Source: Planotetraspora mira
GTDB lineage: Bacteria; Actinomycetota; Actinomycetes; Streptosporangiales; Streptosporangiaceae
Direction: 5' to 3'
Assembly: GCF_016863275.1 (NCBI RefSeq)
Contig: NZ_BOOO01000053.1
Coordinates: 1-56,693, forward strand
DNA length: 56,693 nucleotides
Part shown: positions 1 to 56,693 of the stretch, in pieces
Position numbering within the stretch: position 1 is the first letter of the stretch
How the letters are laid out: each line of letters starts with the position of its first letter
Program-made: the position numbers and the translations under genes
The notes under the pieces: model-generated
Database searches by the model: none
The model's input: the letters and a program-made list of their open reading frames with translations, nothing else
What the model was told of the DNA's origin: nothing

Positions 1-288
1 GTCGGGACCCGCCACAACGTCGAACGAGACCGCCCTGATCTCGTCGTGCACCTCCTCGAACCGGCGGCCCATGAACCGCTTGGCCGAATAGATCGTGCCC
101 TTAGGATTCAGGATCGCCTGACGGCGGGCCATCTGGCCGACCAGGACCTCACCCTGCTCGGTGAAAGCCACCACCGACGGCGTGGTCCGCGACCCCTCCG
201 CATTCGGGATGACCGTCGGATGACCATCCTCGGTCGTCGCGATCACGGAGTTCGTCGTGCCCAGATCGATGCCCACGGCCTTCGCCAT
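1..288 (-). CDS. dnaK: Molecular chaperone DnaK (Hsp70), N-terminal part only
   Basis: ATP-dependent cytosolic chaperone that binds unfolded client peptides. The 96 visible codons begin [14 protein letters not shown], the phosphate-1 loop of the Hsp70 ATPase domain, and continue through the conserved segments [14 protein letters not shown] and [13 protein letters not shown]. The ATG at 288 is the natural start because the family signature begins a few residues later. The gene runs off the left edge, so the substrate-binding domain and any grpE/dnaJ/hspR partners cannot be seen. A general-stress membrane protein gene lies 118 bp upstream on the same strand. No HspR-type (HAIR) or CIRCE operator was found in the gap. 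Confidence 0.97.
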
Positions 289-406
289 CTGCCCATCCCT
301 TCATGAATCCCGAGCGTCCTTCCGGACCCACGGCGCAGCCTGATTCCCCTGATCTCGGAATGCCGCCGAACGCTCCGAGTCCGGACGTGCATCCGTCCGC
401 GTCGGC

Positions 407-877
407 CTATTTGAAGGTTCCCGTGGCCACATGGGCGGTGTTGAGCACCCGCCGGGCCTCATCGGCGAACTCGGGGTCGACCAGGATGTCGTAACTGTCG
501 GCCACGACCGTGGGCAGTGAGGCGAACGCCCGGCGCTGCAGTGCGTAGCTGATCACGCCCGCGATCAGGCCGAAGATCAGGCCGAGCACGATCGCGGAGG
601 CCATTGCCCACACCTGCCAGGGGCTGACGATCAGGAACACCAGCCCGATCAGCAAACCGATCCAGACACCGGTGCCCGCTCCGGTGACCAGCGCTCGGCC
701 GAGAGTCCAGCGGCCCAGTACCTTCTCCTCCCACCGCAGGGACGTCCCCACGATGGAGACATGTTCTACGGGGAAGCGATGCCGAGCGAGCGTGTCCACC
801 GCATGCTGGGCCGCATCGTAGGTGCTGTAGGTCCCCAGCACCGTCTTGTGCGGCTGACGTAGGTCTTGGGTTCTCAT
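407..877 (-). CDS. General stress protein 17M-like membrane protein
   Basis: A 156-residue protein of the GSP17M/YflT type. Residues 13-50 form the conserved soluble start (VLGTYSTYDAAQHAVDTLA followed by a VEHVSIVGT beta strand). Residues about 60-110 hold Gly-rich hydrophobic helices (GAGTGVWIGLLIGLVFLI and AIVLGLIFGLIAGVISYAL) resembling glycine-zipper membrane segments. The C-terminus returns to a soluble segment with VVADSYDILVDPEFADEARRVL. The family is stress-associated in actinobacteria and its biochemical role is unknown. It sits upstream of and co-directional with dnaK and divergent from the Hsp20 gene, so a stress-response locus is likely. Confidence 0.85.
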   Translation of the reverse strand: MRTQDLRQPHKTVLGTYSTYDAAQHAVDTLARHRFPVEHVSIVGTSLRWEEKVLGRWTLGRALVTGAGTGVWIGLLIGLVFLIVSPWQVWAMASAIVLGLIFGLIAGVISYALQRRAFASLPTVVADSYDILVDPEFADEARRVLNTAHVATGTFK

Positions 878-1357
878 GGATCAACCTCCCTCGGGTTGGT
901 TGTTCCGACTACCGAGAAGCCTGGGTCACCGCGGCACCAGCCAGGCCAAAGACCGGCGCCCCGGTTTTCGAACCTCTACAGGTCCAGCCAAAGGGTGTGA
1001 ACGCCACCCCCGAAACCACCGGATATCCATTTTTGGATCAAACAACAAAAGACGGTCGGCGATCGGGCGCCCGCGCATGGTCCCGGGCAGTCCACGGAAT
1101 GGACCTTCGGCTTCGGTCCGCGAGTCCGTAGGCATGGGCGCGCCTCAGCCGGGAAAGCGCACAGGTGCAGCGTTCTCCAAATGCACATTTAGGGCATTTC
1201 GTCACGGCGTGGCGGATTTGTTCCAGGGGTATCTGTCACCGCAGGCGTAGCCCAGTGCGCCGGCCGGCATGCAGGCGTGCCGGCCGGTCCGCGGGCGTGG
1301 CTCCTCGCGAGAGGAGGACGCCTTCAGCCAGTCGCTCGGGGACGACAGGGAGATGTC
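878..1357. other. Intergenic region between divergent stress genes
   Basis: 480 bp between the divergent general-stress and Hsp20 genes, presumably carrying both promoters. I see no HAIR or CIRCE repeat. A perfect 10-bp palindrome, TGTCATGACA (1354-1363), spans the Hsp20 start codon. It resembles the two halves of the RheA operator without the usual spacer and may be chance. GGATATCC (around 1020-1027) is another short palindrome. No convincing small gene was seen. Confidence 0.4.
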
Positions 1358-1894
1358 ATGACACTGCCAATGAGACGTGGCCGGGCACACCAAATGCACG
1401 GCGTCGAGCCGTCCGCGATGCTGCGGCGAGACCCGTTCGCGGACGTTCAGGAACTCCTCAGCCGGATCGGGTGGCTGATCCCGCCGTCGGGCGAGACCGA
1501 GATGGATCGCCCATGGGTGCCGGTCGCCGAAATCGACGAGTCCGATGACGCGTACATGATCAAGCTTGAACTCCCCGGCGTCGCACCTGAGGAGATCGAA
1601 CTCGGAATCACGGACCGCGAACTGTGCATCAACGGTGAGATCCGCGAAGAGGAGGAAGGCTCAACCGCACTGCGGGTCCGGATGGGGCGGTTCCACTATC
1701 ACACCTCGCTTCCCTCCGACGTGGACGAGAAGAACGTGCAGGCGTCCATGGAGGAGGGGGTGCTGACCGTACGGGTCCCCAAAGCGGCGCAGGGCAGGAC
1801 CCGCCGCGTCGAGGTCACTGAGGCGCGGTCCAAGGGCCAACGCCGTTCTCGTCAGGGCACGGGCGCCTCGAACTCGTCCGACGAAAAACGCTGA
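1358..1894 (+). CDS. Hsp20/alpha-crystallin family small heat-shock protein
   Basis: ATP-independent holdase chaperone of 178 residues. The alpha-crystallin domain occupies about residues 45-140: it opens with WVPVAEIDESDDAYMIKLELPG, includes ELCINGEI and closes with the hallmark GVLTVRVPKA (A-x-x-x-G-V-L). The C-terminal tail is basic and disordered and lacks an obvious I-x-I anchor. The ATG at 1358 was chosen because GACAGGGAG lies just upstream and the preceding in-frame extension is unlike the family. A strong hairpin follows at 1971-2004. It is divergent from the stress-protein gene and near dnaK, consistent with heat-shock control. Confidence 0.93.
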   Translation: MTLPMRRGRAHQMHGVEPSAMLRRDPFADVQELLSRIGWLIPPSGETEMDRPWVPVAEIDESDDAYMIKLELPGVAPEEIELGITDRELCINGEIREEEEGSTALRVRMGRFHYHTSLPSDVDEKNVQASMEEGVLTVRVPKAAQGRTRRVEVTEARSKGQRRSRQGTGASNSSDEKR

Positions 1895-1970
1895 CCAGCC
1901 CGACCGAGGCAGAATCCTCGCAAGCGTCAGCGGCGTTGTTGCGGCGACGGTTGGATCCGGGTTCGAGGCC

Positions 1971-2004
1971 GTGGGCCGCTCAGCTTGGTTGATGAGCGGC
2001 CCAC
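1971..2004 (+). terminator. Strong hairpin downstream of Hsp20
   Basis: GTGGGCCGCTC and GAGCGGCCCAC form a perfect 11-bp stem around a 12-nt loop, 76 nt after the Hsp20 stop codon. There is no long T-tract, which is common for actinobacterial terminators. Confidence 0.75.
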
Positions 2005-2483
2005 CCCTTACCGGGAGCTTGCTCCTCATCCATCCCCCTGCACCGGGTCGCTCCTTGTAGCGATAAGTATCGGATAGGACACCTTGCGTAGTGCAACTAC
2101 GCCTGTGCTTTGCGGAGACCTCCGTACCGGAAGAGATCATTTAAGCGAATAGTAGCTGGCAAACGACCCCCCGACCGTAACGCCGACGACCCAGCCCTCT
2201 ACCTGCAATCGCACGCTTGGAGGGGGTCCGCTTCTCGGCATGAGCGGAAGTGCCGCCGGGCGACATGACGGCCTGTCCGCGCAAAGCTTGGTTGGTCAGC
2301 CTCGTCGTGATCATGTAAAGCATCAGGCGCGGCCGAAGCGCGTCAGCCGAGGTAGGACAGAGATCGCCAGACGAAATGGTCTTGGTTTCAGCCCTAATGC
2401 GCTCGGATGGTGCACGCCTGGTGATCCGCACCCGGACTTGCGTCGCTTGGGTATGTCGTTGGAGTGGCCATCTGCCGCTCAGA
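2005..2483. other. Non-coding stretch with inverted repeats
   Basis: No convincing gene. Two small palindromes are visible: CGATA-AG-TATCG (2061-2072) and GCGTAGT-GCA-ACTACGC (2086-2102). They look like operator sites, but no gene starts shortly downstream on the plus strand. The open frames on both strands here have low-complexity Arg/Pro-rich translations typical of chance ORFs in G+C-rich DNA. Confidence 0.4.
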
Positions 2484-2930
2484 TCAGCTATCGGCGACGG
2501 TCTCGGGCATGACTCCAAGGACAAGGTTGTCGAGTGCGATGGGCATCCTGCCGAAGCTGGCGAGCCATGTCTCGACGAGATACAGCTCGGCGTGCTCGTC
2601 TAGACCGAGGAAGAACCGCCCGTGATCGAGCTCCCCGATCGGGAAGATGTTGCGGCTCATCGTCTCGCTCCAGGCGAGGAAGCGGTCTTCCTCGCTGTTC
2701 CAGACCAGCATCGGGTCAAGCTCGAACGATTCACGGGCACTGGAGATCCCAGGCCCTCCGTTCCATACGGCCAGCCCACCGAATTCAGCGAGGAAGGCCT
2801 CGGCGGCGGCGTGCATGCTCATTCCGGTCTCAGAAAAGCGTGCACGCCATCGCTCAGTGTCCACTCGGCGTCCAGGGAACCAGCCGGCCGCGACAAGCGT
2901 CTCTTGGGTATCCGCAGATAAGGAACTCAT
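2484..2930 (-). CDS. SUKH-3 (SMI1/KNR4-like) immunity-type protein
   Basis: A 148-residue SUKH-family protein. These are typically immunity proteins that bind and neutralise polymorphic contact-dependent or secreted toxins in the cytosol. Family-like features are ETLVAAGWFPGRRVD near the N-terminus, AEAFLAEFGGL around residue 45, the FPIGELDHGRFFLGLDE strand pair in the middle and YLVETWLASFG towards the end. No toxin gene is adjacent, so it is an orphan immunity gene, a common arrangement. The nearest neighbour is the co-directional GntR gene 17 bp upstream. Confidence 0.8.
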   Translation of the reverse strand: MSSLSADTQETLVAAGWFPGRRVDTERWRARFSETGMSMHAAAEAFLAEFGGLAVWNGGPGISSARESFELDPMLVWNSEEDRFLAWSETMSRNIFPIGELDHGRFFLGLDEHAELYLVETWLASFGRMPIALDNLVLGVMPETVADS

Positions 2931-2947
2931 GATGCTGCGCCCGTACC

Positions 2948-3190
2948 CTAGTCGTCGGCACCGTTTGGAGGACTGACGATGGACCCCTTGCCGGGCTTGG
3001 TTGTGATGAGGCCCTGAGCGCGGAGCTGCTCCATCGCCTTGCGGACCGTGACTCGGGCGACGTCGAACTCTTCTTGTAGCTGCACCTCAGAGATCACGGT
3101 GAGAGACGGGTAGGTGCCGTTCGCGATGCGCTCGGCCACCACGTTCGCTATCTGCTCCCACTTGTAGAGCCTGGGGTCCCACTCGATCAC
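2948..3190 (-). CDS. Small GntR-type winged-helix regulator
   Basis: An 80-residue DNA-binding protein consisting only of the GntR winged helix: KWEQIANVVAERIANGTYP, then EVQLQEEFDVARVTVRKAM (recognition helix) and the wing AQGLITTKPGKGSIV. No effector-binding domain follows, as in the short GntR proteins of actinobacterial plasmids and integrative elements. It is divergent from two small co-transcribed genes, and the intervening region has inverted repeats that could be its operator, suggesting autoregulation and control of the divergent pair. The start at 3190 precedes the conserved region by only a few residues. Confidence 0.88.
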   Translation of the reverse strand: MIEWDPRLYKWEQIANVVAERIANGTYPSLTVISEVQLQEEFDVARVTVRKAMEQLRAQGLITTKPGKGSIVSPPNGADD

Positions 3191-3201
3191 AAGACGACTC
3201 T

Positions 3202-3254
3202 AGGTATGCCCCTACCTGCGAACATAGAACAGCAATTCCTAGGAACTCTATAGA
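3202..3254. promoter_or_regulatory. Operator-like inverted repeats between divergent genes
   Basis: Three symmetric elements lie in the divergent promoter region: AGGTA-N6-TACCT (3202-3217), the perfect palindrome TTCCTAGGAA (3236-3245) and TCTATAGA (3247-3254). The last contains a TATAGA-like -10 element about 33 nt before the ATG at 3287. Together they look like a repressor-controlled promoter, plausibly bound by the adjacent GntR protein. Confidence 0.5.
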
Positions 3255-3286
3255 CAGCATAGGACAGGTTGACTTACGCTCAGGTC

Positions 3287-3505
3287 ATGGCCGCAGCGAA
3301 CGAGAGCATCGACCAGGTCCAAGACACCTTCCCCTCCTGGGCTGTCTTCCGCAGCGATGCCGGCTCGTTCTACGCCACACGGCGCGGCGAACGACTGAGC
3401 TTCGAGGAGATCGGCACCGGCCTTCAGCAGACCGTCTGCGCTGATGACCTTCAGGAGTTCCTCAGCCTGCTCCGCGAGCAGGAGGCCAGGCGGGCAGCGA
3501 CGTGA
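3287..3505 (+). CDS. Small hypothetical protein
   Basis: A 72-residue protein of unknown function, starting at ATG 3287; a TTG at 3269 in frame would add six residues. It is predicted soluble, with a beta-rich middle (SWAVFRSDAGSFYATRRG) followed by an acidic helical end (ADDLQEFLSLLREQEARRAA). It overlaps the next gene by 4 nt (GTGA), so the two are translationally coupled. It is divergent from the small GntR gene, a neighbourhood typical of actinobacterial plasmid-like islands. Confidence 0.65.
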   Translation: MAAANESIDQVQDTFPSWAVFRSDAGSFYATRRGERLSFEEIGTGLQQTVCADDLQEFLSLLREQEARRAAT

Positions 3506-3795
3506 CCGCCCTCCCCCTGCCCGCTGGCTACCACGGCATTCACCCCGCGCCGACGCAGGCAGGCTACGAGCGCGTGGACTGGCGTGAGCCACTCCCCCGG
3601 GCCACCCGCGTGCGGGTGCGTCAGCACACCTGCGACTGTCGGCCCCTCGCCTATGAGCTGTGCCAGGCCGGCGGCCTCAGCTTTATCCGCCGCATCTACC
3701 AGACGGACGGAATCGTGACGGTGGAAAGCGAATGGCTGCGCACGGTCCTGGCTGAACAGCTCTGGTCCAAAATCCTGCTCGGTCAGGCGCGATGA
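3502..3795 (+). CDS. Small hypothetical protein, coupled to upstream gene
   Basis: A 97-residue protein of unknown function whose GTG start overlaps the preceding stop codon. It has a single CDC motif (QHTCDCRPLAYELCQAGG) with a third Cys ten residues on. That might bind metal, but no known zinc fold is recognisable. The C-terminal half is predicted alpha/beta (LSFIRRIYQTDGIVTVESEWLRTVLAEQLW). It was called on coding character and coupling rather than on family recognition. Confidence 0.6.
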   Translation: MTALPLPAGYHGIHPAPTQAGYERVDWREPLPRATRVRVRQHTCDCRPLAYELCQAGGLSFIRRIYQTDGIVTVESEWLRTVLAEQLWSKILLGQAR

Positions 3796-4036
3796 CCCGT
3801 CGATCGGACTAATTGAACATTTCAACCAAGGAGGTGCAACCGCCCACGCGATCCGCGTAGCCGACTAGTCGAAGCGGCAATTCACGTGTGCCTCAATCCG
3901 TACAACCACATCGCGTGTTTGCGCAGGTCACTAATGGCCTGCGCTTCGGTGTGCGCATTGACTGGCAGTTTTTCTGCCAGTGATTGATTTCACCCCGCTT
4001 ATCGTCGAAGCAGACGATGAGAGGGAGGGTGTAGAC

Positions 4037-4423
4037 GTGGCAACCGAGCACATGACCACGGGCCAGCGGATCGCGCGTGCTCGTCATCGCAAGGGTTGGG
4101 ATCAGGCGACGCTGGCGGAGAAGATCGGTCGGTCGGTGTCGTGGCTGTCCAAGGTCGAGAACGGCCGCCTCCCGCTTGACCGGATGAGCGTGGTCGGCCA
4201 GGTCGCCGAAGTTCTCGGTGTGGAGATCTCCGAACTGACGGGCCATCGCGGCCTGGCCCACGGTGGTGGCGTCGGTGGTGGTCGTGGCGTCACTCGTGGC
4301 CTGTCTCCTGCAGCTACCCCGATGGCGCTGGATGCTCAGCCAATGACCCGCGGCCGTTACGTCCTGCGGGGCCGCGAGGTCTTGTGGCTCCGTACGAGCG
4401 TCGAATCGGCCCGTGCCGTGTAG
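4037..4423 (+). CDS. XRE-family helix-turn-helix protein, probably C-terminally truncated
   Basis: DNA-binding protein of 128 residues. The Cro/CI-type helix-turn-helix spans about residues 7-62: GQRIARARHRKGWDQATLAEKIG, then SVSWLSKVENGR and DRMSVVGQVAEVLGVEISELTG. The GTG at 4037 was chosen because GAGGGAGGG precedes it; an in-frame GTG at 3980 is possible. After residue 70 the sequence turns into a Gly-rich run and unlike-family residues, whereas homologues usually continue into a several-hundred-residue C-terminal region. That suggests fusion to unrelated DNA, and an apparent minus-strand gene fragment overlaps this end. Confidence 0.7.
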   Translation: MATEHMTTGQRIARARHRKGWDQATLAEKIGRSVSWLSKVENGRLPLDRMSVVGQVAEVLGVEISELTGHRGLAHGGGVGGGRGVTRGLSPAATPMALDAQPMTRGRYVLRGREVLWLRTSVESARAV

Positions 4424-4591
4424 GTGCGCAGCCCGTCCCAAAGTTCGTGGTCGAACCGCAGGAACGCAAGCGATGCTTCGTCAGCCACCCACCCGCTGTA
4501 GCGCGGTACAGATCCGCTGGAGTGTTGCGACGGTCTTGCCCGCGGTCGTGCACAACACGGAGTAGATGTGCTGGCGGCTGTAGGTGCTCAT
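4357..4591 (-). pseudogene. Frameshifted gene fragment of unknown family
   Basis: On the minus strand, ATG 4591 opens MSTYSRQHIYSVLCTTAGKT, which continues to a stop near 4481. A second frame then reads sensibly from RYSGWVADEASLAFLRFD through HELWDGLRTYTARADSTLVR to a stop at 4357. Residue quality is protein-like on both sides, suggesting one short gene broken by a frameshift near 4490-4500. I do not recognise the family. It overlaps the degenerate end of the XRE gene on the opposite strand, so one of the two must be decayed. Confidence 0.35.
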
Positions 4592-4853
4592 GGACATGCC
4601 GGTGCAGGCGAGCAGCCGGCTACCGGGACGCGTGGGACACCGTCGAGCGGCCGTGGGACGGCACCATCCAACGGACCGATCCGTTCGTACCCCCAACGAA
4701 CACCCGACACGCTCGCCGAGCGACTCTCAAAAATCACTCCCTCCCGCCGCGCAACGGATCACCTGTCGGCCGCCCCTTCATGAAGGCCAGGTGCACTGAT
4801 CTGCCGCAGTCCGGTCGTGCCGATGAGCGAGCATGGAGGCCCGCCGACCTAGT
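4592..4853. other. Non-coding stretch
   Basis: No protein-like reading frame and no clear repeat or hairpin were seen between the fragment ending at 4591 and the methyltransferase stop at 4854. With the fragment before it, the gene-poor interval is about 430 bp. Confidence 0.4.
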
Positions 4854-5456
4854 TCACCTTTCGGTCGCGATTGCCGCGATGGCGGCGTGCGGTCGGTGAG
4901 TGCCTTCGCTGGGCCGCTGCAGGCGCTCAACCTCCGTGAAGCCGGCTCGCGCCAATCGCTCGGAGAACTCGTCGACGGGCCAGCGATACGCGGTCACGAC
5001 TTTGTGGTCGAAGGCGGCGACCTCGTCACCTACGAAGAGACCAAGCACTAGCGTCCCGGCCGAAGCCATTACTCGCCGGAACTCAGCGAGTACGCCGTCG
5101 AGATCTTGCGGCGGCAGATGGATCAACGAGCCCCAGGCCAGGACGCCGGCGACGGAGTGGTCGGCAACGTCGAGATTTTCCATCGACCCGAGTTCGTAGC
5201 TACCGCTCGGATGGGCCGCCTGCGCATGGGCGATGAACTCGGGGACCATGTCGATTCCCGTTGCGTCGACGCCCAGCGAGCAAAGGTAACCGGTGATATG
5301 GCCAGGCCCGCAGCCGAGATCGAGCACCGTGCCAGGTCGGCCCGCCAGATGTCGCCCGATGAAGGCGAGGTCGTCGGCGTGTACCTGCTCGGGTGTACCG
5401 AACAGCCCGATGTAGAGCTCGGCGACGGACGCGTATGCCTGCCGGACCTGTTCCAT
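4854..5456 (-). CDS. Class I SAM-dependent methyltransferase
   Basis: A 200-residue Rossmann-fold methyltransferase of unknown acceptor. SAM motif I is TVLDLGCGPGHITGYL (about residues 43-58). The acidic residue ending beta-2 is in ATGIDMVPEFIAHA, motif II/III is HSVAGVLAWGSLIHLPP, and the C-terminal sheet ends with ARAGFTEVERLQRPS. ATG 5456 was preferred over the longer frame because the extra N-terminal 71 residues are Gly/Arg-rich and unlike the family. It stands alone, with a hairpin and a broken SnoaL-like gene upstream on the same strand. Confidence 0.85.
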   Translation of the reverse strand: MEQVRQAYASVAELYIGLFGTPEQVHADDLAFIGRHLAGRPGTVLDLGCGPGHITGYLCSLGVDATGIDMVPEFIAHAQAAHPSGSYELGSMENLDVADHSVAGVLAWGSLIHLPPQDLDGVLAEFRRVMASAGTLVLGLFVGDEVAAFDHKVVTAYRWPVDEFSERLARAGFTEVERLQRPSEGTHRPHAAIAAIATER

Positions 5457-5728
5457 GTGCACTGCACGACTATATGAGCCCGGATTGGGCAGAGCAGGCC
5501 CGGTACCAGCGCCGGAAGCACGTGGATTTTTGCGGTGCCCGCACCGCCACCCGACGCCGCCGCACTTGCCAGCCGAGGCGCCAGGGTCACACATCCTGAT
5601 CTGCCGATGTCCGTGCATCGGCGCATGCCGCCATTGGCCCGGCAGTTGCGAGGCCATGATCGCCTTCATGTCGCCGATCTAGCCGATCCCGCGTGAGCAG
5701 CGGCCCGCACCGCACCCACCCACGGTAG

Positions 5729-5763
5729 GGCCCCGCTCCCCTCGTCGAGAGCGGAGCGGGGCC
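5729..5763 (-). terminator. Strong hairpin between minus-strand genes
   Basis: GGCCCCGCTCC and GGAGCGGGGCC pair as a perfect 11-bp stem with a 13-nt loop. It lies after the broken SnoaL-like gene and upstream of the methyltransferase, both read leftwards, so it probably terminates the former. Confidence 0.65.
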
Positions 5764-5779
5764 GGTGTCGTCCAGGCGA

Positions 5780-6274
5780 TGCCGTGGGCTCGTCCAGGCC
5801 AGGGGGGACATGCCGATCACGGACAGGATCGCACCGGTGGGTGATCCGCCAGCCCTGGGGCAGGCGCGCGAGACGGTCGTGCCACATGCCCGCGTGCAGG
5901 AGGTTCGCGGCGCCGTCGCGCGTCTGGTGCAGGTGCAGGAAAGGACTGACGGCCGTGGCGGTGTCGCCGTCGATGCCGACGCTGGCGTAGCCCTCCCGGT
6001 GCTGCCAGGGCGTCGAAAGGCACGGGCATCCCCCGGGTACCGTCCAGCCCCGGCCCGCGCAGCAGCTGCGCATACTCCCGCAGGCCGATTGCGCTCGGCC
6101 CGCCGACCGCACTGGCGTCGATGACTGCGTCCGGGGCGAAGATCTCCTCCCACTGGGCGAGACGTCGTTGTCCTGGCCGGACTGGTGCAGATCCTGGCCC
6201 AGCCCGTAGGCGGCGATCAGGTCCTGGATGGCGAAACGGTCCAGGACGTACTGCAAATCACGCTCCGCATTCAT
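5780..6274 (-). pseudogene. SnoaL-like (NTF2-fold) polyketide-cyclase family, frameshifted
   Basis: The ATG at 6274 opens MNAERDLQYVLDRFAIQDLI, typical of small NTF2-fold dehydratase/cyclase proteins. The protein then shifts frame near 6150 to read QWEEIFAPDAVIDASAVGGP and returns to the first frame near 6010 as WQHREGYASVGIDGDTATAV. It continues to GMWHDRLARLPQGWRITHR and is lost near 5830, where another frame carries SVIGMSPLAWTSP. Three shifts in about 450 bp mean no functional product as read. The enzyme would have been a small-molecule cyclase or dehydratase. Sequencing error cannot be excluded. Confidence 0.7.
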
Positions 6275-6362
6275 AACGGTTCCTCTTTCGTCGACCCGGG
6301 CGCAGGTGCTGTACGGCGGCGCCCAGCCGGGCGCGGGCGCTGTGCCCTGCCCGCCGCGGCGG

Positions 6363-7346
6363 TCAGGGGGTCAGCAGAATCCGGCCGCCCACCGTTCCGT
6401 TCTCGATGCGGCGGTGCGCTTCGGCGGCCTCGGCCAGCGGCAGGGTCTGGGTGCGGATGCCGACCAGGCCCTGGCTGACGGCCTTCAGGGCGGCCTGGGC
6501 GGCGGGGCGGGCCTGCTCGGGGTGGGCGGGCAGGTAGGAGCCGACCGCGAAGCCGACCATGGCGAGGTTGTCGCGCCACAGGGCGTTGGTCTGCACGGTG
6601 TGCTGCCAGTCGCCGCTGGCGTTGCCCACTAGCAGCATCCGGCCCATCGGCGCCATCACCTGCAAGGTGTCCGTGCGCAGCTGGCCGCCGACCGGGTCGA
6701 CCACCACGTCGAAGCGCTGACCGCCGACGGACTCGGCCAGGTCCTCGCTGGCTACGACGTCGTCGTAGGGCAGGGCGGAGGCTTGGGCGTTGGCCAGCGA
6801 GGCGCGGAGCACGGTGCCGACCACGCCGGCGGCGCCCAGGGTGCGGGCCACGCCGGGGAAGGCGGAGGCCAGCCCGCCCAGGGCCCCGTGCACCAGCACC
6901 CGCTCACCCGGCTGGAGATGCGCCACGCCGGTGAGTGCCAGGTATGCGGTGGCGGCGTTGGGCACCGCAGCCGCCGCCAGCGCCGGGTCCACCCCGGTGC
7001 CCTCCAGGCTGGCGGTCATCGCCGCGTCCACGACGCTGACCGAGGCGTAGCCGCCCTCGGCCCCGGTGCCCGACAGCGTCACCACCGGCTCCCCGACCCG
7101 GAAGCCCTCCACGCCTTCGCCCAGCGCGCGGATGGTGCCGGCCACCTCCAGGCCGGGCACGTACGGCGGCTGCGGCAGGCCCTGCCGGTCCTTGTACAGG
7201 CCTTGACGGATGTAGACGTCGATCAGGCCGACGGCGGCGTGGCTGACATCGATCGCCACCTGGCCAGGCCCCGGGACCGGGTCCGGCAGCTCGGTGAGCT
7301 CGAAGACCCCGGGGTCCCCGAAACGTGTGACCACTGCGGCATGCAT
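6363..7346 (-). CDS. Zinc-independent NADPH:quinone oxidoreductase (MDR superfamily)
   Basis: A 327-residue medium-chain reductase. The N-terminal GroES-like domain (1-125) has MHAAVVTRFGDPGVFELTE and VPGLEVAGTIRALGEGV. The Rossmann domain has an altered nucleotide loop VLVHGALGGLASAFPGVARTLGA, then DVVVDPVGGQL and RMLLVGNASG. The C-terminus has the usual LPLAEAAEAHRRIENGTVGGRILL. Zinc-ligand Cys clusters are absent, as in the quinone-reductase branch. It reduces quinones or enones with NADPH, presumably for detoxification. It is divergent from a TetR regulator with two operator-like repeats in the 108-bp gap, which suggests induction by a small ligand. Confidence 0.92.
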   Translation of the reverse strand: MHAAVVTRFGDPGVFELTELPDPVPGPGQVAIDVSHAAVGLIDVYIRQGLYKDRQGLPQPPYVPGLEVAGTIRALGEGVEGFRVGEPVVTLSGTGAEGGYASVSVVDAAMTASLEGTGVDPALAAAAVPNAATAYLALTGVAHLQPGERVLVHGALGGLASAFPGVARTLGAAGVVGTVLRASLANAQASALPYDDVVASEDLAESVGGQRFDVVVDPVGGQLRTDTLQVMAPMGRMLLVGNASGDWQHTVQTNALWRDNLAMVGFAVGSYLPAHPEQARPAAQAALKAVSQGLVGIRTQTLPLAEAAEAHRRIENGTVGGRILLTP

Positions 7347-7397
7347 GTGACTCTCAGCTCCTCTGCCGATCGGCGACTGACAACACGGCCGACACTA

Positions 7398-7437
7398 ACG
7401 CAATGCCATTGCGTTGTACAACGCGCGGGCATTGCGT
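7398..7437. promoter_or_regulatory. Two TetR-type operator repeats
   Basis: ACGCAATG-C-CATTGCGT (7398-7414) is a perfect 17-bp palindrome. ACGCGCGGGCATTGCGT (7421-7437) repeats its right arm and part of its left arm with the same 17-bp length, centres 23 bp apart. The pair lies 17 bp before the TetR start and in the divergent promoter of the quinone reductase. Confidence 0.75.
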
Positions 7438-7454
7438 TGCGATACGGTTGGGGC

Positions 7455-8117
7455 ATGCCAGAAGCGAGCACGTTCCAGCGCGCCTACTCCCCGCAGCACA
7501 AGGAGCAGCGGGCCGCCGATCTCATGGAGGCGGCGCGCACCCTCGCCTCCCGGGGCGGGGTACGCGCCGTGACCTTGACCGCCATAGCCACGCAGGCCGG
7601 CGTCCATGCCTCGGCCGTGCGCCGGTACTACGCATCACGCGAGGAGATCCTGCTCATCCTCGCCGAGGAGGGCTACCGCGACTGGTCGCACGCCGTCACC
7701 ACGCTGCTGGGCGATACCGGCGCCATCGTCTCCGCGGAACTGGCTCACAGCCTGGCCGACACCCTCGCCGAGCGCCCGCTGTTCTGCGACCTGCTGACCC
7801 ATGTCACCCTCAACCTCGAACGCGAGGTCACCTACGACCGCGTCCGCGCCTTCAAAATCGCCGTTGTCGGCGCCTTGACCGACCTCGTGAGCTCCATCGT
7901 CGCCGCCACCGTCCTGGACACGGCCCAGGCATGGGACCTCATCACAGCCGTCATCGCGATGACCGCACCGCTGTGGCAGGCCGCCCACCCAGCCGAAACC
8001 CTCACCCGCCTCTATGCGGAAGAACCCGCCATGGCCCACGTCGGCGTCGACTTCGCGCCCACCCTCACCCGCCTGCTCACCGCCCTGGTCGACGGCATGG
8101 CCGCCTCCCGCAAATGA
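7455..8117 (+). CDS. TetR-family transcriptional repressor
   Basis: A 220-residue regulator. The helix-turn-helix spans about residues 14-60: KEQRAADLMEAARTLASRG, then VTLTAIATQAGVHASAVRRYYASREEIL. The ligand-binding C-terminal domain is all-helical. ATG 7455 directly follows the operator repeats; the long open frame upstream of it overlaps the divergent reductase and is not coding. It probably represses itself and the quinone reductase, with release by a hydrophobic or electrophilic ligand (inference from arrangement). Confidence 0.92.
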   Translation: MPEASTFQRAYSPQHKEQRAADLMEAARTLASRGGVRAVTLTAIATQAGVHASAVRRYYASREEILLILAEEGYRDWSHAVTTLLGDTGAIVSAELAHSLADTLAERPLFCDLLTHVTLNLEREVTYDRVRAFKIAVVGALTDLVSSIVAATVLDTAQAWDLITAVIAMTAPLWQAAHPAETLTRLYAEEPAMAHVGVDFAPTLTRLLTALVDGMAASRK

Positions 8118-8129
8118 GCAATTCCGCGA

Positions 8130-8378
8130 ATCGACCAGGAGCACCACCTTGCCCGGCCACAGCGGGCGGAGCTTCTGGATCAGCGGGCGGTGCCCGGGCC
8201 GCTCCGGGGCGTCGAGGAAGGCCAGGCCGAGCGGCGCCAGGGCTTCGAAGAGCGCCGGGTAGAGCACCTCGGGGTCGACCGCCTCGATCCCATCAGCGGC
8301 GATGTCGGCGAGATACGCAGCGCCCATGCGCTCCGGCCCGATCGGGTCGGCCACGGTGACCACGGCACCGGCTCGCAT
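8130..8378 (-). pseudogene. C-terminal fragment of an old-yellow-enzyme-like reductase
   Basis: The frame reads PEVLYPALFEALAPLGLAFL and then LIQKLRPLWPGKVVLLVDSR, resembling the beta-barrel region of NADH:flavin/alkene reductases (FMN enzymes). Only about 80 codons survive. The N-terminal FMN-binding half is missing, and the frame continues as nonsense antisense to the TetR gene. It lies just downstream of the dioxygenase fusion gene on the same strand, so it may once have been part of that aromatic-degradation operon. Confidence 0.55.
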
Positions 8379-8432
8379 CCTCCGGAGCAGAATCTTCGGA
8401 AGGCGGCGACAGCATCCAGGTGCGGTGATGAC

Positions 8433-10373
8433 TCATTCCGCCGCTGCGGGGATACGTGCCAAGGTGAAGGTGTAGTCCAGACGATGCCACTCACCGACCA
8501 CCTTACGACCGTCAGGCGTTGGGCCGCCCGGGTTGGTGAACTCAACGATCAGCGGCTGCTTGACGCCGAAGACTGCGTCGGAGTCGAGGTACTTGCCACT
8601 GGTGGGAAAGAGCTGGGTGATCAGCTGCTGGTGTCCGACGGCGTTGATCAGGAAATGCACGTGCGCGGCGCGGTACGCGTGCCGGTTCGCTGCCGCCAAC
8701 ATTTCGCCGACCGGCCCGTCGCTTGGGATGGTGTAGTCGGAGGGGAGGATCGACCAGTAGCGCAGCAACCCGTCCTCGTCGGTACGGAACCGGGCACGCA
8801 GCACCGGGCCCGCCACCTCCGGCAATTGCACGTCGTAGAGTCCGTCCTTGTTGGACTGCCAGACGTCGACGACCGCGTCAGCGAGCGGCTCCCCCGTCTG
8901 CGAGACGACCCGCACCTCGGTGAAGAGCGGCACCCCGTCAAGCCCGGCCCCGATGTCTGTGCCCTGCGGGGTTTCCGGCGGCCCCTCGAGATAGAACGGA
9001 CCCAGCACCGCGGAGGGCGTGGTCCCCGTGCTCCGCGAGTTGCCGAGGATGTCCACCGCACTGGAGACTCCGAGGCTGTCCGAGAGCAGGATGAACTCCT
9101 GCCGGGTGGCGGAACTTACCTGGCCGGTACGGGTGAGGAAGTCGATCGCAGACATCCACTCGGCATTCGTCAGGTCGTTCTCCGCGACGTACCCGTGCAG
9201 ATGCCGGACGAGGCTGGTGAGCAGGGTACGCAGCCGCGGCTCCGGCGCGTTGCCCAAGCTGCGCTCGACCTCGGCGAGCAGCTGACGCAGTTCGGCGCCC
9301 GGGTAGCGCCGCCCGCCCCCGGGCTGCCCACCGTGCCAGGCGTCGGTCAACAGCGCCCGAATCCCTTCCTCGCTCACCGGGCGGGGATTCGGGAACGAGG
9401 TTCCGGCGGCCAGTGCCGCCGCGTGCGCCAGTTCGCTCGCCGGGAGCCCCAACGCGGCCAGCGATGTCGGGCCGCCGAGTGTGCTGATCAAGTCGTGTAG
9501 GCCACTGGGCGCGTTGGGGACGCCGAGTGCCTCCGCGATCCGGCGCATCGCCTCGGGAGCCGCCGGGGCGTTGTACGCCAACACGTGCGGCAGGACGACG
9601 GTGTGCGTCACGGCGTGCGGCAGGTCGAACGAGCCGCCGAGGACGTGACAGAGCTTGTGGTGCAGACCCATGTCGACGGTGCCGAGGCAGGTCCCTGCCA
9701 GCCACGCCCCCTCCAGCAGCTCGCTCCGGGCGGCACGGTCCTCGGGGTCCTGCACGACCATCGGCAGCGCGTGGCCGATCGCGGTGATCGCCCGGACGGC
9801 GAGGGCATCGGTGACGGCGTTGGCCTGCGCGGAATAGAGCGCCTCGGCCGCGTGGGCGAGCGCGTTGACAGCGCTCGTGACAGTCAGCGCGATCGGCATC
9901 GAGAGGGTCAGGTCCACGTCGTAGATGACCGTTTCGGGCCGGATCTCCGGGGCCGAACGGGTGGTCTTGACGCCATCGGCGGTCTCGCCCAGCACCGGGG
10001 TGACCTCGGAGCCGGCGTACGTGGTCGGGAGTACCACCTGGTCCAGCCCGGTGCGTACCGCGAGCGCCTTGGCCAGCCCGATGGCCGAGCCGCCCCCGAT
10101 CGCGACGATAACGTCGGCGGCATGGGCCCGCAGAACAGTCAGCGCCTGCTCGGTGATCTTCACCGGCGTGTGCATCTGGGCGTCGTCGAAGCGAGCGATC
10201 ATTCCCGCGGGGAATTGTGCTTCGATGCGAGCCGCGGCCTCCTGCGCGGACGGGCTGGTGATCAGGAGCGCCCGGGAGCGGTTCAGCCGGGCCACCTCGT
10301 CGCGGACATGTTCCGTTGACTGCGGCCCGAAGAGCACGCGGGCCGGGTCGATCTGGTAGACCACGTTCGCCAT
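8433..10373 (-). CDS. Maleylacetate reductase / hydroxyquinol 1,2-dioxygenase fusion
   Basis: A 646-residue two-domain enzyme. Residues 1 to about 355 are an iron-containing alcohol-dehydrogenase-type maleylacetate reductase: nucleotide loop IGGGSAIGLAKALAVR, VLPTTYAGSEVTPVLG, and the His-rich metal site (LAHAAEALYS and GLHHKLCHVLGGSFDLPHAV). Residues about 365-646 are an intradiol dioxygenase: helical N-terminal segment (TNAEWMSAIDFLTRTGQ), Tyr ligand candidates in GLYDVQ and SDYTIP, and the His pair in AAHVHFL. The dioxygenase half opens hydroxyquinol to maleylacetate and the reductase half converts that to 3-oxoadipate with NAD(P)H, so the two fused halves catalyse consecutive steps. An AraC regulator lies 109 bp upstream on the same strand. 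Confidence 0.92.
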   Translation of the reverse strand: MANVVYQIDPARVLFGPQSTEHVRDEVARLNRSRALLITSPSAQEAAARIEAQFPAGMIARFDDAQMHTPVKITEQALTVLRAHAADVIVAIGGGSAIGLAKALAVRTGLDQVVLPTTYAGSEVTPVLGETADGVKTTRSAPEIRPETVIYDVDLTLSMPIALTVTSAVNALAHAAEALYSAQANAVTDALAVRAITAIGHALPMVVQDPEDRAARSELLEGAWLAGTCLGTVDMGLHHKLCHVLGGSFDLPHAVTHTVVLPHVLAYNAPAAPEAMRRIAEALGVPNAPSGLHDLISTLGGPTSLAALGLPASELAHAAALAAGTSFPNPRPVSEEGIRALLTDAWHGGQPGGGRRYPGAELRQLLAEVERSLGNAPEPRLRTLLTSLVRHLHGYVAENDLTNAEWMSAIDFLTRTGQVSSATRQEFILLSDSLGVSSAVDILGNSRSTGTTPSAVLGPFYLEGPPETPQGTDIGAGLDGVPLFTEVRVVSQTGEPLADAVVDVWQSNKDGLYDVQLPEVAGPVLRARFRTDEDGLLRYWSILPSDYTIPSDGPVGEMLAAANRHAYRAAHVHFLINAVGHQQLITQLFPTSGKYLDSDAVFGVKQPLIVEFTNPGGPTPDGRKVVGEWHRLDYTFTLARIPAAAE

Positions 10374-10482
10374 GTGGCTGACTCTTCCTCAGAGGTTACG
10401 GTGTGCGCTTCGAGTCTGGGTCGCGTCCCGGGTCAGCGTCCTGCATCACGAAGTCAGGTCGGCTGCACGAAAGAGACGTCGT

Positions 10483-11355
10483 TCAGCCGGCGCGGCGTAG
10501 CGCGCCGGGCGTGGTCCCCAGCTGCGCTCGCATCACGCTGGTCAGGTGCTCCTGGTGGGCGAAGCCACACCGCATGGCGACCTCGGCGATCGGCAGACTC
10601 CCGGTGCGCAGCAGCCGGGTCGCCTGTTGCAGCCTCAGCTTCATCAGGTAGCGGTGCGGAGTCTGCCCGGTGGCGGCCTTGAAGCTGCGGGCGAACTGCC
10701 GGACGCTCAGCGACGCGGCGGTGGCAAGCTCGTCCAGCGGCAGAGGACCGGCGAGCCGATCATCCATCAGCTCCCGCACCGCGGCGAACTGGCGATCGGT
10801 CAGCCCGCGCACGCGCGGCGGAGGTCCGGAGCGTGCGGACGGGCCATGGTCGTACCGGCGGGCCAGGTGTGCGGCCAGGCACCCGGTCAGATGATCGAGG
10901 AAGGTACGGGCACTCGGCGTCCAGTCCCTGACCAGGCCGTCCAGCGCCAGCACCAGCTGTTCCACGAGCGGATCAACCGCGCCGTACTCCTCGGTGAGCC
11001 GGACCTCTGTCGCCCCTGCAGCGCGCAGGGTCTCGTCGGCCAGGTAGACGTGGACGCTGTTCAGCTCGCCGCCGAGCTCCACCGTGAGGTTCTGCCCCGC
11101 GGGATGCAGGAACAGGCCTCCGGCGGGGACCTGACGGCGGAGGTTCGCTCCGCCGACCCTCCGGCCCACGGCGACTGGGCCGTCGCGGTGCAGGATCAGC
11201 AGATGGGTTGCCGCGCCGTCGAAGCTCTCCGCGAACGGGGCTTCGACCTGAGTGGAGACGAAGAGGCCGGGCCAGCCCAGCCCGGCGCTGGACCGTTGGG
11301 CCCGCACGCCGGGCAAGCTGAGCATCCCGTGGGTTTGCGTCAGCTCCAGTTCCAC
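10483..11355 (-). CDS. AraC-family transcriptional regulator
   Basis: A 290-residue activator. The N-terminal half is a cupin-like sensory domain (LFLHPAGQNLTVEL). The C-terminal 100 residues carry two helix-turn-helix units: PLPLDELATAASLSVRQFARSFK with TGQTPHRYLMKLRLQQATRLL, and LPIAEVAMRCGFAHQEHLTSVMRAQLG. The GTG start at 11355 has an excellent ribosome site (AGGAGGTG) 4-5 nt upstream; longer frames lack one. It is co-directional with and upstream of the maleylacetate reductase/dioxygenase gene and is its likely aromatic-responsive activator (inference). Confidence 0.9.
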   Translation of the reverse strand: MELELTQTHGMLSLPGVRAQRSSAGLGWPGLFVSTQVEAPFAESFDGAATHLLILHRDGPVAVGRRVGGANLRRQVPAGGLFLHPAGQNLTVELGGELNSVHVYLADETLRAAGATEVRLTEEYGAVDPLVEQLVLALDGLVRDWTPSARTFLDHLTGCLAAHLARRYDHGPSARSGPPPRVRGLTDRQFAAVRELMDDRLAGPLPLDELATAASLSVRQFARSFKAATGQTPHRYLMKLRLQQATRLLRTGSLPIAEVAMRCGFAHQEHLTSVMRAQLGTTPGALRRAG

Positions 11356-12116
11356 CGCACCTCCTATGAACCACATCGCACGAGCTTCCCACGATAGGTC
11401 GCAGCGGAGAACGGTCGACCGTGACGCCGGAAATCTCGACGTCGAAGAGGACAACGGTGGCGAAACCCCGGGCGGCGACGCCCGCGGTAGGCGCCCGGTT
11501 GCTGGCTAAACCGCGACACAAGTCGATATCCGCCACGACCCGCTCGGTGCGGGGCGGTCTGCATGCCTGGCCGTTTCAGGGCCTTTGTCTGTCCTGCGCG
11601 AGCCGCCGCGGCCGTAGTGTCATCACGGCGGAGCTTCATCGCACGTGAGGCCGATGCGTCAGCGTCGACGTGACGAGTGTCGGATGCCTGCCGGGCTGGA
11701 CGAAGCGAACCCTTGGATAGAACGCGTAGAGCAGACCGGACATGAGCGGCTTCGGAGCTACGCTCGGTGCACGGCACCGCGACAAGGACACGGACCTGGC
11801 CAGGGCTCGCGTGGAAGCTGAAAGAGCAAGAGCAAAAGGGCAGGTGCGGAGAATGGTGTGGCCACGTTCTTCGCCCGGGGTATGCGGCGGCGTTGGTGCC
11901 GGAACGGCTGGCGGCGCTGGACGGTGTGGTGGACAAGCTCCAATGTCGCCCCAATCGACCGCATGCCGGGCCTGCGGGCAGACCGTTTCGCGATCGGGTC
12001 GTAGCCCCAGGAAGCCTCGCCGAGTCGGCAGAACTCCGGCTTGTGCCCGGCCTGCTCGGAGGTTTACCGCGCCCGACATGTCCCTCATCCGCGCAGGCCT
12101 GTCCGGCGGCAAAGGA
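11356..12116. other. Gene-poor stretch, possibly decayed coding DNA
   Basis: 761 bp without a gene I can support. One plus-strand frame near 11.88 kb briefly reads AAALVPERLAALDGVVDKL, which is protein-like, but it is not sustained on either side. That suggests a decayed fragment. The remaining open frames are Arg/Pro/Gly-rich chance frames. Confidence 0.35.
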
Positions 12117-12947
12117 TCAGCCGCTGGAATCATCCATCGTAGCGGCGAGCCGACCCAGCTTGGCCAGGGCATGCGCGGATGGACTGCCGGGTTCCGCCTG
12201 ACCGATGACGAGAAATTGGCCGGGGGCACTGGTAAGCCGGAGCGTCTCAAAGAGAAGGGCCATTTCGCCGACTTGACGGTGGCGATAACGGATGAACATT
12301 TGAGCCCTGGCCTGTACATCGTGGCGAGCCCACATCCGGCGAAAGTCCTCGCTTCTACGCGAGAGCTCCTCGACCAGCTCGAGCACGAGCGGGTCGTCGC
12401 GGCCGGTCCCTGCCACGGCGCGCAGGTGGGCTACAAAGTGCGAGGCCTCCTGTTCCCAGTCCACGTAAAACTCGCGTGCCGCCGGGTGAAGGAAGACCAT
12501 CCGCAGCACGTTGTCGTTGCCCTCCAACCCTTCGTAGTGAGCTCTTGCCAGTGGATTCTTGGCCAAGAAGTCCAACCGGCGATTGACCACGAAAGCGACC
12601 GCGTGGTCGCAGCCTTCCATGAATCGCAGCAGGTTCGGGGAGACGCAGTTGCCCCGGCCAACCGCCCCGGACGTCCGGGGCCGCGCGAGTTCGTGGAGGT
12701 GCTCGCTGGCCTCAGGGTCGAGGTGCAGGACTTTCGCTAGGGCGTCAAGCACCTGGTCTGACGGGCGGCGCTCACGCCCCTGCTCGAGCCGCGTGTAGTA
12801 GTCGATGCTGACCCCGGCCAGCATGGCCACCTCATCACGACGCAATCCCGGCGTCCGGCGACGGTCACCAAAGCGCGCAAGCCCCACCTGATCAGGGGTC
12901 GTGAGCTGGCGCCGAGCGCGAAGGAACTCACCAAGAGGGCTCCACAT
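12117..12947 (-). CDS. XRE regulator with MmyB-type ligand-binding domain
   Basis: A 276-residue regulator. The helix-turn-helix covers residues 1-75 with LGEFLRARRQL, TPGLRRDEVAMLAGVS, IDYYTRLEQGRERRPSDQVL and ALAKVLHLD. The C-terminal MmyB-like domain shows VVNRRLDFLAKNPLARAHYE, NVLRMVFLHPAAREFYVDWE and VLELVEELSRRSEDFRRMWARHDV. In this family the C-terminal domain is thought to bind a hydrophobic ligand. ATG 12947 was chosen because the longer frame adds 65 unlike-family residues. A divergent short gene begins only 9 bp away, so any shared promoter would overlap both starts. Confidence 0.9.
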   Translation of the reverse strand: MWSPLGEFLRARRQLTTPDQVGLARFGDRRRTPGLRRDEVAMLAGVSIDYYTRLEQGRERRPSDQVLDALAKVLHLDPEASEHLHELARPRTSGAVGRGNCVSPNLLRFMEGCDHAVAFVVNRRLDFLAKNPLARAHYEGLEGNDNVLRMVFLHPAAREFYVDWEQEASHFVAHLRAVAGTGRDDPLVLELVEELSRRSEDFRRMWARHDVQARAQMFIRYRHRQVGEMALLFETLRLTSAPGQFLVIGQAEPGSPSAHALAKLGRLAATMDDSSG

Positions 12948-12955
12948 GTCGGACA

Positions 12956-13297
12956 GTGTATGGAATAACAGGACAAACCTTCGCAGAGGTGGACCTGATC
13001 GGCGCTCCCTTACCTGCGGGTATCGCAGTGGCGACCAACGCTTGGGGATCGCGCCGCGAACGCTATGTCGTCGACGACGAGCTCTGGGGCCGGTCCACCC
13101 TTGCGGCTCTGCACATGAACGACACCCTGGTCGCCGCATCACAGCACGCGGCGGAAATCCTCGGGGCCGCGACCCCGGCGGGCGCCCGCTTCGGCGTCGC
13201 TGCTGAGTTCCTGCACCTCGTGAGCGCGAGCCTCGGGCAGGTCATGGAGCAGTGGCAGCAGAGCCAGACCGACGGGAACGCCGGGCACCAGTCATGA
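12956..13297 (+). CDS. Hypothetical protein, divergent from MmyB-type regulator
   Basis: A frame of 113 residues starting at GTG 12956. Amino-acid composition is balanced (for example IAVATNAWGSRRERYVVDDE and LAALHMNDTLVAASQHAAEIL), unlike the Arg/Pro-rich chance frames around it, and it ends in a Gln-rich helical tail. I do not recognise the family. MmyB-type regulators commonly sit beside the gene they control, often a small oxidoreductase. This could be a truncated version of such a target, but the sequence does not prove that. Confidence 0.45.
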   Translation: MYGITGQTFAEVDLIGAPLPAGIAVATNAWGSRRERYVVDDELWGRSTLAALHMNDTLVAASQHAAEILGAATPAGARFGVAAEFLHLVSASLGQVMEQWQQSQTDGNAGHQS

Positions 13298-13461
13298 TCT
13301 CTCGCGGCTTTCGGCGGGAGCCGGGGAACTGGACGTTATATGTCGGCGCCTCCTGGGATTCTCATAAACGGGGGGGTGCGTCTCATCGCCCCGGCTGACC
13401 AGGGCGACAAGCCCAAGAATCTTCCCGGCCTCGACACCGTCCGACCGGCCAATGCTTACGG

Positions 13462-13602
13462 CTACTGCTCTTTGGTGGCCTCGATGATGGTCCGGTCGGC
13501 GGGAAGCTTGCGGGTCTCGCCGTCCGGCTCTGTGATCACAAGGATGGGGACACCTTCGGCGATGCCGAGTTGCCGGCGCTTGAAATGCGCGCACTCGCGC
13601 AC
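13462..13602 (-). pseudogene. Short C-terminal gene remnant
   Basis: From GTG 13602 the frame reads VRECAHFKRRQLGIAEGVPI, then LVITEPDGETRKLPADRTII, and stops at 13462 after EATKEQ (46 codons). The translation is clearly protein-like and ends naturally, resembling the C-termini of small actinobacterial regulators. There is no recognisable N-terminal domain upstream. It is probably a leftover of a larger gene. Confidence 0.4.
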
Positions 13603-13714
13603 CCTTCGCCTTCCTGATCCTCCCGTGTGCCTCGGCCCACCGCGAAGCGGCAGCGGGCCGGCGACGGAGGGGCAAACCCGTCGTCGCGTGTACGTCAGCC
13701 GGTCGGCGTTCCTC

Positions 13715-13798
13715 GATCATTGGATACCAACAGTCACAGACGGGCTTGAGCCGGAGGAACTGGCCTGCTGGGCTATGCCTGGGTCGTGGCGGGCGGGA
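13715..13798. repeat. 84-bp dispersed repeat, copy A
   Basis: Begins GATCATTGGATACCAAC and ends TGGCGGGCGGGA. A copy of the same length lies at 18509-18592 in the same orientation, about 80% identical by eye with small indels. The two copies bracket the decayed 13.8-18.5 kb segment containing the tRNA fragment and recombinase remnant. Confidence 0.7.
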
Positions 13799-14103
13799 CG
13801 ATCAGGCTTCCATATCAGCCACCTACCGACCTCGCTCTTGCTCGTGGCGATCATCCCGGAGCCGAGGCCCCGCCGGAGGCAACTTTCTCTCGCCGCCAGT
13901 TCGGGCCGCAGTCTGTAGCCTGCGGATCAGAAGATCGACCTTGGCCTGTTCCGTATTGTTCAACGCAGGTTAGGGCGTAATCTGCGGTCCATTCTGAACG
14001 GTTCCGGACGCCTTGAACTGCAACGGGGACTGCAACTCGCTTCAAAACCCGTGGAGCTTAAACGATCTCCGTAGCGGTTTGGAACCGTTGGTTCCTGACC
14101 CCT

Positions 14104-14400
14104 TCATTCCAGAGGTTGGATCTCTTTCAAACGCCCCAGATCCCGCAGCACGGTCGCCAGGTCGTTGCGGCTTGTCAGCGTGTGAGCGTGTTCCTCGCCC
14201 AGCACCCGACGGCGTGCCTCCAGTGCGCCCTGGTGCTCGGTCTTGGCCTCCTGTAACCGGCCCAGAGCCCGCAGTGAGTTCGCCCGGTTGCTGCGGCTGG
14301 TCAGCGTGGCGGGGTGTTCCTCGCCCAGCACCCGGCGGCGTGCCTCCAGTACGGCCCGGTGCTCGGTCTCGGCCTCCTCGAACCCGTACGGAGCACGTAA
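14104..14400 (-). pseudogene. Tetratricopeptide-repeat protein, C-terminal fragment
   Basis: The frame ending at 14104 contains two adjacent TPR units of the kinesin-light-chain type: EAETEHRAVLEARRRVLGEE with HPATLTSRSNRANSLRALGR, then EAKTEHQGALEARRRVLGEE with HAHTLTSRNDLATVLRDLGR. At the DNA level they form an imperfect tandem repeat of about 126 bp. The N-terminal part expected in such proteins (often an NB-ARC or caspase-like effector) is absent, because the frame upstream of 14388 turns to unrelated sequence. It is therefore a leftover fragment with no likely function. Confidence 0.7.
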
Positions 14401-14652
14401 CGGGCACGATGTCAGGCAAGCGGGCGAGGTATCGGCCCTCGCAGACCCGCTCTGGCGCGCGGCCCATCGGCGACCTTGAACCGCTGCTCGTCCCGGCGCT
14501 TAACCAGCCGTTCGAACCGCTCCTCCACACCGCTCCAGATCGTGGACACCGATTGCCGGAATACTAGGCAATTTTTTGCACCAAGCGCTCGCCTGAACAA
14601 ATACGCTGGCATTCGATTATTGGTACGTCAATCCGACTCGGGTGAGTTTGGT
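14401..14652. other. Upstream region of the DUF305 lipoprotein gene
   Basis: A 252-bp gap with lower G+C than its surroundings in its last 90 bp, as expected for a promoter region. No clear operator or hairpin was seen. Confidence 0.35.
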
Positions 14653-16455
14653 ATGACGAGCATAATGAAGCGGTTCTGTGTTTTCGGGGCGACCGTATCC
14701 TGCCTCTTAGGCGCGGTCGCATGCGGCGAGAATAGTCACTCCTCTCACCGAAAAGATTCGCCATTTGCCGAAGATATGGCGAAAAGTATGGAAAAAATGA
14801 ACAAGGGCATGATGGGTGCGCGGATGACCGGTGACCCTGATCGAGATTTCGCAGCCATGATGATCCCGCACCATCAGGGTGCCGTCGATATGGCCAGAGC
14901 CGAGCTGACCTACGGCAAAGACCCCGTCCTGCGTCGCCTGGCCCAGGAAATTGCCGTGACCCAGCAGCAAGAGATCGAGGTCATGCGGCGACATATCGCC
15001 ACACTTCCACCTGCGACCAGCGCGCCGCGGCCCGGCGCTCCCACGTCCCCGCAGGATTCCGGGCCGGGCGGGACCGCGACGGGCCCGACGGCCGCGGTCT
15101 CCGGGGAAGACCGGGTGTATACCTCCGACCAGACCTCCAACACTGTCTCCGTGATCAACCCCGCCACGAACAAGCTGCTCGGCGTCATCCGTCTCGGTGA
15201 CACCGTTCCCGGGGCCCTGAGCCCGCTCTACAAGGGCCAGTTGCTCGTCCACGGGATGGGGTTCTCCCGCGATCTGCGCACTCTGGCGGTGGTCTCCATT
15301 GCCTCCAATTCGGTCACCTTGATCGACACGGCCACCAACAAGGTCAAGGGCGTGGTCTACATCGGGCGGTCGCCGCACGAGGCGTTCTTTACTCCTGATG
15401 GCAAGGAGGTCTGGGCGACCGTGCGCGGCCAGAACTACGTCTCGGTGATCGACCCAGTGCAGATGAGGGAAAAGCGCCGCGTGACCACGGCCAACGGCCC
15501 CGGCATGGTGCTGTTCCACCCCTCCGCGCCGTACGCCTACGTGCCCTCCAGCTTCACACCGCAGGTGAACGTCGTGGACACCCGGACCTACCAGGTCATC
15601 GCCCGGGTCCCACAAGCCAGCCCGTTCTCGCCCAACCTGTCGGTGAGCCGCGACGGCAAAGAAGTGTGGTTCACCCTCAAGGACTCCGGCAAAACCCAGG
15701 TGATGAGCGCGGAGCCGCCCTTCCGCATCCTCACCACCGTCAACACCGGCCCCATCACCAACCACGTGACGCTCGTGGACAACGTCAACGGCAAATTCGC
15801 CTACGTGAGCGTCGGCGGGGAGAACAACGTCAAGGTCTATCAACGGAACGGCGCGAACCCCAAGCAGATCGCCACGATCCCGGTCGGCAACCTGCCGCAC
15901 GGCGTATGGGGGTCGGGTGACGGAACGCGCGTCTACGTTGGCCTGGAGAACCAGGACGCGGTGACGGCGATCGACACGCTGACCAACAAGATCATCTCTA
16001 CCATTCCGGTCGGGCAGCAACCAATGGCGCTGACCTACGTTCCCCGCGCCGTGCCCCCGGGCGAGGGTACGGACAACCTCCAGCCCTTGGGCTCAGCAGC
16101 CAAAGCCGACCACCTGACCATGATCGCCCCGCCGGGCGGGCAACAGGCGCACGCGACCGTCTCGGTCAACGCCATGGGAGCGCTGGACACCCTGGAGATC
16201 GCCGCCTCCGGCCTGTCGCCCGGCAAGACCTACACACTCTGGCTGGTGACCTCGCGCACCCCGCCCTTCGGGCACAAGCAGCAACTGGCCACCTTCACAA
16301 CCAACATCGCCGGTGCCCAAATCGCACAAGCGATCGGCCCCCTGCGAGAAGCCCTCACGCCCTCCAACGCAAGCCGAGACCAGCAGAGGTACCTCCTCGT
16401 AACCCCAGCCGACTCCGACACACCGGTACTCATCCAGGACGGGTCTGTCCATTGA
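14653..16455 (+). CDS. DUF305 and YVTN beta-propeller lipoprotein
   Basis: A 600-residue exported lipoprotein. The signal peptide has a lipobox (LLGAVAC, lipidated Cys near residue 28). Residues about 40-115 are a DUF305 domain with MTGDPDRDFAAMMIPHHQGAVDMA and QQEIEVMRRHI; DUF305 is a His/Met-rich four-helix domain often linked to metal handling. After a Pro/Gly linker, residues about 150-460 form a YNCE-like propeller with repeated motifs such as VSVINPATNKLLGVI, VTLIDTATNKVKGVV, VNVVDTRTYQVIARV and VTAIDTLTNKIISTI. A beta-rich C-terminal domain (LEIAASGLSPGKTYTLWLV) follows. ATG 14653 starts the signal peptide; the longer frame does not fit. It would be membrane-anchored on the outer face. 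Function is unknown. Confidence 0.85.
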   Translation: MTSIMKRFCVFGATVSCLLGAVACGENSHSSHRKDSPFAEDMAKSMEKMNKGMMGARMTGDPDRDFAAMMIPHHQGAVDMARAELTYGKDPVLRRLAQEIAVTQQQEIEVMRRHIATLPPATSAPRPGAPTSPQDSGPGGTATGPTAAVSGEDRVYTSDQTSNTVSVINPATNKLLGVIRLGDTVPGALSPLYKGQLLVHGMGFSRDLRTLAVVSIASNSVTLIDTATNKVKGVVYIGRSPHEAFFTPDGKEVWATVRGQNYVSVIDPVQMREKRRVTTANGPGMVLFHPSAPYAYVPSSFTPQVNVVDTRTYQVIARVPQASPFSPNLSVSRDGKEVWFTLKDSGKTQVMSAEPPFRILTTVNTGPITNHVTLVDNVNGKFAYVSVGGENNVKVYQRNGANPKQIATIPVGNLPHGVWGSGDGTRVYVGLENQDAVTAIDTLTNKIISTIPVGQQPMALTYVPRAVPPGEGTDNLQPLGSAAKADHLTMIAPPGGQQAHATVSVNAMGALDTLEIAASGLSPGKTYTLWLVTSRTPPFGHKQQLATFTTNIAGAQIAQAIGPLREALTPSNASRDQQRYLLVTPADSDTPVLIQDGSVH

Positions 16456-16692
16456 CGTCCATACAGTCCCTCCAGGACTGAACCACTGCAGGCTGCCAAG
16501 GACAGGGATCGTGCGATCGCTGACGCAAGGGGCGAGATCGTCAGACAAGGACTCGGTGCGAAGCATGGCGACCGGGATGATCCGCCCCTCGCCGAAGCCA
16601 AGATCAACTGATCTGGCACGCGAGTGAGAAACAGCCCCAACAACAATCAAAGCCCGGGTTGGGAAATGTTCCCTGACCTGGGCCCTCGCTCG

Positions 16693-16737
16693 TGGAGCGG
16701 GTGACGGGAATCGAACCCGCGCTGTCAGCTTGGGAAG
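16693..16737 (-). other. 3' half of tRNA-Gly(CCC): putative attachment-site core
   Basis: Reading leftwards, the 45 bp hold the anticodon loop CTTCCCAAG (CCC anticodon), the 3' side of the anticodon stem, the complete T arm (GCGGGTTCGATTCCCGT) and the 3' acceptor strand ending CACCCGCTCCA. The D arm and 5' acceptor strand are missing to the right, where unrelated DNA follows. Tyrosine integrases of actinobacterial elements use exactly this 3' segment as att core. The polarity implies that the element lies to the right and the original chromosome to the left. A complete tRNA copy should mark the other end, but none is in the window. Confidence 0.75.
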
Positions 16738-16893
16738 TCTTCCAACAGCATGCATGCTGAGCTGCAAAAACGCTGACCTGGGCATAGGTGGGTCGAGTGA
16801 CCGTGGGTCCCCGTGATTCCCCGCTGCTGGCCGACCGTACGGGCACGCAACGGGCACGGCGCAGGCTCCGGTGATCTCCTTTGTGTGCCTTCA

Positions 16894-17027
16894 CTACTGA
16901 GGGAGCGTGGTCCGTTCGTGGTGGGTCCTGAAGTCGAAGAAGCGCAGACCGTCCACCGCTGTGTCGTTAGCGACCTCTTCTGCGGTCCACGGATGGTCGG
17001 AGTAGTCGTCGAGTTTGCCAAACGATC
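16894..17027 (-). pseudogene. Orphan C-terminal gene fragment
   Basis: A minus-strand frame with no start codon reads FGKLDDYSDHPWTAEEVAND then TAVDGLRFFDFRTHHERTTL, and stops at 16894. The composition is protein-like and the stop looks natural, but an upstream TAA near 17028 cuts it to about 43 codons. I do not recognise the family. It lies between the attachment core and the recombinase remnant and is probably leftover DNA from the mobile element. Confidence 0.35.
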
Positions 17028-17055
17028 TTTATGTGTGGATCGTGCTGACCTGGGC

Positions 17056-17322
17056 CTTCACGTCGCGAACACGTTCGTGACGTGAGTCGGCTTCTTGGCA
17101 TGCGCCCGTGACGGGCTTGGTGAGATCCTCTTGGCTCTGGAGCGATCGTCAGCAGCCGCTGAACGCACCCTGCTGTAGGGGTATCGCCGAGATGCCCGTC
17201 AAAGGGGCGACGAGTTGATCTTGAAGTCCTGAGCCTCCCGGCTACTCGGCACTGTCGATCGCGTCGTCATCGGCGAGTTCGGTGGCAGCACCGGGGCCCT
17301 TCCAGCGGTGGGCGGCATGGGA
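17056..17322. other. Non-coding junction DNA
   Basis: Between the last direct repeat and the recombinase remnant no gene, RNA or strong repeat was seen. Confidence 0.35.
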
Positions 17323-18030
17323 TCACTGGGTGTCTCCGTTCCGGGCCTGTGCGAGCAGCTGGGCGACCACGTCATGGGAACCGTCCTCGGACTGGCGGGC
17401 CAGATTGTCCAGCACGCTGTCGCCGTCGAGGACCTGTGTGGTGAGCCGTTCCATCCGTTCCGGGTCAGTGCCGCTGCCGGGACCGGTGATGTGGGCACGG
17501 ACCGGGCGGCGGGGGCCGACGTGTGCACCTTCGGACGCGGCGGCTTCCTCGGCTTCGGCGAGCGCCCGGTACAGCGAAGCAACCGAGGGGTGGCGCCCCG
17601 CGTTCTTGCCCGTCTTGATGGTGAGCTTCTTCGCGATGTCGGGGACGGGGACGCCCTTGTTCTTCAGGGCGACGGCGAAGGTGAGCATGTCGTCGCCGAT
17701 GACCTTGGGGCGTCCGCCGTGGTTACCCTTGGCGGCGGCGGTCTGCTGGCCCTCCAGGGTTTTCTCGCGGATGTAGTTGCGGTCGAACTGCGCGGCGACG
17801 GCGAGCACGGCGAAGAACATCGCGCCCATGCCGTTGGGGTCGTAGATGCCGGTGAGCGGGCCGGTGAGGAGTTCGAGCTGGACGCCGGCGTCCTGGAGCT
17901 GGCCGGAGAGGGTCATCAGCTCGGCGGCGTTGCGGGCGAGGCGCTTGAGTTCGTGGACGGTGAGGATGACCTCCTGGTCGGTGGCGGCCTCCTAGATGTC
18001 GTACGCCAGCTTCAGCGCCTTCTCCAGCCG
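17323..18030 (-). pseudogene. Serine recombinase (resolvase/invertase family), broken
   Basis: The minus frame shows the middle of a serine recombinase: VILTVHELKRLARNAAEL, LLTGPLTGIYDPNGMGAMFF, AQFDRNYIREKTLEGQQTA and GNHGGRPKVIGDD, then a DNA-binding tail with VPDIAKKLTIKTGKNAGRHPS VASLYRAL. The N-terminal part with the catalytic Ser is missing: homology starts abruptly at RLEKALKLAYDI near 18030, directly followed by an in-frame TAG at 17992-17994. It would have catalysed site-specific recombination but cannot do so as read. It lies just inside the tRNA attachment core. Confidence 0.85.
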
Positions 18031-18150
18031 CGGCGGCCGGCAGTGCCTCGACGGGCGGGCCGTCCATTTGTGAGAGCGCCCTTGCGTCACGCGGATGCGA
18101 CGGCCTGGTTCCGCGTGACCGCGCCGGACGTGGCACCCCCGTGCTCGGTG

Positions 18151-18441
18151 TCAGGCGCGCCGGGCGGCCCTGACAGGGCGTTCGGTGCGTACCGTCAGGT
18201 CATCGCGGCGCAGGATGCTGTGCGGGCTGCTGGTGTCGAGGAGTTGGTCGAGCGCAGCGAGGTCTTCGGGGGTGAGCCTGTCGGCGATGACGCTGCGGAT
18301 GCGCTGCACGACGCCGACGGCGTAGCAGCCGATTGCCTCGCTGCGGTCACCTTCGATGTTGACGGCGATAGTGCGTTCGCCCTCTATGGTGAAGCCGGCG
18401 GCGGTCAGCATCGGGCCCCAGTCGGCGCCGCGGTGGGGCAT
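18151..18441 (-). pseudogene. C-terminal fragment of a SAM-dependent methyltransferase
   Basis: The 96 codons read PHRGADWGPMLTAAGFTIEG, ERTIAVNIEGD, YAVGVVQRIRSVIADRLTPE, LAALDQLLDT and LRRDDLTVRTERPVRAARRA. This matches the usual C-terminal region of actinobacterial class I methyltransferases. The SAM-binding N-terminal domain (DLGCGxG) is absent; upstream sequence is unrelated and contains repeat copy B. It is a remnant, not a functional gene. Confidence 0.65.
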
Positions 18442-18829
18442 GTGTTCGGCTTGGCGGCGGTCGGCCGCGGCATGGACGCGCTCTTCGAGGCCGGGCCGGT
18501 CCGCAGGTGATCATTGGACGCCAACGGTCACAGCCGGGCTTGCGGCGGCGGAGACGGGCTGCTGGGCTCGCCTGGGTCGATGGCGGGCGGGATGGGCACC
18601 CCACCCCAGTCACCCCACAATCCGGGCATCAGCATGCGACGCCCGATCATCATCCCGATGCTCTGATCGCTTGGCCGGACAAGCGCGAGCCTCGGGGCGA
18701 ACATGGGGTGCGCCGTGCAGTACGGCAAAGCAGCTCTCGTGTCGTGACGAGTTACGGGGTGCGGTCACCTGAACCCCATTTTTCGCGCCAGGTCGCCCAT
18801 GTAGGCGCCACATTGCGCCTAATGCTGTC
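18442..18829. other. Gene-free stretch containing repeat copy B
   Basis: About 390 bp between the methyltransferase fragment and the Mrr-type nuclease stop codon. It holds the second 84-bp repeat (18509-18592). No supported gene; the remaining frames are chance ORFs. Confidence 0.45.
18509..18592. repeat. 84-bp dispersed repeat, copy B
   Basis: Begins GATCATTGGACGCCAACG and ends TGGCGGGCGGGA. Same length and orientation as copy A at 13715-13798. It lies immediately upstream of the broken methyltransferase fragment. Confidence 0.7.
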
Positions 18830-20407
18830 TCAAGGCTTCTTCTTTCCGCGGGGAACGATCCGTGCGGGGATGTCGTGTTGGTGACATAGGGAAAGCAGTC
18901 CGGCACCGTCGATGAGGTTGAGGGGTTTCCCATTGGCGAACTTGTAGCTATCAGGCCCATACCCGGACGTCGTGATCATGATCCCCTTGGTCGCACCCTC
19001 GTGCTGGACGGTGCCCCACAGGTCACGAACGTGCGTGGGTTCCACGGTTTTCGTGTAGAGCTTCGCTTGCACGATGAACTTCCCGCCCTTGATCGGATGC
19101 GGATCGTAGGCCACGCAGTCGACGCCGCCATCGCCGCGGGCCTGATAGAGCTTGGTGTCGAAGCCCATTTTGGTGAATAGGTTCTGGATGAACGCTTCGA
19201 ATTCCTTGGGGGTGAGGTCGAGCAGGTTGGGGCGTTTATCGATGCCGGAGATGATGTCGACTGGGTCGACGATCCGGGGGTCGGCCATGCTGAAAGGCAT
19301 GACCGGCTCGACGGGGATGAGCTCGTCGGGGTGTGGAGATACGTCTGCGAAAAAGTGCCGACGGATACATTCGACAGGCTTGAATTTTGGCTCGTCGAGT
19401 ACCAGTGCGGCGAACTGATCTCTGGTCGCCCGCATGGTGATCAGGTGTGGCTCTATGCGCTGGCCTGTTACGGGATCGACAGCGTGGACACGGCCGTTGA
19501 ACACAATCGTGGTGATCAGCCGACCGGGATCGGCGTCAAACACCTCACGGAGGGTGCGGAGGGCGATCTGCGCTATGACGCGTTGGTAGATCTGACCGAT
19601 CTCCTGCGTCTGGCGCGGCACCGGCTCGACAACCTTGCGCGTCTTGATGTGCTTGTAGAGCCGCGTCTCAGGAACGACGTCCGGTGGAGGCAGGTACCAC
19701 TCAACGGCGAGCAGTGATGACTCTGGGACGTAGCCCGACTTCCGCTCGACAGGGAAATCGTGCGGATATGGGGAGGCACGCAAGACCAAGTCCATGTACT
19801 TGCTGACCGCGTGGCGATCTCCGGACTGCAGCCCCGTCTCCACCGCATCGAGGTGGGCGTTGTACGTCGCGGCCGATCGCTCAGCTTCGTCAACCGTTTG
19901 CTGGTGAGAGCGGCGGGCGTCGATTACCTGCTTCTGCCGCTGGGTTTCGCGGCGCTGGTGATCGGCTTGTGCCCGGGCGAAGTCGGCCTCGGCTTGCCGT
20001 AGGGCGGCCTCATACCGCTGAGCACCTCCCAGTCGTTTCATCAGCGGCCCTGGAGGAGCCGGCGCGAACGTCTCCCATGAGGGTGACGGTTCAGAAGTCG
20101 CTAATCGGCCCAGAGCGAGAGGCGGGACTTCTGGTCGGCGACGTAGCGAGTCGATGCGGACGCTCGGATCCCGGTGGAGGGAGGAGCGCAAGATGCCCTC
20201 GAGTTCGTCGATGCGCGCTTCGACCTGGCGAGTTCGGTCAGCCGCCTCGGTGTCCCGCGCTGTCGCCTCCACCTGGAGGCGCTCCCGCTCGCGCGCCTTG
20301 CGTATCCGTTCTCGCCTCTGCCGGTCCTGCTCGTCCGCGCGTTGTTGCCTGCGCTGTTCGGCTTCCCGGTCACGGTAGGACCCCGACGAACCAGAACCTC
20401 GTGCCAC
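18830..20407 (-). CDS. Mrr-type restriction endonuclease with coiled-coil N-terminus
   Basis: A 525-residue protein. Residues 1-100 are a strongly charged coiled coil (repeated REAEQRRQQ and RIRKARERERLQVE), with a second Gln/Arg-rich helix around 150-210. The last 130 residues form an Mrr_cat domain of the PD-(D/E)xK fold: LTPKEFEAFIQNLFTKMGFD, the catalytic core DGGVDCVAYD followed by KFIVQAKLYTK (D-x-n-Q-x-K), then GIMITTSGYGPDSYKFA and LNLIDGAGLL. Mrr-like enzymes are nucleases, often cutting modified or foreign DNA. GTG 20407 was chosen for its GAGG ribosome site. It is next to the conjugation module; no methyltransferase partner is present. Confidence 0.85.
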   Translation of the reverse strand: MARGSGSSGSYRDREAEQRRQQRADEQDRQRRERIRKARERERLQVEATARDTEAADRTRQVEARIDELEGILRSSLHRDPSVRIDSLRRRPEVPPLALGRLATSEPSPSWETFAPAPPGPLMKRLGGAQRYEAALRQAEADFARAQADHQRRETQRQKQVIDARRSHQQTVDEAERSAATYNAHLDAVETGLQSGDRHAVSKYMDLVLRASPYPHDFPVERKSGYVPESSLLAVEWYLPPPDVVPETRLYKHIKTRKVVEPVPRQTQEIGQIYQRVIAQIALRTLREVFDADPGRLITTIVFNGRVHAVDPVTGQRIEPHLITMRATRDQFAALVLDEPKFKPVECIRRHFFADVSPHPDELIPVEPVMPFSMADPRIVDPVDIISGIDKRPNLLDLTPKEFEAFIQNLFTKMGFDTKLYQARGDGGVDCVAYDPHPIKGGKFIVQAKLYTKTVEPTHVRDLWGTVQHEGATKGIMITTSGYGPDSYKFANGKPLNLIDGAGLLSLCHQHDIPARIVPRGKKKP

Positions 20408-20597
20408 TCCGCACCTCGCTGAACTCGTCGAACCTACGGGGCACCGATGTGAACGTAACCCGGACGGTGACCGCAGACAACGCAACGAAATAGCAGCGTT
20501 TCCAGCCGACTTCCCTCGCGACCGTGCCGGTCGAGGTCGACACCGCCTGTCTCGCCGTTCTCGCCGGTTCCACCAGGGAAGTTGTTCTCTTTACGCG

Positions 20598-20819
20598 CTA
20601 CAACGAGGTCGACATCGGCAGGTCAATCCCGAGTAGCTTCAGCAACTCTGCCGTTGGGACCAGGTAGGCCACGCCTACGCGGATGATTCGGCACGGGAAG
20701 TCGCCCTTCTTAGCCAGCTCATACGCCTTGGTCCGGCCGATGCCAAGAGCTCGAGCGGCCGTGAGCAGGTCGATGGTGGCCGGTAGATGCTGCAACTCCG
20801 CCAGCGTTAGGACCTTCAT
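20598..20819 (-). CDS. Excisionase-like helix-turn-helix protein
   Basis: A 73-residue MerR/Xis-fold DNA-binding protein: TIDLLTAARALGIGRTKAYE followed by LAKKGDFPCRIIRVGVAYLV. It overlaps the stop codon of the upstream hydrolase gene by 4 nt (ATGA), so it is the last gene of a three-gene leftward operon. Such proteins act as recombination-directionality factors or small regulators in integrative elements. No intact integrase is visible in the window to pair with it. Confidence 0.85.
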   Translation of the reverse strand: MKVLTLAELQHLPATIDLLTAARALGIGRTKAYELAKKGDFPCRIIRVGVAYLVPTAELLKLLGIDLPMSTSL

Positions 20820-21733
20820 CTCTTCTCCAAGTAGCTAGCCGGCCGAGTGAATCCGACCACGTCAGAACGAGAGGCGTAAGACGCGTACCGCACCACGTCG
20901 CCGGTACGCGGCGCGTGAATCATCTGACCGGCCCCGACGACCACACCGACATGCCCGGGCCCTGCGGACTGCGGATGCATGAAGACCAGGTCGCCTGCCT
21001 GCTCCTGACCACGAGCAATCGACGGACCACGACGCCACTGATCAGCGGCCACGCGCGGAATGGCGATCCCGGCGTACTGATAAGCACGCATCGTCAGGCC
21101 GGAGCAGTCGAATGAGCCTGGCCCCTCAGCACCCCACGCGTACGGCTTGCCGAGTTGCATCCGCGCATACGCCATGACCCGCCCCGCGACGGCACCAGGC
21201 ATGACAGGGAACGAGCAGAACTCCTCCCCCACAGGCTCGGATGAATACTCGCGGGCGAACCCGAGCACACGACGCACGTACCAGTCCGCATGGTTGTAAC
21301 GCCAGATCGCGCGATACAGATCGGCTGGTGCACCGCTCGCCTTCAGGTACCGCGCCGCCGAGGGAATCGCGTCAGCCGGATCGTAGACATCGACTTGGCC
21401 GTCGCCATTACCGTCTACGCCGTAAGACAGCCAGGTCGAGCCGAGGAACTGCATCGGCCCCATCGCGCCCGCGGCGTTGGCACCAGCGCGGATCCCCACA
21501 GCGGCACCACGCCCGTGGTCGCTCTCGGCCTTCCCTACCCCTGCCAGCACCGCCCACGGGATGCCGTAAGCATCCCCGGCCTGCCGATACAGATGCAGGT
21601 AGTCAGGTGGGATGCCCTCCGGCCGGCCACGACCGCAGCCCGACGAGCCCCCCATTGCCGTGAACCCGAGGATCAGCCCGAGGGGCAATCCGATCGCAAC
21701 GCACACGGCTGCCACGATCAGCCGCGTGGTCAC
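20816..21733 (-). CDS. Lytic transglycosylase / NlpC-P60 cell-wall hydrolase
   Basis: A 305-residue exported enzyme. An N-terminal membrane anchor (LIVAAVCVAIGLPLGLILGF) is followed by an SLT-type lytic transglycosylase domain (about 50-150: GVGKAESDHGRG with catalytic Glu, AMGPMQFLGSTWLSYGVDGN and AARYLKASG). The C-terminal NlpC/P60 peptidase domain (about 185-300) has the Cys nucleophile in GSFDCSGLTMRAYQYAGI and the His in GPGHVGVVVGAG. The pair cleaves glycan strands and stem peptides to let a secretion channel through the cell wall, like VirB1/VirB1-NlpC proteins of Gram-positive type IV systems. It is divergent from the conjugation operon. Confidence 0.92.
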   Translation of the reverse strand: MTTRLIVAAVCVAIGLPLGLILGFTAMGGSSGCGRGRPEGIPPDYLHLYRQAGDAYGIPWAVLAGVGKAESDHGRGAAVGIRAGANAAGAMGPMQFLGSTWLSYGVDGNGDGQVDVYDPADAIPSAARYLKASGAPADLYRAIWRYNHADWYVRRVLGFAREYSSEPVGEEFCSFPVMPGAVAGRVMAYARMQLGKPYAWGAEGPGSFDCSGLTMRAYQYAGIAIPRVAADQWRRGPSIARGQEQAGDLVFMHPQSAGPGHVGVVVGAGQMIHAPRTGDVVRYASYASRSDVVGFTRPASYLEKR

Positions 21734-21748
21734 CGGGAACGGCCAGGC

Positions 21749-22024
21749 TCAGAGCTCCTGCGCCCGCTCCCGGGCGTGCTGTGTTGCAAGTCGTCCGGCA
21801 CCTGGATTGGTCTGTTCATGTTCCGTGCCCCCCGCGATCGGATGGGGCTGTCGCAGCACGTCGAGCACCGCGCTCCAGGAGTACCGATAGTCCTTGCCGG
21901 TCCGCAGCGCCGGAATCTGACCGGCGTTCGCCATCCGCCGGACAGTCTGAGCAGACAGTCCTAGCTTGGAAGCGAGCTCCTTGGTGGTCAGCACGTCCGG
22001 ATCACGGCCGAGCGGCTCGGTCAT
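21749..22024 (-). CDS. Helix-turn-helix (MerR/excisionase-type) regulator
   Basis: A 91-residue DNA-binding protein: VLTTKELASKLGLSAQTVRR then MANAGQIPALRTGKDYRYSW, a classic MerR-like winged helix, with a polar tail. It is the first gene of the leftward operon and is separated by a 193-bp divergent promoter region from the conjugation operon. It is a candidate for binding the 25-bp palindrome at 22150-22174 (inference from position). Confidence 0.85.
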   Translation of the reverse strand: MTEPLGRDPDVLTTKELASKLGLSAQTVRRMANAGQIPALRTGKDYRYSWSAVLDVLRQPHPIAGGTEHEQTNPGAGRLATQHARERAQEL

Positions 22025-22129
22025 CGGTCACTCCTTGTAGTCAGCGGTCCCCTGGATAAGTCTCCCCCACGCGACTGCGATAGCGCGCCTTGTGAATGCT
22101 TGAAGTTGGATGCAGCCGTTTGAGACTGC

Positions 22130-22174
22130 TTGCGCTCTGGAACGTACCCACGTAGCGTGACGATCACGCTACGT
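22130..22174 (+). promoter_or_regulatory. Conjugation-operon promoter with 25-bp palindromic operator
   Basis: ACGTAGCGTGA-CGA-TCACGCTACGT (22150-22174) is a perfect inverted repeat with 11-bp arms. A TTGCGC (-35, 22130-22135) and a TAGCGT (-10, 22153-22158) with 17-bp spacing place the -10 inside the palindrome, which suggests repression by direct occlusion. Confidence 0.65.
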
Positions 22175-22217
22175 AATGCAACTGTCCGAGACGGGACGAC
22201 AGCGGGGAGCGCACCTA

Positions 22218-22508
22218 ATGCTGATCAGCGCAGTTCTCGACATGGCTCAAGCGGTTCCGGTCCCGAATCCCCGACCGCTCGCACCGCCAGGCCTCGACAA
22301 GCCGATCAATACGATCCTCGCCTGGGCCAAGTGGGGAGTGATCGTCGCCGGCGTTGCCGGCCTGTTCATCTGCGGCGCACAGATGGCCATCGGCCGGAAG
22401 AACCGCTCCTCATTCGCGGCCGATGGAGCGTCCGGCATCCCGTGGGTGCTCGGCGGGCTGAGCCTGGCCGCGACCGCGTCCGGCATCGTCGGGATGTTCC
22501 TGCGGTGA
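22218..22508 (+). CDS. Small pilin/VirB2-like membrane protein of the conjugation operon
   Basis: A 96-residue protein with two hydrophobic helices: AWAKWGVIVAGVAGLFICGA followed by MAIGRKN, and WVLGGLSLAATASGIVGMFL at the C-terminus. Size, topology and position at the head of the operon match the small integral membrane proteins that open actinobacterial type IV secretion clusters. ATG 22218 follows GGGGAGCG. It overlaps the next gene by 4 nt (GTGA). The exact role (pilin-like subunit versus channel component) is inferred. Confidence 0.75.
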   Translation: MLISAVLDMAQAVPVPNPRPLAPPGLDKPINTILAWAKWGVIVAGVAGLFICGAQMAIGRKNRSSFAADGASGIPWVLGGLSLAATASGIVGMFLR

Positions 22509-23110
22509 GGGTCATTCTTCTCGCGCTCGCTCTGGTGGCCGGATGCGCGACCCAGACCCCACCCCCGGCACCGCAACCACGGCTGACGTGGCAGGATTTC
22601 CACGGCATACGGCTACCGCTGTCGAGCACCGATGGCCCGCGGACACTCGACAATGACCGAGCCGAAGGCTTCGCCCACACACAACAGGGTGCTCTCCTCG
22701 CCGCGCTGCACATCGCCGTGCGGGCAAGCTCGCACTGGGGCCCAGCGGTGTTCGAGCCGACCATCACCGAGCAGGTGACCGGCCCCGACGCCGACCAGCT
22801 TCTCGAAAAATCGCGCACCCAATACGAGGAAAGCAGGCAGGAGGCCGGACTTCCTCCGGGCAGCCCGCTCGGCAAAGCTTTCGTGGAAGAGGAGGCCTAC
22901 CGCTGGCAAACCTACACCCCTGATGCGGCCACCGTGGACATCGTCAGTGCCGGGCCCGACCCGCGAGGAACCACTGTCCGTGCCACGACTCGAGTGCAGG
23001 TCGTCTGGCAGGACGGCGACTGGCGCGTGGTGGCGCCGCTCGGCGGTGACTGGGGCAATGCGGCCACCGAGCTCAAGTCTCTCGACGGCTACACCCGCTT
23101 CGAAGGGTGA
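22505..23110 (+). CDS. Conjugation-operon lipoprotein
   Basis: A 201-residue exported lipoprotein: the signal MRVILLALALVAGC has a lipobox ending at Cys14, followed by a Pro-rich stretch. The rest is an alpha/beta domain with FAHTQQGALLAALHIAVRAS and VRATTRVQVVWQDGDWRVVA, the latter resembling the NTF2-like/VirB8-TcpC-type fold of T4SS accessory proteins. GTG 22505 overlaps the upstream stop. It is likely an extracellular scaffold of the channel; the family assignment below that level is uncertain. Confidence 0.75.
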   Translation: MRVILLALALVAGCATQTPPPAPQPRLTWQDFHGIRLPLSSTDGPRTLDNDRAEGFAHTQQGALLAALHIAVRASSHWGPAVFEPTITEQVTGPDADQLLEKSRTQYEESRQEAGLPPGSPLGKAFVEEEAYRWQTYTPDAATVDIVSAGPDPRGTTVRATTRVQVVWQDGDWRVVAPLGGDWGNAATELKSLDGYTRFEG

Positions 23111-24297
23111 TCCCCATGTCATGCGACAGCTTGATCTCTCCATCCTGCTCGGTCAGCGAATATGTCGTGGGCAAGATGGTCGAGGGCGCCGCCAGCGGGG
23201 TGCTCGGTGAGATCGCCAAGGCCATCCAGGACGGCGTCGCCTGGGTGGTCGGCAACACCGTCTCCTGGTGGGTGAGGGTGCCCTCCCCCGACATCGCAGG
23301 TGAGTCCGCCGTCGATCGCCTTCACCAATGGACCTTGCCGATCGCAGCAGCGGTAGCCGTACTCGGCCTGATCAGCGCGGGCGGCAAGATGGCGCTGACC
23401 CGCAAGGCAAGCCCGCTCGTCGATGTCGGCTCAGGCCTGGTCATCATGGCGGTCACCTCGACAATCGGGGTGCTCACCGCCTCGATGCTCGTCAAAGCCG
23501 GCGATGCGTGGTCCAACTGGGTGCTCGACATGTCCGCACAGGGCGGCTTCGGTAAGCGCCTGACCGAGATCCTCAGCTTGAACGCCGCCGCCCCCGGCGT
23601 CGTGATCGTGCTCGGCATCATCGCGATCCTGGTCGGCGCCATCCAGGCCGTGCTCATGCTCTTCCGCGAGGCGGCGCTCGTCGTCCTCGCCGGGCTACTC
23701 CCCCTCGCCGCTGCCGGCACGATGACCGCGCTCACCAAGCCCTGGTTCCGCAAGCTGACCGGCTGGATGCTCGCCCTCATTTTCTACAAACCGGCTGCTG
23801 CGGCCGTGTACGCGACAACGTTCACGATGATCGGCGAGGGCAAGGATCCGCGGACGACGCTTATGGGTTTCGCGATGATGCTCCTTTCGCTGATCGCACT
23901 GCCGGTTCTGATGAAGTTCTTCACCTGGACGACGGGCTCGCTCGCGGCGGCTGGCAGCGGTGGCGGCATCCTCGGCGCGAGCGTCACAGGCGCGATGGCG
24001 GTGGGCGCTTTCCGTACCTCTGGATCGGGGTCGGCCGGCGCGAGCAGCCATGCCAGCTTCCTGTCCGGACAACTGGGTGGAGGGAAAGGAGCCAGTGCTT
24101 CGTCGCCTGCTCCTCCGGGTGCCTCCTCCCCCACAGCTCCGACTACGACGAACGCGTCAGGCTCAGCCATGGCCGGCGCCGCGAAGGCCGGCTCAGTCGC
24201 GGGGCCGGCGGGAGCCGCGGCAGCGACCGTGGTCAGCGGCCTGGCCAGCGGAGCGAATACCGCGGCGGGCTCCATACGAGAGGACCGCCAGCGATGA
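23107..24297 (+). CDS. TrbL/VirB6-like polytopic membrane channel protein
   Basis: A 396-residue membrane protein with about six hydrophobic helices between residues 75 and 290 (for example LPIAAAVAVLGLISAGGKMAL, VIVLGIIAILVGAIQAVLML and AALVVLAGLLPLAAAGTM). The conserved KPWFRKLTGWMLALIFYKPA segment is typical of TrbL/VirB6-like proteins in actinobacterial T4SS clusters. The last 110 residues are a low-complexity Gly/Ser/Ala/Pro tail. It probably forms the inner-membrane channel. The GTG start overlaps the preceding stop; ATG 23116 is an alternative. Confidence 0.85.
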   Translation: MIPMSCDSLISPSCSVSEYVVGKMVEGAASGVLGEIAKAIQDGVAWVVGNTVSWWVRVPSPDIAGESAVDRLHQWTLPIAAAVAVLGLISAGGKMALTRKASPLVDVGSGLVIMAVTSTIGVLTASMLVKAGDAWSNWVLDMSAQGGFGKRLTEILSLNAAAPGVVIVLGIIAILVGAIQAVLMLFREAALVVLAGLLPLAAAGTMTALTKPWFRKLTGWMLALIFYKPAAAAVYATTFTMIGEGKDPRTTLMGFAMMLLSLIALPVLMKFFTWTTGSLAAAGSGGGILGASVTGAMAVGAFRTSGSGSAGASSHASFLSGQLGGGKGASASSPAPPGASSPTAPTTTNASGSAMAGAAKAGSVAGPAGAAAATVVSGLASGANTAAGSIREDRQR

Positions 24298-25506
24298 CGG
24301 ACGTGCGCACCTACGGCGGCTGGCGACGGCGACGTGGTCTCGGCCTGATCGGCCTGGGAACGACAGGCACCTTCGTCGCGCTGGGCTCGATCACCGCTCT
24401 GGTCCTAGCGGTCTCGATCGATCCGCACGCGGCGCTCTACACCGGGCCGCCTGCCGTACTGGCCGGGGCACTGGTTCTGATTCGGGTGAGTGGCGTGCCA
24501 ATCGCGCACATCATGGTCCGCCGAGTCCGTTGGTCGTACGGCAAAGCGCATGGTCACACGGACTACCGCGCGGGGGTGATCGTCGCTCACTCGCGCGCCT
24601 TCCATTTGCCTGGCGTGCTGGCCTCCACACGATTGTTGTCAGGGGAGGATGGCTTCGGCCGGCAGTACGGCATCGTCTGGGACCGTCGGGCCGGACTGTT
24701 CACGGCGACGCTCACCGTGTCACCAGCGTCGACCTGGCTCGCCGAGCGAACCGATGCCGACGCCTGGGTCGCCAACTGGGGTGGCTGGCTGGCCTCGCTC
24801 GGGCACATGCCGACGATCCGCTGGGTCACCGTCACCATCGACACCGCCCCCGAGTCCGGCTCCGCGCTGTCCGACACCATCGGCCAGGTACTGTCTCCAG
24901 CGGCACCCGAGGCGGCGGTGCATCTCATCAACCAACGGCGACGCCGCCAGATCCGACGACCTCAGCTGGGCAGACGCAGGCCCGGTAGGCGCGCAGGAAC
25001 ACGCCGACCACTACGAACATGACAGTGGCACCAGCGTCAGCTGGGCCTGGCATGAAGCGCCACGCCAGAACGTCCCCGCTGATGTGCTGAGCCGCCTGGT
25101 CGCACCGGGCCCCTTCCCCAAACGGGTGAGCGTGCAATACCGGCCGCTCCCGGCGACCGAAGCGAACCGCGTGCTCGAGGAAGAAGTGAACGCCGCCGCG
25201 TTCCGTGAGCACTACCGCCGCCGCACCGGCCGAGACGAAACCGCCCGCGACGCCTACGACCAGGCGCGCGCCCGCCAGGCCGCAGCAGAGGAGGCCACCG
25301 GCGCCGGAGTGACGCTCGTGACGATGTACGTCACCACCACGGTGACTGACTCCAGCGACCTGCCGCGCGCAGTCGCGGCTACAGAAGCCGCGGCCGAGGC
25401 CTCGCGTATCCGCCTGCGCCGCCTGTGGGGCAGCCAGTCCGCCGGATTCGCCACCACCCTGCCTTGCGGCGTATGCCCTGCCGAGCTGGCAAGGAGGTCC
25501 TGGTGA
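24294..25506 (+). pseudogene. SCO6880-like conjugation membrane protein, frameshifted
   Basis: The first frame (ATG 24294) gives a SCO6880/PrgI-type start: TYGGWRRRRGLGLIGLGTTG, two hydrophobic helices, then YRAGVIVAHSRAFHLPGVLA and FTATLTVSPASTWLAE. It ends in Arg-rich nonsense after VHLINQ (about 24935). The +1 frame takes over with RSDDLSWAD and continues to VSWAWHEAPRQNVPADVLSR, TLVTMYVTTTVTDSSDLPRA and a natural stop at 25506, which overlaps the next gene. So one indel near 24930-24960 splits an otherwise intact gene of about 400 codons. Because its partners look intact, a sequencing error or programmed shift should be considered. Confidence 0.75.
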
Positions 25507-26891
25507 AAGCGTCCCTCGCACCGGCCTGGGGTTGGCGGGAGCCGCACGGCGGGCGGGCCGTACACGTCGAGGCCGGAGCCGAGTTCCAGGCGACCACCAC
25601 GCAGGCATGCGGCCTGTTCCCGTTCGTCGCCGGCTCGGGCTCCCCCGCCATCGGCACACCGATCGGCCGCCATCAGCTATTCGGCGAGGTCGTCTGTCTC
25701 GACCCGCTGGCCTGGCTCCGGGCCGGTCTCGTCACCAATCCCGGGGTCTTCGTCCTCGGCCAGCCGGGCACCGGCAAATCCACCCTGGTCAAGCGCCTCA
25801 TCATCGGGGCCATCGCAACTGGCTCGACCGCGCTCATCCTCGGCGACACCAAACCCGACTACACCATGCTCGTCGAACACGTCGGTGGGCAGGTGATCCG
25901 CGTCGGCAGAGGCCTCGACCGCATCAACCCCCTGGACGCCGGCCCGCTCGGCGGCGCCGTACGAAACCTCCGCGGAGCCGAGGCGGAACGGATGCGCTGG
26001 GAGATGCGAGGCCGACGACTCTCCCTGCTGATGGCGCTCTGCACGCTGGTCCGCGAGGCGCCGATCTCCAACGCCGAAGAGGTGATCCTCGGCCGAGCGA
26101 TCGACCTGCTCGACGAGCGCCTGGCGACGCCCACCGTTCCCGACGTGCTCGCCGTACTGGAAGAAGGACCGGAAGCCCTGCGGTCGGCCGCGCGTACGGA
26201 CCGGCCCGAGCGATATCGCGAGCGTGTCAGCGACCTGGTCTTCACGCTCGAACTGCTGTGCACGGGCTCGCTCGCGGGCGTCTTCGACGGGCCGACCACC
26301 CGGCCCATCGACCTGACCGCGCCAGCAGTGTCCGTCGACATCTCCAGCGTGGGAGCAGGGAGCGACAAACTCCTCACCGCCGCGATGCTCTGCACCTGGG
26401 CGTACGGCTTCGCGATGGTCGACAGCACCGCAGGCGAGCGACGCTCCTACCTCGGCGTGATGGACGAGCTGTGGCGAGCACTACGCGGAGCGCCCGGCCT
26501 GGTCGAGTACGCCGACAGCCTCACCCGGCTCAACCGCGCCAAAGGCATGGCCTCCATCATGATCACCCACTCACTCGCAGACCTCGAGGCACTCCCGACC
26601 GAGGAGGACCGGGCCAAAGCGCGCGGCTTCATCGACCGCAGCGCCATCACCGTGCTCGCAGGGCTACCCCCGCGCGAGCTTGCCCGCGTCAGCGAGATCA
26701 CGCGACTGACCAAGCCCGAGCAAGAGCTGGTGGCCTCCTGGTCGGCGCCCGATTCATGGCAGCCGGGAGCACGCCACCCGGGCAGAGGCAAGTACCTCAT
26801 CAAGACCGGAGACCGGCTCGGCATCCCGGTTGAGCTCTCCCTCGTGGGAATCGAGCACGAGCTCTACGACACCGACCAGGCGATCCGATGA
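25503..26891 (+). CDS. VirB4/TraC-like conjugation ATPase
   Basis: A 462-residue P-loop ATPase that powers type IV secretion. Walker A is VLGQPGTGKSTLVKRLIIGA (about residues 84-103), and the Walker B region is YLGVMDELWRALRG (around 320-333), followed by the RAD-like helix SLTRLNRAKGMASIMITHSLADLE. Residues 40-75 carry the FxGEVVCLDPL entry strand common to SCO6881-like proteins. GTG 25503 has a strong ribosome site (AAGGAGGTCC) and overlaps the upstream stop codon. It overlaps the coupling-protein gene by 4 nt, indicating strict co-translation. Confidence 0.9.
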   Translation: MKASLAPAWGWREPHGGRAVHVEAGAEFQATTTQACGLFPFVAGSGSPAIGTPIGRHQLFGEVVCLDPLAWLRAGLVTNPGVFVLGQPGTGKSTLVKRLIIGAIATGSTALILGDTKPDYTMLVEHVGGQVIRVGRGLDRINPLDAGPLGGAVRNLRGAEAERMRWEMRGRRLSLLMALCTLVREAPISNAEEVILGRAIDLLDERLATPTVPDVLAVLEEGPEALRSAARTDRPERYRERVSDLVFTLELLCTGSLAGVFDGPTTRPIDLTAPAVSVDISSVGAGSDKLLTAAMLCTWAYGFAMVDSTAGERRSYLGVMDELWRALRGAPGLVEYADSLTRLNRAKGMASIMITHSLADLEALPTEEDRAKARGFIDRSAITVLAGLPPRELARVSEITRLTKPEQELVASWSAPDSWQPGARHPGRGKYLIKTGDRLGIPVELSLVGIEHELYDTDQAIR

Positions 26892-28627
26892 CCCGGGCCG
26901 TGGGACCGCGAGCCGGCTTCACGCCGCATGGCTCGATCGGCGGATGGGCGCTGCTGCTGGTCGGATGGGGTGCGGTCGCCGTCTTCGGCCTCATCTGGAT
27001 CGCCGCCTGGGTGGCAAGTCGCGTGTTCGGCGGCCGGGTGAGCGACTTCGGTACTGACTTCGTTTTCGACGTCGCCGAGGGCCGTACGGCTGCCGCCTGG
27101 CCGGGGACGCCGACACCGGCGGTTGTCACGGTGGCCGTGCTGCTCATCAGCATGATGCTGGCCGTTGTCGTGGCCGTGTGGTGGCTGATCACCCGCAGGA
27201 CGCCTGATCCCCTGGATCCGGTTGCGGCTCTCGCCGACAATCCCGGGCTTGCTCCGTTGAAGCCGGATGCTGCTGCGAAGAAGGCCCGCGAGCTGCGTCC
27301 CACGTTGGGGGAACCAGTGGCGTCCTGCGACATCGGGCTGCCACTTGGAGACCTCATGCACGACGGACCGACCTTGTACGCATCGTGGGAGGACACGATC
27401 CTCGCCTTCATGGCGCCCCGCTCGGGGAAGACCACCTGCCTGAGCATTCCCTACGTGCTCGCAGCCCCCGGGCCGGTCATCGCGACGTCGAACAAAGCCG
27501 ACCTATGGGCGGCGACCGCCGCATTGCGAGCCGCGAACGGCGCCGTATGGCTGTTCGACCCGCAACACGTCACCTACCAGGAGCAGGCCTGGTGGTGGGA
27601 CCCGCTCCGCGATCTGACCACCGTGGAAGACGCCCACCGCCTGGCAGGTCATTTCGTCCTCACCGTCGCCGACGGCCAGAAACGGGATCTCTGGGGTCCG
27701 GCCGCTCAGGACCTGCTGTGCGCGCTGTTCCTCGCGGCCGCTTCATCTGGTCGCACATTGCGTGACGTCGCCAAGTGGCTGGACACGCCGTCCGTCCCGA
27801 CTCCTGTCGACCTGCTGGAAGCAGCCGGGTTCACGCTGCTTGCGTCGTCGCTGCGCGGCGCGCAGAACGGCGCGGTCGAAACGCGGGACGGCATCTACCA
27901 GACGGCCCGAACCGCGACCAAGGCGCTACGCGATGAGGCGATCATCGCCTGGGTGACGCCATCGTCTCTACCGGTCTTCGACCCGGACGACTTCGCCTGC
28001 GGAAGCGACACTCTGTATCTGCTGTCCAAGTCACGCTCCGCGGCGTCGCCGCTCATTGCTGCGCTCACCGACTGCACGATGCGGGCCGCGGAGCGGCGAG
28101 CCGAGCGGATGGGCGGGCGGCTCGACCCACCGATGGTCGTCTCCCTGGACGAGGCGGCCAACATCTGCCGCATCGCCGACCTGCCCGAGCTCTACAGCCA
28201 TCTCGGCTCGCGCGGCATCGTGCCGGTGACCATCCTCCAGTCCTACGAACAAGGCGTGACGGTGTGGGGCGAGGCCGGAATGGCCGCCATCTGGGGCGCG
28301 GCGACTCGCAAGGTGATCGGCGCGGGCGTCGACTCCCCTCGCCTGGCTCGCGACCTCGCCACTTTGGTCGGCCAGCACGATGTCCCCGTGCGTTCCGTGT
28401 CGTACGCCGACGGACGTGCCTCCGAGCAGATCTCGCTCCGCAGACAGGACATCCTCGAACCGGCGGCGATCCGTGCCCTATCGCCAGGCAGCGCACTACT
28501 CCTGGCTACCGGCGGTCGGCCCGCCTTGATCTCGCTACTCCCCTGGTATCGCAGCCGCGACGCCGACCGGATCCAAGCATGCCGCGAAAGGCTCGAACGC
28601 CTGATCACTGAAGGAGCAGCAGGATGA
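26888..28627 (+). CDS. VirD4/TraD-type coupling ATPase
   Basis: A 579-residue type IV coupling protein. Two N-terminal membrane helices (GWALLLVGWGAVAVFGLIWIA and VVTVAVLLISMMLAVVVAVWWL) anchor it. The cytoplasmic RecA-like domain has Walker A MAPRSGKTTCLSIPYVL (about 176-192) and Walker B MVVSLDEAANICRI (around 417-430), with the TraG-type segments GPVIATSNKADLW, YLLSKSRSAASPLIAALTD and VTILQSYEQGVTVWG. It delivers the nucleoprotein substrate to the channel. It is coupled by 4-nt overlaps to both neighbours. No relaxase was recognised among the neighbours. Confidence 0.93.
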   Translation: MTRAVGPRAGFTPHGSIGGWALLLVGWGAVAVFGLIWIAAWVASRVFGGRVSDFGTDFVFDVAEGRTAAAWPGTPTPAVVTVAVLLISMMLAVVVAVWWLITRRTPDPLDPVAALADNPGLAPLKPDAAAKKARELRPTLGEPVASCDIGLPLGDLMHDGPTLYASWEDTILAFMAPRSGKTTCLSIPYVLAAPGPVIATSNKADLWAATAALRAANGAVWLFDPQHVTYQEQAWWWDPLRDLTTVEDAHRLAGHFVLTVADGQKRDLWGPAAQDLLCALFLAAASSGRTLRDVAKWLDTPSVPTPVDLLEAAGFTLLASSLRGAQNGAVETRDGIYQTARTATKALRDEAIIAWVTPSSLPVFDPDDFACGSDTLYLLSKSRSAASPLIAALTDCTMRAAERRAERMGGRLDPPMVVSLDEAANICRIADLPELYSHLGSRGIVPVTILQSYEQGVTVWGEAGMAAIWGAATRKVIGAGVDSPRLARDLATLVGQHDVPVRSVSYADGRASEQISLRRQDILEPAAIRALSPGSALLLATGGRPALISLLPWYRSRDADRIQACRERLERLITEGAAG

Positions 28628-29031
28628 CCGAACCGGTGTACTCATGCGTCGAAGACTGGGTGACCGAGCGCTTCATCCTGATCTACCGGCGTCCGCTCGG
28701 CGGCGAATTCCGCTGGTGCGCCCAATGGTGGAAGCACGCCGAGGCAATCTCCCGCCTGACCGCACTCTGGCACTCGTGGGAAGCATTGCGGCTGGAAGCC
28801 GGCACCGGGATGGGCGTCTGGTACCGCGACCACCTCGATCACCAACTGCCCGTCCTCCTAGGGGCACGCGGCCCCTTCTACCAATGCACTGAGGAAGAAC
28901 ACATCGAATCTCGCGAGGTGGACATTGAACCCGCCCCTCTGCAGTGGTGGATGACACCAGCAGACCTGCATGCCGCGGACACGCCCGACGACACGCTTGC
29001 GCGAACCCTTCCTGAGGAGGACCAGCAATGA
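28624..29031 (+). CDS. DUF4913 protein of the conjugation operon
   Basis: A 135-residue soluble protein matching the DUF4913 pattern: VEDWVTERFILIYRRPLGG followed by WCAQWWKHAEAISRLTALWH SWEALRLE and GVWYRDHLDHQLPVLL. It is rich in Trp and repeatedly found beside TraD-like genes in actinobacterial conjugative elements. Function is unknown; an accessory role with the coupling protein is inferred from the fixed context. Overlaps of 4 nt on both sides place it firmly in the operon. Confidence 0.85.
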   Translation: MTEPVYSCVEDWVTERFILIYRRPLGGEFRWCAQWWKHAEAISRLTALWHSWEALRLEAGTGMGVWYRDHLDHQLPVLLGARGPFYQCTEEEHIESREVDIEPAPLQWWMTPADLHAADTPDDTLARTLPEEDQQ

Positions 29032-29417
29032 TCGGCGATACCTACGCAAACCTCAAAGAGCACCAAGGCTCTGGGGGTGCCGCACTCGAGGCCGCGCAAA
29101 ACGCGTTCATCGTCATCGCCGCATCGATGGAGCTGGCGGAGGAGACGGGACCTCCCGAGTTGCACGCTTCGTACGCGCTCCTTCATCAGGAAGCGCTCGA
29201 CGGCTTGGCCGAGCTCAGCCCTCGTGCGAACGCGTCGATTCCTACGGCCAACAGAGCTGGCGGCGTACCCGAGCTCGAGCAGATCAGCAGTCTCGGAGGC
29301 CTGCTCTGCGAGGTGCTACTGACCGCCGCCGAGCGTCACACCGATGTGGACCAGCGTCTTGCCCTGCTCAACGCGGCGGCGCGCGCCGCCCAGATCAGGG
29401 ACCTGCTCGCACCATGA
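29028..29417 (+). CDS. Hypothetical helical protein in conjugation operon
   Basis: A 129-residue, predicted all-helical soluble protein (AALEAAQNAFIVIAASMELA, LLHQEALDGLAELS, GLLCEVLLTAAERHTDV). No recognisable domain. Overlaps of 4 nt with the DUF4913 gene before and the large hypothetical gene after show co-translation. Its helical-bundle character suggests a binding partner of a neighbouring product. Confidence 0.7.
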   Translation: MIGDTYANLKEHQGSGGAALEAAQNAFIVIAASMELAEETGPPELHASYALLHQEALDGLAELSPRANASIPTANRAGGVPELEQISSLGGLLCEVLLTAAERHTDVDQRLALLNAAARAAQIRDLLAP

Positions 29418-30913
29418 CCGCCACCTTCGGCGACTTCATCGACGGCGCCCGAAAGCATCTGGACATCGCAACCCGGCATGCTCAAGCCGACCTCGACCAC
29501 GCTATCTCGGCGGAGACCTTCCAGGCCGGCCGGCGGTTGACCCTGACCTTGGCCCGCTGCGCCCAGGACTTCGCCGATGCGGACGACGTTGCTGCTCAAC
29601 TCCGTCGCGCTTCCGACCTGCTAGGCCGCTGGGAACCGTCTCCAGCCGCAGGGCCTCACCCGGTTCCGCTGCACCTAGCAGCGGCCGCGACTGCCTGGGG
29701 TGCCGCCGGAGATCTCCTCGCCACCCATCTCCCACTTCTCGACAGCGGCCCTCGTTCTGACTGGGTGGCCGTCCTAGCCGACCGCCAGGCCCAGGACCAA
29801 CTCCTCGCCGCGGTCACCGATCACGCACAGGCGGTCTCGGCGATCCTGAAACGCACTGCCCTCGCCCGCGCGCTCGACATTCAAGCAGCAGGCCATCTGC
29901 TGGACTCGCTTCCACAACGTGACGTTCCGGTACGGAGCGGGCCGCCGGTGATACGAACCCTCCCGTTGAACCACACCGTCGCGCCACCGCCGAGCTGGCA
30001 GGAACCGAAGCCTCCAACCGAGCTACGCGCGGGGATCTCCACCAGCGCCGAGGCCCTACGGACCCTGTGCCACCGAGAGAGCGAGTCCGGCCCATGGGAG
30101 TGGCAACGTACGGCTCTCGCTTGCTCGATCATCACGCACGTCTCCGCCAGGATCCTCACCCAGCTCACTCGCCGGGCCTGCGACCTGACTGACCTCAAAT
30201 CCGACCTGAGCAAGGCCCTGCGACGCTCGACCGACGGCATGGAACAGGCACACGCCGAGTGGAAAGCGCTACGCCGGACCTGGCAAGGGAACCTCGCGCT
30301 AAAGCCCGCCAACCCCTCGGTGCGTCAGCAACACCTCACACTCGTGACCGTAGGCCTGGGCCGACTGCTCTACGCCAACCCACTCTGGACGCCGACTCCT
30401 CAGGACGCTGCACCATTCAAGACACTCAACGCGATCGCCCCGACCGTGGGCGACATGGCGCCCCTCGTCCAGGCAATACTCGACGCCTTCGAAGCGCTGA
30501 TGGTCATCGCCCGGCGAGACCGACGAGACGTCAGTCACGCGCTCAGGCGCAGTCGCTCGCTGGCAGCAGAAGTCGGAGGGGCGCTGTCGGACTACAAGGA
30601 ACTCAACCGGCCGAAGACTCGCACATCGTGGGCCCTCAGCGAGGCAGCGCTACTAGCTGCCGACCCTGACCTGAGGCCAGCGCTCTGGCAGGACATCAAT
30701 CTGCTGGAGTTGCGCCGGGACCCTGCGGCATTCACACGACGGACTACTCAACAGCGTCCAGGAACCCGCGAGCATCTCGAGTGGCTCGCAACCCGAGCCG
30801 TCGCATCCGATACCCCGCTCGACCTGTCCGCCTCCACGACTCGCACTTCTTCCGCTACTGGAGGGTCACCCTCTCGCGGAGAGCCAGTACGGCGAAGCGG
30901 CCGAGCCACCTGA
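29414..30913 (+). CDS. Large hypothetical helical protein, last gene of the conjugation operon
   Basis: A 499-residue protein with no recognised domain, predicted mostly alpha-helical from start to end (FGDFIDGARKHLDIATRHAQ; ARALDIQAAGHLLDSLPQ; DLKSDLSKALRRSTDGMEQA) with a disordered Ser/Thr/Arg tail. The ATG at 29414 overlaps the previous stop (ATGA); a longer frame upstream overlaps real genes and is rejected. It has no HUH His-triad or MobF-type motif that I can see, so I do not call it a relaxase. Confidence 0.75.
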   Translation: MTATFGDFIDGARKHLDIATRHAQADLDHAISAETFQAGRRLTLTLARCAQDFADADDVAAQLRRASDLLGRWEPSPAAGPHPVPLHLAAAATAWGAAGDLLATHLPLLDSGPRSDWVAVLADRQAQDQLLAAVTDHAQAVSAILKRTALARALDIQAAGHLLDSLPQRDVPVRSGPPVIRTLPLNHTVAPPPSWQEPKPPTELRAGISTSAEALRTLCHRESESGPWEWQRTALACSIITHVSARILTQLTRRACDLTDLKSDLSKALRRSTDGMEQAHAEWKALRRTWQGNLALKPANPSVRQQHLTLVTVGLGRLLYANPLWTPTPQDAAPFKTLNAIAPTVGDMAPLVQAILDAFEALMVIARRDRRDVSHALRRSRSLAAEVGGALSDYKELNRPKTRTSWALSEAALLAADPDLRPALWQDINLLELRRDPAAFTRRTTQQRPGTREHLEWLATRAVASDTPLDLSASTTRTSSATGGSPSRGEPVRRSGRAT

Positions 30914-31171
30914 GCTGATCCGCAACCACAACGGCGATTCGGCCACGAGCTCGCGTAATCTCCCGCGGTCAGCGCGCTATATCCCGCGAACGATCCAGTC
31001 GGGCCCGCGTACGCGGCTACGTCACCGAGGACCGGGTGGTTCACGCGGTGAGCTCGAGGAAATCCCCGACGATTGGCACTTTGCGGTGCACGGCAAGCTT
31101 TTCCCTCAGCCCAGCCAGCGTCGCGGTCGAGCCGTCGCATGCCGTGGCGAGCCATTCTGGCCAGGGCACTA

Positions 31172-31753
31172 TTACCTGGTCAGATCGAGCAACATCACGT
31201 CCATCTTCGGCGCATCGGGCCAGCCCGGGCGGAGGCGGGCGACCGGTCGCCATCCCCACCGGGTGTAGGAGGTGTAGGCCGCGGTGTTGTCCGGCCGTAC
31301 CAGCAGTGTGGCCCGCTGCTCCTGGCGGTTGGCAAGGAGGTCGTCGTGCAGAGCGTGCGCGATGCCTTGCCCTGTCCACACCCGCCGCACCATGATCTCT
31401 GAGAATGCGAAGGTGCGCGTGCCGTCCTCGACGGTGAAGCCCGGCTCCGGCTCGGCCTCTAACCCGTCCCACCACCGAGTGCCTGAGGTGAGGGGCCAAC
31501 CCCACGCCTGGCCGACCGGCTCGTCACCGTCGTAGGCCATCACCAGGTCGAAGCCTTCCCGCTGCGTATAGGCGTCAAAGCGCGTCATGAATGCCTCGTC
31601 GCTAGCGAAGGCCTCGCCGGTCGCGATCCGCTCGGCATAGGCGTCCCGGTGGATCTGCGAGACCACCTCGCGTTGCTGGTGGGCACCGACGGCGTCGAAT
31701 CGTTTGAAGGTCAACTCATGTCGTCCGCTCATGTCTGCGTCTCTCATGTTCAC
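31172..31753 (-). CDS. GNAT-family N-acetyltransferase
   Basis: A 193-residue acetyl-CoA-dependent transferase. The core shows FAFSEIMVRRVWTGQGIAHALHDDLL: the strand before V-R-R and the R/Q-x-x-G-x-G/A pyrophosphate loop (WTGQGIA). It is followed by ATLLVRPDNTAAYTSYTRWG WRPVARL, the typical beta-5/alpha-4/beta-6 end. The acceptor is unknown. Its GTG start overlaps the upstream regulator's stop codon (GTGA), so it is co-translated with the XRE gene and may be regulated with, or modify a product of, the adjacent cluster. Confidence 0.88.
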   Translation of the reverse strand: MNMRDADMSGRHELTFKRFDAVGAHQQREVVSQIHRDAYAERIATGEAFASDEAFMTRFDAYTQREGFDLVMAYDGDEPVGQAWGWPLTSGTRWWDGLEAEPEPGFTVEDGTRTFAFSEIMVRRVWTGQGIAHALHDDLLANRQEQRATLLVRPDNTAAYTSYTRWGWRPVARLRPGWPDAPKMDVMLLDLTR

Positions 31754-33186
31754 GTGGTCGCTGGAGCCAGCGTCCGAGCAGCCTTGTCGAAGCGCTCGCA
31801 GAACGCTTCGTCGATCGATTCCGCCACCTGCCGTACCGGCCGCAACTCGTTCAGCACCCGCACGGACGTCAGCCTCTCCCCGAGGTCGGGCAAGATCGCC
31901 AGTCCCTCCTCGATCGCGGTCTGCCGGTCGCCGTCCGCCACCGCCGCTGCGGCAAGCCGGGCCCGATAGTACGCGCGGTCTCGGGAAGAGCGGGAGGGGT
32001 CGTCTAGGACCGCTCGATACAGCCGAGCGGCACGGTCAGGATGGCCGAGCTGACTCCTGCCCATCGCCTCATACCCAGTGATCTCGGACTGGCTGATGAA
32101 GGCGGTCCACGGGTGGTCAGCATCGTGGGAGTTGCGGTCGAGCTCACTGCGTGCCCGCGAGATCGCCGCCCGGAAGGCTACCTCGTCCTCAAGCTGGGCA
32201 TAGGCGAGCGCCTGACGAAGCGTGATCAGGGTGTGGAGAGTCGCGGAGCGGGTGTGGCGGGCGACGTCCGCCGCGCGGTCAGCAAATCGCAGAGCCTCAC
32301 GGGCGAAGCCGCGGCGGCCCGTTACGCGAGCCAGGTGCGTTGCCTGTTGCGCCATGTTCACGTAAACGTGCACCAACAGCTCGCTGTCGCCAGAGCTGCC
32401 TGCCAACAGCGCTGCCTCGCCGTACAGGGAACGAGCGAGCCGCTGGTTGCCGGAGTCGTAGGCCAGCCACGCGGACACGATCCCCAGGTCGGCGGTCACC
32501 ACGACCAGGTCGCGCCCGACCTGAGCGGTGTAGTCGGACTCGTCCAGCATGGCTCGCGCCCTGGTGAAGACCTTCTGCGCCTGATCGAGGAGACCGGCTC
32601 CACCTACCGTATGGTCCTGACTGCGCAGACGCCCGAGAGCCGATTGCAGGTAGCGAACATGGGCCCGGTCGGCACGCTCGGGAGGAGGCAGCAGCGCTGC
32701 CATAGCCAGACCTGATGCCATCGCTCCGAACTCCCGGCGATCGAGATCCACAGCGTCAACCCCCCAAAAACCGACCTCATCGTCGCTTTCCAGGGTGGCA
32801 CTCTCATGGCCCAGGATGAGCGGCAGCAACGCCGCTCGCGGCATGCCCAGTTCGTCGCAGACCCGCAAGATCTCGCGCACGTCGTGAAACGTCCACCGCT
32901 GACGCCGTTCGATCTTGGTGACCACCGATTGCGACCAGCCGACCAAGCTGCCGAAGTCGAGCTGGCTCAGCCCGGATGCTCCCCGCAAAATCGCCAGCAC
33001 CGCGCCCATGTCAGTGCGAGCGAGCGCCTGACGCAACGGAAGTGAGTCCCAGATCCACGTCGGGGTGAGCCCCGTTAATTCTCGGGCCGCCGTCAGGCAC
33101 GCCCCGCAGAGCGGCTCGGGGTTGTACCGGCTGAGTCTGGCGAAGCGGCACGCCGGACATACCCGATCGTTCGCACTCTGGTCCAT
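31750..33186 (-). CDS. XRE regulator with zinc-ribbon-like start and TPR-like C-terminus
   Basis: A 478-residue regulator. It starts with a possible zinc ribbon, CPACRFARLSRYNPEPLCGACL (two C-x2-C pairs), then a helix-turn-helix around residues 55-115 (ILRGASGLSQLDFGSLVGWS, QSVVTKIERRQRWTFHDV). The remaining 320 residues are a helical TPR-like array (for example DSGNQRLARSLYGEAALLAG and HTLITLRQALAYAQLEDE). Such XRE-TPR proteins regulate secondary metabolism and plasmid functions in actinobacteria. ATG 33186 has GGAGG eight nt upstream. It is divergent from the biosynthetic-type cluster and is its best candidate regulator. Confidence 0.9.
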   Translation of the reverse strand: MDQSANDRVCPACRFARLSRYNPEPLCGACLTAARELTGLTPTWIWDSLPLRQALARTDMGAVLAILRGASGLSQLDFGSLVGWSQSVVTKIERRQRWTFHDVREILRVCDELGMPRAALLPLILGHESATLESDDEVGFWGVDAVDLDRREFGAMASGLAMAALLPPPERADRAHVRYLQSALGRLRSQDHTVGGAGLLDQAQKVFTRARAMLDESDYTAQVGRDLVVVTADLGIVSAWLAYDSGNQRLARSLYGEAALLAGSSGDSELLVHVYVNMAQQATHLARVTGRRGFAREALRFADRAADVARHTRSATLHTLITLRQALAYAQLEDEVAFRAAISRARSELDRNSHDADHPWTAFISQSEITGYEAMGRSQLGHPDRAARLYRAVLDDPSRSSRDRAYYRARLAAAAVADGDRQTAIEEGLAILPDLGERLTSVRVLNELRPVRQVAESIDEAFCERFDKAARTLAPATT

Positions 33187-33468
33187 GCGGCGTTCCTCCA
33201 CCAGCCAGGGATGTGCGTCGTCAGCGATATTGTCCGGATCTACCGCAGACTCAGGCCGAAACCAGTTTCACCGTAGCCTCAGGTCAACGTCCCCGTAAGC
33301 CAATATGGCCTACCCGACCACGGCCAGGTCAGGACACAAGCGCGTTGGCTATCAGGCCGGCATTCGTCACGCTCGCAGCGGTACCTCTTTTGCGCACACT
33401 CTCCGTCGCTCACGGTCACCACGACGTGGCGGCGCATTCCATCAGAATCGCTGCCCAGGAGACCCCTC

Positions 33469-33807
33469 ATGGACGTACTCGTCGCCGGCACCCAGACGTC
33501 ACCACCAATCCCGACAGCCGCGTTGGTGGCGCGGCAGTTGGACGCTCACCTGGCGGCCACCTACGGGATCAGCGGGAGGATCACCGCTGCCCAGCGTACG
33601 GCGGTGCTCCGGCTCGACGACTTGTGCGTCTGGGTCGACTCCGCGTCCGGCGAGATCACCTGGTCGACCGGGGAGCGCGACGAGCACGGCCGCACGCTGA
33701 CCGCCAGCGTGCCGATGGGCCAGTCCGTACTGGCGGCTGACCGGATCGTCACCCGCTACTGGCAGGTGCGGGGGCTCGCCGGCGACTACTCCGTGCGGAT
33801 CGGCTGA
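33469..33807 (+). CDS. Hypothetical protein upstream of the nucleotide-modification cluster
   Basis: A 112-residue soluble protein, ATG 33469 preceded by CCAGGAGACC. Predicted alpha/beta: helix AALVARQLDAHLAATYGI, then strands VLRLDDLCVWVDSASGEITW and DRIVTRYWQVRGLAGDYSVRI. No family recognised. It is divergent from the XRE-TPR regulator across a 282-bp promoter region and is followed 4 bp later by a second small gene, so it opens the rightward cluster. Confidence 0.7.
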   Translation: MDVLVAGTQTSPPIPTAALVARQLDAHLAATYGISGRITAAQRTAVLRLDDLCVWVDSASGEITWSTGERDEHGRTLTASVPMGQSVLAADRIVTRYWQVRGLAGDYSVRIG

Positions 33808-33811
33808 GGCC

Positions 33812-34195
33812 GTGCCGTCGTCGCTGATGATGCTCGTGCTGTGCTTCAAGGGCCTCTGGCCCCCCCGCCCCGGCGCCACCAACGTGTGGCGATGGCGGCG
33901 GCTGGGCGCCGACGGCCAGGTGCAGGAGTGGCAAGTGAGCTTCACAGGCACTCGGATTCAGGAGACGTGGACCGCCAACGGGGCAGTCCACCACGACGCG
34001 GGCCCTGCCCTGGGCGGCTCCTCCCTGGCGGAGTGGTTCATGACCCGCTCTCAGGAGCTACATGACGCCGGGTGGCGTGTGGTCAGCGTGGGGATCGACA
34101 TGACGGTGTCACCCCAACCGGTCGCAGGTAGCGGCCGACGACCTACCCGCCAGCCGCTCGGCGGCGCAGCTTATCCGCCCCAAATTCGGGGTTAA
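33812..34195 (+). CDS. Hypothetical protein
   Basis: A 127-residue frame from GTG 33812, four bp after the previous stop. The central part is protein-like: VWRWRRLGADGQVQEWQVSF, then ESTW-like strands and LAEWFMTRSQELHDAGWRVV SVGIDMTV, suggesting a small alpha/beta fold. The N-terminal residues and the Arg/Pro-rich tail are less convincing, and the ribosome site is poor. Function is unknown. Confidence 0.5.
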   Translation: MPSSLMMLVLCFKGLWPPRPGATNVWRWRRLGADGQVQEWQVSFTGTRIQETWTANGAVHHDAGPALGGSSLAEWFMTRSQELHDAGWRVVSVGIDMTVSPQPVAGSGRRPTRQPLGGAAYPPQIRG

Positions 34196-34368
34196 GGCGG
34201 GCGCTGTGCCTCCCGCACCGTCGAGCATGCACCGGCTTCCAGCACTACCACGGCGCGGAAGCTCGAGGTGCGGTGACCCCAGATTTCACTGATTGGAGCG
34301 GAGCACCAGCCATCTCCCTGGTGCATCTGCTCCGGGTCGCTTGTTTCCCGCACTCCGCCCGACCCAAT

Positions 34369-34386
34369 GCCCGCCGCCTGGCGGGC
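34369..34386 (+). promoter_or_regulatory. Hairpin just upstream of the TS-like gene
   Basis: GCCCGCC-GCCT-GGCGGGC is a perfect 7-bp stem with a tetraloop ending 18 nt before the GTG start and about 4 nt before the AAGGGAAC ribosome site. It could be an attenuator, a terminator of the upstream small genes or an mRNA-stability element. Confidence 0.45.
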
Positions 34387-34404
34387 CACGAAGGGAACGA
34401 CATC

Positions 34405-35346
34405 GTGACGATCTTGACCGGTGACAGCGTCACCGAGCTGTTCGCGAGCGCGGTCACCCTGACCATGCGCGGCCAGCAAGTAAGCCCGCGCGGCATGGCC
34501 ACCCGCGAGGTCCTCGACGTCCACATGGTGTTGACCCGGCCGCGGGCCCGGCTACTGCTTGCGCCACCGGCCCGGGTGCTCAACACCGCGTTCGCCGTCG
34601 CCGAGACGGTGTGGATCCTGTCCGGCTCCGACGATCAATGGATCTACGGCTTCAACGGACAATTGCGCCAGTATGCAGACGACGGTGTGCTGCGTGGCGC
34701 CTACGGCCCCCGCATGCGCCGATGGGGCGACGGCCAGGTTGATCAGCTGGCGCAAGTCCTCGCCCTCCTGAAGGCCGATCCGGACTCACGCCGGGCGCTG
34801 ATCCAGCTGTACGACCCGGCTCGTGACGCCGCAGGTCACCGCGACGTGCCATGCACACTCGGCTTCCGTTTCCACCTGCGGCAGGGCCGTCTGCACATGT
34901 CCACGACGATGCGCAGCCAGGACCTGTGGACCGGCATGCCGTACGACCTGTTCTTCACGACCACCTTGCATGAGCTGATGGCCGGGTGGTTGGGCGTCGA
35001 GCTCGGCGATTACCGTCACCATGTCGACTCCCTGCACCTGTATGAGCGCGATTTCGAGCGTGCTGAGTCGGTGACGGCGACAGAGCCGGGCGAAGAACTG
35101 CCGGAGCTGACGGTGCCGTGGGAGGGGTTCGACGCACTGCTCGCGGCCGTCCGGGCAGGCACGACGACCGGGTACCCGGGCTGGGACGCCATGGCCGAAG
35201 TGCTGAGCAGCTACCGCCTGTGGAAGACCGGGGAACGCGACACTGCTCAGGACATCGCTGATCGAGTCCGCGGGCCGCTCGGGCAAGGGCTTCGCGAGTG
35301 GTATCGGGAGCTGCGAGTGCGCAGCTGGCTGAGGGCGGCCCAATGA
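34405..35346 (+). CDS. Thymidylate-synthase-fold enzyme, predicted cytosine-nucleotide (hydroxy)methylase
   Basis: A 313-residue TS homologue. Conserved TS features are Glu67 (AETVWIL), Arg129-Arg130 (DPDSRR), catalytic Cys150 (DVPCTLGF), the phosphate/sugar motif Arg170-Ser171-x-Asp173 and His211-x-Tyr213 (LHLY). Spacing from Cys150 to Tyr213 matches E. coli TS (Cys146, Arg166, Asn177, His207, Tyr209) residue for residue. But position 181 is Asp (GMPYD) where TS has uracil-reading Asn177; known Asp enzymes at this site prefer cytosine (T4 dCMP hydroxymethylase, TS Asn-to-Asp mutants). The WDEW tryptophans of TS are also missing. GTG 34405 has AAGGGAAC upstream; GTG 34273 is an alternative. 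Coupled to the carbamoyltransferase (ATGA). Confidence 0.88.
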   Translation: MTILTGDSVTELFASAVTLTMRGQQVSPRGMATREVLDVHMVLTRPRARLLLAPPARVLNTAFAVAETVWILSGSDDQWIYGFNGQLRQYADDGVLRGAYGPRMRRWGDGQVDQLAQVLALLKADPDSRRALIQLYDPARDAAGHRDVPCTLGFRFHLRQGRLHMSTTMRSQDLWTGMPYDLFFTTTLHELMAGWLGVELGDYRHHVDSLHLYERDFERAESVTATEPGEELPELTVPWEGFDALLAAVRAGTTTGYPGWDAMAEVLSSYRLWKTGERDTAQDIADRVRGPLGQGLREWYRELRVRSWLRAAQ

Positions 35347-37082
35347 ACGCGCCGACGCCTCGCCGGCTGGCACCCGCGGTGGTACTGGGCCTGTGCTCCT
35401 ACACGCACGATTCGGCAGCTGCCCTGCTGGTTGATGGCGAACTTGTCGGGTTCGTCGAAGAGGAACGTCTGTCGCAGGTCAAGCACACCCGCACCTATCC
35501 GGCCAAGGCAGTGAACTGGCTGCTCGGCCAAGCCGGCATGACGGCTGACGATGTCAAGGTCGTCGGCTACAACTTTCACGGCCTGCGCTACCTGGCCGCC
35601 GTGCCGGGCTCGGTCAGCATGCTGTTCTCGGCCACTACCCGCGGGCGAGCGCTGCCGCGCGCGGGCTCCTTCACCAAAATCGCTGCCCGCGCCGTACGCC
35701 GTGCGGTTACCCTGCAGCGGATGTTTCCCGGCGCGCGGATTGACGCGATCGCGCATCACCGAGCCCATCAGCTGTACGCGTTCGCCGCCTCAGGCTGGGA
35801 GGACGCCGCCGTCCTGATCGTCGACAGCCTCGGTGAGACCCAGACAACTACCATCGCCGCCGCCCGGCAGCGTGCTCCCGGGCGACCACAGGTCCGCCCC
35901 GTGCACGCTCTGCATGACCCGGCCTCCCTCGGCTACGCCTACGGCGCGGTCACCGAACATCTCGGTTGGCGGCGCGGGGACGAGGAAGGCACCGTGATGG
36001 CCCTGGCCGCTCTGGGCGACCCGGCGCGCTTCCGGAACCTGTTCGAAGTCGCCATACCACTCACGCGCGATGGCTTCGCCTTGAACCCCTCCCTGTTCCT
36101 GGTCCGGGTCCTGTCCTCGGGGTACCCACGGTTATCACCGCGTTTCGCGGCCGCCACCTGCCCGCCTCGCGACTCGCATGCGCCGATCGAGCAGGTCCAT
36201 CGTGACCTGGCCGCTGCCCTGCAAGAGCGCACCGACACAGTCATGCTGCACCTTGCCCGCTTGGCTCGTGCCCGGACTCGGGCCCGGCGGTTGTGCGTGG
36301 GCGGAGGCGTGGCAACCAACTGCGTCAGCATCGGCCGCATCATCGACGCGCAGATCTTCGATGAGGTGAGCGTTCCGCCGGCACCGGGTGACGCCGGGAC
36401 CGCCATCGGCGCCGCGGCGGCCACGTATCTGGACTTGGGTGCCGGCCCGCTGTCAGGCGTCGCCGGGACCTGCTACCTGGGGCCTTCTTTCCCCGACATC
36501 GAGCGCGATCTGTCTGCATGGCCAGGCCTCACCTCACGGCCCGTCCATGGCGATGAGGCTGAGTTCCTCGCCGAGCAATTGGCGAGCGGGCGCATCGTCG
36601 GACTGTTTCGCGGCCGGGTCGAAGCCGGTCCCCGGGCCTTGGGCGCCCGCTCCATCCTGGCCTCACCGCTGGAAGCGGGCGTGGTCGATCGGCTGAACGC
36701 CACGGTCAAGTTTCGCGAGCCGTTCCGGCCGTTCGCCCCGATGGTCTCGGTAGAACGGGCGGCCGATTACTTCACCCTCGGCCAGGAGGCGCCGTTCATG
36801 TCGATGGCCTCCGGGGTGACCGAACTCGCATGGCAGCAGATCCCCTCGATCGTCCACGCGAATGGAACTGCGCGCCTGCAGACCGTCAGCAAGGAGGGCA
36901 ACCCGTTCATGCACGCGGTTCTGGAGGCTTTCGCCCGCCGTACCGGCGTCCCTGTGCTGATCAACACTTCGCTCAACGTCAAAGGCAAACCGATATGCGG
37001 CACCCCCGCAATGGCGCTGGACTGCCTGGCCTCCTCGGGGCTGGACGGACTGCTGCTGGAAGGCAGGTGGGTGAGCAAGTGA
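35343..37082 (+). CDS. NodU/TobZ-family O-carbamoyltransferase
   Basis: A 579-residue enzyme of the family that makes carbamoyl-adenylate from carbamoyl phosphate and ATP and transfers the carbamoyl group to an alcohol. The N-terminal Kae1-like domain begins VLGLCSYTHDSAAALLVDGE and has the His motif IAHHRAHQLYAF with VLIVDSLGE and LCVGGGVATNC. The C-terminal YrdC-like domain has VGLFRGRVEAGPRALGARSI, FREPFRPFAPMV, HANGTARLQTV and PVLINTSLNVKGKPI. Length is normal. It overlaps the TS-like gene (ATGA) and the next gene (GTGA). The acceptor hydroxyl is unknown; a hydroxymethyl pyrimidine or sugar is inferred from context. Confidence 0.93.
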   Translation: MNAPTPRRLAPAVVLGLCSYTHDSAAALLVDGELVGFVEEERLSQVKHTRTYPAKAVNWLLGQAGMTADDVKVVGYNFHGLRYLAAVPGSVSMLFSATTRGRALPRAGSFTKIAARAVRRAVTLQRMFPGARIDAIAHHRAHQLYAFAASGWEDAAVLIVDSLGETQTTTIAAARQRAPGRPQVRPVHALHDPASLGYAYGAVTEHLGWRRGDEEGTVMALAALGDPARFRNLFEVAIPLTRDGFALNPSLFLVRVLSSGYPRLSPRFAAATCPPRDSHAPIEQVHRDLAAALQERTDTVMLHLARLARARTRARRLCVGGGVATNCVSIGRIIDAQIFDEVSVPPAPGDAGTAIGAAAATYLDLGAGPLSGVAGTCYLGPSFPDIERDLSAWPGLTSRPVHGDEAEFLAEQLASGRIVGLFRGRVEAGPRALGARSILASPLEAGVVDRLNATVKFREPFRPFAPMVSVERAADYFTLGQEAPFMSMASGVTELAWQQIPSIVHANGTARLQTVSKEGNPFMHAVLEAFARRTGVPVLINTSLNVKGKPICGTPAMALDCLASSGLDGLLLEGRWVSK

Positions 37083-38134
37083 TCATCGGATACAGCTTCT
37101 GGGGCTTCCTCGGGCCGGGCATAACTGACACTCCCGACGGGGGACGCAGCCACCGGCGTCCCCTGATCGACGCGTTGATCGCCGATGGGCACCACGTGGT
37201 CTTCCTGCAGGCGAACCGCGATCGGCTGGAAGCCGGTGACAATATCGGCGGCCGGTACGCCTTCGACAGCGGGCTCCCCGACATCGATGTGCTGTTCCTG
37301 GAATGGCGGTGGCCAATTCCCGGCCGTAACACCACTCCATGCGGGACGCCGCTGCACACCTGTGATCTGCACCGTCAGGCCGAACTCCTCGATGTCTACA
37401 CGATCGTGCGGGATACGCCCACGGTGATCTGGGACAAGGACCGGCAGCTGCCTCCTGGCAGCGTGTGGCGGCTCCGGCCTGGGGTCGCCGTATGCGAAGC
37501 CGCCCTTGCCCTGACGCCGGGCGCGCACCGCCTGCTGTTTCCCCTCGACGACGCCGTCTTGGACCGCGCCGACCCGGCCGCGCTCGCCGTCCGACCACGG
37601 CCCATACCGCTGGTCTACGTCGGCAACCAGTACGGCCGCGATGAGGAGTTCGACCAGTTCTTCGCCCCGGCGGCCGCACGGTTCCCTCACGTTGTCGCGG
37701 GCAAATGGACCGACACCCGCCGCTGGCCTGACCTCACCTTCACCGGCCGCATTCCGTTTCCCCGGGTGAGCGAACTGTACGGCGGCGCGCTGGCCACCGT
37801 GCTGCTGCTGCCTGAGCGGTACGCGGCGGCTGGGCAGATGACCCAGCGCGTCTTCGAGGCGGTCCTGGGTGGGTGTGTCCCGGTAGCCCCGGCGACGATC
37901 CGGCAGGTCGACCGGTTCGTCCCCCCGCAGCTGATCGCCAACGACGCGGCCGACACGATCCGCATCATCCACTGGCTGCGCAGCATCAGGGGCACCCAGC
38001 GGCATGCGGACCTGCTCGCGGAGTGTCTGGCCCGCCTGGAGTTGTTCCGGCTCAGCAGCCAGCTTGAGGTGCTGCGGACGGTTCTCGCCGGCCTGTCGAG
38101 GGCCACGACAATGCGAGCCGGGAGGCGCGGATGA
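37079..38134 (+). CDS. GT-B-fold glycosyltransferase-like protein (CgeB-like)
   Basis: A 351-residue cytosolic protein. The N-terminal half starts with a Rossmann-type strand (VIIGYSFWGFLGPG) and DVLFLEWRWPIPG. The C-terminal half has a nucleotide-sugar-site-like arrangement: PLVYVGNQYGRDEEFDQFF, DLTFTGRIPFPRVSELYGGA and QMTQRVFEAVLGGCVPVAPA (the E-x-x-x-G-x-x-P pattern of GT-B enzymes). Likely transfers a sugar to the cluster product. Donor and acceptor are unknown. The GTG start overlaps the carbamoyltransferase stop by 4 nt. Confidence 0.75.
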   Translation: MIIGYSFWGFLGPGITDTPDGGRSHRRPLIDALIADGHHVVFLQANRDRLEAGDNIGGRYAFDSGLPDIDVLFLEWRWPIPGRNTTPCGTPLHTCDLHRQAELLDVYTIVRDTPTVIWDKDRQLPPGSVWRLRPGVAVCEAALALTPGAHRLLFPLDDAVLDRADPAALAVRPRPIPLVYVGNQYGRDEEFDQFFAPAAARFPHVVAGKWTDTRRWPDLTFTGRIPFPRVSELYGGALATVLLLPERYAAAGQMTQRVFEAVLGGCVPVAPATIRQVDRFVPPQLIANDAADTIRIIHWLRSIRGTQRHADLLAECLARLELFRLSSQLEVLRTVLAGLSRATTMRAGRRG

Positions 38135-38197
38135 CCTCACCGGGCAGCCGATGCAATCCGTCCTCCCGAAACGTCTCGTCAACTATCGTGGAGCGTC

Positions 38198-38716
38198 ATG
38201 CAGCAGATGAACCGGGTGGCCGTCGTCGGTTCAGGCGGCAGCGGCAAGTCGTACGTTGCCCGCGAACTCGGTCGGCTGCTCGGTGCCCCCGTCAGCCATC
38301 TGGACAGCGTCTTCTTCGACGACGAGTGGAACTCGCTGCCGCCGGAGAAGTTCGAGGCGGCGCAACGCGACCTTGTGGCCGCGCCGTGCTGGGTGATCGA
38401 CGGCAACTACAACTCCACCCTCCATGTCCGGCTCGACGCCTGCGACACCGTGGTCTTCATGGACGTGCCCACCTGGGCGGCCGTCTGGGGCATCGTCTCC
38501 CGGCAGATCCGGCATGGCGCGGGCCAGCACTCCGCCGGGGTCTACAACCGCATCAACTGGGGTGTGCTGCGGTACGTGGCAACCTATCGGCGCCGAATGC
38601 GCCCGCAGGTCCTCGCCAAGATCCACCAGTACGGTGGGCACTTGACCGTGGTGCGCTTGACCAGTCGCCGCCGTACCCGCCGCTGGCTGCAGCAGGTCAC
38701 CGCCGAGCACGGCTGA
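38198..38716 (+). CDS. P-loop kinase, adenylate-kinase/topology-modulation type
   Basis: A 172-residue P-loop protein: Walker A VAVVGSGGSGKSYVARELGR (residues 7-26), then HLDSVFFDDEW, DGNYNSTLHVRLDACDTVVF MDVP and the lid-like RRRMRPQVLAKI. These features match the small FlaR/topology-modulation kinases, which resemble nucleoside and adenylate kinases. In this setting a role in phosphorylating the modified nucleotide or sugar is plausible but not shown. ATG 38198 lies 63 bp after the previous gene. Confidence 0.82.
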   Translation: MQQMNRVAVVGSGGSGKSYVARELGRLLGAPVSHLDSVFFDDEWNSLPPEKFEAAQRDLVAAPCWVIDGNYNSTLHVRLDACDTVVFMDVPTWAAVWGIVSRQIRHGAGQHSAGVYNRINWGVLRYVATYRRRMRPQVLAKIHQYGGHLTVVRLTSRRRTRRWLQQVTAEHG

Positions 38717-38750
38717 CCCGCCCGGCCGTCCCGTCGGCGAGCATCCGGCG

Positions 38751-39596
38751 GTGGGATCGGTGACCGCCAGCAACCCGTTTCTCGACCCGGCCGCGCAGGC
38801 GCACCTGTACGGCGATGGGGCCCGCCTGGCAGCCCGGACCTCAGCGCTGCATAAGGCCAAGACCCATGGTCGGCCGGTCGCCGACGTAATCGCCGACCTG
38901 GCGATCACATTCCTGCCCTCACCGCGCCAGGCCCTGGTGGTCGACCTCGGCTGCGGACGCGGCACCAGCAGCCGCGTGCTGGCCGAGCGGGTGCGACCAC
39001 AGCGGCTCATCGCCATCGACGCCTCCGCGGCGATGCTCACCGCCGCGCGTTCCCGCCTCGAGACGAGCACCCGGGTGGTGTTCGTCCAGGCCGACTTCCA
39101 CCAACTGCCGCTGCCGGACGGATCGTGCACAGCGGTCGTAGCCGCGTTCTGCCTGTACCACGCGCAGAACCCCCGGATCGTCCTGAAGGAGATCGCCCGC
39201 ACCCTGGTGCCGGGTGGCGTTGCCGTGCTGGTCACCAAGTCCATCGACAGCTACCGAGCCCTCGATCTTCTGGTGGCCGCCGCCGGGCTCGACCCGCAGG
39301 CGCCCGAGCGATCCAGCCTGTACACGGCCGCGCACAGCGGCAACCTGGCCGAGCTGACCGCGCCGGTGCTGCGGCCCGTCCACCTGGAGCACGAGGAGCA
39401 CCGCTTTTCCTTCAGCGGCCTGGACCATGTCGCCGAATACGCGGCCACCAACCCGAAGTACCGCCTGCCGACCGGAGTGCGAGGGGATGCGGCGGCGATC
39501 GCTGCGGCGTTGCGGACCCAACTGCCCGACGAGCCCGTGCACACCACTTCGACCGTCACTTATCTGGTCGCCGCCCGCCGGGAAGGAGCACAGTGA
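38751..39596 (+). CDS. Class I SAM-dependent methyltransferase
   Basis: A 281-residue methyltransferase. Motif I is ALVVDLGCGRGTSSRVLAE (about 62-80), the SAM-ribose acidic residue is in LIAIDASAAMLTAARSRLE, motif IV is CTAVVAAFCLYHAQNPRIVL and the next strand is GGVAVLVTKS. The last third is a substrate-binding cap with HRFSFSGLDHVAEYAATNPK and a final TSTVTYLVAAR strand. Start is GTG 38751 or GTG 38760. It overlaps the next gene by 4 nt. Acceptor unknown. Confidence 0.87.
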   Translation: MGSVTASNPFLDPAAQAHLYGDGARLAARTSALHKAKTHGRPVADVIADLAITFLPSPRQALVVDLGCGRGTSSRVLAERVRPQRLIAIDASAAMLTAARSRLETSTRVVFVQADFHQLPLPDGSCTAVVAAFCLYHAQNPRIVLKEIARTLVPGGVAVLVTKSIDSYRALDLLVAAAGLDPQAPERSSLYTAAHSGNLAELTAPVLRPVHLEHEEHRFSFSGLDHVAEYAATNPKYRLPTGVRGDAAAIAAALRTQLPDEPVHTTSTVTYLVAARREGAQ

Positions 39597-40378
39597 CTGG
39601 CCCACGGGCGTTCACCAAGACCTACCCCTCCGCGCTGGCGTCTGCCCGTGCCGCCGCCCACCACGCCTGGCTGACTCGTCACGCGGGTCCGCTGCGCCAG
39701 CCCGCCATCAGGGCCGTCCGGCAGCACCTGATCGACTTCGACTTCATCGAAGGCCGCCACGCCACCGCGGAGGACCTGCCTGTGCTGGCTGCCATGCTCG
39801 CTCAGTCGCATGCCGCCGCCTGGGTGAGCGACCTGCACCGCGCCCGCCTGGACACCCCGCACCCGCTGGACGGCAGCGGCCCGCACGCCCTGGCGGACTT
39901 CCTCAGCCCCCGCCTGGCCGCCCTTCAGGGCCGCCGCCGCACCGGGCACCTCCCCCAAGCCACCGCCACAGCCGCTGAACGCCTCCTGCGGTCGGCGGCC
40001 ACCGGCTCTGCCGCCTTCTACAAGGACACCAACCCGCGCAACATCCTCATCACTGCGAGCGGGCGGCCGGTCGTGGTCGACGTCGACGACGTCACGCTGG
40101 CCCCCTTCGGCTACGACCTGGCCAAGCTCATCGTCACCCTCGCCATGACGTACGGGCTGCTTCCGACCAGCGCGGTCACCTCGGCACTGGCCGCCTACAA
40201 CGACACCCTTCGCTCCCACAGCCACCAACTGGCCGGCGTCCCGCTGGTCCAGCTGCTGGCCTACGCCGACCTGCACCACGTGTTCACCGTCCCTTACCTC
40301 GGTCGCGGCGGCTACCGCTATCCCTGGCCGCAGGTCCGTCCCGATCTCCCCCTCCCAACCCCGGAGGTCTCCTCGTGA
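39593..40378 (+). CDS. APH-fold phosphotransferase (small-molecule kinase-like)
   Basis: A 261-residue protein of the aminoglycoside-phosphotransferase/protein-kinase-like fold. The C-terminal catalytic part has FYKDTNPRNILITASGRPVV followed by VDVDDVTLAPFGYDLAKLIV, corresponding to the H/K-D-x-x-x-x-N loop and the metal-binding D in the D-x-D region. The N-terminal lobe is short (helical ATAEDLPVLAAMLAQSHAAA). It would phosphorylate a small hydroxyl compound, perhaps the cluster product or a sugar precursor, or give self-protection. GTG 39593 has GGAAGGAG upstream and overlaps the previous stop. Confidence 0.78.
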   Translation: MTGPRAFTKTYPSALASARAAAHHAWLTRHAGPLRQPAIRAVRQHLIDFDFIEGRHATAEDLPVLAAMLAQSHAAAWVSDLHRARLDTPHPLDGSGPHALADFLSPRLAALQGRRRTGHLPQATATAAERLLRSAATGSAAFYKDTNPRNILITASGRPVVVDVDDVTLAPFGYDLAKLIVTLAMTYGLLPTSAVTSALAAYNDTLRSHSHQLAGVPLVQLLAYADLHHVFTVPYLGRGGYRYPWPQVRPDLPLPTPEVSS

Positions 40379-41022
40379 TCGTCACGGAGCTGGTGTTCGT
40401 CCGACACGGCCAGGCTGTCTGCAACGCCGCCGGTGTCGTGGGCGGCCCACGCACCTGCACCGGCCTGACCGACCTCGGCCGCCAGCAGGTCCACCGGTCG
40501 GCCCGCCACCTGGCCGCTGAGCACGCCGACTCCCCGTTCGCCGCGGTGTATGCCGGGCCCCGGCTGCGCCTGCAGCAGACCGGGCAGCTCCTGGCAGCCG
40601 CGGTGGGTTTGCCACTGCGCACCGAACCGGGGCTGGACGGCCCCGTCCACGGCCAGGCCGACGGCCGACCGTGGACGGAGGTCAAGACCGCCTTCGGCGG
40701 CGGCGTGCACGTCCACCCCGACCGGCCCTGGGCGGCGGGATCCGATACCTGGAACGGCTACCTACAGCGGGCAGGGGCGTTCTTAGCTGCCCTGATCGAC
40801 CGGCATGACGGCGAGCGGGTCCTGTTCGCCGCGCATGGCGAGACCGTCCTGTCCGCCCACGCCTTGCTGCTCAGCCTCGGCCCGGGGACGGATGCCGGGT
40901 TCACCGTGGACCACGGGTCCTTGAGCCGCTGGCAACGGCACCGTAACCGCTTCGGCCGGCACCGCTGGCTGCTGGAGCGCCACAATGACACCGCCCACCT
41001 CACCCCGGCAGCGGGGTCGTGA
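40375..41022 (+). CDS. Histidine phosphatase (phosphoglycerate-mutase-like)
   Basis: A 215-residue branch-1 histidine phosphatase. The catalytic RHG motif is in LVFVRHGQAVCN, the second Arg/His region is AVYAGPRLRLQQTGQLLA, and the late His is in VLFAAHGETVLSAHALLLSL. Such enzymes remove phosphate from small substrates including nucleotides and alpha-ribazole phosphate. Between two kinase-like genes, it may dephosphorylate a pathway intermediate such as the modified nucleotide (inference). It is joined by 4-nt overlaps to both neighbours. Confidence 0.9.
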   Translation: MIVTELVFVRHGQAVCNAAGVVGGPRTCTGLTDLGRQQVHRSARHLAAEHADSPFAAVYAGPRLRLQQTGQLLAAAVGLPLRTEPGLDGPVHGQADGRPWTEVKTAFGGGVHVHPDRPWAAGSDTWNGYLQRAGAFLAALIDRHDGERVLFAAHGETVLSAHALLLSLGPGTDAGFTVDHGSLSRWQRHRNRFGRHRWLLERHNDTAHLTPAAGS

Positions 41023-41759
41023 TGGCCGCGCAACAGGACCCACGTCTGGAACTCGCCGTCCGGCACCTCGGCCCCGTCACCATCCAGCGTTATCCGAGTC
41101 TGCCGCCGCACCTGCTGCTGCTCACCGACACCAGCGGCACCGGCTACGTGGTCAAACAACACCGCGATCCCGACCGGTTCGCACAGGAGGCCCACGCCTA
41201 CACCGCCTGGATCCCGCAGCTGGGCGACCGCGCCCCGCAGCTGATCGTCATCGATCCGGCCGCCAGCTTGCTGCTACTGACTCTGCTGCCCGGACGCAGC
41301 GCCGCTATCCTGCCGCCCGGCTCAGCCGCGGAACAGCACGCCCACCGCGCCGCCGGCCTGACGTTGCGCCTGTGCTCCATCAGATCCCGACGACGGACAA
41401 CGGCACAGCCGGCGCCGTCTACCTGGGACGGCGGCTGCGCGCGTGGGCCGACCGCGCCCACACCGCAAACCTGATCAGCTCGCGGCAGCGAAACGAGCTG
41501 GAGATGTGCGCTGCCGCGCTGGATGCCACCGCCATGGAGACCGCCATCTGCCACCTGGACTACCAGCCCCGCAACTGGCTCCTCGGCGACGACGGCAGGG
41601 CGCGAATCCTCGACTTCGAACACATGAGGCTCGACGCCCGCCTAACTGCTGGACCGGTTCGCCGCCATCGAAGCCCTCACTGCTCTGGTCCGAGGCCACG
41701 AGCGCGGTGACGCCCAGCTCACCACCCACGGCCGCGCCTTGCTCACCCGCATCCTGTAA
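41019..41759 (+). pseudogene. Second APH-fold phosphotransferase, two apparent frameshifts
   Basis: The first frame from GTG 41019 gives LELAVRHLGPVTIQRYPSLP, YVVKQHRDPDRFAQEAHAYT and RAPQLIVIDPAASLLLLTLLPG (nucleotide lobe). Near 41375 the reading must shift to continue with LHQIPTTDNG, LGRRLRAWADRAHTANLISS and the catalytic loop ICHLDYQPRNWLLGDDGRAR with ILDFEH. Near 41640 it shifts again to LLDRFAAIEALTALVRGHER and a stop at 41759. All three parts belong to one kinase-like protein of about 245 residues. Two indels may be decay or sequencing errors; the neighbours are intact. Confidence 0.75.
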
Positions 41760-41773
41760 CTCCTGGAGATCGC

Positions 41774-42775
41774 ATGAACGAGGCATCGTCCCTCGCCGAG
41801 CCCTGCTTCCCATTGCCCCGCCGGGCGGTGGTGACCGGCGCCGCCGGTTTCATCGGCTCCCACCTGGCCCAGGCACTGTTGGGACACGGAGTCACCGTGA
41901 TCGGCGTCGACCGCCGCAGCGCGGAGACTGACCCTAGTGCAGCTGCCAACCTGGCGGCCTTGCACCAGCATCCCGGCTTCATCCCGATCACGGCGGATCT
42001 GAGCACCTGCGCTATCGAACCGCTCCTCCTCGACGCCGACGTCGTCTTCCACCTGGCCGGCATCCCCGGCGTCCGACCCTCCTGGGGGCCACGGTTCCAC
42101 GACTACGTCGCCTGCAACATTCTCGCTGCCCAGCGGATCATGGACGCCGCCACCCTGCTACGGGTCCCCCGACTGGTGGTCGCCTCTTCCTCCAGCGTCT
42201 ACGGGCACACCGACGGCAGGCCCAGCACCGAGAGTGACCCCGTCCGACCTGCATCGCCCTACGCGGTCACCAAGCTCGCCGAAGAACAGCTGTGCCTGGC
42301 CCATGCCACCCGGCCGGACTGCGCGACCACCGTCGTGGCCCTGCGGTACTTCACTGTCTTCGGACCGCGCCAGCGCGAGGACATGGTCGTCCACCGCATC
42401 CTGGCCGCCGCTGTCGAAGGCCGGCCCTTTCCCATCTACGGGGACGGCAGCCAACGACGGGACTTCACCTACGTCCAGGACGCGGTCGCCGCGACGATCT
42501 CTGCCGCGACAGCGCCTATCGGCAGTGCCGTGATCAATGTCGGCGCTGGCACCACCTTCTCCTTGCTGGACGTCATAAAGCACGCGCGCTATCTCACCGG
42601 GCGACCCGTGGTGACCGAGCACTCCCCCAGGCGCCACGGTGACGTCCCAGCTACCTGCGCCGATTCGGCCGCCGCACGGCGTCTACTCGGCTGGGTTCCC
42701 TCCGTGGATCTGGTCACCGGGATGGCGGCACAACTGGCAACACTGACCGCGGCGCACCACAACGCCACATTGTGA
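41774..42775 (+). CDS. NAD-dependent sugar epimerase/dehydratase (SDR)
   Basis: A 333-residue extended SDR enzyme. It has the nucleotide loop AVVTGAAGFIGSHLAQALL (residues 18-36), DVVFHLAGIPGVRPSWG, the Ser in VVASSSSVYGHT and the catalytic pair SPYAVTKLAEE (Tyr-x3-Lys). It also has YFTVFGPRQREDM and FTYVQDAVAATISA. This is the UDP-glucose 4-epimerase/dTDP-glucose-type architecture acting on nucleotide sugars. It probably prepares the sugar used by the glycosyltransferase-like protein. It is the last gene of the cluster, followed by a strong hairpin. Confidence 0.92.
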   Translation: MNEASSLAEPCFPLPRRAVVTGAAGFIGSHLAQALLGHGVTVIGVDRRSAETDPSAAANLAALHQHPGFIPITADLSTCAIEPLLLDADVVFHLAGIPGVRPSWGPRFHDYVACNILAAQRIMDAATLLRVPRLVVASSSSVYGHTDGRPSTESDPVRPASPYAVTKLAEEQLCLAHATRPDCATTVVALRYFTVFGPRQREDMVVHRILAAAVEGRPFPIYGDGSQRRDFTYVQDAVAATISAATAPIGSAVINVGAGTTFSLLDVIKHARYLTGRPVVTEHSPRRHGDVPATCADSAAARRLLGWVPSVDLVTGMAAQLATLTAAHHNATL

Positions 42776-42811
42776 GAGCCGTGTCGCCGGGCGTGTCTTT
42801 GTGATGGTGTT

Positions 42812-42846
42812 GCGGGCGGTCACCGGGTGGAAGCGGTGCCGCCCGC
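42812..42846 (+). terminator. Terminator-like hairpin at the end of the cluster
   Basis: GCGGGCGG-T-CACCG and CGGTG-CCGCCCGC pair as a 13-bp stem with one bulged T and an 8-nt loop, 37 nt after the epimerase stop codon. Confidence 0.7.
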
Positions 42847-42999
42847 CCGCCTTCATGATCAGCTTATTGGTGTGTGGAATTTTGGGCACCTGGCTCGCCG
42901 GCGGGAGCGAGCCAGGTAGATGGCCGCCCAACCACATGGCCGATCAAGCCCGGGGAGGCACAGGCCTGATGGAAGCGATGGGCTCTCAGGACGTGTCCG

Positions 43000-43489
43000 C
43001 TACGAGCGACACGTGGCGCTCACTCTGAACTGGGACGCGATGCGGCTGGTGTTCGTGAAGTTGACGTGGTGAGACTCCGGCTTGTAGCCCTGTGGCCCCG
43101 GGTGGACCGTAAGCTGTCCTTCCGGGAATCTCGACGGTCTGCGACACGGTGGTGTCGGGGTAGTCGCACCCGTATCTCACTTGGACCCAGCTGGGTTCCG
43201 TCTTGCTGTTGTTGATGACGTCGATGCCGAAGCCCTCGCCACGGCCACCAGTGGCGGGTTCGAAGTTGTAGCGTCCGGCGAAGACGTTAGGCCCGGCAGT
43301 CCAACTGGCCGTGTCCAGCGTGCCAGTAGATTTGCAGTACCAGTACCCCCGGCCAATCGCGTTGGGCCCGATAGCTCTGGTATCCCATACCTCTGCGGAA
43401 GCCTAGGCCGACGGCACCGTCCCTACGAGCAGGCCTCCGGCCAGCGCTATTGCGATTGCCGGCCGCACTAAGCCCCTGGTTAGTTTCAT
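43000..43489 (-). pseudogene. Small secreted Cys-containing protein, stop after signal peptide and frameshift
   Basis: ATG 43489 opens a signal peptide, MKLTRGLVRPAIAIALAGGL then LVGTVPSA, followed at once by an in-frame TAG. The same frame then continues as a plausible mature protein: ASAEVWDTRAIGPNAIGRGY WYCKSTGT, FAGRYNFEPATGGRGEGFGI and VQVRYGCDYPDTTVSQTVEI. Near 43115 the better continuation moves to another frame, GQLTVHPGPQGYKPESHHVN and TSRIASQFRVSATCRS, ending at 43002. It would be a secreted, probably disulfide-bonded beta protein of unknown function, inactive as read. Confidence 0.65.
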
Positions 43490-43874
43490 GACGAGTCCCT
43501 GTTCTCCTTGTTGGTTAAAGGAATCTAAACAAAGGGTGCCCGTACTTGGGATCGGCTTGTCTCCGACGGTGCCGCAGGCCCAGTGAGTAGCTTGCGGAAT
43601 ATGCCTTGTCGGTGACAATCCCAGGCCCTTGTGGGGAGGACATTTGCCAACCCGCACGCACGCTCAGACGTCTTGAGTTCACGCTGAGGTTCCCCCCAAG
43701 CCAGGCGGTCCATATGACTGAGAGCCAGCAGCCCTTCCCCCACGACCCCGCACAGCCACATGGCAACCAGCCCGGCAGCTCGCCCTACCAGTCGTATCCC
43801 CGCCACCACCGCCGGGTCAGACCCGACACCGGCTCGTGGCCGGCGGGGCAGAGCCTGAGGGCTTCACGAGCCTT
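43490..43874. other. Gene-poor stretch with a truncated Pro-rich N-terminus
   Basis: 385 bp between the broken secreted protein and the immunity candidate. A plus-strand ATG at 43714 gives MTESQQPFPHDPAQPHGNQP GSSPYQSYP, which resembles the disordered N-terminus of actinobacterial small membrane proteins. It then runs into unrelated residues antisense to the immunity gene. It is probably a truncated remnant. Nothing else is supported. Confidence 0.35.
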
Positions 43875-44444
43875 CTACATTGGCCATTGGCCTGGGTCGA
43901 GTGCTCCTACGGAGTAGGTGTCATATATGTCGAGCAGGTCCTCGTCCTGCGGAATGTTGACCTCAGTGAGAGTCTCCCGGCAGGCCAGGGCGGTCAGCGT
44001 GACCAGTCCACGCAGACCCGGCAAGGACGATTCCGGGCGCCATCGCGCGGGAGCCGAGCCCGGCCACGGCATTGACCGGGCCGCGTCGCGGAGCTCCCGT
44101 GCGGCGCCACTGGGCAAAGCCTCCCAGGGGGCACCGCTCAGCATGGGCTGCAGGAACTCCTCCACGGCTTGGGCAAGGCACCGGTGCAGGGAGTCGGCCT
44201 CGTCCGCTGCGTCGCGCTCGTCGAAGAGGACATACAGCCCCAGCGTGGGAACGCTTCGGCAGGCTCGGACCACGGTCCGGCGCTCCGCCGTGGCCAGACC
44301 GTTCCACCTGGGATCCGGGAGATCCTCACCGAGCGCGGCGATTGCCACACGCTCCCCCTCGGCGATCCGGTCGCCCGGCAGAGCGAGGACAGTCATCTGA
44401 CCCGGCCGGTCCCAGCGCAGGACGCAGAGGTTTGGCGTCGTCAT
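43875..44444 (-). CDS. Candidate immunity protein coupled to the RHS gene
   Basis: A 189-residue soluble protein of no recognised family. It begins MTTPNLCVLRWDRPGQMTVL ALPGDRI and is otherwise mostly helical (LHRCLAQAVEEFLQPML, GAARELRDAARSMPWPG), with an acidic C-terminal part (EVNIPQDEDLLDIYDTY). Its ATG shares one base with the RHS stop codon (TGATG), so translation is coupled. Position directly after the toxin-like C-terminus of an RHS protein is the hallmark of cognate immunity genes, so I infer that role without sequence proof. Confidence 0.7.
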   Translation of the reverse strand: MTTPNLCVLRWDRPGQMTVLALPGDRIAEGERVAIAALGEDLPDPRWNGLATAERRTVVRACRSVPTLGLYVLFDERDAADEADSLHRCLAQAVEEFLQPMLSGAPWEALPSGAARELRDAARSMPWPGSAPARWRPESSLPGLRGLVTLTALACRETLTEVNIPQDEDLLDIYDTYSVGALDPGQWPM

Positions 44445-47400
44445 CAGCGCACACACATTTCCGGTCGACCCTCGACGTAGTTAAGGTCCCAGTTGTGGAC
44501 GGAGTTTTGGATTTTCAGGTTTCCGCCAGCGATCATGAAGTCCGCCATGGCCAGGTAGTAGTAGCAGGTACCGTGGGGTGCCCAATTGGCGACCGCCCGC
44601 GCTTTGTACTTGTAGGTACCGCTCACGTAGCCCGTACTGCCGATATGTTCCCATCCCCACCACCGCGAGCGGTAAAGACGTACCCGGATGGAGTACAGCG
44701 GCACCTTGGCTTTGCACTTGAGGTCTGCGTGGACGTTGACCACATGCGGGTTCGTGTGCGATCTGTGCACATAGGGGACGAAGGCTCCGCAGCCCCACGG
44801 GTTGGCGCCGTAGCGGCCGCTCAGGTCCGTGCAGTTCACACTGTCGGCGTTGCAGTAGCCGTAGCTTGCGGCGGTGCCGTCGAACTCCGGGTCCACGGAC
44901 AGGAAGCGAGCGGTACCCGGCTGGTAGAGCCGTGCCCCCATGAGGACGTCTCCGGTGAGGGTCTCGCTGGAGCGCTGCTTGGCTCCGAGCCAGCCGTACC
45001 GGTTGGGGAGGGTGCCCCCCAAGGGGTTGCCGTTCTCGTCGAAGGACTGGACGATCGGGGCCTTGGCCGGATCGAGCGGGTACTGGACCGCGACGTCTCC
45101 GTGGACATTCGTCAGCTGAAGCACGGTGTCGCCAGTGTCACTGGTGGTCGCCATCAGATCACCCGTGAGGTCACGCACGTTGCGGGAGATGGTGCGGGCC
45201 GCGCCGTTCTCGAGGATCCAGTCGGGGCTGTCCTCCTCCGTGCCGTAGTGGTTGGTGCCTTCCGAGGAGGGGATCCAACTGCCGTCCGCGCCGCGACTCT
45301 CGACGGTCCATGCCGCGAGGCGGCTGCCCGGGCCAAGGGTCCAGGTCTGGCGTCGGTCGTTGGCGGTCTGCCGGCGGATCATGTCGTTGACGTAGTAGTC
45401 GTACGCGGCCTGCGGGGTCTGGGCGGTGCGGCCGAAGGCGTCGTAGCCGGTGCCTGGTGCCACAAGGCGGTCGCCGGTGTCGTAGGTGTAGTTCACCGTG
45501 GTCGGCGTACCGGCGCTGCCATCGGGGTTGTCGATGACGGTGGCGAGAGCGGTGCGATTGGCGTTGCCATCGAAGGTGTAGCTGCGGTGAGTGACGGTTC
45601 CGACCTGCGTGTCGTCGACATGGGTCAGCCGGCCCACGGCATCGTAGGTGTTCAGTTGCTGCGCGCCGCCACTGTCGGTCCGGGTGACCACCTGACCGTG
45701 GATGTTGCTGTCGACAGTGTCATTCAGCAGCAGCGTGCCGTCGGCTCGGAGCCGGTAGGTCCGGGAGGCTTCTGCTCCGCTGGGATCGACGTCGATGGTT
45801 AGGTCGACCCCGCCCGGCAGGTGCTCGACCCGCAGCCGGTTGTCCGTGTCGTACTCGCCGTTGACGACACCGGCGACGGAGTCGCTGATCGAGGTGGCGG
45901 CCCCGGTTGGATTCTGGGTGCTGTCGTAGGTGTAGGTGGTGGTGGACGGCGCCGAGTCGGTGATCTGGACGGGCCGGTCGAGGCTGTCGTACCTGGTCTG
46001 GGTGGTGTTGCCCGTCCCGTCGTTGTAGGCGATCCGGCGGCCCAGCGCATCGTAGGTCTGGGTGACCGTGGTCGTGCCGTTGTTCACCGTCGCCACCTGG
46101 CCGGTCGCCGGCTCGTACGTTGTGGTGGTGTCGGGAACTGCGGTGCCGGATCCTCCGGACACGGAGACCTTGTGGACACGGCCAGCGTCGTCGTAGGTGG
46201 TCGTCGAGGTGCGGGTGACGCCGTTGGCGGTCTCGGTGGTCGTGGAGGGGTTGCCCCAGCGGTCGTATTCGACGGTCTTACCGGGCAACTCGCTCGGGCC
46301 GGGGCCGCCGGTGATGGCGGCTGCCGGGCCGGTGCTGCAAATCAGGTCGGCCCATTCGGGACGGTCGGCGCAGGGGCCGGTGCCGTTCGCGGACCAGTAG
46401 GTCGTCACCGTGGTGCCAGCGTCCTTGCCGTCGGACTTGGGCCGCGATCCTCTGGTCACACGGCCCTGGCCGTCGTAGGCGGTGGTAGTGGTGATGGCGA
46501 GTCCGTCCGGGTCGCCGATCGTGTGGGTGGGCAGGCCCAGGGTCCAGTCGTAGGTGGTGCGGGTGGTGCGCGGGTCCGCGTCGGAGGGGTATCCGTCTAC
46601 CGCGGCGCCGACCACGGTGCTGGTCACCTGGTACTGGACCTTGGCGGAGCCGTCAGTGGGACGGCCTTCGTCATAGTGGAAGACCGTGTGCTGGCGCGCC
46701 GCTACTTGGGATCCCGCGGGGACATCGGTGCCGCCGGAGGCTGCGTTAAGGGTGCCGTCGAGGGTGATGAGGTGCAGGGGGCCGAGTTCCTCGGTCTTGA
46801 ATGGGCCGTTGTACAGCGTTGTGATGGACAGTAGCTGTGCTCGCTGGGCGGAGCTGTCCTGAGCGATCCCCAGCGCGTCGAGTTCGTCCGCGTGAGAGCT
46901 GCCCCCCACCGCCAGTTCCCGATTGCCGGCAGTGAGCTGGCGGCTCACGTTTCCAAGGCTGTTGTACTCGGTGCTGGTGATGCGGTGGCCGGGGTTGGCT
47001 GTGTTGACTTCGCGCCCGGAGCCGTCAATGTAGGTGATCGTGGCGCGGTTGTAGTCGGCAGCCCGTAGGTCAGTGCCGCCGTGGGACGCCGGTACATGAT
47101 CGGCCACATCCGGCGGGAAGACCGCGGTGGCATCTGTGGGCGCAGCCGCCTGCCCCCATGCTGCGACGTCACCGGCCCCCATGGCTTCGGGAGCGCCTGC
47201 TCCGGTCAGCGGAACATCGTAGACGACGCTGGTCTTCGCGGTGCCGCCGTCGGTCTCGTTCTCGCTGCCGGACCGGAGGGTAGGCCGGGAGGCGGACAGC
47301 AGCATGCCGTCGCCCGCAGTGGCGGCGCTGCCTGCCTTGCCGTAGGTGAATGTCCACGGCAGCTGGCCGGGCGGGATGAAGGTGATCACGCGGCCAACGC

Positions 47401-50400
47401 TGTCGTAAGCGTAGGCGGTCTTCACGGCTGGGGAGATGCGCGGGTCCCAGGTCTCGCGCAGGCGGCCCTGGCCGTCGTAGGCGTAGTCGGCGACGGGGGT
47501 GGCGGTGGAGCTGCTGTCACCCGGGGTGGTGGCCCACAGGCGGACCTGCGTGACCTGCCCGACGTAGTCGCCCAGGATGCCAGCGGTGGCGGTGGTGGCG
47601 TCCGCGTAGACGTATTCGAGCACGCGGCAGCCCTTGGTGGAAGGTGCCGTGGTGCACTCGCCGGTGGTGACCGCACTGGTGGGAGCGACGACATAGTGCG
47701 GGCGGGCCAGGGTCCTGCCGGCGACAGTGACGTGCTCAGGAACCACGGTGGTGGTGGAGTTGGCGGTGGACGTGGACGTGGTGGTCACCTGCCAGGTGGT
47801 AGTCGCGGAGGCGGTCTGCGTGAACGTGGCAGTGGCGCCGTCAGTGTCGGTCACGGTGAAGGTGTGGACCGCAGCCACGTCGTTGGTCGCCTTGCCGTCG
47901 CTGTCCGCGCTGGTCAGCGTCAAGCTCTCGGCGCCCAGTTCGGGCTTCCAACCGCCTGTGCTGGTGGCGGTGAAGCCGATTGAATCGCCGTTGAGGTCCA
48001 CTAGGGAGACCGAGGTGCTCGAGGTCTTCTCTAAGTAGGACCAGGTGGAGTCGGCGATCTCCGCAACGGTGCCGGCTGTCCATTGCGCTCCGAAGATCGC
48101 CGACTGCCCGTCCTGGGCGCTGCCCTGTGCGGGGCGACGGGAGGAGGCGGTGCGTGTCACCGACAAGCCGAAGACCGAAGCGTCGGTGACCGACTGGGTG
48201 TAGTCGCCGGTCAGCAGGTTCACCTCGCCCGGGCCCACCTGTGCGGAGGGGGCATCCCCGGCGTTGCGGTCGACAGTGACGTCGATCGGTTCCGAGGCGG
48301 GAGGCGAGTTGTGGCCATCGAACAGAGCGATGATCTGGATCGAACCGTCCTCGGTGAGGGTGTCGGTCACATGCCAGATGAGCGTGAGGGAAGTTCCGTT
48401 ACTCATGGCAAGCGGCCAGGTGACCGAGGAGCCGTCGGAGGCCGCGGTCACATCACCCGCGGGGACAGGGGTCCAGGTGTCGGTCTCACCGCGGCGGTAT
48501 GCGAAAGTGACCGCAGAGACGTCAGCCGGCCCGGATGCCTGGAGTTCGACGTTGCGGGCGGGGCGGTCACCGGTCCCCGGGGAGGTGATCCGCCCTATGC
48601 CGACGTGAAAGGTCAAGACTTGTGACGCTGAGAGGTTCCCGGCCAGGTCGACCGTCCAGGCGGTAAGGGTGTGGCCGCCGTCGGCGGTGGGCGTGTACTG
48701 GATCTCGACCGATGTGCCGTCAGTGTCCACGGTGGTGGCTGCCGCACCGTCGACGCTGTACCGGATCTGGGCGGCGTCGGAGTCAGGTGGGGTGAGGGTG
48801 AACACGCCGGGGGTGCCAATGGCGCCGGCCCACGCATCGGAGGGGTAGTCATCGGAGTCGATGCCGGGGGCCGCGGGGGCGGTCGTGTCGACGGTGAATC
48901 GATAGTGGGCAGTGGCGCCCCAGTTGCCCGCCGCGTCCACGGCGCGCAGGTGTAGGTACCAGGTACCGTCACCCTTGGTGGCGCTGTAACTGCTGTCGGT
49001 GGTGTCGACGGTGGTGTCGGGGACGGTGTTGGGCTGATCGTCGACCGTCAGGCTGTAGCCGGCGGCGGCGCCGGTGGGCGGGGTCCAGGTGGCGTGGAAG
49101 GCGCCGGAACTGTAGGCACTGTTCTGGTCTGGATGGCTGGTGGAGGTGATGGTGGAGGTGGGGGGCAGGGTGGTGTCGATGGTGAACTTGAAGTGCGCGG
49201 CGCTGGTTGACCAGTTGCCGGCCTTGTCTTTGGCGCGGACGTGGAGGTACCAGGTGCCGTCTCTGGCCACGGTAGTGCTGTAGCTGGTGTCAGTGGTGTA
49301 TGTGTCAGTGATGGTCGGCAGGGTGGTGGCGCTCTGATCTGCCTTGACCGCGTAGCCGGCCACGCCGGACAAGTCGGCGGGGGCCTTCCAGGTGAAGGAG
49401 GCGGTCTTGGAGTTGTAGGCGCTAGTGGGCAGCGGGTGGGTGGAGGAGGCCAGGGAGGTGGGGACGCCGGGGGTTAAAGCGTCGACGTTGAAAGCGAAGT
49501 GCTTGGCCGACGACCACAGGCCCGCACCGTTCTTCGCGGCAGCATGGACGTACCAGGTGCCGTCAGCGAGGCCGGTCCTCGACAGGGCGGTACCGGTCTG
49601 GGTCACGGTGGTGCCCGGATCCGTGCCAGCGGACTGGTCGATCTTGACCGCGTAGCCGGCAATGCCGCTGGCATCCGTGGCCGACAGGGCGGCGGTGAAG
49701 TCCTTGGCGCTGTACCAGCTGCTGGAGCTGGGGTGACTGCTGCTGGTCACCGTCGGTGCCGCGGGAGCGGTGATGTCGACAGTGAGGGTGTTCCAGGCGG
49801 ACCAGGCACCGGTGTCGGTCCCATCGGAGGCCTGGGCGCGCCACTTGTAGGTGGCCTGAGCGAGTGCCGGGGCAGTCCAAGAGGCGGTGGCGCCGGAGGA
49901 GACGGTGGCGGTGGTGCCCGAGGCCACCTTGGTGGTGCCGGTAGAGTTCCACACCTCGAAGGTCAGCTTGACGGCGTTGCCGTCCGCGTCGGTGGCCTTG
50001 GCCTGCAGCGTTGGGGTGGTATCGGCGGTGGCGGTCCCCGAGGCGGGGGCGAGAAGGGCGGCGGCGCCAGGCTTGGTGTTGTAGTTCACCGTCAGCTTGG
50101 GCGCCTTGGTGGTGTCGGAGTAGTTCGCCGAGCGGTACTTGCGCCATGTGTTGTTGTCGGTCTCGTCCGTGCCGTACAGCATCAGACCGTAGTTGGCCGC
50201 GCCGTTGGCCCAGGCCTGGACGATCCCACCGATTGACCAGGTCTGCCAGGCATCCGGGCAGGATGTGGAGTAGCCGTGGGCCTCTTTGGACGTGACTTGG
50301 TTCGTCGCCGTGGAGGAAGGGCGGGCGTCCCAGGTAACCGCAACGGGGTCCCAGCTCGTGGTGATCTGTCGGACTGTGACACCCGAGCCGGTGATCGAGC

Positions 50401-51481
50401 AGGAGAAGGACCACCAGGAGTACAGCTGAAAATTCGCGCTAATGACGTGCTTGCCGGTGACCTTCGAGACGTCGAACTTCAGGTACGAGCGCGCCTTGGT
50501 CGTCCCGGAATCGTAGGTGCCTGTCCGCAGTTCGTCCGAACCACGCTGGGAGCCGGCGTAGTCCGTCTCCAGCCAGGTGTCGGTCGTCTGGGCCAGCGTT
50601 GAGGTCGGGTCCACCGTCACCGGATAGGTCAACGCCGGGTCGGCCAGCCATCCCGGGTCCGGGGTCAGGACCAGCGTCGTGGTGCCGTCCGCGTCCTTCT
50701 CGATCGAGGTGGCGACCTCGGCCTGGTGAAGCGGCTCACCCGAGTCGGCGCCCAGCGAGGAGTCCCACATCCGCGGAGCCGGAGCGACCGCCACCAGCTT
50801 GCCCGCAGAGTCCTTCATCAACAGGTGCCCAGTCGGGTCCTTGGACATCGACAGGCCCGTGAGATTGACCGGGATCCGATAGGACACCGGCGCCGTTGGG
50901 GCGGCGTCTAGGACCACGTTCTGGGTGAAGCCCTGCGGCAGGGCCTGCACCGTGAGGGTCGCGCCGTCGCCGAGGTCATAAGAAGCGACGTCGCCCCTGA
51001 TGGTCGGGGTCGGGAGTTTGTCCTCCCACCCCAGACCAAAAGTTTTCTTGCCCGCAGTGACCGACACCAGGCTGGTGTCACCGCCGTCGGAGACCTTGAT
51101 GTCTGCCGGCGTCACCTTCGGTTGCAGCGAAGGTCCCGTGTCGGAAAGGTCGGTGTCGATGTTCTTCCAGGTGCCGTCGTCCTGTTTGACCCGTACCTGT
51201 CCGGCGTATGTCTCCGTGGTTAGCGACCCGTCGGGATTCGCATACGTCGTGGAATCATCTGTTCGCTCCGACAGCACCTCCACCCGGCTGTGCTGCATCT
51301 GAGCCGCCATCATCGCCGATACCTGGTCCGGACGCTCAGTCACCAACGGTGTCGATGCTGCCTCCGCCGCCGTCAAAACCCTCGACGCGGCCGGTGTCAT
51401 CACGACCACTGCCTGGCAGAAGGCCACTGCGCATGCCACCACCGCCGCAGATAACCGGCGTGGCATCGAAGTCGGCAGCAT
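44444..51481 (-). CDS. Large secreted RHS-repeat protein with DNRLRE domain and novel C-terminus
   Basis: About 2345 residues. The N-terminal signal (PRRLSAAVVACAVAFCQAVV) is followed by a DNRLRE domain (DTWLETDYAGSQRGSDELRT, ARSYLKFDVSKVTG). Four or so Ig/FnIII-like repeats of about 100 residues carry the recurring GYAVKxDQS and DGTWYLHVRAKDxAGNWS. A long RHS/YD array follows (YDGQGRLRETWDP, YDALGRRIAYNDG, YDSLDRPVQITDS, YDAVGRLTHVDD), then the RHS core ending GDVLMGARLYQPGTARFLSV DPEFDG. After the core, the last 120 residues form a Cys-containing, Trp/Tyr-rich domain I do not recognise (CGAFVPYVHRSH, RLYRSRWWGWEHIGSTGYVS, CYYYLAMADFMIAGGNLKIQ). RHS proteins encapsulate and deliver toxins. 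ATG 51481 is the chosen start; an upstream in-frame start at 51685 would add a hydrophobic segment. Confidence 0.9.
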   Translation of the reverse strand: MLPTSMPRRLSAAVVACAVAFCQAVVVMTPAASRVLTAAEAASTPLVTERPDQVSAMMAAQMQHSRVEVLSERTDDSTTYANPDGSLTTETYAGQVRVKQDDGTWKNIDTDLSDTGPSLQPKVTPADIKVSDGGDTSLVSVTAGKKTFGLGWEDKLPTPTIRGDVASYDLGDGATLTVQALPQGFTQNVVLDAAPTAPVSYRIPVNLTGLSMSKDPTGHLLMKDSAGKLVAVAPAPRMWDSSLGADSGEPLHQAEVATSIEKDADGTTTLVLTPDPGWLADPALTYPVTVDPTSTLAQTTDTWLETDYAGSQRGSDELRTGTYDSGTTKARSYLKFDVSKVTGKHVISANFQLYSWWSFSCSITGSGVTVRQITTSWDPVAVTWDARPSSTATNQVTSKEAHGYSTSCPDAWQTWSIGGIVQAWANGAANYGLMLYGTDETDNNTWRKYRSANYSDTTKAPKLTVNYNTKPGAAALLAPASGTATADTTPTLQAKATDADGNAVKLTFEVWNSTGTTKVASGTTATVSSGATASWTAPALAQATYKWRAQASDGTDTGAWSAWNTLTVDITAPAAPTVTSSSHPSSSSWYSAKDFTAALSATDASGIAGYAVKIDQSAGTDPGTTVTQTGTALSRTGLADGTWYVHAAAKNGAGLWSSAKHFAFNVDALTPGVPTSLASSTHPLPTSAYNSKTASFTWKAPADLSGVAGYAVKADQSATTLPTITDTYTTDTSYSTTVARDGTWYLHVRAKDKAGNWSTSAAHFKFTIDTTLPPTSTITSTSHPDQNSAYSSGAFHATWTPPTGAAAGYSLTVDDQPNTVPDTTVDTTDSSYSATKGDGTWYLHLRAVDAAGNWGATAHYRFTVDTTAPAAPGIDSDDYPSDAWAGAIGTPGVFTLTPPDSDAAQIRYSVDGAAATTVDTDGTSVEIQYTPTADGGHTLTAWTVDLAGNLSASQVLTFHVGIGRITSPGTGDRPARNVELQASGPADVSAVTFAYRRGETDTWTPVPAGDVTAASDGSSVTWPLAMSNGTSLTLIWHVTDTLTEDGSIQIIALFDGHNSPPASEPIDVTVDRNAGDAPSAQVGPGEVNLLTGDYTQSVTDASVFGLSVTRTASSRRPAQGSAQDGQSAIFGAQWTAGTVAEIADSTWSYLEKTSSTSVSLVDLNGDSIGFTATSTGGWKPELGAESLTLTSADSDGKATNDVAAVHTFTVTDTDGATATFTQTASATTTWQVTTTSTSTANSTTTVVPEHVTVAGRTLARPHYVVAPTSAVTTGECTTAPSTKGCRVLEYVYADATTATAGILGDYVGQVTQVRLWATTPGDSSSTATPVADYAYDGQGRLRETWDPRISPAVKTAYAYDSVGRVITFIPPGQLPWTFTYGKAGSAATAGDGMLLSASRPTLRSGSENETDGGTAKTSVVYDVPLTGAGAPEAMGAGDVAAWGQAAAPTDATAVFPPDVADHVPASHGGTDLRAADYNRATITYIDGSGREVNTANPGHRITSTEYNSLGNVSRQLTAGNRELAVGGSSHADELDALGIAQDSSAQRAQLLSITTLYNGPFKTEELGPLHLITLDGTLNAASGGTDVPAGSQVAARQHTVFHYDEGRPTDGSAKVQYQVTSTVVGAAVDGYPSDADPRTTRTTYDWTLGLPTHTIGDPDGLAITTTTAYDGQGRVTRGSRPKSDGKDAGTTVTTYWSANGTGPCADRPEWADLICSTGPAAAITGGPGPSELPGKTVEYDRWGNPSTTTETANGVTRTSTTTYDDAGRVHKVSVSGGSGTAVPDTTTTYEPATGQVATVNNGTTTVTQTYDALGRRIAYNDGTGNTTQTRYDSLDRPVQITDSAPSTTTYTYDSTQNPTGAATSISDSVAGVVNGEYDTDNRLRVEHLPGGVDLTIDVDPSGAEASRTYRLRADGTLLLNDTVDSNIHGQVVTRTDSGGAQQLNTYDAVGRLTHVDDTQVGTVTHRSYTFDGNANRTALATVIDNPDGSAGTPTTVNYTYDTGDRLVAPGTGYDAFGRTAQTPQAAYDYYVNDMIRRQTANDRRQTWTLGPGSRLAAWTVESRGADGSWIPSSEGTNHYGTEEDSPDWILENGAARTISRNVRDLTGDLMATTSDTGDTVLQLTNVHGDVAVQYPLDPAKAPIVQSFDENGNPLGGTLPNRYGWLGAKQRSSETLTGDVLMGARLYQPGTARFLSVDPEFDGTAASYGYCNADSVNCTDLSGRYGANPWGCGAFVPYVHRSHTNPHVVNVHADLKCKAKVPLYSIRVRLYRSRWWGWEHIGSTGYVSGTYKYKARAVANWAPHGTCYYYLAMADFMIAGGNLKIQNSVHNWDLNYVEGRPEMCVR

Positions 51482-52174
51482 GCGTCGCGCCCGGCGACGC
51501 TGGGGGTGAGAACGCACTTCAGTGGATCGTGACTGCAGCCGGGACAGGCGCACGTCAAACCTCGCAAGAATTTCGAGTAAGACAAACGCACTGATCGTAA
51601 GAACTGTGATCAACCACGTAAATGTGACGCTCGGCAACCTCGTCGGCACAGGTGTAACGCTTGAGCACATCCAGGCGATAGGCACACCAATACGTAGGCA
51701 AACGGGCGGTTAACCACCACGTCAGGAGCACTTTCACGCGGGGCCCTCTAGGCGATCAACACCGCAGGCGTCCGGTCAACGTACGCGTCCACTGAGACAT
51801 GAATCACGCTGAATGCGGTCGTCCGGCTCATATTGGGGATCTGCATGCCCTTCCAGCCAGCAAGTCAATGCCGCGGAGCGCCTGCAGATCTACTCGGAGT
51901 CGAGGACGGCCGGGTAGCAGAAGGGCGCAGGTGAGCGATGCAGAAACCACGGGCGGGTGTAGGAGCAAACCTCACCACTCTCCCGTCTGCGGCTCAAACG
52001 TCAGGAGGACGGGGTCAGATAGCGCGCGGCAATGACCACAGAAGGCCGTCGGGGTGCTTTTGGCCCATGGGATGATCTCCAGCAGATGAGCGCAGCTCTC
52101 CCGACTGGCAGCCGACGGGAGCCGACGACTGCGCAGTCGCGATGGCGTTTCGCCACCAGGTCGACTACCGCCTG
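51482..52174. other. Non-coding stretch upstream of the RHS gene
   Basis: 693 bp with no gene I can support. The 51.55-51.70 kb part is noticeably less G+C-rich, as expected for the RHS promoter region. A tiny minus-strand frame ending at 51972 reads TAFCGHCRALSDPVLLTFEP, which contains a CxxC and may be a decayed fragment. No hairpin or repeat stands out. Confidence 0.35.
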
Positions 52175-52615
52175 TTAGGCCTCGCCCGCCTTTTCCCGAC
52201 CTTGTTCGAGGCGTGCGGCGCTGATGATGAAGTCGGCTACGAGTTGGCGGCCGCCATCAGACAGCTCGACCAGCGCTCGCAATGCCTCCCTGTTGAGGCC
52301 AGATTCGCCGACTAAGGACGAAGCGGCTACTCGATCGGCGGTCTCTTCCGCCTCGTCGTCATCGCCGAAATAGCCGATCGGCACGCCGAAGAACGTCGAC
52401 AGACCTTTAAGGGTCTTGAGCTGCGGGTTGTCGGATCTCCCCGTCCTCAGCTTCCAGATCGTCGTGGACGACAGGTCCTCCCCCGTCGCCTCCGAGATCG
52501 CCGCAGCGGCCTCGACGTTGTTCTTCGGCAACCGGCTACCCGCCGGCCAGCGGTTCTGGATCAACCACTCAATCTTGGCCGCGAGCGAACTCGTGACGCT
52601 CGCGTCGTCAGGCAC
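52175..52615 (-). CDS. XRE-family repressor
   Basis: A 146-residue regulator. The helix-turn-helix spans about residues 10-80: SLAAKIEWLIQNRWPAGSRL, NVEAAAAISEATGEDLSSTT and IWKLRTGRSDNPQLKTLKGL, then STFFGVPIGYF. The C-terminal 60 residues are an acidic linker and one long helix, probably for dimerisation. It is divergent from the DUF2637/primase genes, and the intervening 140 bp contain a perfect 20-bp palindrome plus half-sites. It therefore likely represses the replication/transfer module and itself. Confidence 0.88.
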   Translation of the reverse strand: MPDDASVTSSLAAKIEWLIQNRWPAGSRLPKNNVEAAAAISEATGEDLSSTTIWKLRTGRSDNPQLKTLKGLSTFFGVPIGYFGDDDEAEETADRVAASSLVGESGLNREALRALVELSDGGRQLVADFIISAARLEQGREKAGEA

Positions 52616-52623
52616 GGCCCATC

Positions 52624-52725
52624 ACATCAACTTTAAGCAACAAGTCCGTCACTTCATTCACTTTGATTGACAGTTGGTAACGCTCCGTGTCTATCCTGCT
52701 GTCGTCCATCAACTTTAGTTGATGG
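52624..52725 (+). promoter_or_regulatory. XRE operator and promoter of the DUF2637/primase operon
   Basis: CCATCAACT-TT-AGTTGATGG (52706-52725) is a perfect 20-bp palindrome. A half-site CATCAACTTTA occurs at 52624-52634, beside the repressor start. A TTGACA (52667-52672) and TATCCT (52692-52697, 19-bp spacing) form a candidate promoter whose start point would fall at the palindrome, suiting repression by the divergent XRE protein. Confidence 0.65.
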
Positions 52726-52755
52726 GCTCAGCCTCTCCACGCTCGAAGGTTACCG

Positions 52756-53034
52756 ATGCCAGCAACGCTCACGCGAGCACCTGACGAGACCAGGGCACGT
52801 CGCGCACGCCTCCTGCAACTCCACCATGAGCTCAGCCTCCGCCACTTCCACAGCCGACTGGTCCGCCGGCGCCGTACCAGATGGGCCCTCAAGGTAGGTC
52901 GCCACACCGTGTACTGCGCCGGAGCCGACGGCGTGTACGCCTACGTCACTCGGCAAGGCCTCCTCCTGTCCCCCGCCGACCAGAACGGAATCGCCGCAGC
53001 GGCGTCTCGCCTGACAGAACGTGGCATGAAGTGA
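52756..53034 (+). CDS. Small basic hypothetical protein before DUF2637
   Basis: A 92-residue, Arg-rich protein, ATG 52756. It consists of a basic helix (ETRARRARLLQLHHELSLRH FHSRLVRRRR) followed by a short beta hairpin (VGRHTVYCAGADGVYAYVTR QGLLLSP) and a helical end. Similar small proteins often precede Spd/DUF2637 genes on actinobacterial plasmids. The function is unknown; the basic helix could bind nucleic acid. It overlaps the DUF2637 gene by 4 nt (GTGA). Confidence 0.65.
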   Translation: MPATLTRAPDETRARRARLLQLHHELSLRHFHSRLVRRRRTRWALKVGRHTVYCAGADGVYAYVTRQGLLLSPADQNGIAAAASRLTERGMK

Positions 53035-53876
53035 CGCGCCGCCTCACCGTCGCCATCACCCTGGCGGCCTGCATCGTGGCACCGCTCGTGCTGGCTCTGG
53101 CCGTACTCGGTGGCATCGGATCCTTCGCCACGATCCGCGACCTCGCAGAGCCGTGGTTCGGCACTCACGCATGGATCGTGCCGCTCGGTGTCGACGTCGG
53201 CGTCCTCGCACTCCTGGCCTGGGATCTCCTCATGGAGTTCGCCGACCTGTCCTGGCCGATCCTGCGCTGGGTCGCCTGGGCATTCATCGCGGCAACCGTC
53301 GTCCTCAACGTCGCCGCCGCCCACGGCGACCCTGTCGTCGGAGTCATGCACGCGGCGATGCCCGTCCTGTTCATCACCGTCATCGAAGGCATCCGCCACC
53401 TCATCCGCCGCTGGGTCGGCCTCGCCACCGGATCACGCCGCGAACGCGTCCCCCTGACCCGCTGGCTCCTGTCCCCCGTCTCAAGCTTCCTACTCTGGCG
53501 CCGCATGGTCCTGTGGAACATCACCAGCTACCCCCGCGGCCTCCAACTCGAGTACCTGCACCTGCACGCGATCTCGCCGCTCCACCAAGAGCACGGCCGT
53601 TGGATGTGGCGATGGCGCGCCCCCCTGTCCGAGCGGATCGCCATCCGGCTGCAACTCGCCGGCGCGGCACTCCCCACCAGTCCGCTCTGCCAGCAAGACG
53701 GCGACGACCAACTCATCCAGGCCGCCCAAACCATCGTCTCCCAGGCCGAGCAACAGGGCGTCCGGCTCAGCCAAATGGATCTCGCCGCTCAACTCCGCGC
53801 CCAGGGCCACCGCATCGCCAACGAACGGCTGCGCTGGCTGGCCACAACCATCGGGCTCCGCCGCGAATCCGTCTAA
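53031..53876 (+). CDS. DUF2637 (SpdB-like) membrane protein
   Basis: A 281-residue protein. Four hydrophobic helices lie in the first 130 residues: VAITLAACIVAPLVLALAVLGGIGSF, WIVPLGVDVGVLALLAWDLL, LRWVAWAFIAATVVLNVAAA and VMHAAMPVLFITVIEGIRHL. This WIVPLGVDVG / HAAMPVLF pattern identifies DUF2637, found in plasmid spread proteins of Streptomyces and relatives. The C-terminal 130 residues are soluble and end in a helix-turn-helix-like region (GVRLSQMDLAAQLRAQGHRI ANERLRWLA). Likely linked to intramycelial plasmid spread or replication control. GTG start coupled to the previous gene. Confidence 0.88.
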   Translation: MTRRLTVAITLAACIVAPLVLALAVLGGIGSFATIRDLAEPWFGTHAWIVPLGVDVGVLALLAWDLLMEFADLSWPILRWVAWAFIAATVVLNVAAAHGDPVVGVMHAAMPVLFITVIEGIRHLIRRWVGLATGSRRERVPLTRWLLSPVSSFLLWRRMVLWNITSYPRGLQLEYLHLHAISPLHQEHGRWMWRWRAPLSERIAIRLQLAGAALPTSPLCQQDGDDQLIQAAQTIVSQAEQQGVRLSQMDLAAQLRAQGHRIANERLRWLATTIGLRRESV

Positions 53877-53888
53877 GGAAATACGCCC

Positions 53889-54950
53889 ATGCTTATCGCC
53901 ATTCACCAGCACGCTGAACGCTTCTTCCAGGCCCATCACCGCGGCAGTTGGGTGCCCGATTACCTGGTTGAGCGGGGCTTCGACACCGTCACACAGCGAC
54001 AGTGGGGAGCCGGCTACGCCCCCAACGAATGGCGCGCACTCACCCACCACCTACGCAACCTCGGCTTCGGCGACACCGCGATCGAAGCCTCCGGCCTCGC
54101 ACGCAGAACAACGCGGAAGACACTCGTCGACTTCTTCCGCGACCGCGCGGTGTTCCCCATCAAGGACCCCGACGGCACGACGATCGCCTTCATCGGACGA
54201 AGCCGCCACAGCGACCCCAAATACCTGAACAGCCCGCACACACCCATCTATGCCAAAGGCCAGACCCTGCTCGGCCTCCACGCGATCACCACACACTCCA
54301 CACCCGTCATCACCGAAGGCCCCCTCGACGCGATGGCGGTGACACTCGCCGGCCAAGGCCGTATGACCGGACTCGCTCTGTGCGGCACCGCATTGACACC
54401 CGACCAGGTCAAAGCCCTCGCTGCGGCCACAGACCTCAGCAACAGCGGCGTCCTGATCGCCCTCGACAACGACCGCGCCGGACAGGAAGCCGCGGTTCGC
54501 TCCTACGCCCTCTTCAAAGACAGGTGTACCACTGACGCCATCGCACTCCCCCGCGGCTGCGACCCGGCGACGGTCCTCCGCGACGCCGGACCCGCGACCC
54601 TCTCCCTACTCCTACGCGAGAAAGTCCTCCCACTGGCCGATCTGGTGACCGACGCCGCCATCGCCCCCTGGCAACACTCGCTCCAGTACGCCGAAGGACG
54701 CCTTGGCGCCCTCCGCTCAGCCGGAAAAGCAATCGCCGCGATGGCACCTCACGACGTTCCCCGGCAAGTCGCCCGCGTGGCCGCCCGACTCAACTTCGAC
54801 CACGCCATGGTCACCGAAACCACCGTCGACGCCGTGAGCGCCCACCTGGCCATCGGCGACTTCCCCCTGCCACCCACCGCCGGCAACACCACTGCACGCC
54901 ACTCGGGAAGGAAGCCGAATGAACGACCACCACGAGGACCCACTCCGTGA
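53889..54950 (+). CDS. Toprim-domain DNA primase-like protein
   Basis: A 353-residue DnaG-type primase core. Residues 20-110 match the primase N-terminal catalytic lobe (YLVERGFDTVTQRQWGAGYA; AVFPIKDPDGTTIAFIGRSR; PKYLNSPHTPIYAKGQTLLG). The Toprim domain follows, with catalytic Glu in PVITEGPLDAMAV and the D-x-D in VLIALDNDRAGQEAAV. The usual CHC2 zinc finger at the N-terminus is missing and there is no helicase domain. It probably primes replication of the mobile element, perhaps loaded by a partner. Its 3' end overlaps the next gene by 32 nt. Confidence 0.9.
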   Translation: MLIAIHQHAERFFQAHHRGSWVPDYLVERGFDTVTQRQWGAGYAPNEWRALTHHLRNLGFGDTAIEASGLARRTTRKTLVDFFRDRAVFPIKDPDGTTIAFIGRSRHSDPKYLNSPHTPIYAKGQTLLGLHAITTHSTPVITEGPLDAMAVTLAGQGRMTGLALCGTALTPDQVKALAAATDLSNSGVLIALDNDRAGQEAAVRSYALFKDRCTTDAIALPRGCDPATVLRDAGPATLSLLLREKVLPLADLVTDAAIAPWQHSLQYAEGRLGALRSAGKAIAAMAPHDVPRQVARVAARLNFDHAMVTETTVDAVSAHLAIGDFPLPPTAGNTTARHSGRKPNERPPRGPTP

Positions 54951-55569
54951 AGCAGCAGCACAAGGCCTTGAGCGGGCTGTCCAACTGACCTCCGTCGCCG
55001 GCGCCGCAGCACAGTTCCGCGTGCAGATGAAGGCAGAACGCGCACGGGAACAGGCCGAACAGCAACAGCAACTCGCCCGCCAGCTCCGAACCGCACACCG
55101 AGCGGCACGGCATGCGGCACGCCTGCAATGGCTACCCGCCAACGACCCGGCCTGGCTGAAACGCGCGAACCTCAACCACGTTGCCCAGGCATGGGCCGCA
55201 ACGATTCCGTACATCGCTGAAGACAAGGCCGCCGAGCGTACCCGTCTCAAATGCGAGGAACGGCTCCGCCAACTCCACCCCTACGGCATGCACCAATACG
55301 ACCGGCTCATGAGCGAGGGCTCTGCGCCGGAGCAGGCCATGCGCAAAGCCGCACCCTTCTTCTCTCGGGAACCCAATCCGCGCACCGGCCACGCTGCGCC
55401 AAGACGGCGCGAGCTCTCCCCCGTGGAACTGGCCCAGCAAGACTTCCCGATGCCGATGGCCGCCGTCCTGGGCGCGAAACCCGTCGCAACTCCAGCCGTT
55501 CAGTCGGCACGGCCGACGCATCGAGCTGCACTAAACCCAAAGCGTGACCATCGACTACGGGAGGATTGA
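54919..55569 (+). CDS. Hypothetical coiled-coil protein following the primase
   Basis: A 216-residue protein, ATG 54919 after GGGAAGGAAG, overlapping the primase gene by 32 nt in another frame. Residues 30-85 form a Gln/Arg/Ala-rich coiled coil (REQAEQQQQLARQLRTAHRA ARHAARLQ), followed by a helical AWAATIPYIAEDKAAERTRL KCEERLRQL and a disordered Pro/Arg tail. No domain recognised. The overlap indicates co-expression with the primase, so a replication or partition accessory role is plausible. Confidence 0.72.
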   Translation: MNDHHEDPLREAAAQGLERAVQLTSVAGAAAQFRVQMKAERAREQAEQQQQLARQLRTAHRAARHAARLQWLPANDPAWLKRANLNHVAQAWAATIPYIAEDKAAERTRLKCEERLRQLHPYGMHQYDRLMSEGSAPEQAMRKAAPFFSREPNPRTGHAAPRRRELSPVELAQQDFPMPMAAVLGAKPVATPAVQSARPTHRAALNPKRDHRLRED

Positions 55570-55601
55570 CGCCGTGGAAGCACTGGCCAGCAGCTACGCC
55601 G

Positions 55602-55679
55602 GCGCTCCGCGACGAGGGGCTCACCCGCACGGAGAAGGGCATGGGGTCGTTCGTGGCCCGCCCGGAGAACACCGACTAG
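55602..55679 (+). pseudogene. GntR winged-helix tail fragment
   Basis: Twenty-five codons read ALRDEGLTRTEKGMGSFVAR PENTD and stop at 55679. This is the wing of a GntR DNA-binding domain and its usual end. The recognition helix and N-terminus are absent, because upstream codons in this frame belong to the end of the preceding gene region. It is a remnant of a small GntR regulator. Confidence 0.6.
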
Positions 55680-55711
55680 TCCTCGCTCCCGTCAGACGCC
55701 GAGGAGGCGAG

Positions 55712-55950
55712 ATGACGCCCGTGTCTCTGCTGACTATCGCGGAAGTCGGTGAGGCCTGAAGCTTTCCCCCAGGACCGTGTACCGGCTGATCGGCGGCGGT
55801 GAACTCCGCGCGGTTGATGTCGCGCCCCGCGGATCGCTGAAGCCGAAAGCGCGAGTCCGGGCCGACGCCCTGCAGGCCTACATCGAGGCGCAGACGTCCA
55901 CCGGCTGCAAGTCGCTCGCGGTGACAGGGCGGCGCCCGACTGGTGCGTGA
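55712..55950 (+). pseudogene. Excisionase-like helix-turn-helix protein, frameshifted
   Basis: ATG 55712 has an ideal ribosome site (GAGGAGGCGAG) and begins MTPVSLLTIAEVGE, then hits a TGA. One base of shift continues as GLKLSPRTVYRLIGGGELRA then VDVAPRGSLKPKARVRADAL QAYIEAQ, which is exactly the rest of an excisionase/MerR-type helix-turn-helix, ending at 55950. A single indel in GAGGCCTGAAG therefore breaks an otherwise perfect gene of about 78 codons. It may be a sequencing error. Confidence 0.7.
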
Positions 55951-56005
55951 CGGTAGGGCTCCCGCCTCTTTGCGGTCTTGACCTGGGGTTTCCTAGCATC
56001 CATGC

Positions 56006-56182
56006 ATGACCAAGTGGGTCGGCGTGCACGGCTACGAGATCGAGGCGATCGTCCTCAACGGCCGGCAGCGCCTGCGCGTCCGCCTGTACGGGTACCTGGT
56101 TGCCTACTGCATGAGCGTGGCCGAGGTCGCCCGGCATGTGGACCTGGCCGACCTCGTCGAGGTAGTCGAGCTCAGTCCGTAG
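56006..56182 (+). CDS. Small hypothetical protein
   Basis: A 58-residue protein from ATG 56006: MTKWVGVHGYEIEAIVLNGR QRLRVRLYGYLVAYCMSVAE then VARHVDLADLVEVVELSP. Beta strands followed by a helix and strand; no family recognised. The composition is clearly protein-like and the frame is clean. Its last 11 nt overlap the end of the convergent gene at 56172-56453. Confidence 0.6.
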   Translation: MTKWVGVHGYEIEAIVLNGRQRLRVRLYGYLVAYCMSVAEVARHVDLADLVEVVELSP

Positions 56183-56453
56183 TCTTCGCGGCTTTCTGCA
56201 GGGCCATCTGCGCCTCGTGGGCGTTGTCCACGGTCTTCCACCACGGGTGCCCGCGCAACAACATGGTCAGCTCCAGGTGTGCGGCCCGCGCCTCATCGAT
56301 CTCGGCCTGCTGCTCGTCGCTGATCTCCGCCTCTTGATTGGCGATATCCACCGGCGACGGCAGACCTACCAGGGCGGCCTCGACGCCGGCCTGCGCCTCG
56401 TCGAAGGCCCGGCGGGCGTCGAGCAGATCGGCCGGGATGTCGTAGTCAGCCAC
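56172..56453 (-). CDS. Small acidic helical hypothetical protein
   Basis: A 93-residue, predicted helical, acidic protein (ARRAFDEAQAGVEAALVGLP; ANQEAEISDEQQAEIDEARAAH), start GTG 56453. No recognised domain. It converges on the 58-residue gene with an 11-nt overlap of the 3' ends. Clean codon character supports it as real. Similar short Ala/Glu-rich proteins are common cargo of actinobacterial mobile elements, but no function can be assigned. Confidence 0.6.
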   Translation of the reverse strand: MADYDIPADLLDARRAFDEAQAGVEAALVGLPSPVDIANQEAEISDEQQAEIDEARAAHLELTMLLRGHPWWKTVDNAHEAQMALQKAAKTTD

Positions 56454-56461
56454 GTAGCGGC

Positions 56462-56693
56462 GGCGAAGGCATCGACCCGACTCCAGATTCCGACGCTGAC
56501 GGCTTCATCGTCCAGTGGGGTCGCCGCTCCTGGAGCGACGGCCGCCTTACCCTGTCGTTCACTCGGCAACTTTCCGTGGCTGACATCGGCGACAGAGATG
56601 ATCCCTACTGGCAGCCCGAACTGTGGCAGCTCGACTTGGAAATGGCCTTCAACGACGAGCCCGACCTGCTGGGCCTCCACAGGTTGGACATTC
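56462..56693 (+). CDS. Partial hypothetical protein at the right edge
   Basis: An open plus-strand frame runs from about 56462 off the end of the window. It reads GIDPTPDSDADGFIVQWGRR then SWSDGRLTLSFTRQLSVADI and DDPYWQPELWQLDLEMAFND, which is strongly protein-like (rich in Trp, Asp and Leu). No in-frame ATG or GTG precedes the good sequence, so either the 5' end is truncated or an upstream frameshift hides the start. Family not recognised. Confidence 0.5.

Follow-up and report, generated by a model that had tools for sequence, protein, structure and literature searches.

The locus of Planotetraspora mira described here raises the question of which product a compact group of genes, on a contig of 56,693 nucleotides that was analysed at its full length (the window), may assemble. 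The window cluster has nine genes, of which eight appear intact and one is broken. Profile matches bear out the gene content proposed in the first-pass annotation, with all genes on the + strand. A TS-fold enzyme (34405..35346; PF00303, 4.7e-27) is followed by a NodU/TobZ-type O-carbamoyltransferase (CT; 35343..37082), a GT-B-like glycosyltransferase (GT; 37079..38134) and a small P-loop kinase (38198..38716), which resembles NCBIfam PRK08118 at 3.6e-41, below its cut-off. Further downstream lie a class I SAM methyltransferase (38751..39596; PF08241, 3.4e-23), an APH-fold kinase (APH1; 39593..40378; PF01636, 2.5e-8), a histidine phosphatase (40375..41022; PF00300, 2.9e-25), a second, broken APH gene (APH2; 41019..41753) and an SDR protein (41774..42775; SDR match, 3.4e-50). 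Overlaps of 4 nt, initially described for most junctions, occur at five of the eight TS-to-SDR junctions; gaps separate the GT from the P-loop kinase (63 nt), the P-loop kinase from the methyltransferase (34 nt) and the SDR gene from its neighbour, the last depending on the APH2 end, which was set at 41753.

The boundaries of the cluster required revision. It had been drawn from position 33469, but the ORFs at 33469-33807 and 33812-34195 matched no Pfam model above its cut-off, and tblastn detected no equivalent of either in nine family loci or in the best 80 of 136 GTDB loci; the conserved unit begins at the TS gene, most likely at 34405, with an in-frame GTG also present upstream at 34273. 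The hairpin thought to close the cluster (42780-42795) proved no better than chance, with two terminator-like sites against a shuffle mean of 2.7. A promoter scan found no site, and an Rfam search of 30000-44500 returned nothing over the gathering score.

Relatives were collected by scanning one genome per species (GTDB), which identified 136 GT relatives; the best 80 were kept, all from bacterial genome records. A second set, the nine family loci, overlaps this one by two (L025 apparently the same genome as L016, and L077 as L017). The first-pass annotation was to be abandoned if its gene order were not conserved elsewhere, a test that it survived. The exact order TS-CT-GT-kinase-methyltransferase-APH-phosphatase-APH-SDR was found in 47 of the 80 loci (best 80 of 136), and TS, CT and GT were consecutive in 77, in a tally that counts query-like + strand genes only and to which unrelated intervening genes are invisible. 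Many soil actinobacteria carry the block in nearly identical order and, since this order is maintained over many genera, the arrangement is more than chance. In a CT tree built without rows containing a stop, grouping was largely by taxonomic family. Four loci represent a sister cluster, in which the same GT family is combined with an NDK-like gene and a TS that is closer to MilA; in both types of cluster the GT has a TS-fold gene as its neighbour. An ABC-transporter-like ORF was observed near the cluster in 8 of the best 80 of 136 loci (judged by eye). Some copies (L019, L020 and L092) contain a radical SAM gene; the L019 protein matched the BlsE model weakly (1.4e-8; 34.6 bits, cut-off 400), and a viperin identity was rejected (56 bits, cut-off 180).

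The TS-fold enzyme carries much of the functional prediction. Its nearest solved relative is MilA, the CMP 5-hydroxymethylase of mildiomycin (1.1e-34), followed by thymidylate synthase (4.9e-19), so the earlier choice of MilA for comparison was apt. A housekeeping role was rejected as unlikely, because the genome has one ThyX match on another contig (C26) and no further PF00303 match. Residue roles were read against excerpts of PMC8670742, PMC6400193 and PMC5175136, and residues were counted in 78 aligned loci, after 8 of 86 matches had been dropped because the translated match contained a stop. The catalytic Cys150 and the cytosine-selecting Asp181 (EcTS Asn177) are present in all 78, the latter as in hydroxymethylases. 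Asp147 (T4dCH Asp145), three residues before Cys150, is also a hydroxymethylase residue and is kept in 77, with Asn in the remaining locus; an Asp at this position is described as activating water in an excerpt of PMC6400193. The hydroxymethylase signature, in turn, places Ser (or Thr) two residues ahead of a conserved Tyr; Tyr100 is kept in 78 of 78 loci, but the position of T4dCH Ser94 is occupied by Gly98 in all of them. These residues predict an enzyme that acts on a cytosine base and works like a cytosine hydroxymethylase, here named a predicted (d)CMP 5-hydroxymethylase by its mode of action and not by membership, given Gly98 in place of Ser94; the same substitution makes a methyl product conceivable.

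The comparison with MilA also reveals differences. Both enzymes have the base-selecting Asp and the Asp three residues before the Cys, whereas Lys133 and Ala176 of the MilA subgroup correspond to Arg129 and Ser171 in the window, and an additional Thr precedes AYG in MilA, compared with LRG-AYG in the window enzyme. Across the 78 loci, positions 129/171 are R/S in 35, R/G in 40 and K/G in 3 (L022, L024 and L103), while Arg130 is replaced by Gln in 12. The ribose-selecting position is thus Ser in 35 loci and Gly in 43, a split that bears on the ribose taken and suggests a non-uniform deoxy/ribo preference in the family.

The SDR protein points to the sugar donor. Its best PDB match is MoeE5 (1.8e-72), and S139 (Ser for Thr), S140, S141, T194 and R201 correspond to Thr126, Ser127, Ser128, Thr178 and Arg185 of the Bacillus cereus enzyme, the residue pattern of UDP-glucuronate 4-epimerases. 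Ser141 stands where decarboxylases have Glu, and the carboxylate-holding positions are kept. With rows containing a stop left out, S139, S140 and S141 are present in 80, 78 and 74 of 80 aligned loci, and T194 and R201 in 77 and 73 of the 78 with letters there. The protein is accordingly a predicted UDP-glucuronate 4-epimerase, and the sugar a predicted uronic acid; MoeE5 and the B. cereus epimerases are alike in sequence and carboxylate-binding residues but belong to a different pathway. The GT matches PF13524 at 0.0011, below the curated cut-off, and the same model matches 41 of 43 GT relatives (best 6.1e-9); the GT alignment left out L099. No significant solved relative was found in the PDB, where the top match, T4 DNA beta-glucosyltransferase (BGT), reached a non-significant E of 0.01-0.06; in a single hhalign pair, BGT gave a probability of 25.8% (E 7e-4) and the control T4 UvsX 0.1%. 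Neither plasmid records nor, at E 0.01, a set of 50,697 phage records yielded a GT match.

The CT contains both the N- and C-terminal carbamoyltransferase domains over cut-off (PF02543, 5e-37; PF16861, 1.2e-60), which places it in the NodU/TobZ family together with NovN, GdmN and TobZ. Its nearest PDB relative is decarbamoylnovobiocin carbamoyltransferase (1.8e-109), and its best solved relatives act on antibiotic hydroxyls. NovN and TobZ carbamoylate sugar hydroxyls. Identity to the phage CTs listed is about 30-32% over 64-71% of the length; candidate specificity residues of the phage 5-hydroxymethylcytosine carbamoyltransferase are named in an excerpt of PMC8670742.

Among the remaining genes, the P-loop residues of the small kinase are conserved in an alignment of 81 loci; neither this kinase nor APH1 has a PDB match. 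A second APH-type gene, as first annotated, is present, but the window copy is not intact. The L017 relative matches pieces at 41022-41375, 41363-41644 and 41646-41753 in frames 3, 2 and 3, with a stretch of the L017 query left unmatched, whereas in 55 of 55 further loci having both halves (best 80 of 136 relatives) these form a single open frame. Because APH2 is broken, the pathway encoded in the window may have lost part of its function. In a PADLOC scan of the ten cluster ORFs, only the methyltransferase matched known anti-phage models: residues 17-168 fit part of mad2 (5.5e-21), and the protein also matches a type III MTase model (0.0028).

Taken together, these features suggest, with slightly better than even confidence, a specialised pathway in which a 5-hydroxymethyl-cytosine (deoxy)nucleotide would acquire a hexuronic acid together with carbamoyl and methyl groups, with acceptor atoms, step order and product all deduced from sequence. 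The TS-fold enzyme would hydroxymethylate C5 of dCMP or CMP, Arg129/Ser171 favouring dCMP in the window. The SDR would convert UDP-glucuronate to UDP-galacturonate, and the GT would move this uronic acid onto the hydroxymethylated cytosine unit. The CT may then carbamoylate a hydroxyl of the sugar, as NovN and TobZ do, or of the 5-hydroxymethyl group, which is the acceptor of the phage enzyme in an excerpt of PMC8670742. The methyltransferase would cap another position, and the P-loop kinase, the APH kinase(s) and the histidine phosphatase would set the phosphorylation state of intermediates. The original proposal of a compact pathway that modifies a pyrimidine nucleotide is supported, with the base now predicted to be cytosine and the sugar a uronic acid.

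Several known systems share parts of this scheme. In polyoxin biosynthesis a pyrimidine nucleotide is likewise modified at C5, and PolO is a carbamoyltransferase. PolB had been cited as a TS homologue, a parallel that was dropped together with the idea of a PolB-like methylase, since PolB is a flavin-dependent ThyX homologue of different fold (excerpt of PMC5003785) and the window enzyme belongs to PF00303; no ThyX-type C5 methylase occurs in the cluster. The mildiomycin cluster resembles the predicted scheme in its TS-fold hydroxymethylase and in drawing on a UDP-activated uronic acid, since MilC uses UDP-GlcA (excerpt of PMC11784345). Instead of a MilB-like nucleotide hydrolase, absent from the ten cluster ORFs in a Pfam scan, the window has a CT, a P-loop kinase, APH genes, a phosphatase and an epimerase. 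The phage system in an excerpt of PMC8670742 combines an Asp177 TS and a NodU/TobZ-type CT in the same stretch, while the window cluster is bacterial and adds a GT, an epimerase, kinases and a phosphatase. As first supposed, the gene combination appears undescribed: in the open-access literature (few subscription papers, preprints aside) no description was recognised as this cluster from titles and the openings of abstracts, nor was an account found that unites a TS-fold hydroxymethylase for cytosine with a carbamoyltransferase and an enzyme supplying a uronic-acid donor. With its conserved TS-CT-GT core, this makes the cluster well suited to product discovery.

The MilA relationship and the predicted UDP-uronate epimerase would also suit a mildiomycin/blasticidin-type route, in which free 5-hydroxymethylcytosine is released from the hydroxymethylated nucleotide and converted by the GT to a uronic-acid N-glycoside that is later carbamoylated and methylated. 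MilA-MilB-MilC chemistry offers a model (excerpt of PMC11784345), and the radical SAM genes of three copies are compatible with it. We regard this route as unlikely, given the lack of a MilB-like N-glycosidase among the ORFs scanned, the Arg/Ser pair in place of Lys133/Ala176, and a BlsE match far under its cut-off. A rather less probable reading makes the TS-fold enzyme a dCMP/CMP C5-methylase and puts carbamoyl, methyl and uronic acid all on the sugar part. The invariant Gly98 and the action of the CT's best solved relatives on antibiotic hydroxyls are in its favour, set against MilA as nearest solved relative and the nearly invariant water-activating Asp (excerpt of PMC6400193).

The product could, improbably, be an intracellular nucleotide analogue, an antimetabolite with possible anti-phage action, and not a secreted antibiotic. 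The Pfam scan of ten ORFs revealed no transporter, and hence no exporter; several kinases are encoded, an NDK-like frame is present in 4 of 4 sister clusters, and the window copy shares its contig with conjugation-type genes. This reading is weakened by the PADLOC result, in which the methyltransferase alone matched, by the largely family-wise CT tree and by the transporter-like ORFs near 8 of the 80 loci. Least credible is a phage-like hypermodification of host DNA with 5-carbamoyloxymethyl- or glycosyl-cytosine: an Asp177 TS with an adjoining carbamoyltransferase does underlie phage 5-carbamoyloxymethylcytosine (excerpt of PMC8670742), and BGT tops the GT matches without significance, but the kept loci are all bacterial, the GT is without phage match, and epimerase, phosphatase and APH genes are foreign to such a scheme. 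The pathway to a uronic acid-bearing 5-hydroxymethyl-cytosine nucleotide remains our preferred reading.

The suggestion that the cluster travels on a conjugation-linked element is in keeping with the conjugation-type genes found elsewhere on the window contig, but such carriage may not be general, as the CT tree largely follows taxonomic family; mobile-element carriage was examined around a few copies. The search for direct repeats that might bound such an element yielded a single case, a tandem pair of 126 nt at 14122-14373.

Streptomyces versions of the cluster add a KdsB-like cytidylyltransferase, a HAD phosphatase, an AHCY-like protein, a NUDIX protein and a protein with weak similarity to TIGR04396 (surface carbohydrate biosynthesis), whose L041 representative gave nothing meaningful against the PDB. 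These additions point, as a long shot, to a base-modified cytidine nucleotide serving as a dedicated activated-sugar carrier or in the assembly of one sugar-nucleotide conjugate. Such a carrier would be an undescribed kind of nucleotide cofactor, and the window would hold the nine-gene core of the system.

In the window, sequence and profile matches place nine genes on the + strand (34405-42775), in the order TS-fold enzyme (TS), NodU/TobZ-type carbamoyltransferase (CT), GT-B-like protein (GT), small P-loop kinase, class I methyltransferase, first APH-fold gene, histidine phosphatase, second APH-fold gene (APH2) and SDR. These are the same nine gene types that the first-pass annotation listed on one strand. 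It had also described 4-nt overlaps at most junctions; such overlaps were observed at 5 of the 8, while the remaining 3 lack them. Its start at 33469 was not retained, as the two small ORFs there (33469-34195) have no counterpart among 9 family loci or 80 GTDB loci, and the hairpin proposed to close the cluster after the SDR gene was not above chance. Additionally, the window APH2 is broken: a relative aligns to it in three pieces, read in frames 3, 2 and 3, and leaves part of the query without a match; the two halves share one open frame in all 55 other loci having both.

When a single genome from each species was scanned, 136 GT relatives were obtained; gene orders were then counted in the best 80 (lines added up by hand). 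Conservation of the gene order elsewhere, which the first-pass annotation had proposed as a check, was borne out, with the exact nine-gene order in 47 of these best 80 of 136 loci. TS, CT and GT are consecutive in 77 of the 80, including one whose TS is nearer to TS2, the TS-fold enzyme of a sister cluster type; among the other three, one contig starts just before GT and two represent the other cluster type. An SDR-like gene precedes TS in 25 of the 80, followed by varying gene sets. The nine-gene pathway is real and conserved, and no published description of it was found in the open-access literature searched, in line with the earlier failure to recognise the gene combination.

GT was present in 10 of 149 related genomes (own genome included); TS and CT adjoin it in 8 of these 10, window counted, and 2 show another arrangement. 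GT is sparse in the phylum, since an even sample contained it in only 2 of 396 genomes at E 1e-30, again including its own. The hosts include Streptomyces, Nonomuraea, Planomonospora, Nocardia, Micromonospora, Salinispora, Actinomadura, Frankia, Glycomyces and a Solirubrobacterales MAG. In a CT tree of 82 rows, built by a quick method, taxonomic families account for most groups, and copies from the window's family are split over at least two lineages. The window CT groups with Planomonospora, Thermoactinospora and Nonomuraea (support 92); this group is drawn open inside, and no starred set contains the window.

The best solved relative of TS is MilA, the CMP 5-hydroxymethylase of the mildiomycin pathway (1.1e-34), followed by a thymidylate synthase (4.9e-19). 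Of 86 matches, 8 were left out because they contained a stop, and residues were counted across the remaining 78 aligned sequences. Cys150 and Asp181 are present in 78/78, and Asp147 in 77/78 (Asn in one). Asp181 occupies the position of E. coli Asn177, described as deciding between cytosine and uracil (PMC8670742). A water-activating Asp three residues before the Cys, the place of Asp147 here, is named as a hydroxymethylation signature, whose second part is a Ser that precedes a Tyr by two positions (PMC6400193); this Tyr is kept in all 78 aligned sequences, and the Ser is absent, with Gly98 in 78/78. The CMP preference of MilA goes with Lys133 and Ala176, and replacing them with Arg and Ser turned the preference round in favour of dCMP (PMC5175136). 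Because the window TS has Arg and Ser at these sites, it is predicted, from two residues, to favour dCMP. Such a preference would not be family-wide, as the family is split at these sites (position 129: Arg 75, Lys 3; position 171: Ser 35, Gly 43).

The own genome contains one ThyX match, on another contig, and no PF00303 match besides the cluster TS. Near 91.5 kb of contig C40 it also carries a second-copy remnant of 37 TS C-terminal residues (81% identity), with a CT-like stretch, read by eye, in the adjoining ORF. Elsewhere, an annotated thymidylate synthase on Streptomyces plasmid p3211-1 adjoins a nucleoside 2-deoxyribosyltransferase, together with hydroxymethylpyrimidine kinase, P450 and flavin enzymes; this is a different TS-containing cluster. 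The conjugative Geobacillus plasmid pGeo12a has an APH gene flanked by two genes annotated as thymidylate synthases, along with genes for NUDIX, PqqD and ABC transporter proteins; this may be another TS-based cluster.

For the SDR, a PDB search gave MoeE5 (1.8e-72) and 6zl6 (2e-64), the latter titled only 'Epimerase domain-containing protein' and presumably from Bacillus cereus. MoeE5 and a B. cereus enzyme, which we take to be 6zl6, are treated as UDP-glucuronate 4-epimerases, and carboxylate-holding residues are named for such enzymes (PMC7984243, PMC12338863). SDR Ser139, Ser140, Ser141, Thr194 and Arg201 align with Thr126, Ser127, Ser128, Thr178 and Arg185 of the B. cereus enzyme; in decarboxylases the third site is Glu. 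The three serines are found in 80, 78 and 74 of 80 aligned loci, and Thr194 and Arg201 in 77 and 73 of the 78 loci with letters there. CT itself carries both domains of its family in Pfam, and its nearest PDB entries are decarbamoylnovobiocin carbamoyltransferase, GdmN and TobZ, which act on antibiotic hydroxyls. A carbamoyltransferase adjoining a TS in phage-type contigs is described as modifying 5-hydroxymethylcytosine, also as free 5hmdCTP (PMC8670742). The acceptor of the window CT does not follow from sequence alone.

A weak Pfam glycosyltransferase match was obtained for 41 of 43 GT members. The top PDB match, T4 DNA beta-glucosyltransferase (BGT), was not significant (E 0.01-0.06), and hhalign gave 25.8% probability over 143 columns, compared with 0.1% for T4 UvsX. 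In the BGT alignment the invariant GT residues Arg257 and Glu260 stand opposite a BGT Arg and Glu, which we take to be UDP-binding; the possible relation is a lead only. In the sister type, represented by four loci (L022, L024, L102, L103), a GT of this family that is 55-60% identical to the window GT is accompanied by TS2, an NDK-like protein and an additional conserved protein. At the sites of MilA Lys133 and Ala176, the three TS2 sequences aligned (L022, L024, L103) carry Lys and Gly. The NDK-like frame was seen by eye in all four and scored in L103 only (PF00334, 8e-16). The additional protein may be radical SAM-like, a call by eye from a CxxxCxxC stretch; in Pfam the L024 copy scored 0.1, and those of L022, L102 and L103 had no match. 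As GT joins a cytosine-type TS in two settings, this supports a putative role on a modified cytosine unit. A DnaQ-type exonuclease occurs in L024, with relatives in L102 and L103, and a LanB-type lantibiotic dehydratase (L103, 17448-18848) lies near the Salinispora mooreana sister cluster.

From sequence we infer the pathway steps, and we lean slightly towards a metabolite derived from a 5-hydroxymethyl-cytosine (deoxy)nucleotide and bearing hexuronic acid, carbamoyl and methyl groups as the likeliest product.

Extended versions of the cluster, mostly in Streptomyces, emerged when ORFs lying no more than 10 kb from GT were clustered across the 80 loci, with one member of each group scanned; the counts are lower bounds, as loci end at about 10 kb. 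One group, in at least 44 loci, has a member with a weak match to TIGR04396, a model for surface carbohydrate biosynthesis (25 bits, where the cut-off is 125). The others are AHCY-like (at least 35), KdsB-type cytidylyltransferase (at least 32; 257 bits, over the cut-off of 193), NUDIX (at least 22) and HAD phosphatase (at least 21). None of the extended-version genes adjoins the window copy.

The suggested conjugation-linked element holds insofar as conjugation-type genes share the contig, but a repeat search of the window found no element boundary. SLT/NlpC and TraG/VirD4-like genes (the latter PF12696 1.9e-27) lie on one side of the cluster (20819-28624), and DUF2637 and DnaG/Toprim-like proteins on the other (52881-54947); the contig also gave a TraG P-loop match below its own cut-off. 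Around other copies, DUF2637 was found near L019 and L024 (the latter of the other cluster type), an integrase N-terminal domain near L021 and transposases near L016 and L023. With ten hand-picked ORFs behind these observations and no boundary found, mobility is seen at a few copies and is not a rule. The window also contains a tandem pair of 126-nt repeats (14122-14373, 82% alike), an Mrr-type restriction endonuclease domain protein (18833-20485, - strand; PF04471 3.8e-29) and, between the cluster and the primase-like region, a 2413-residue protein (44444-51685, - strand) that we take to be RHS/YD-repeat-like.
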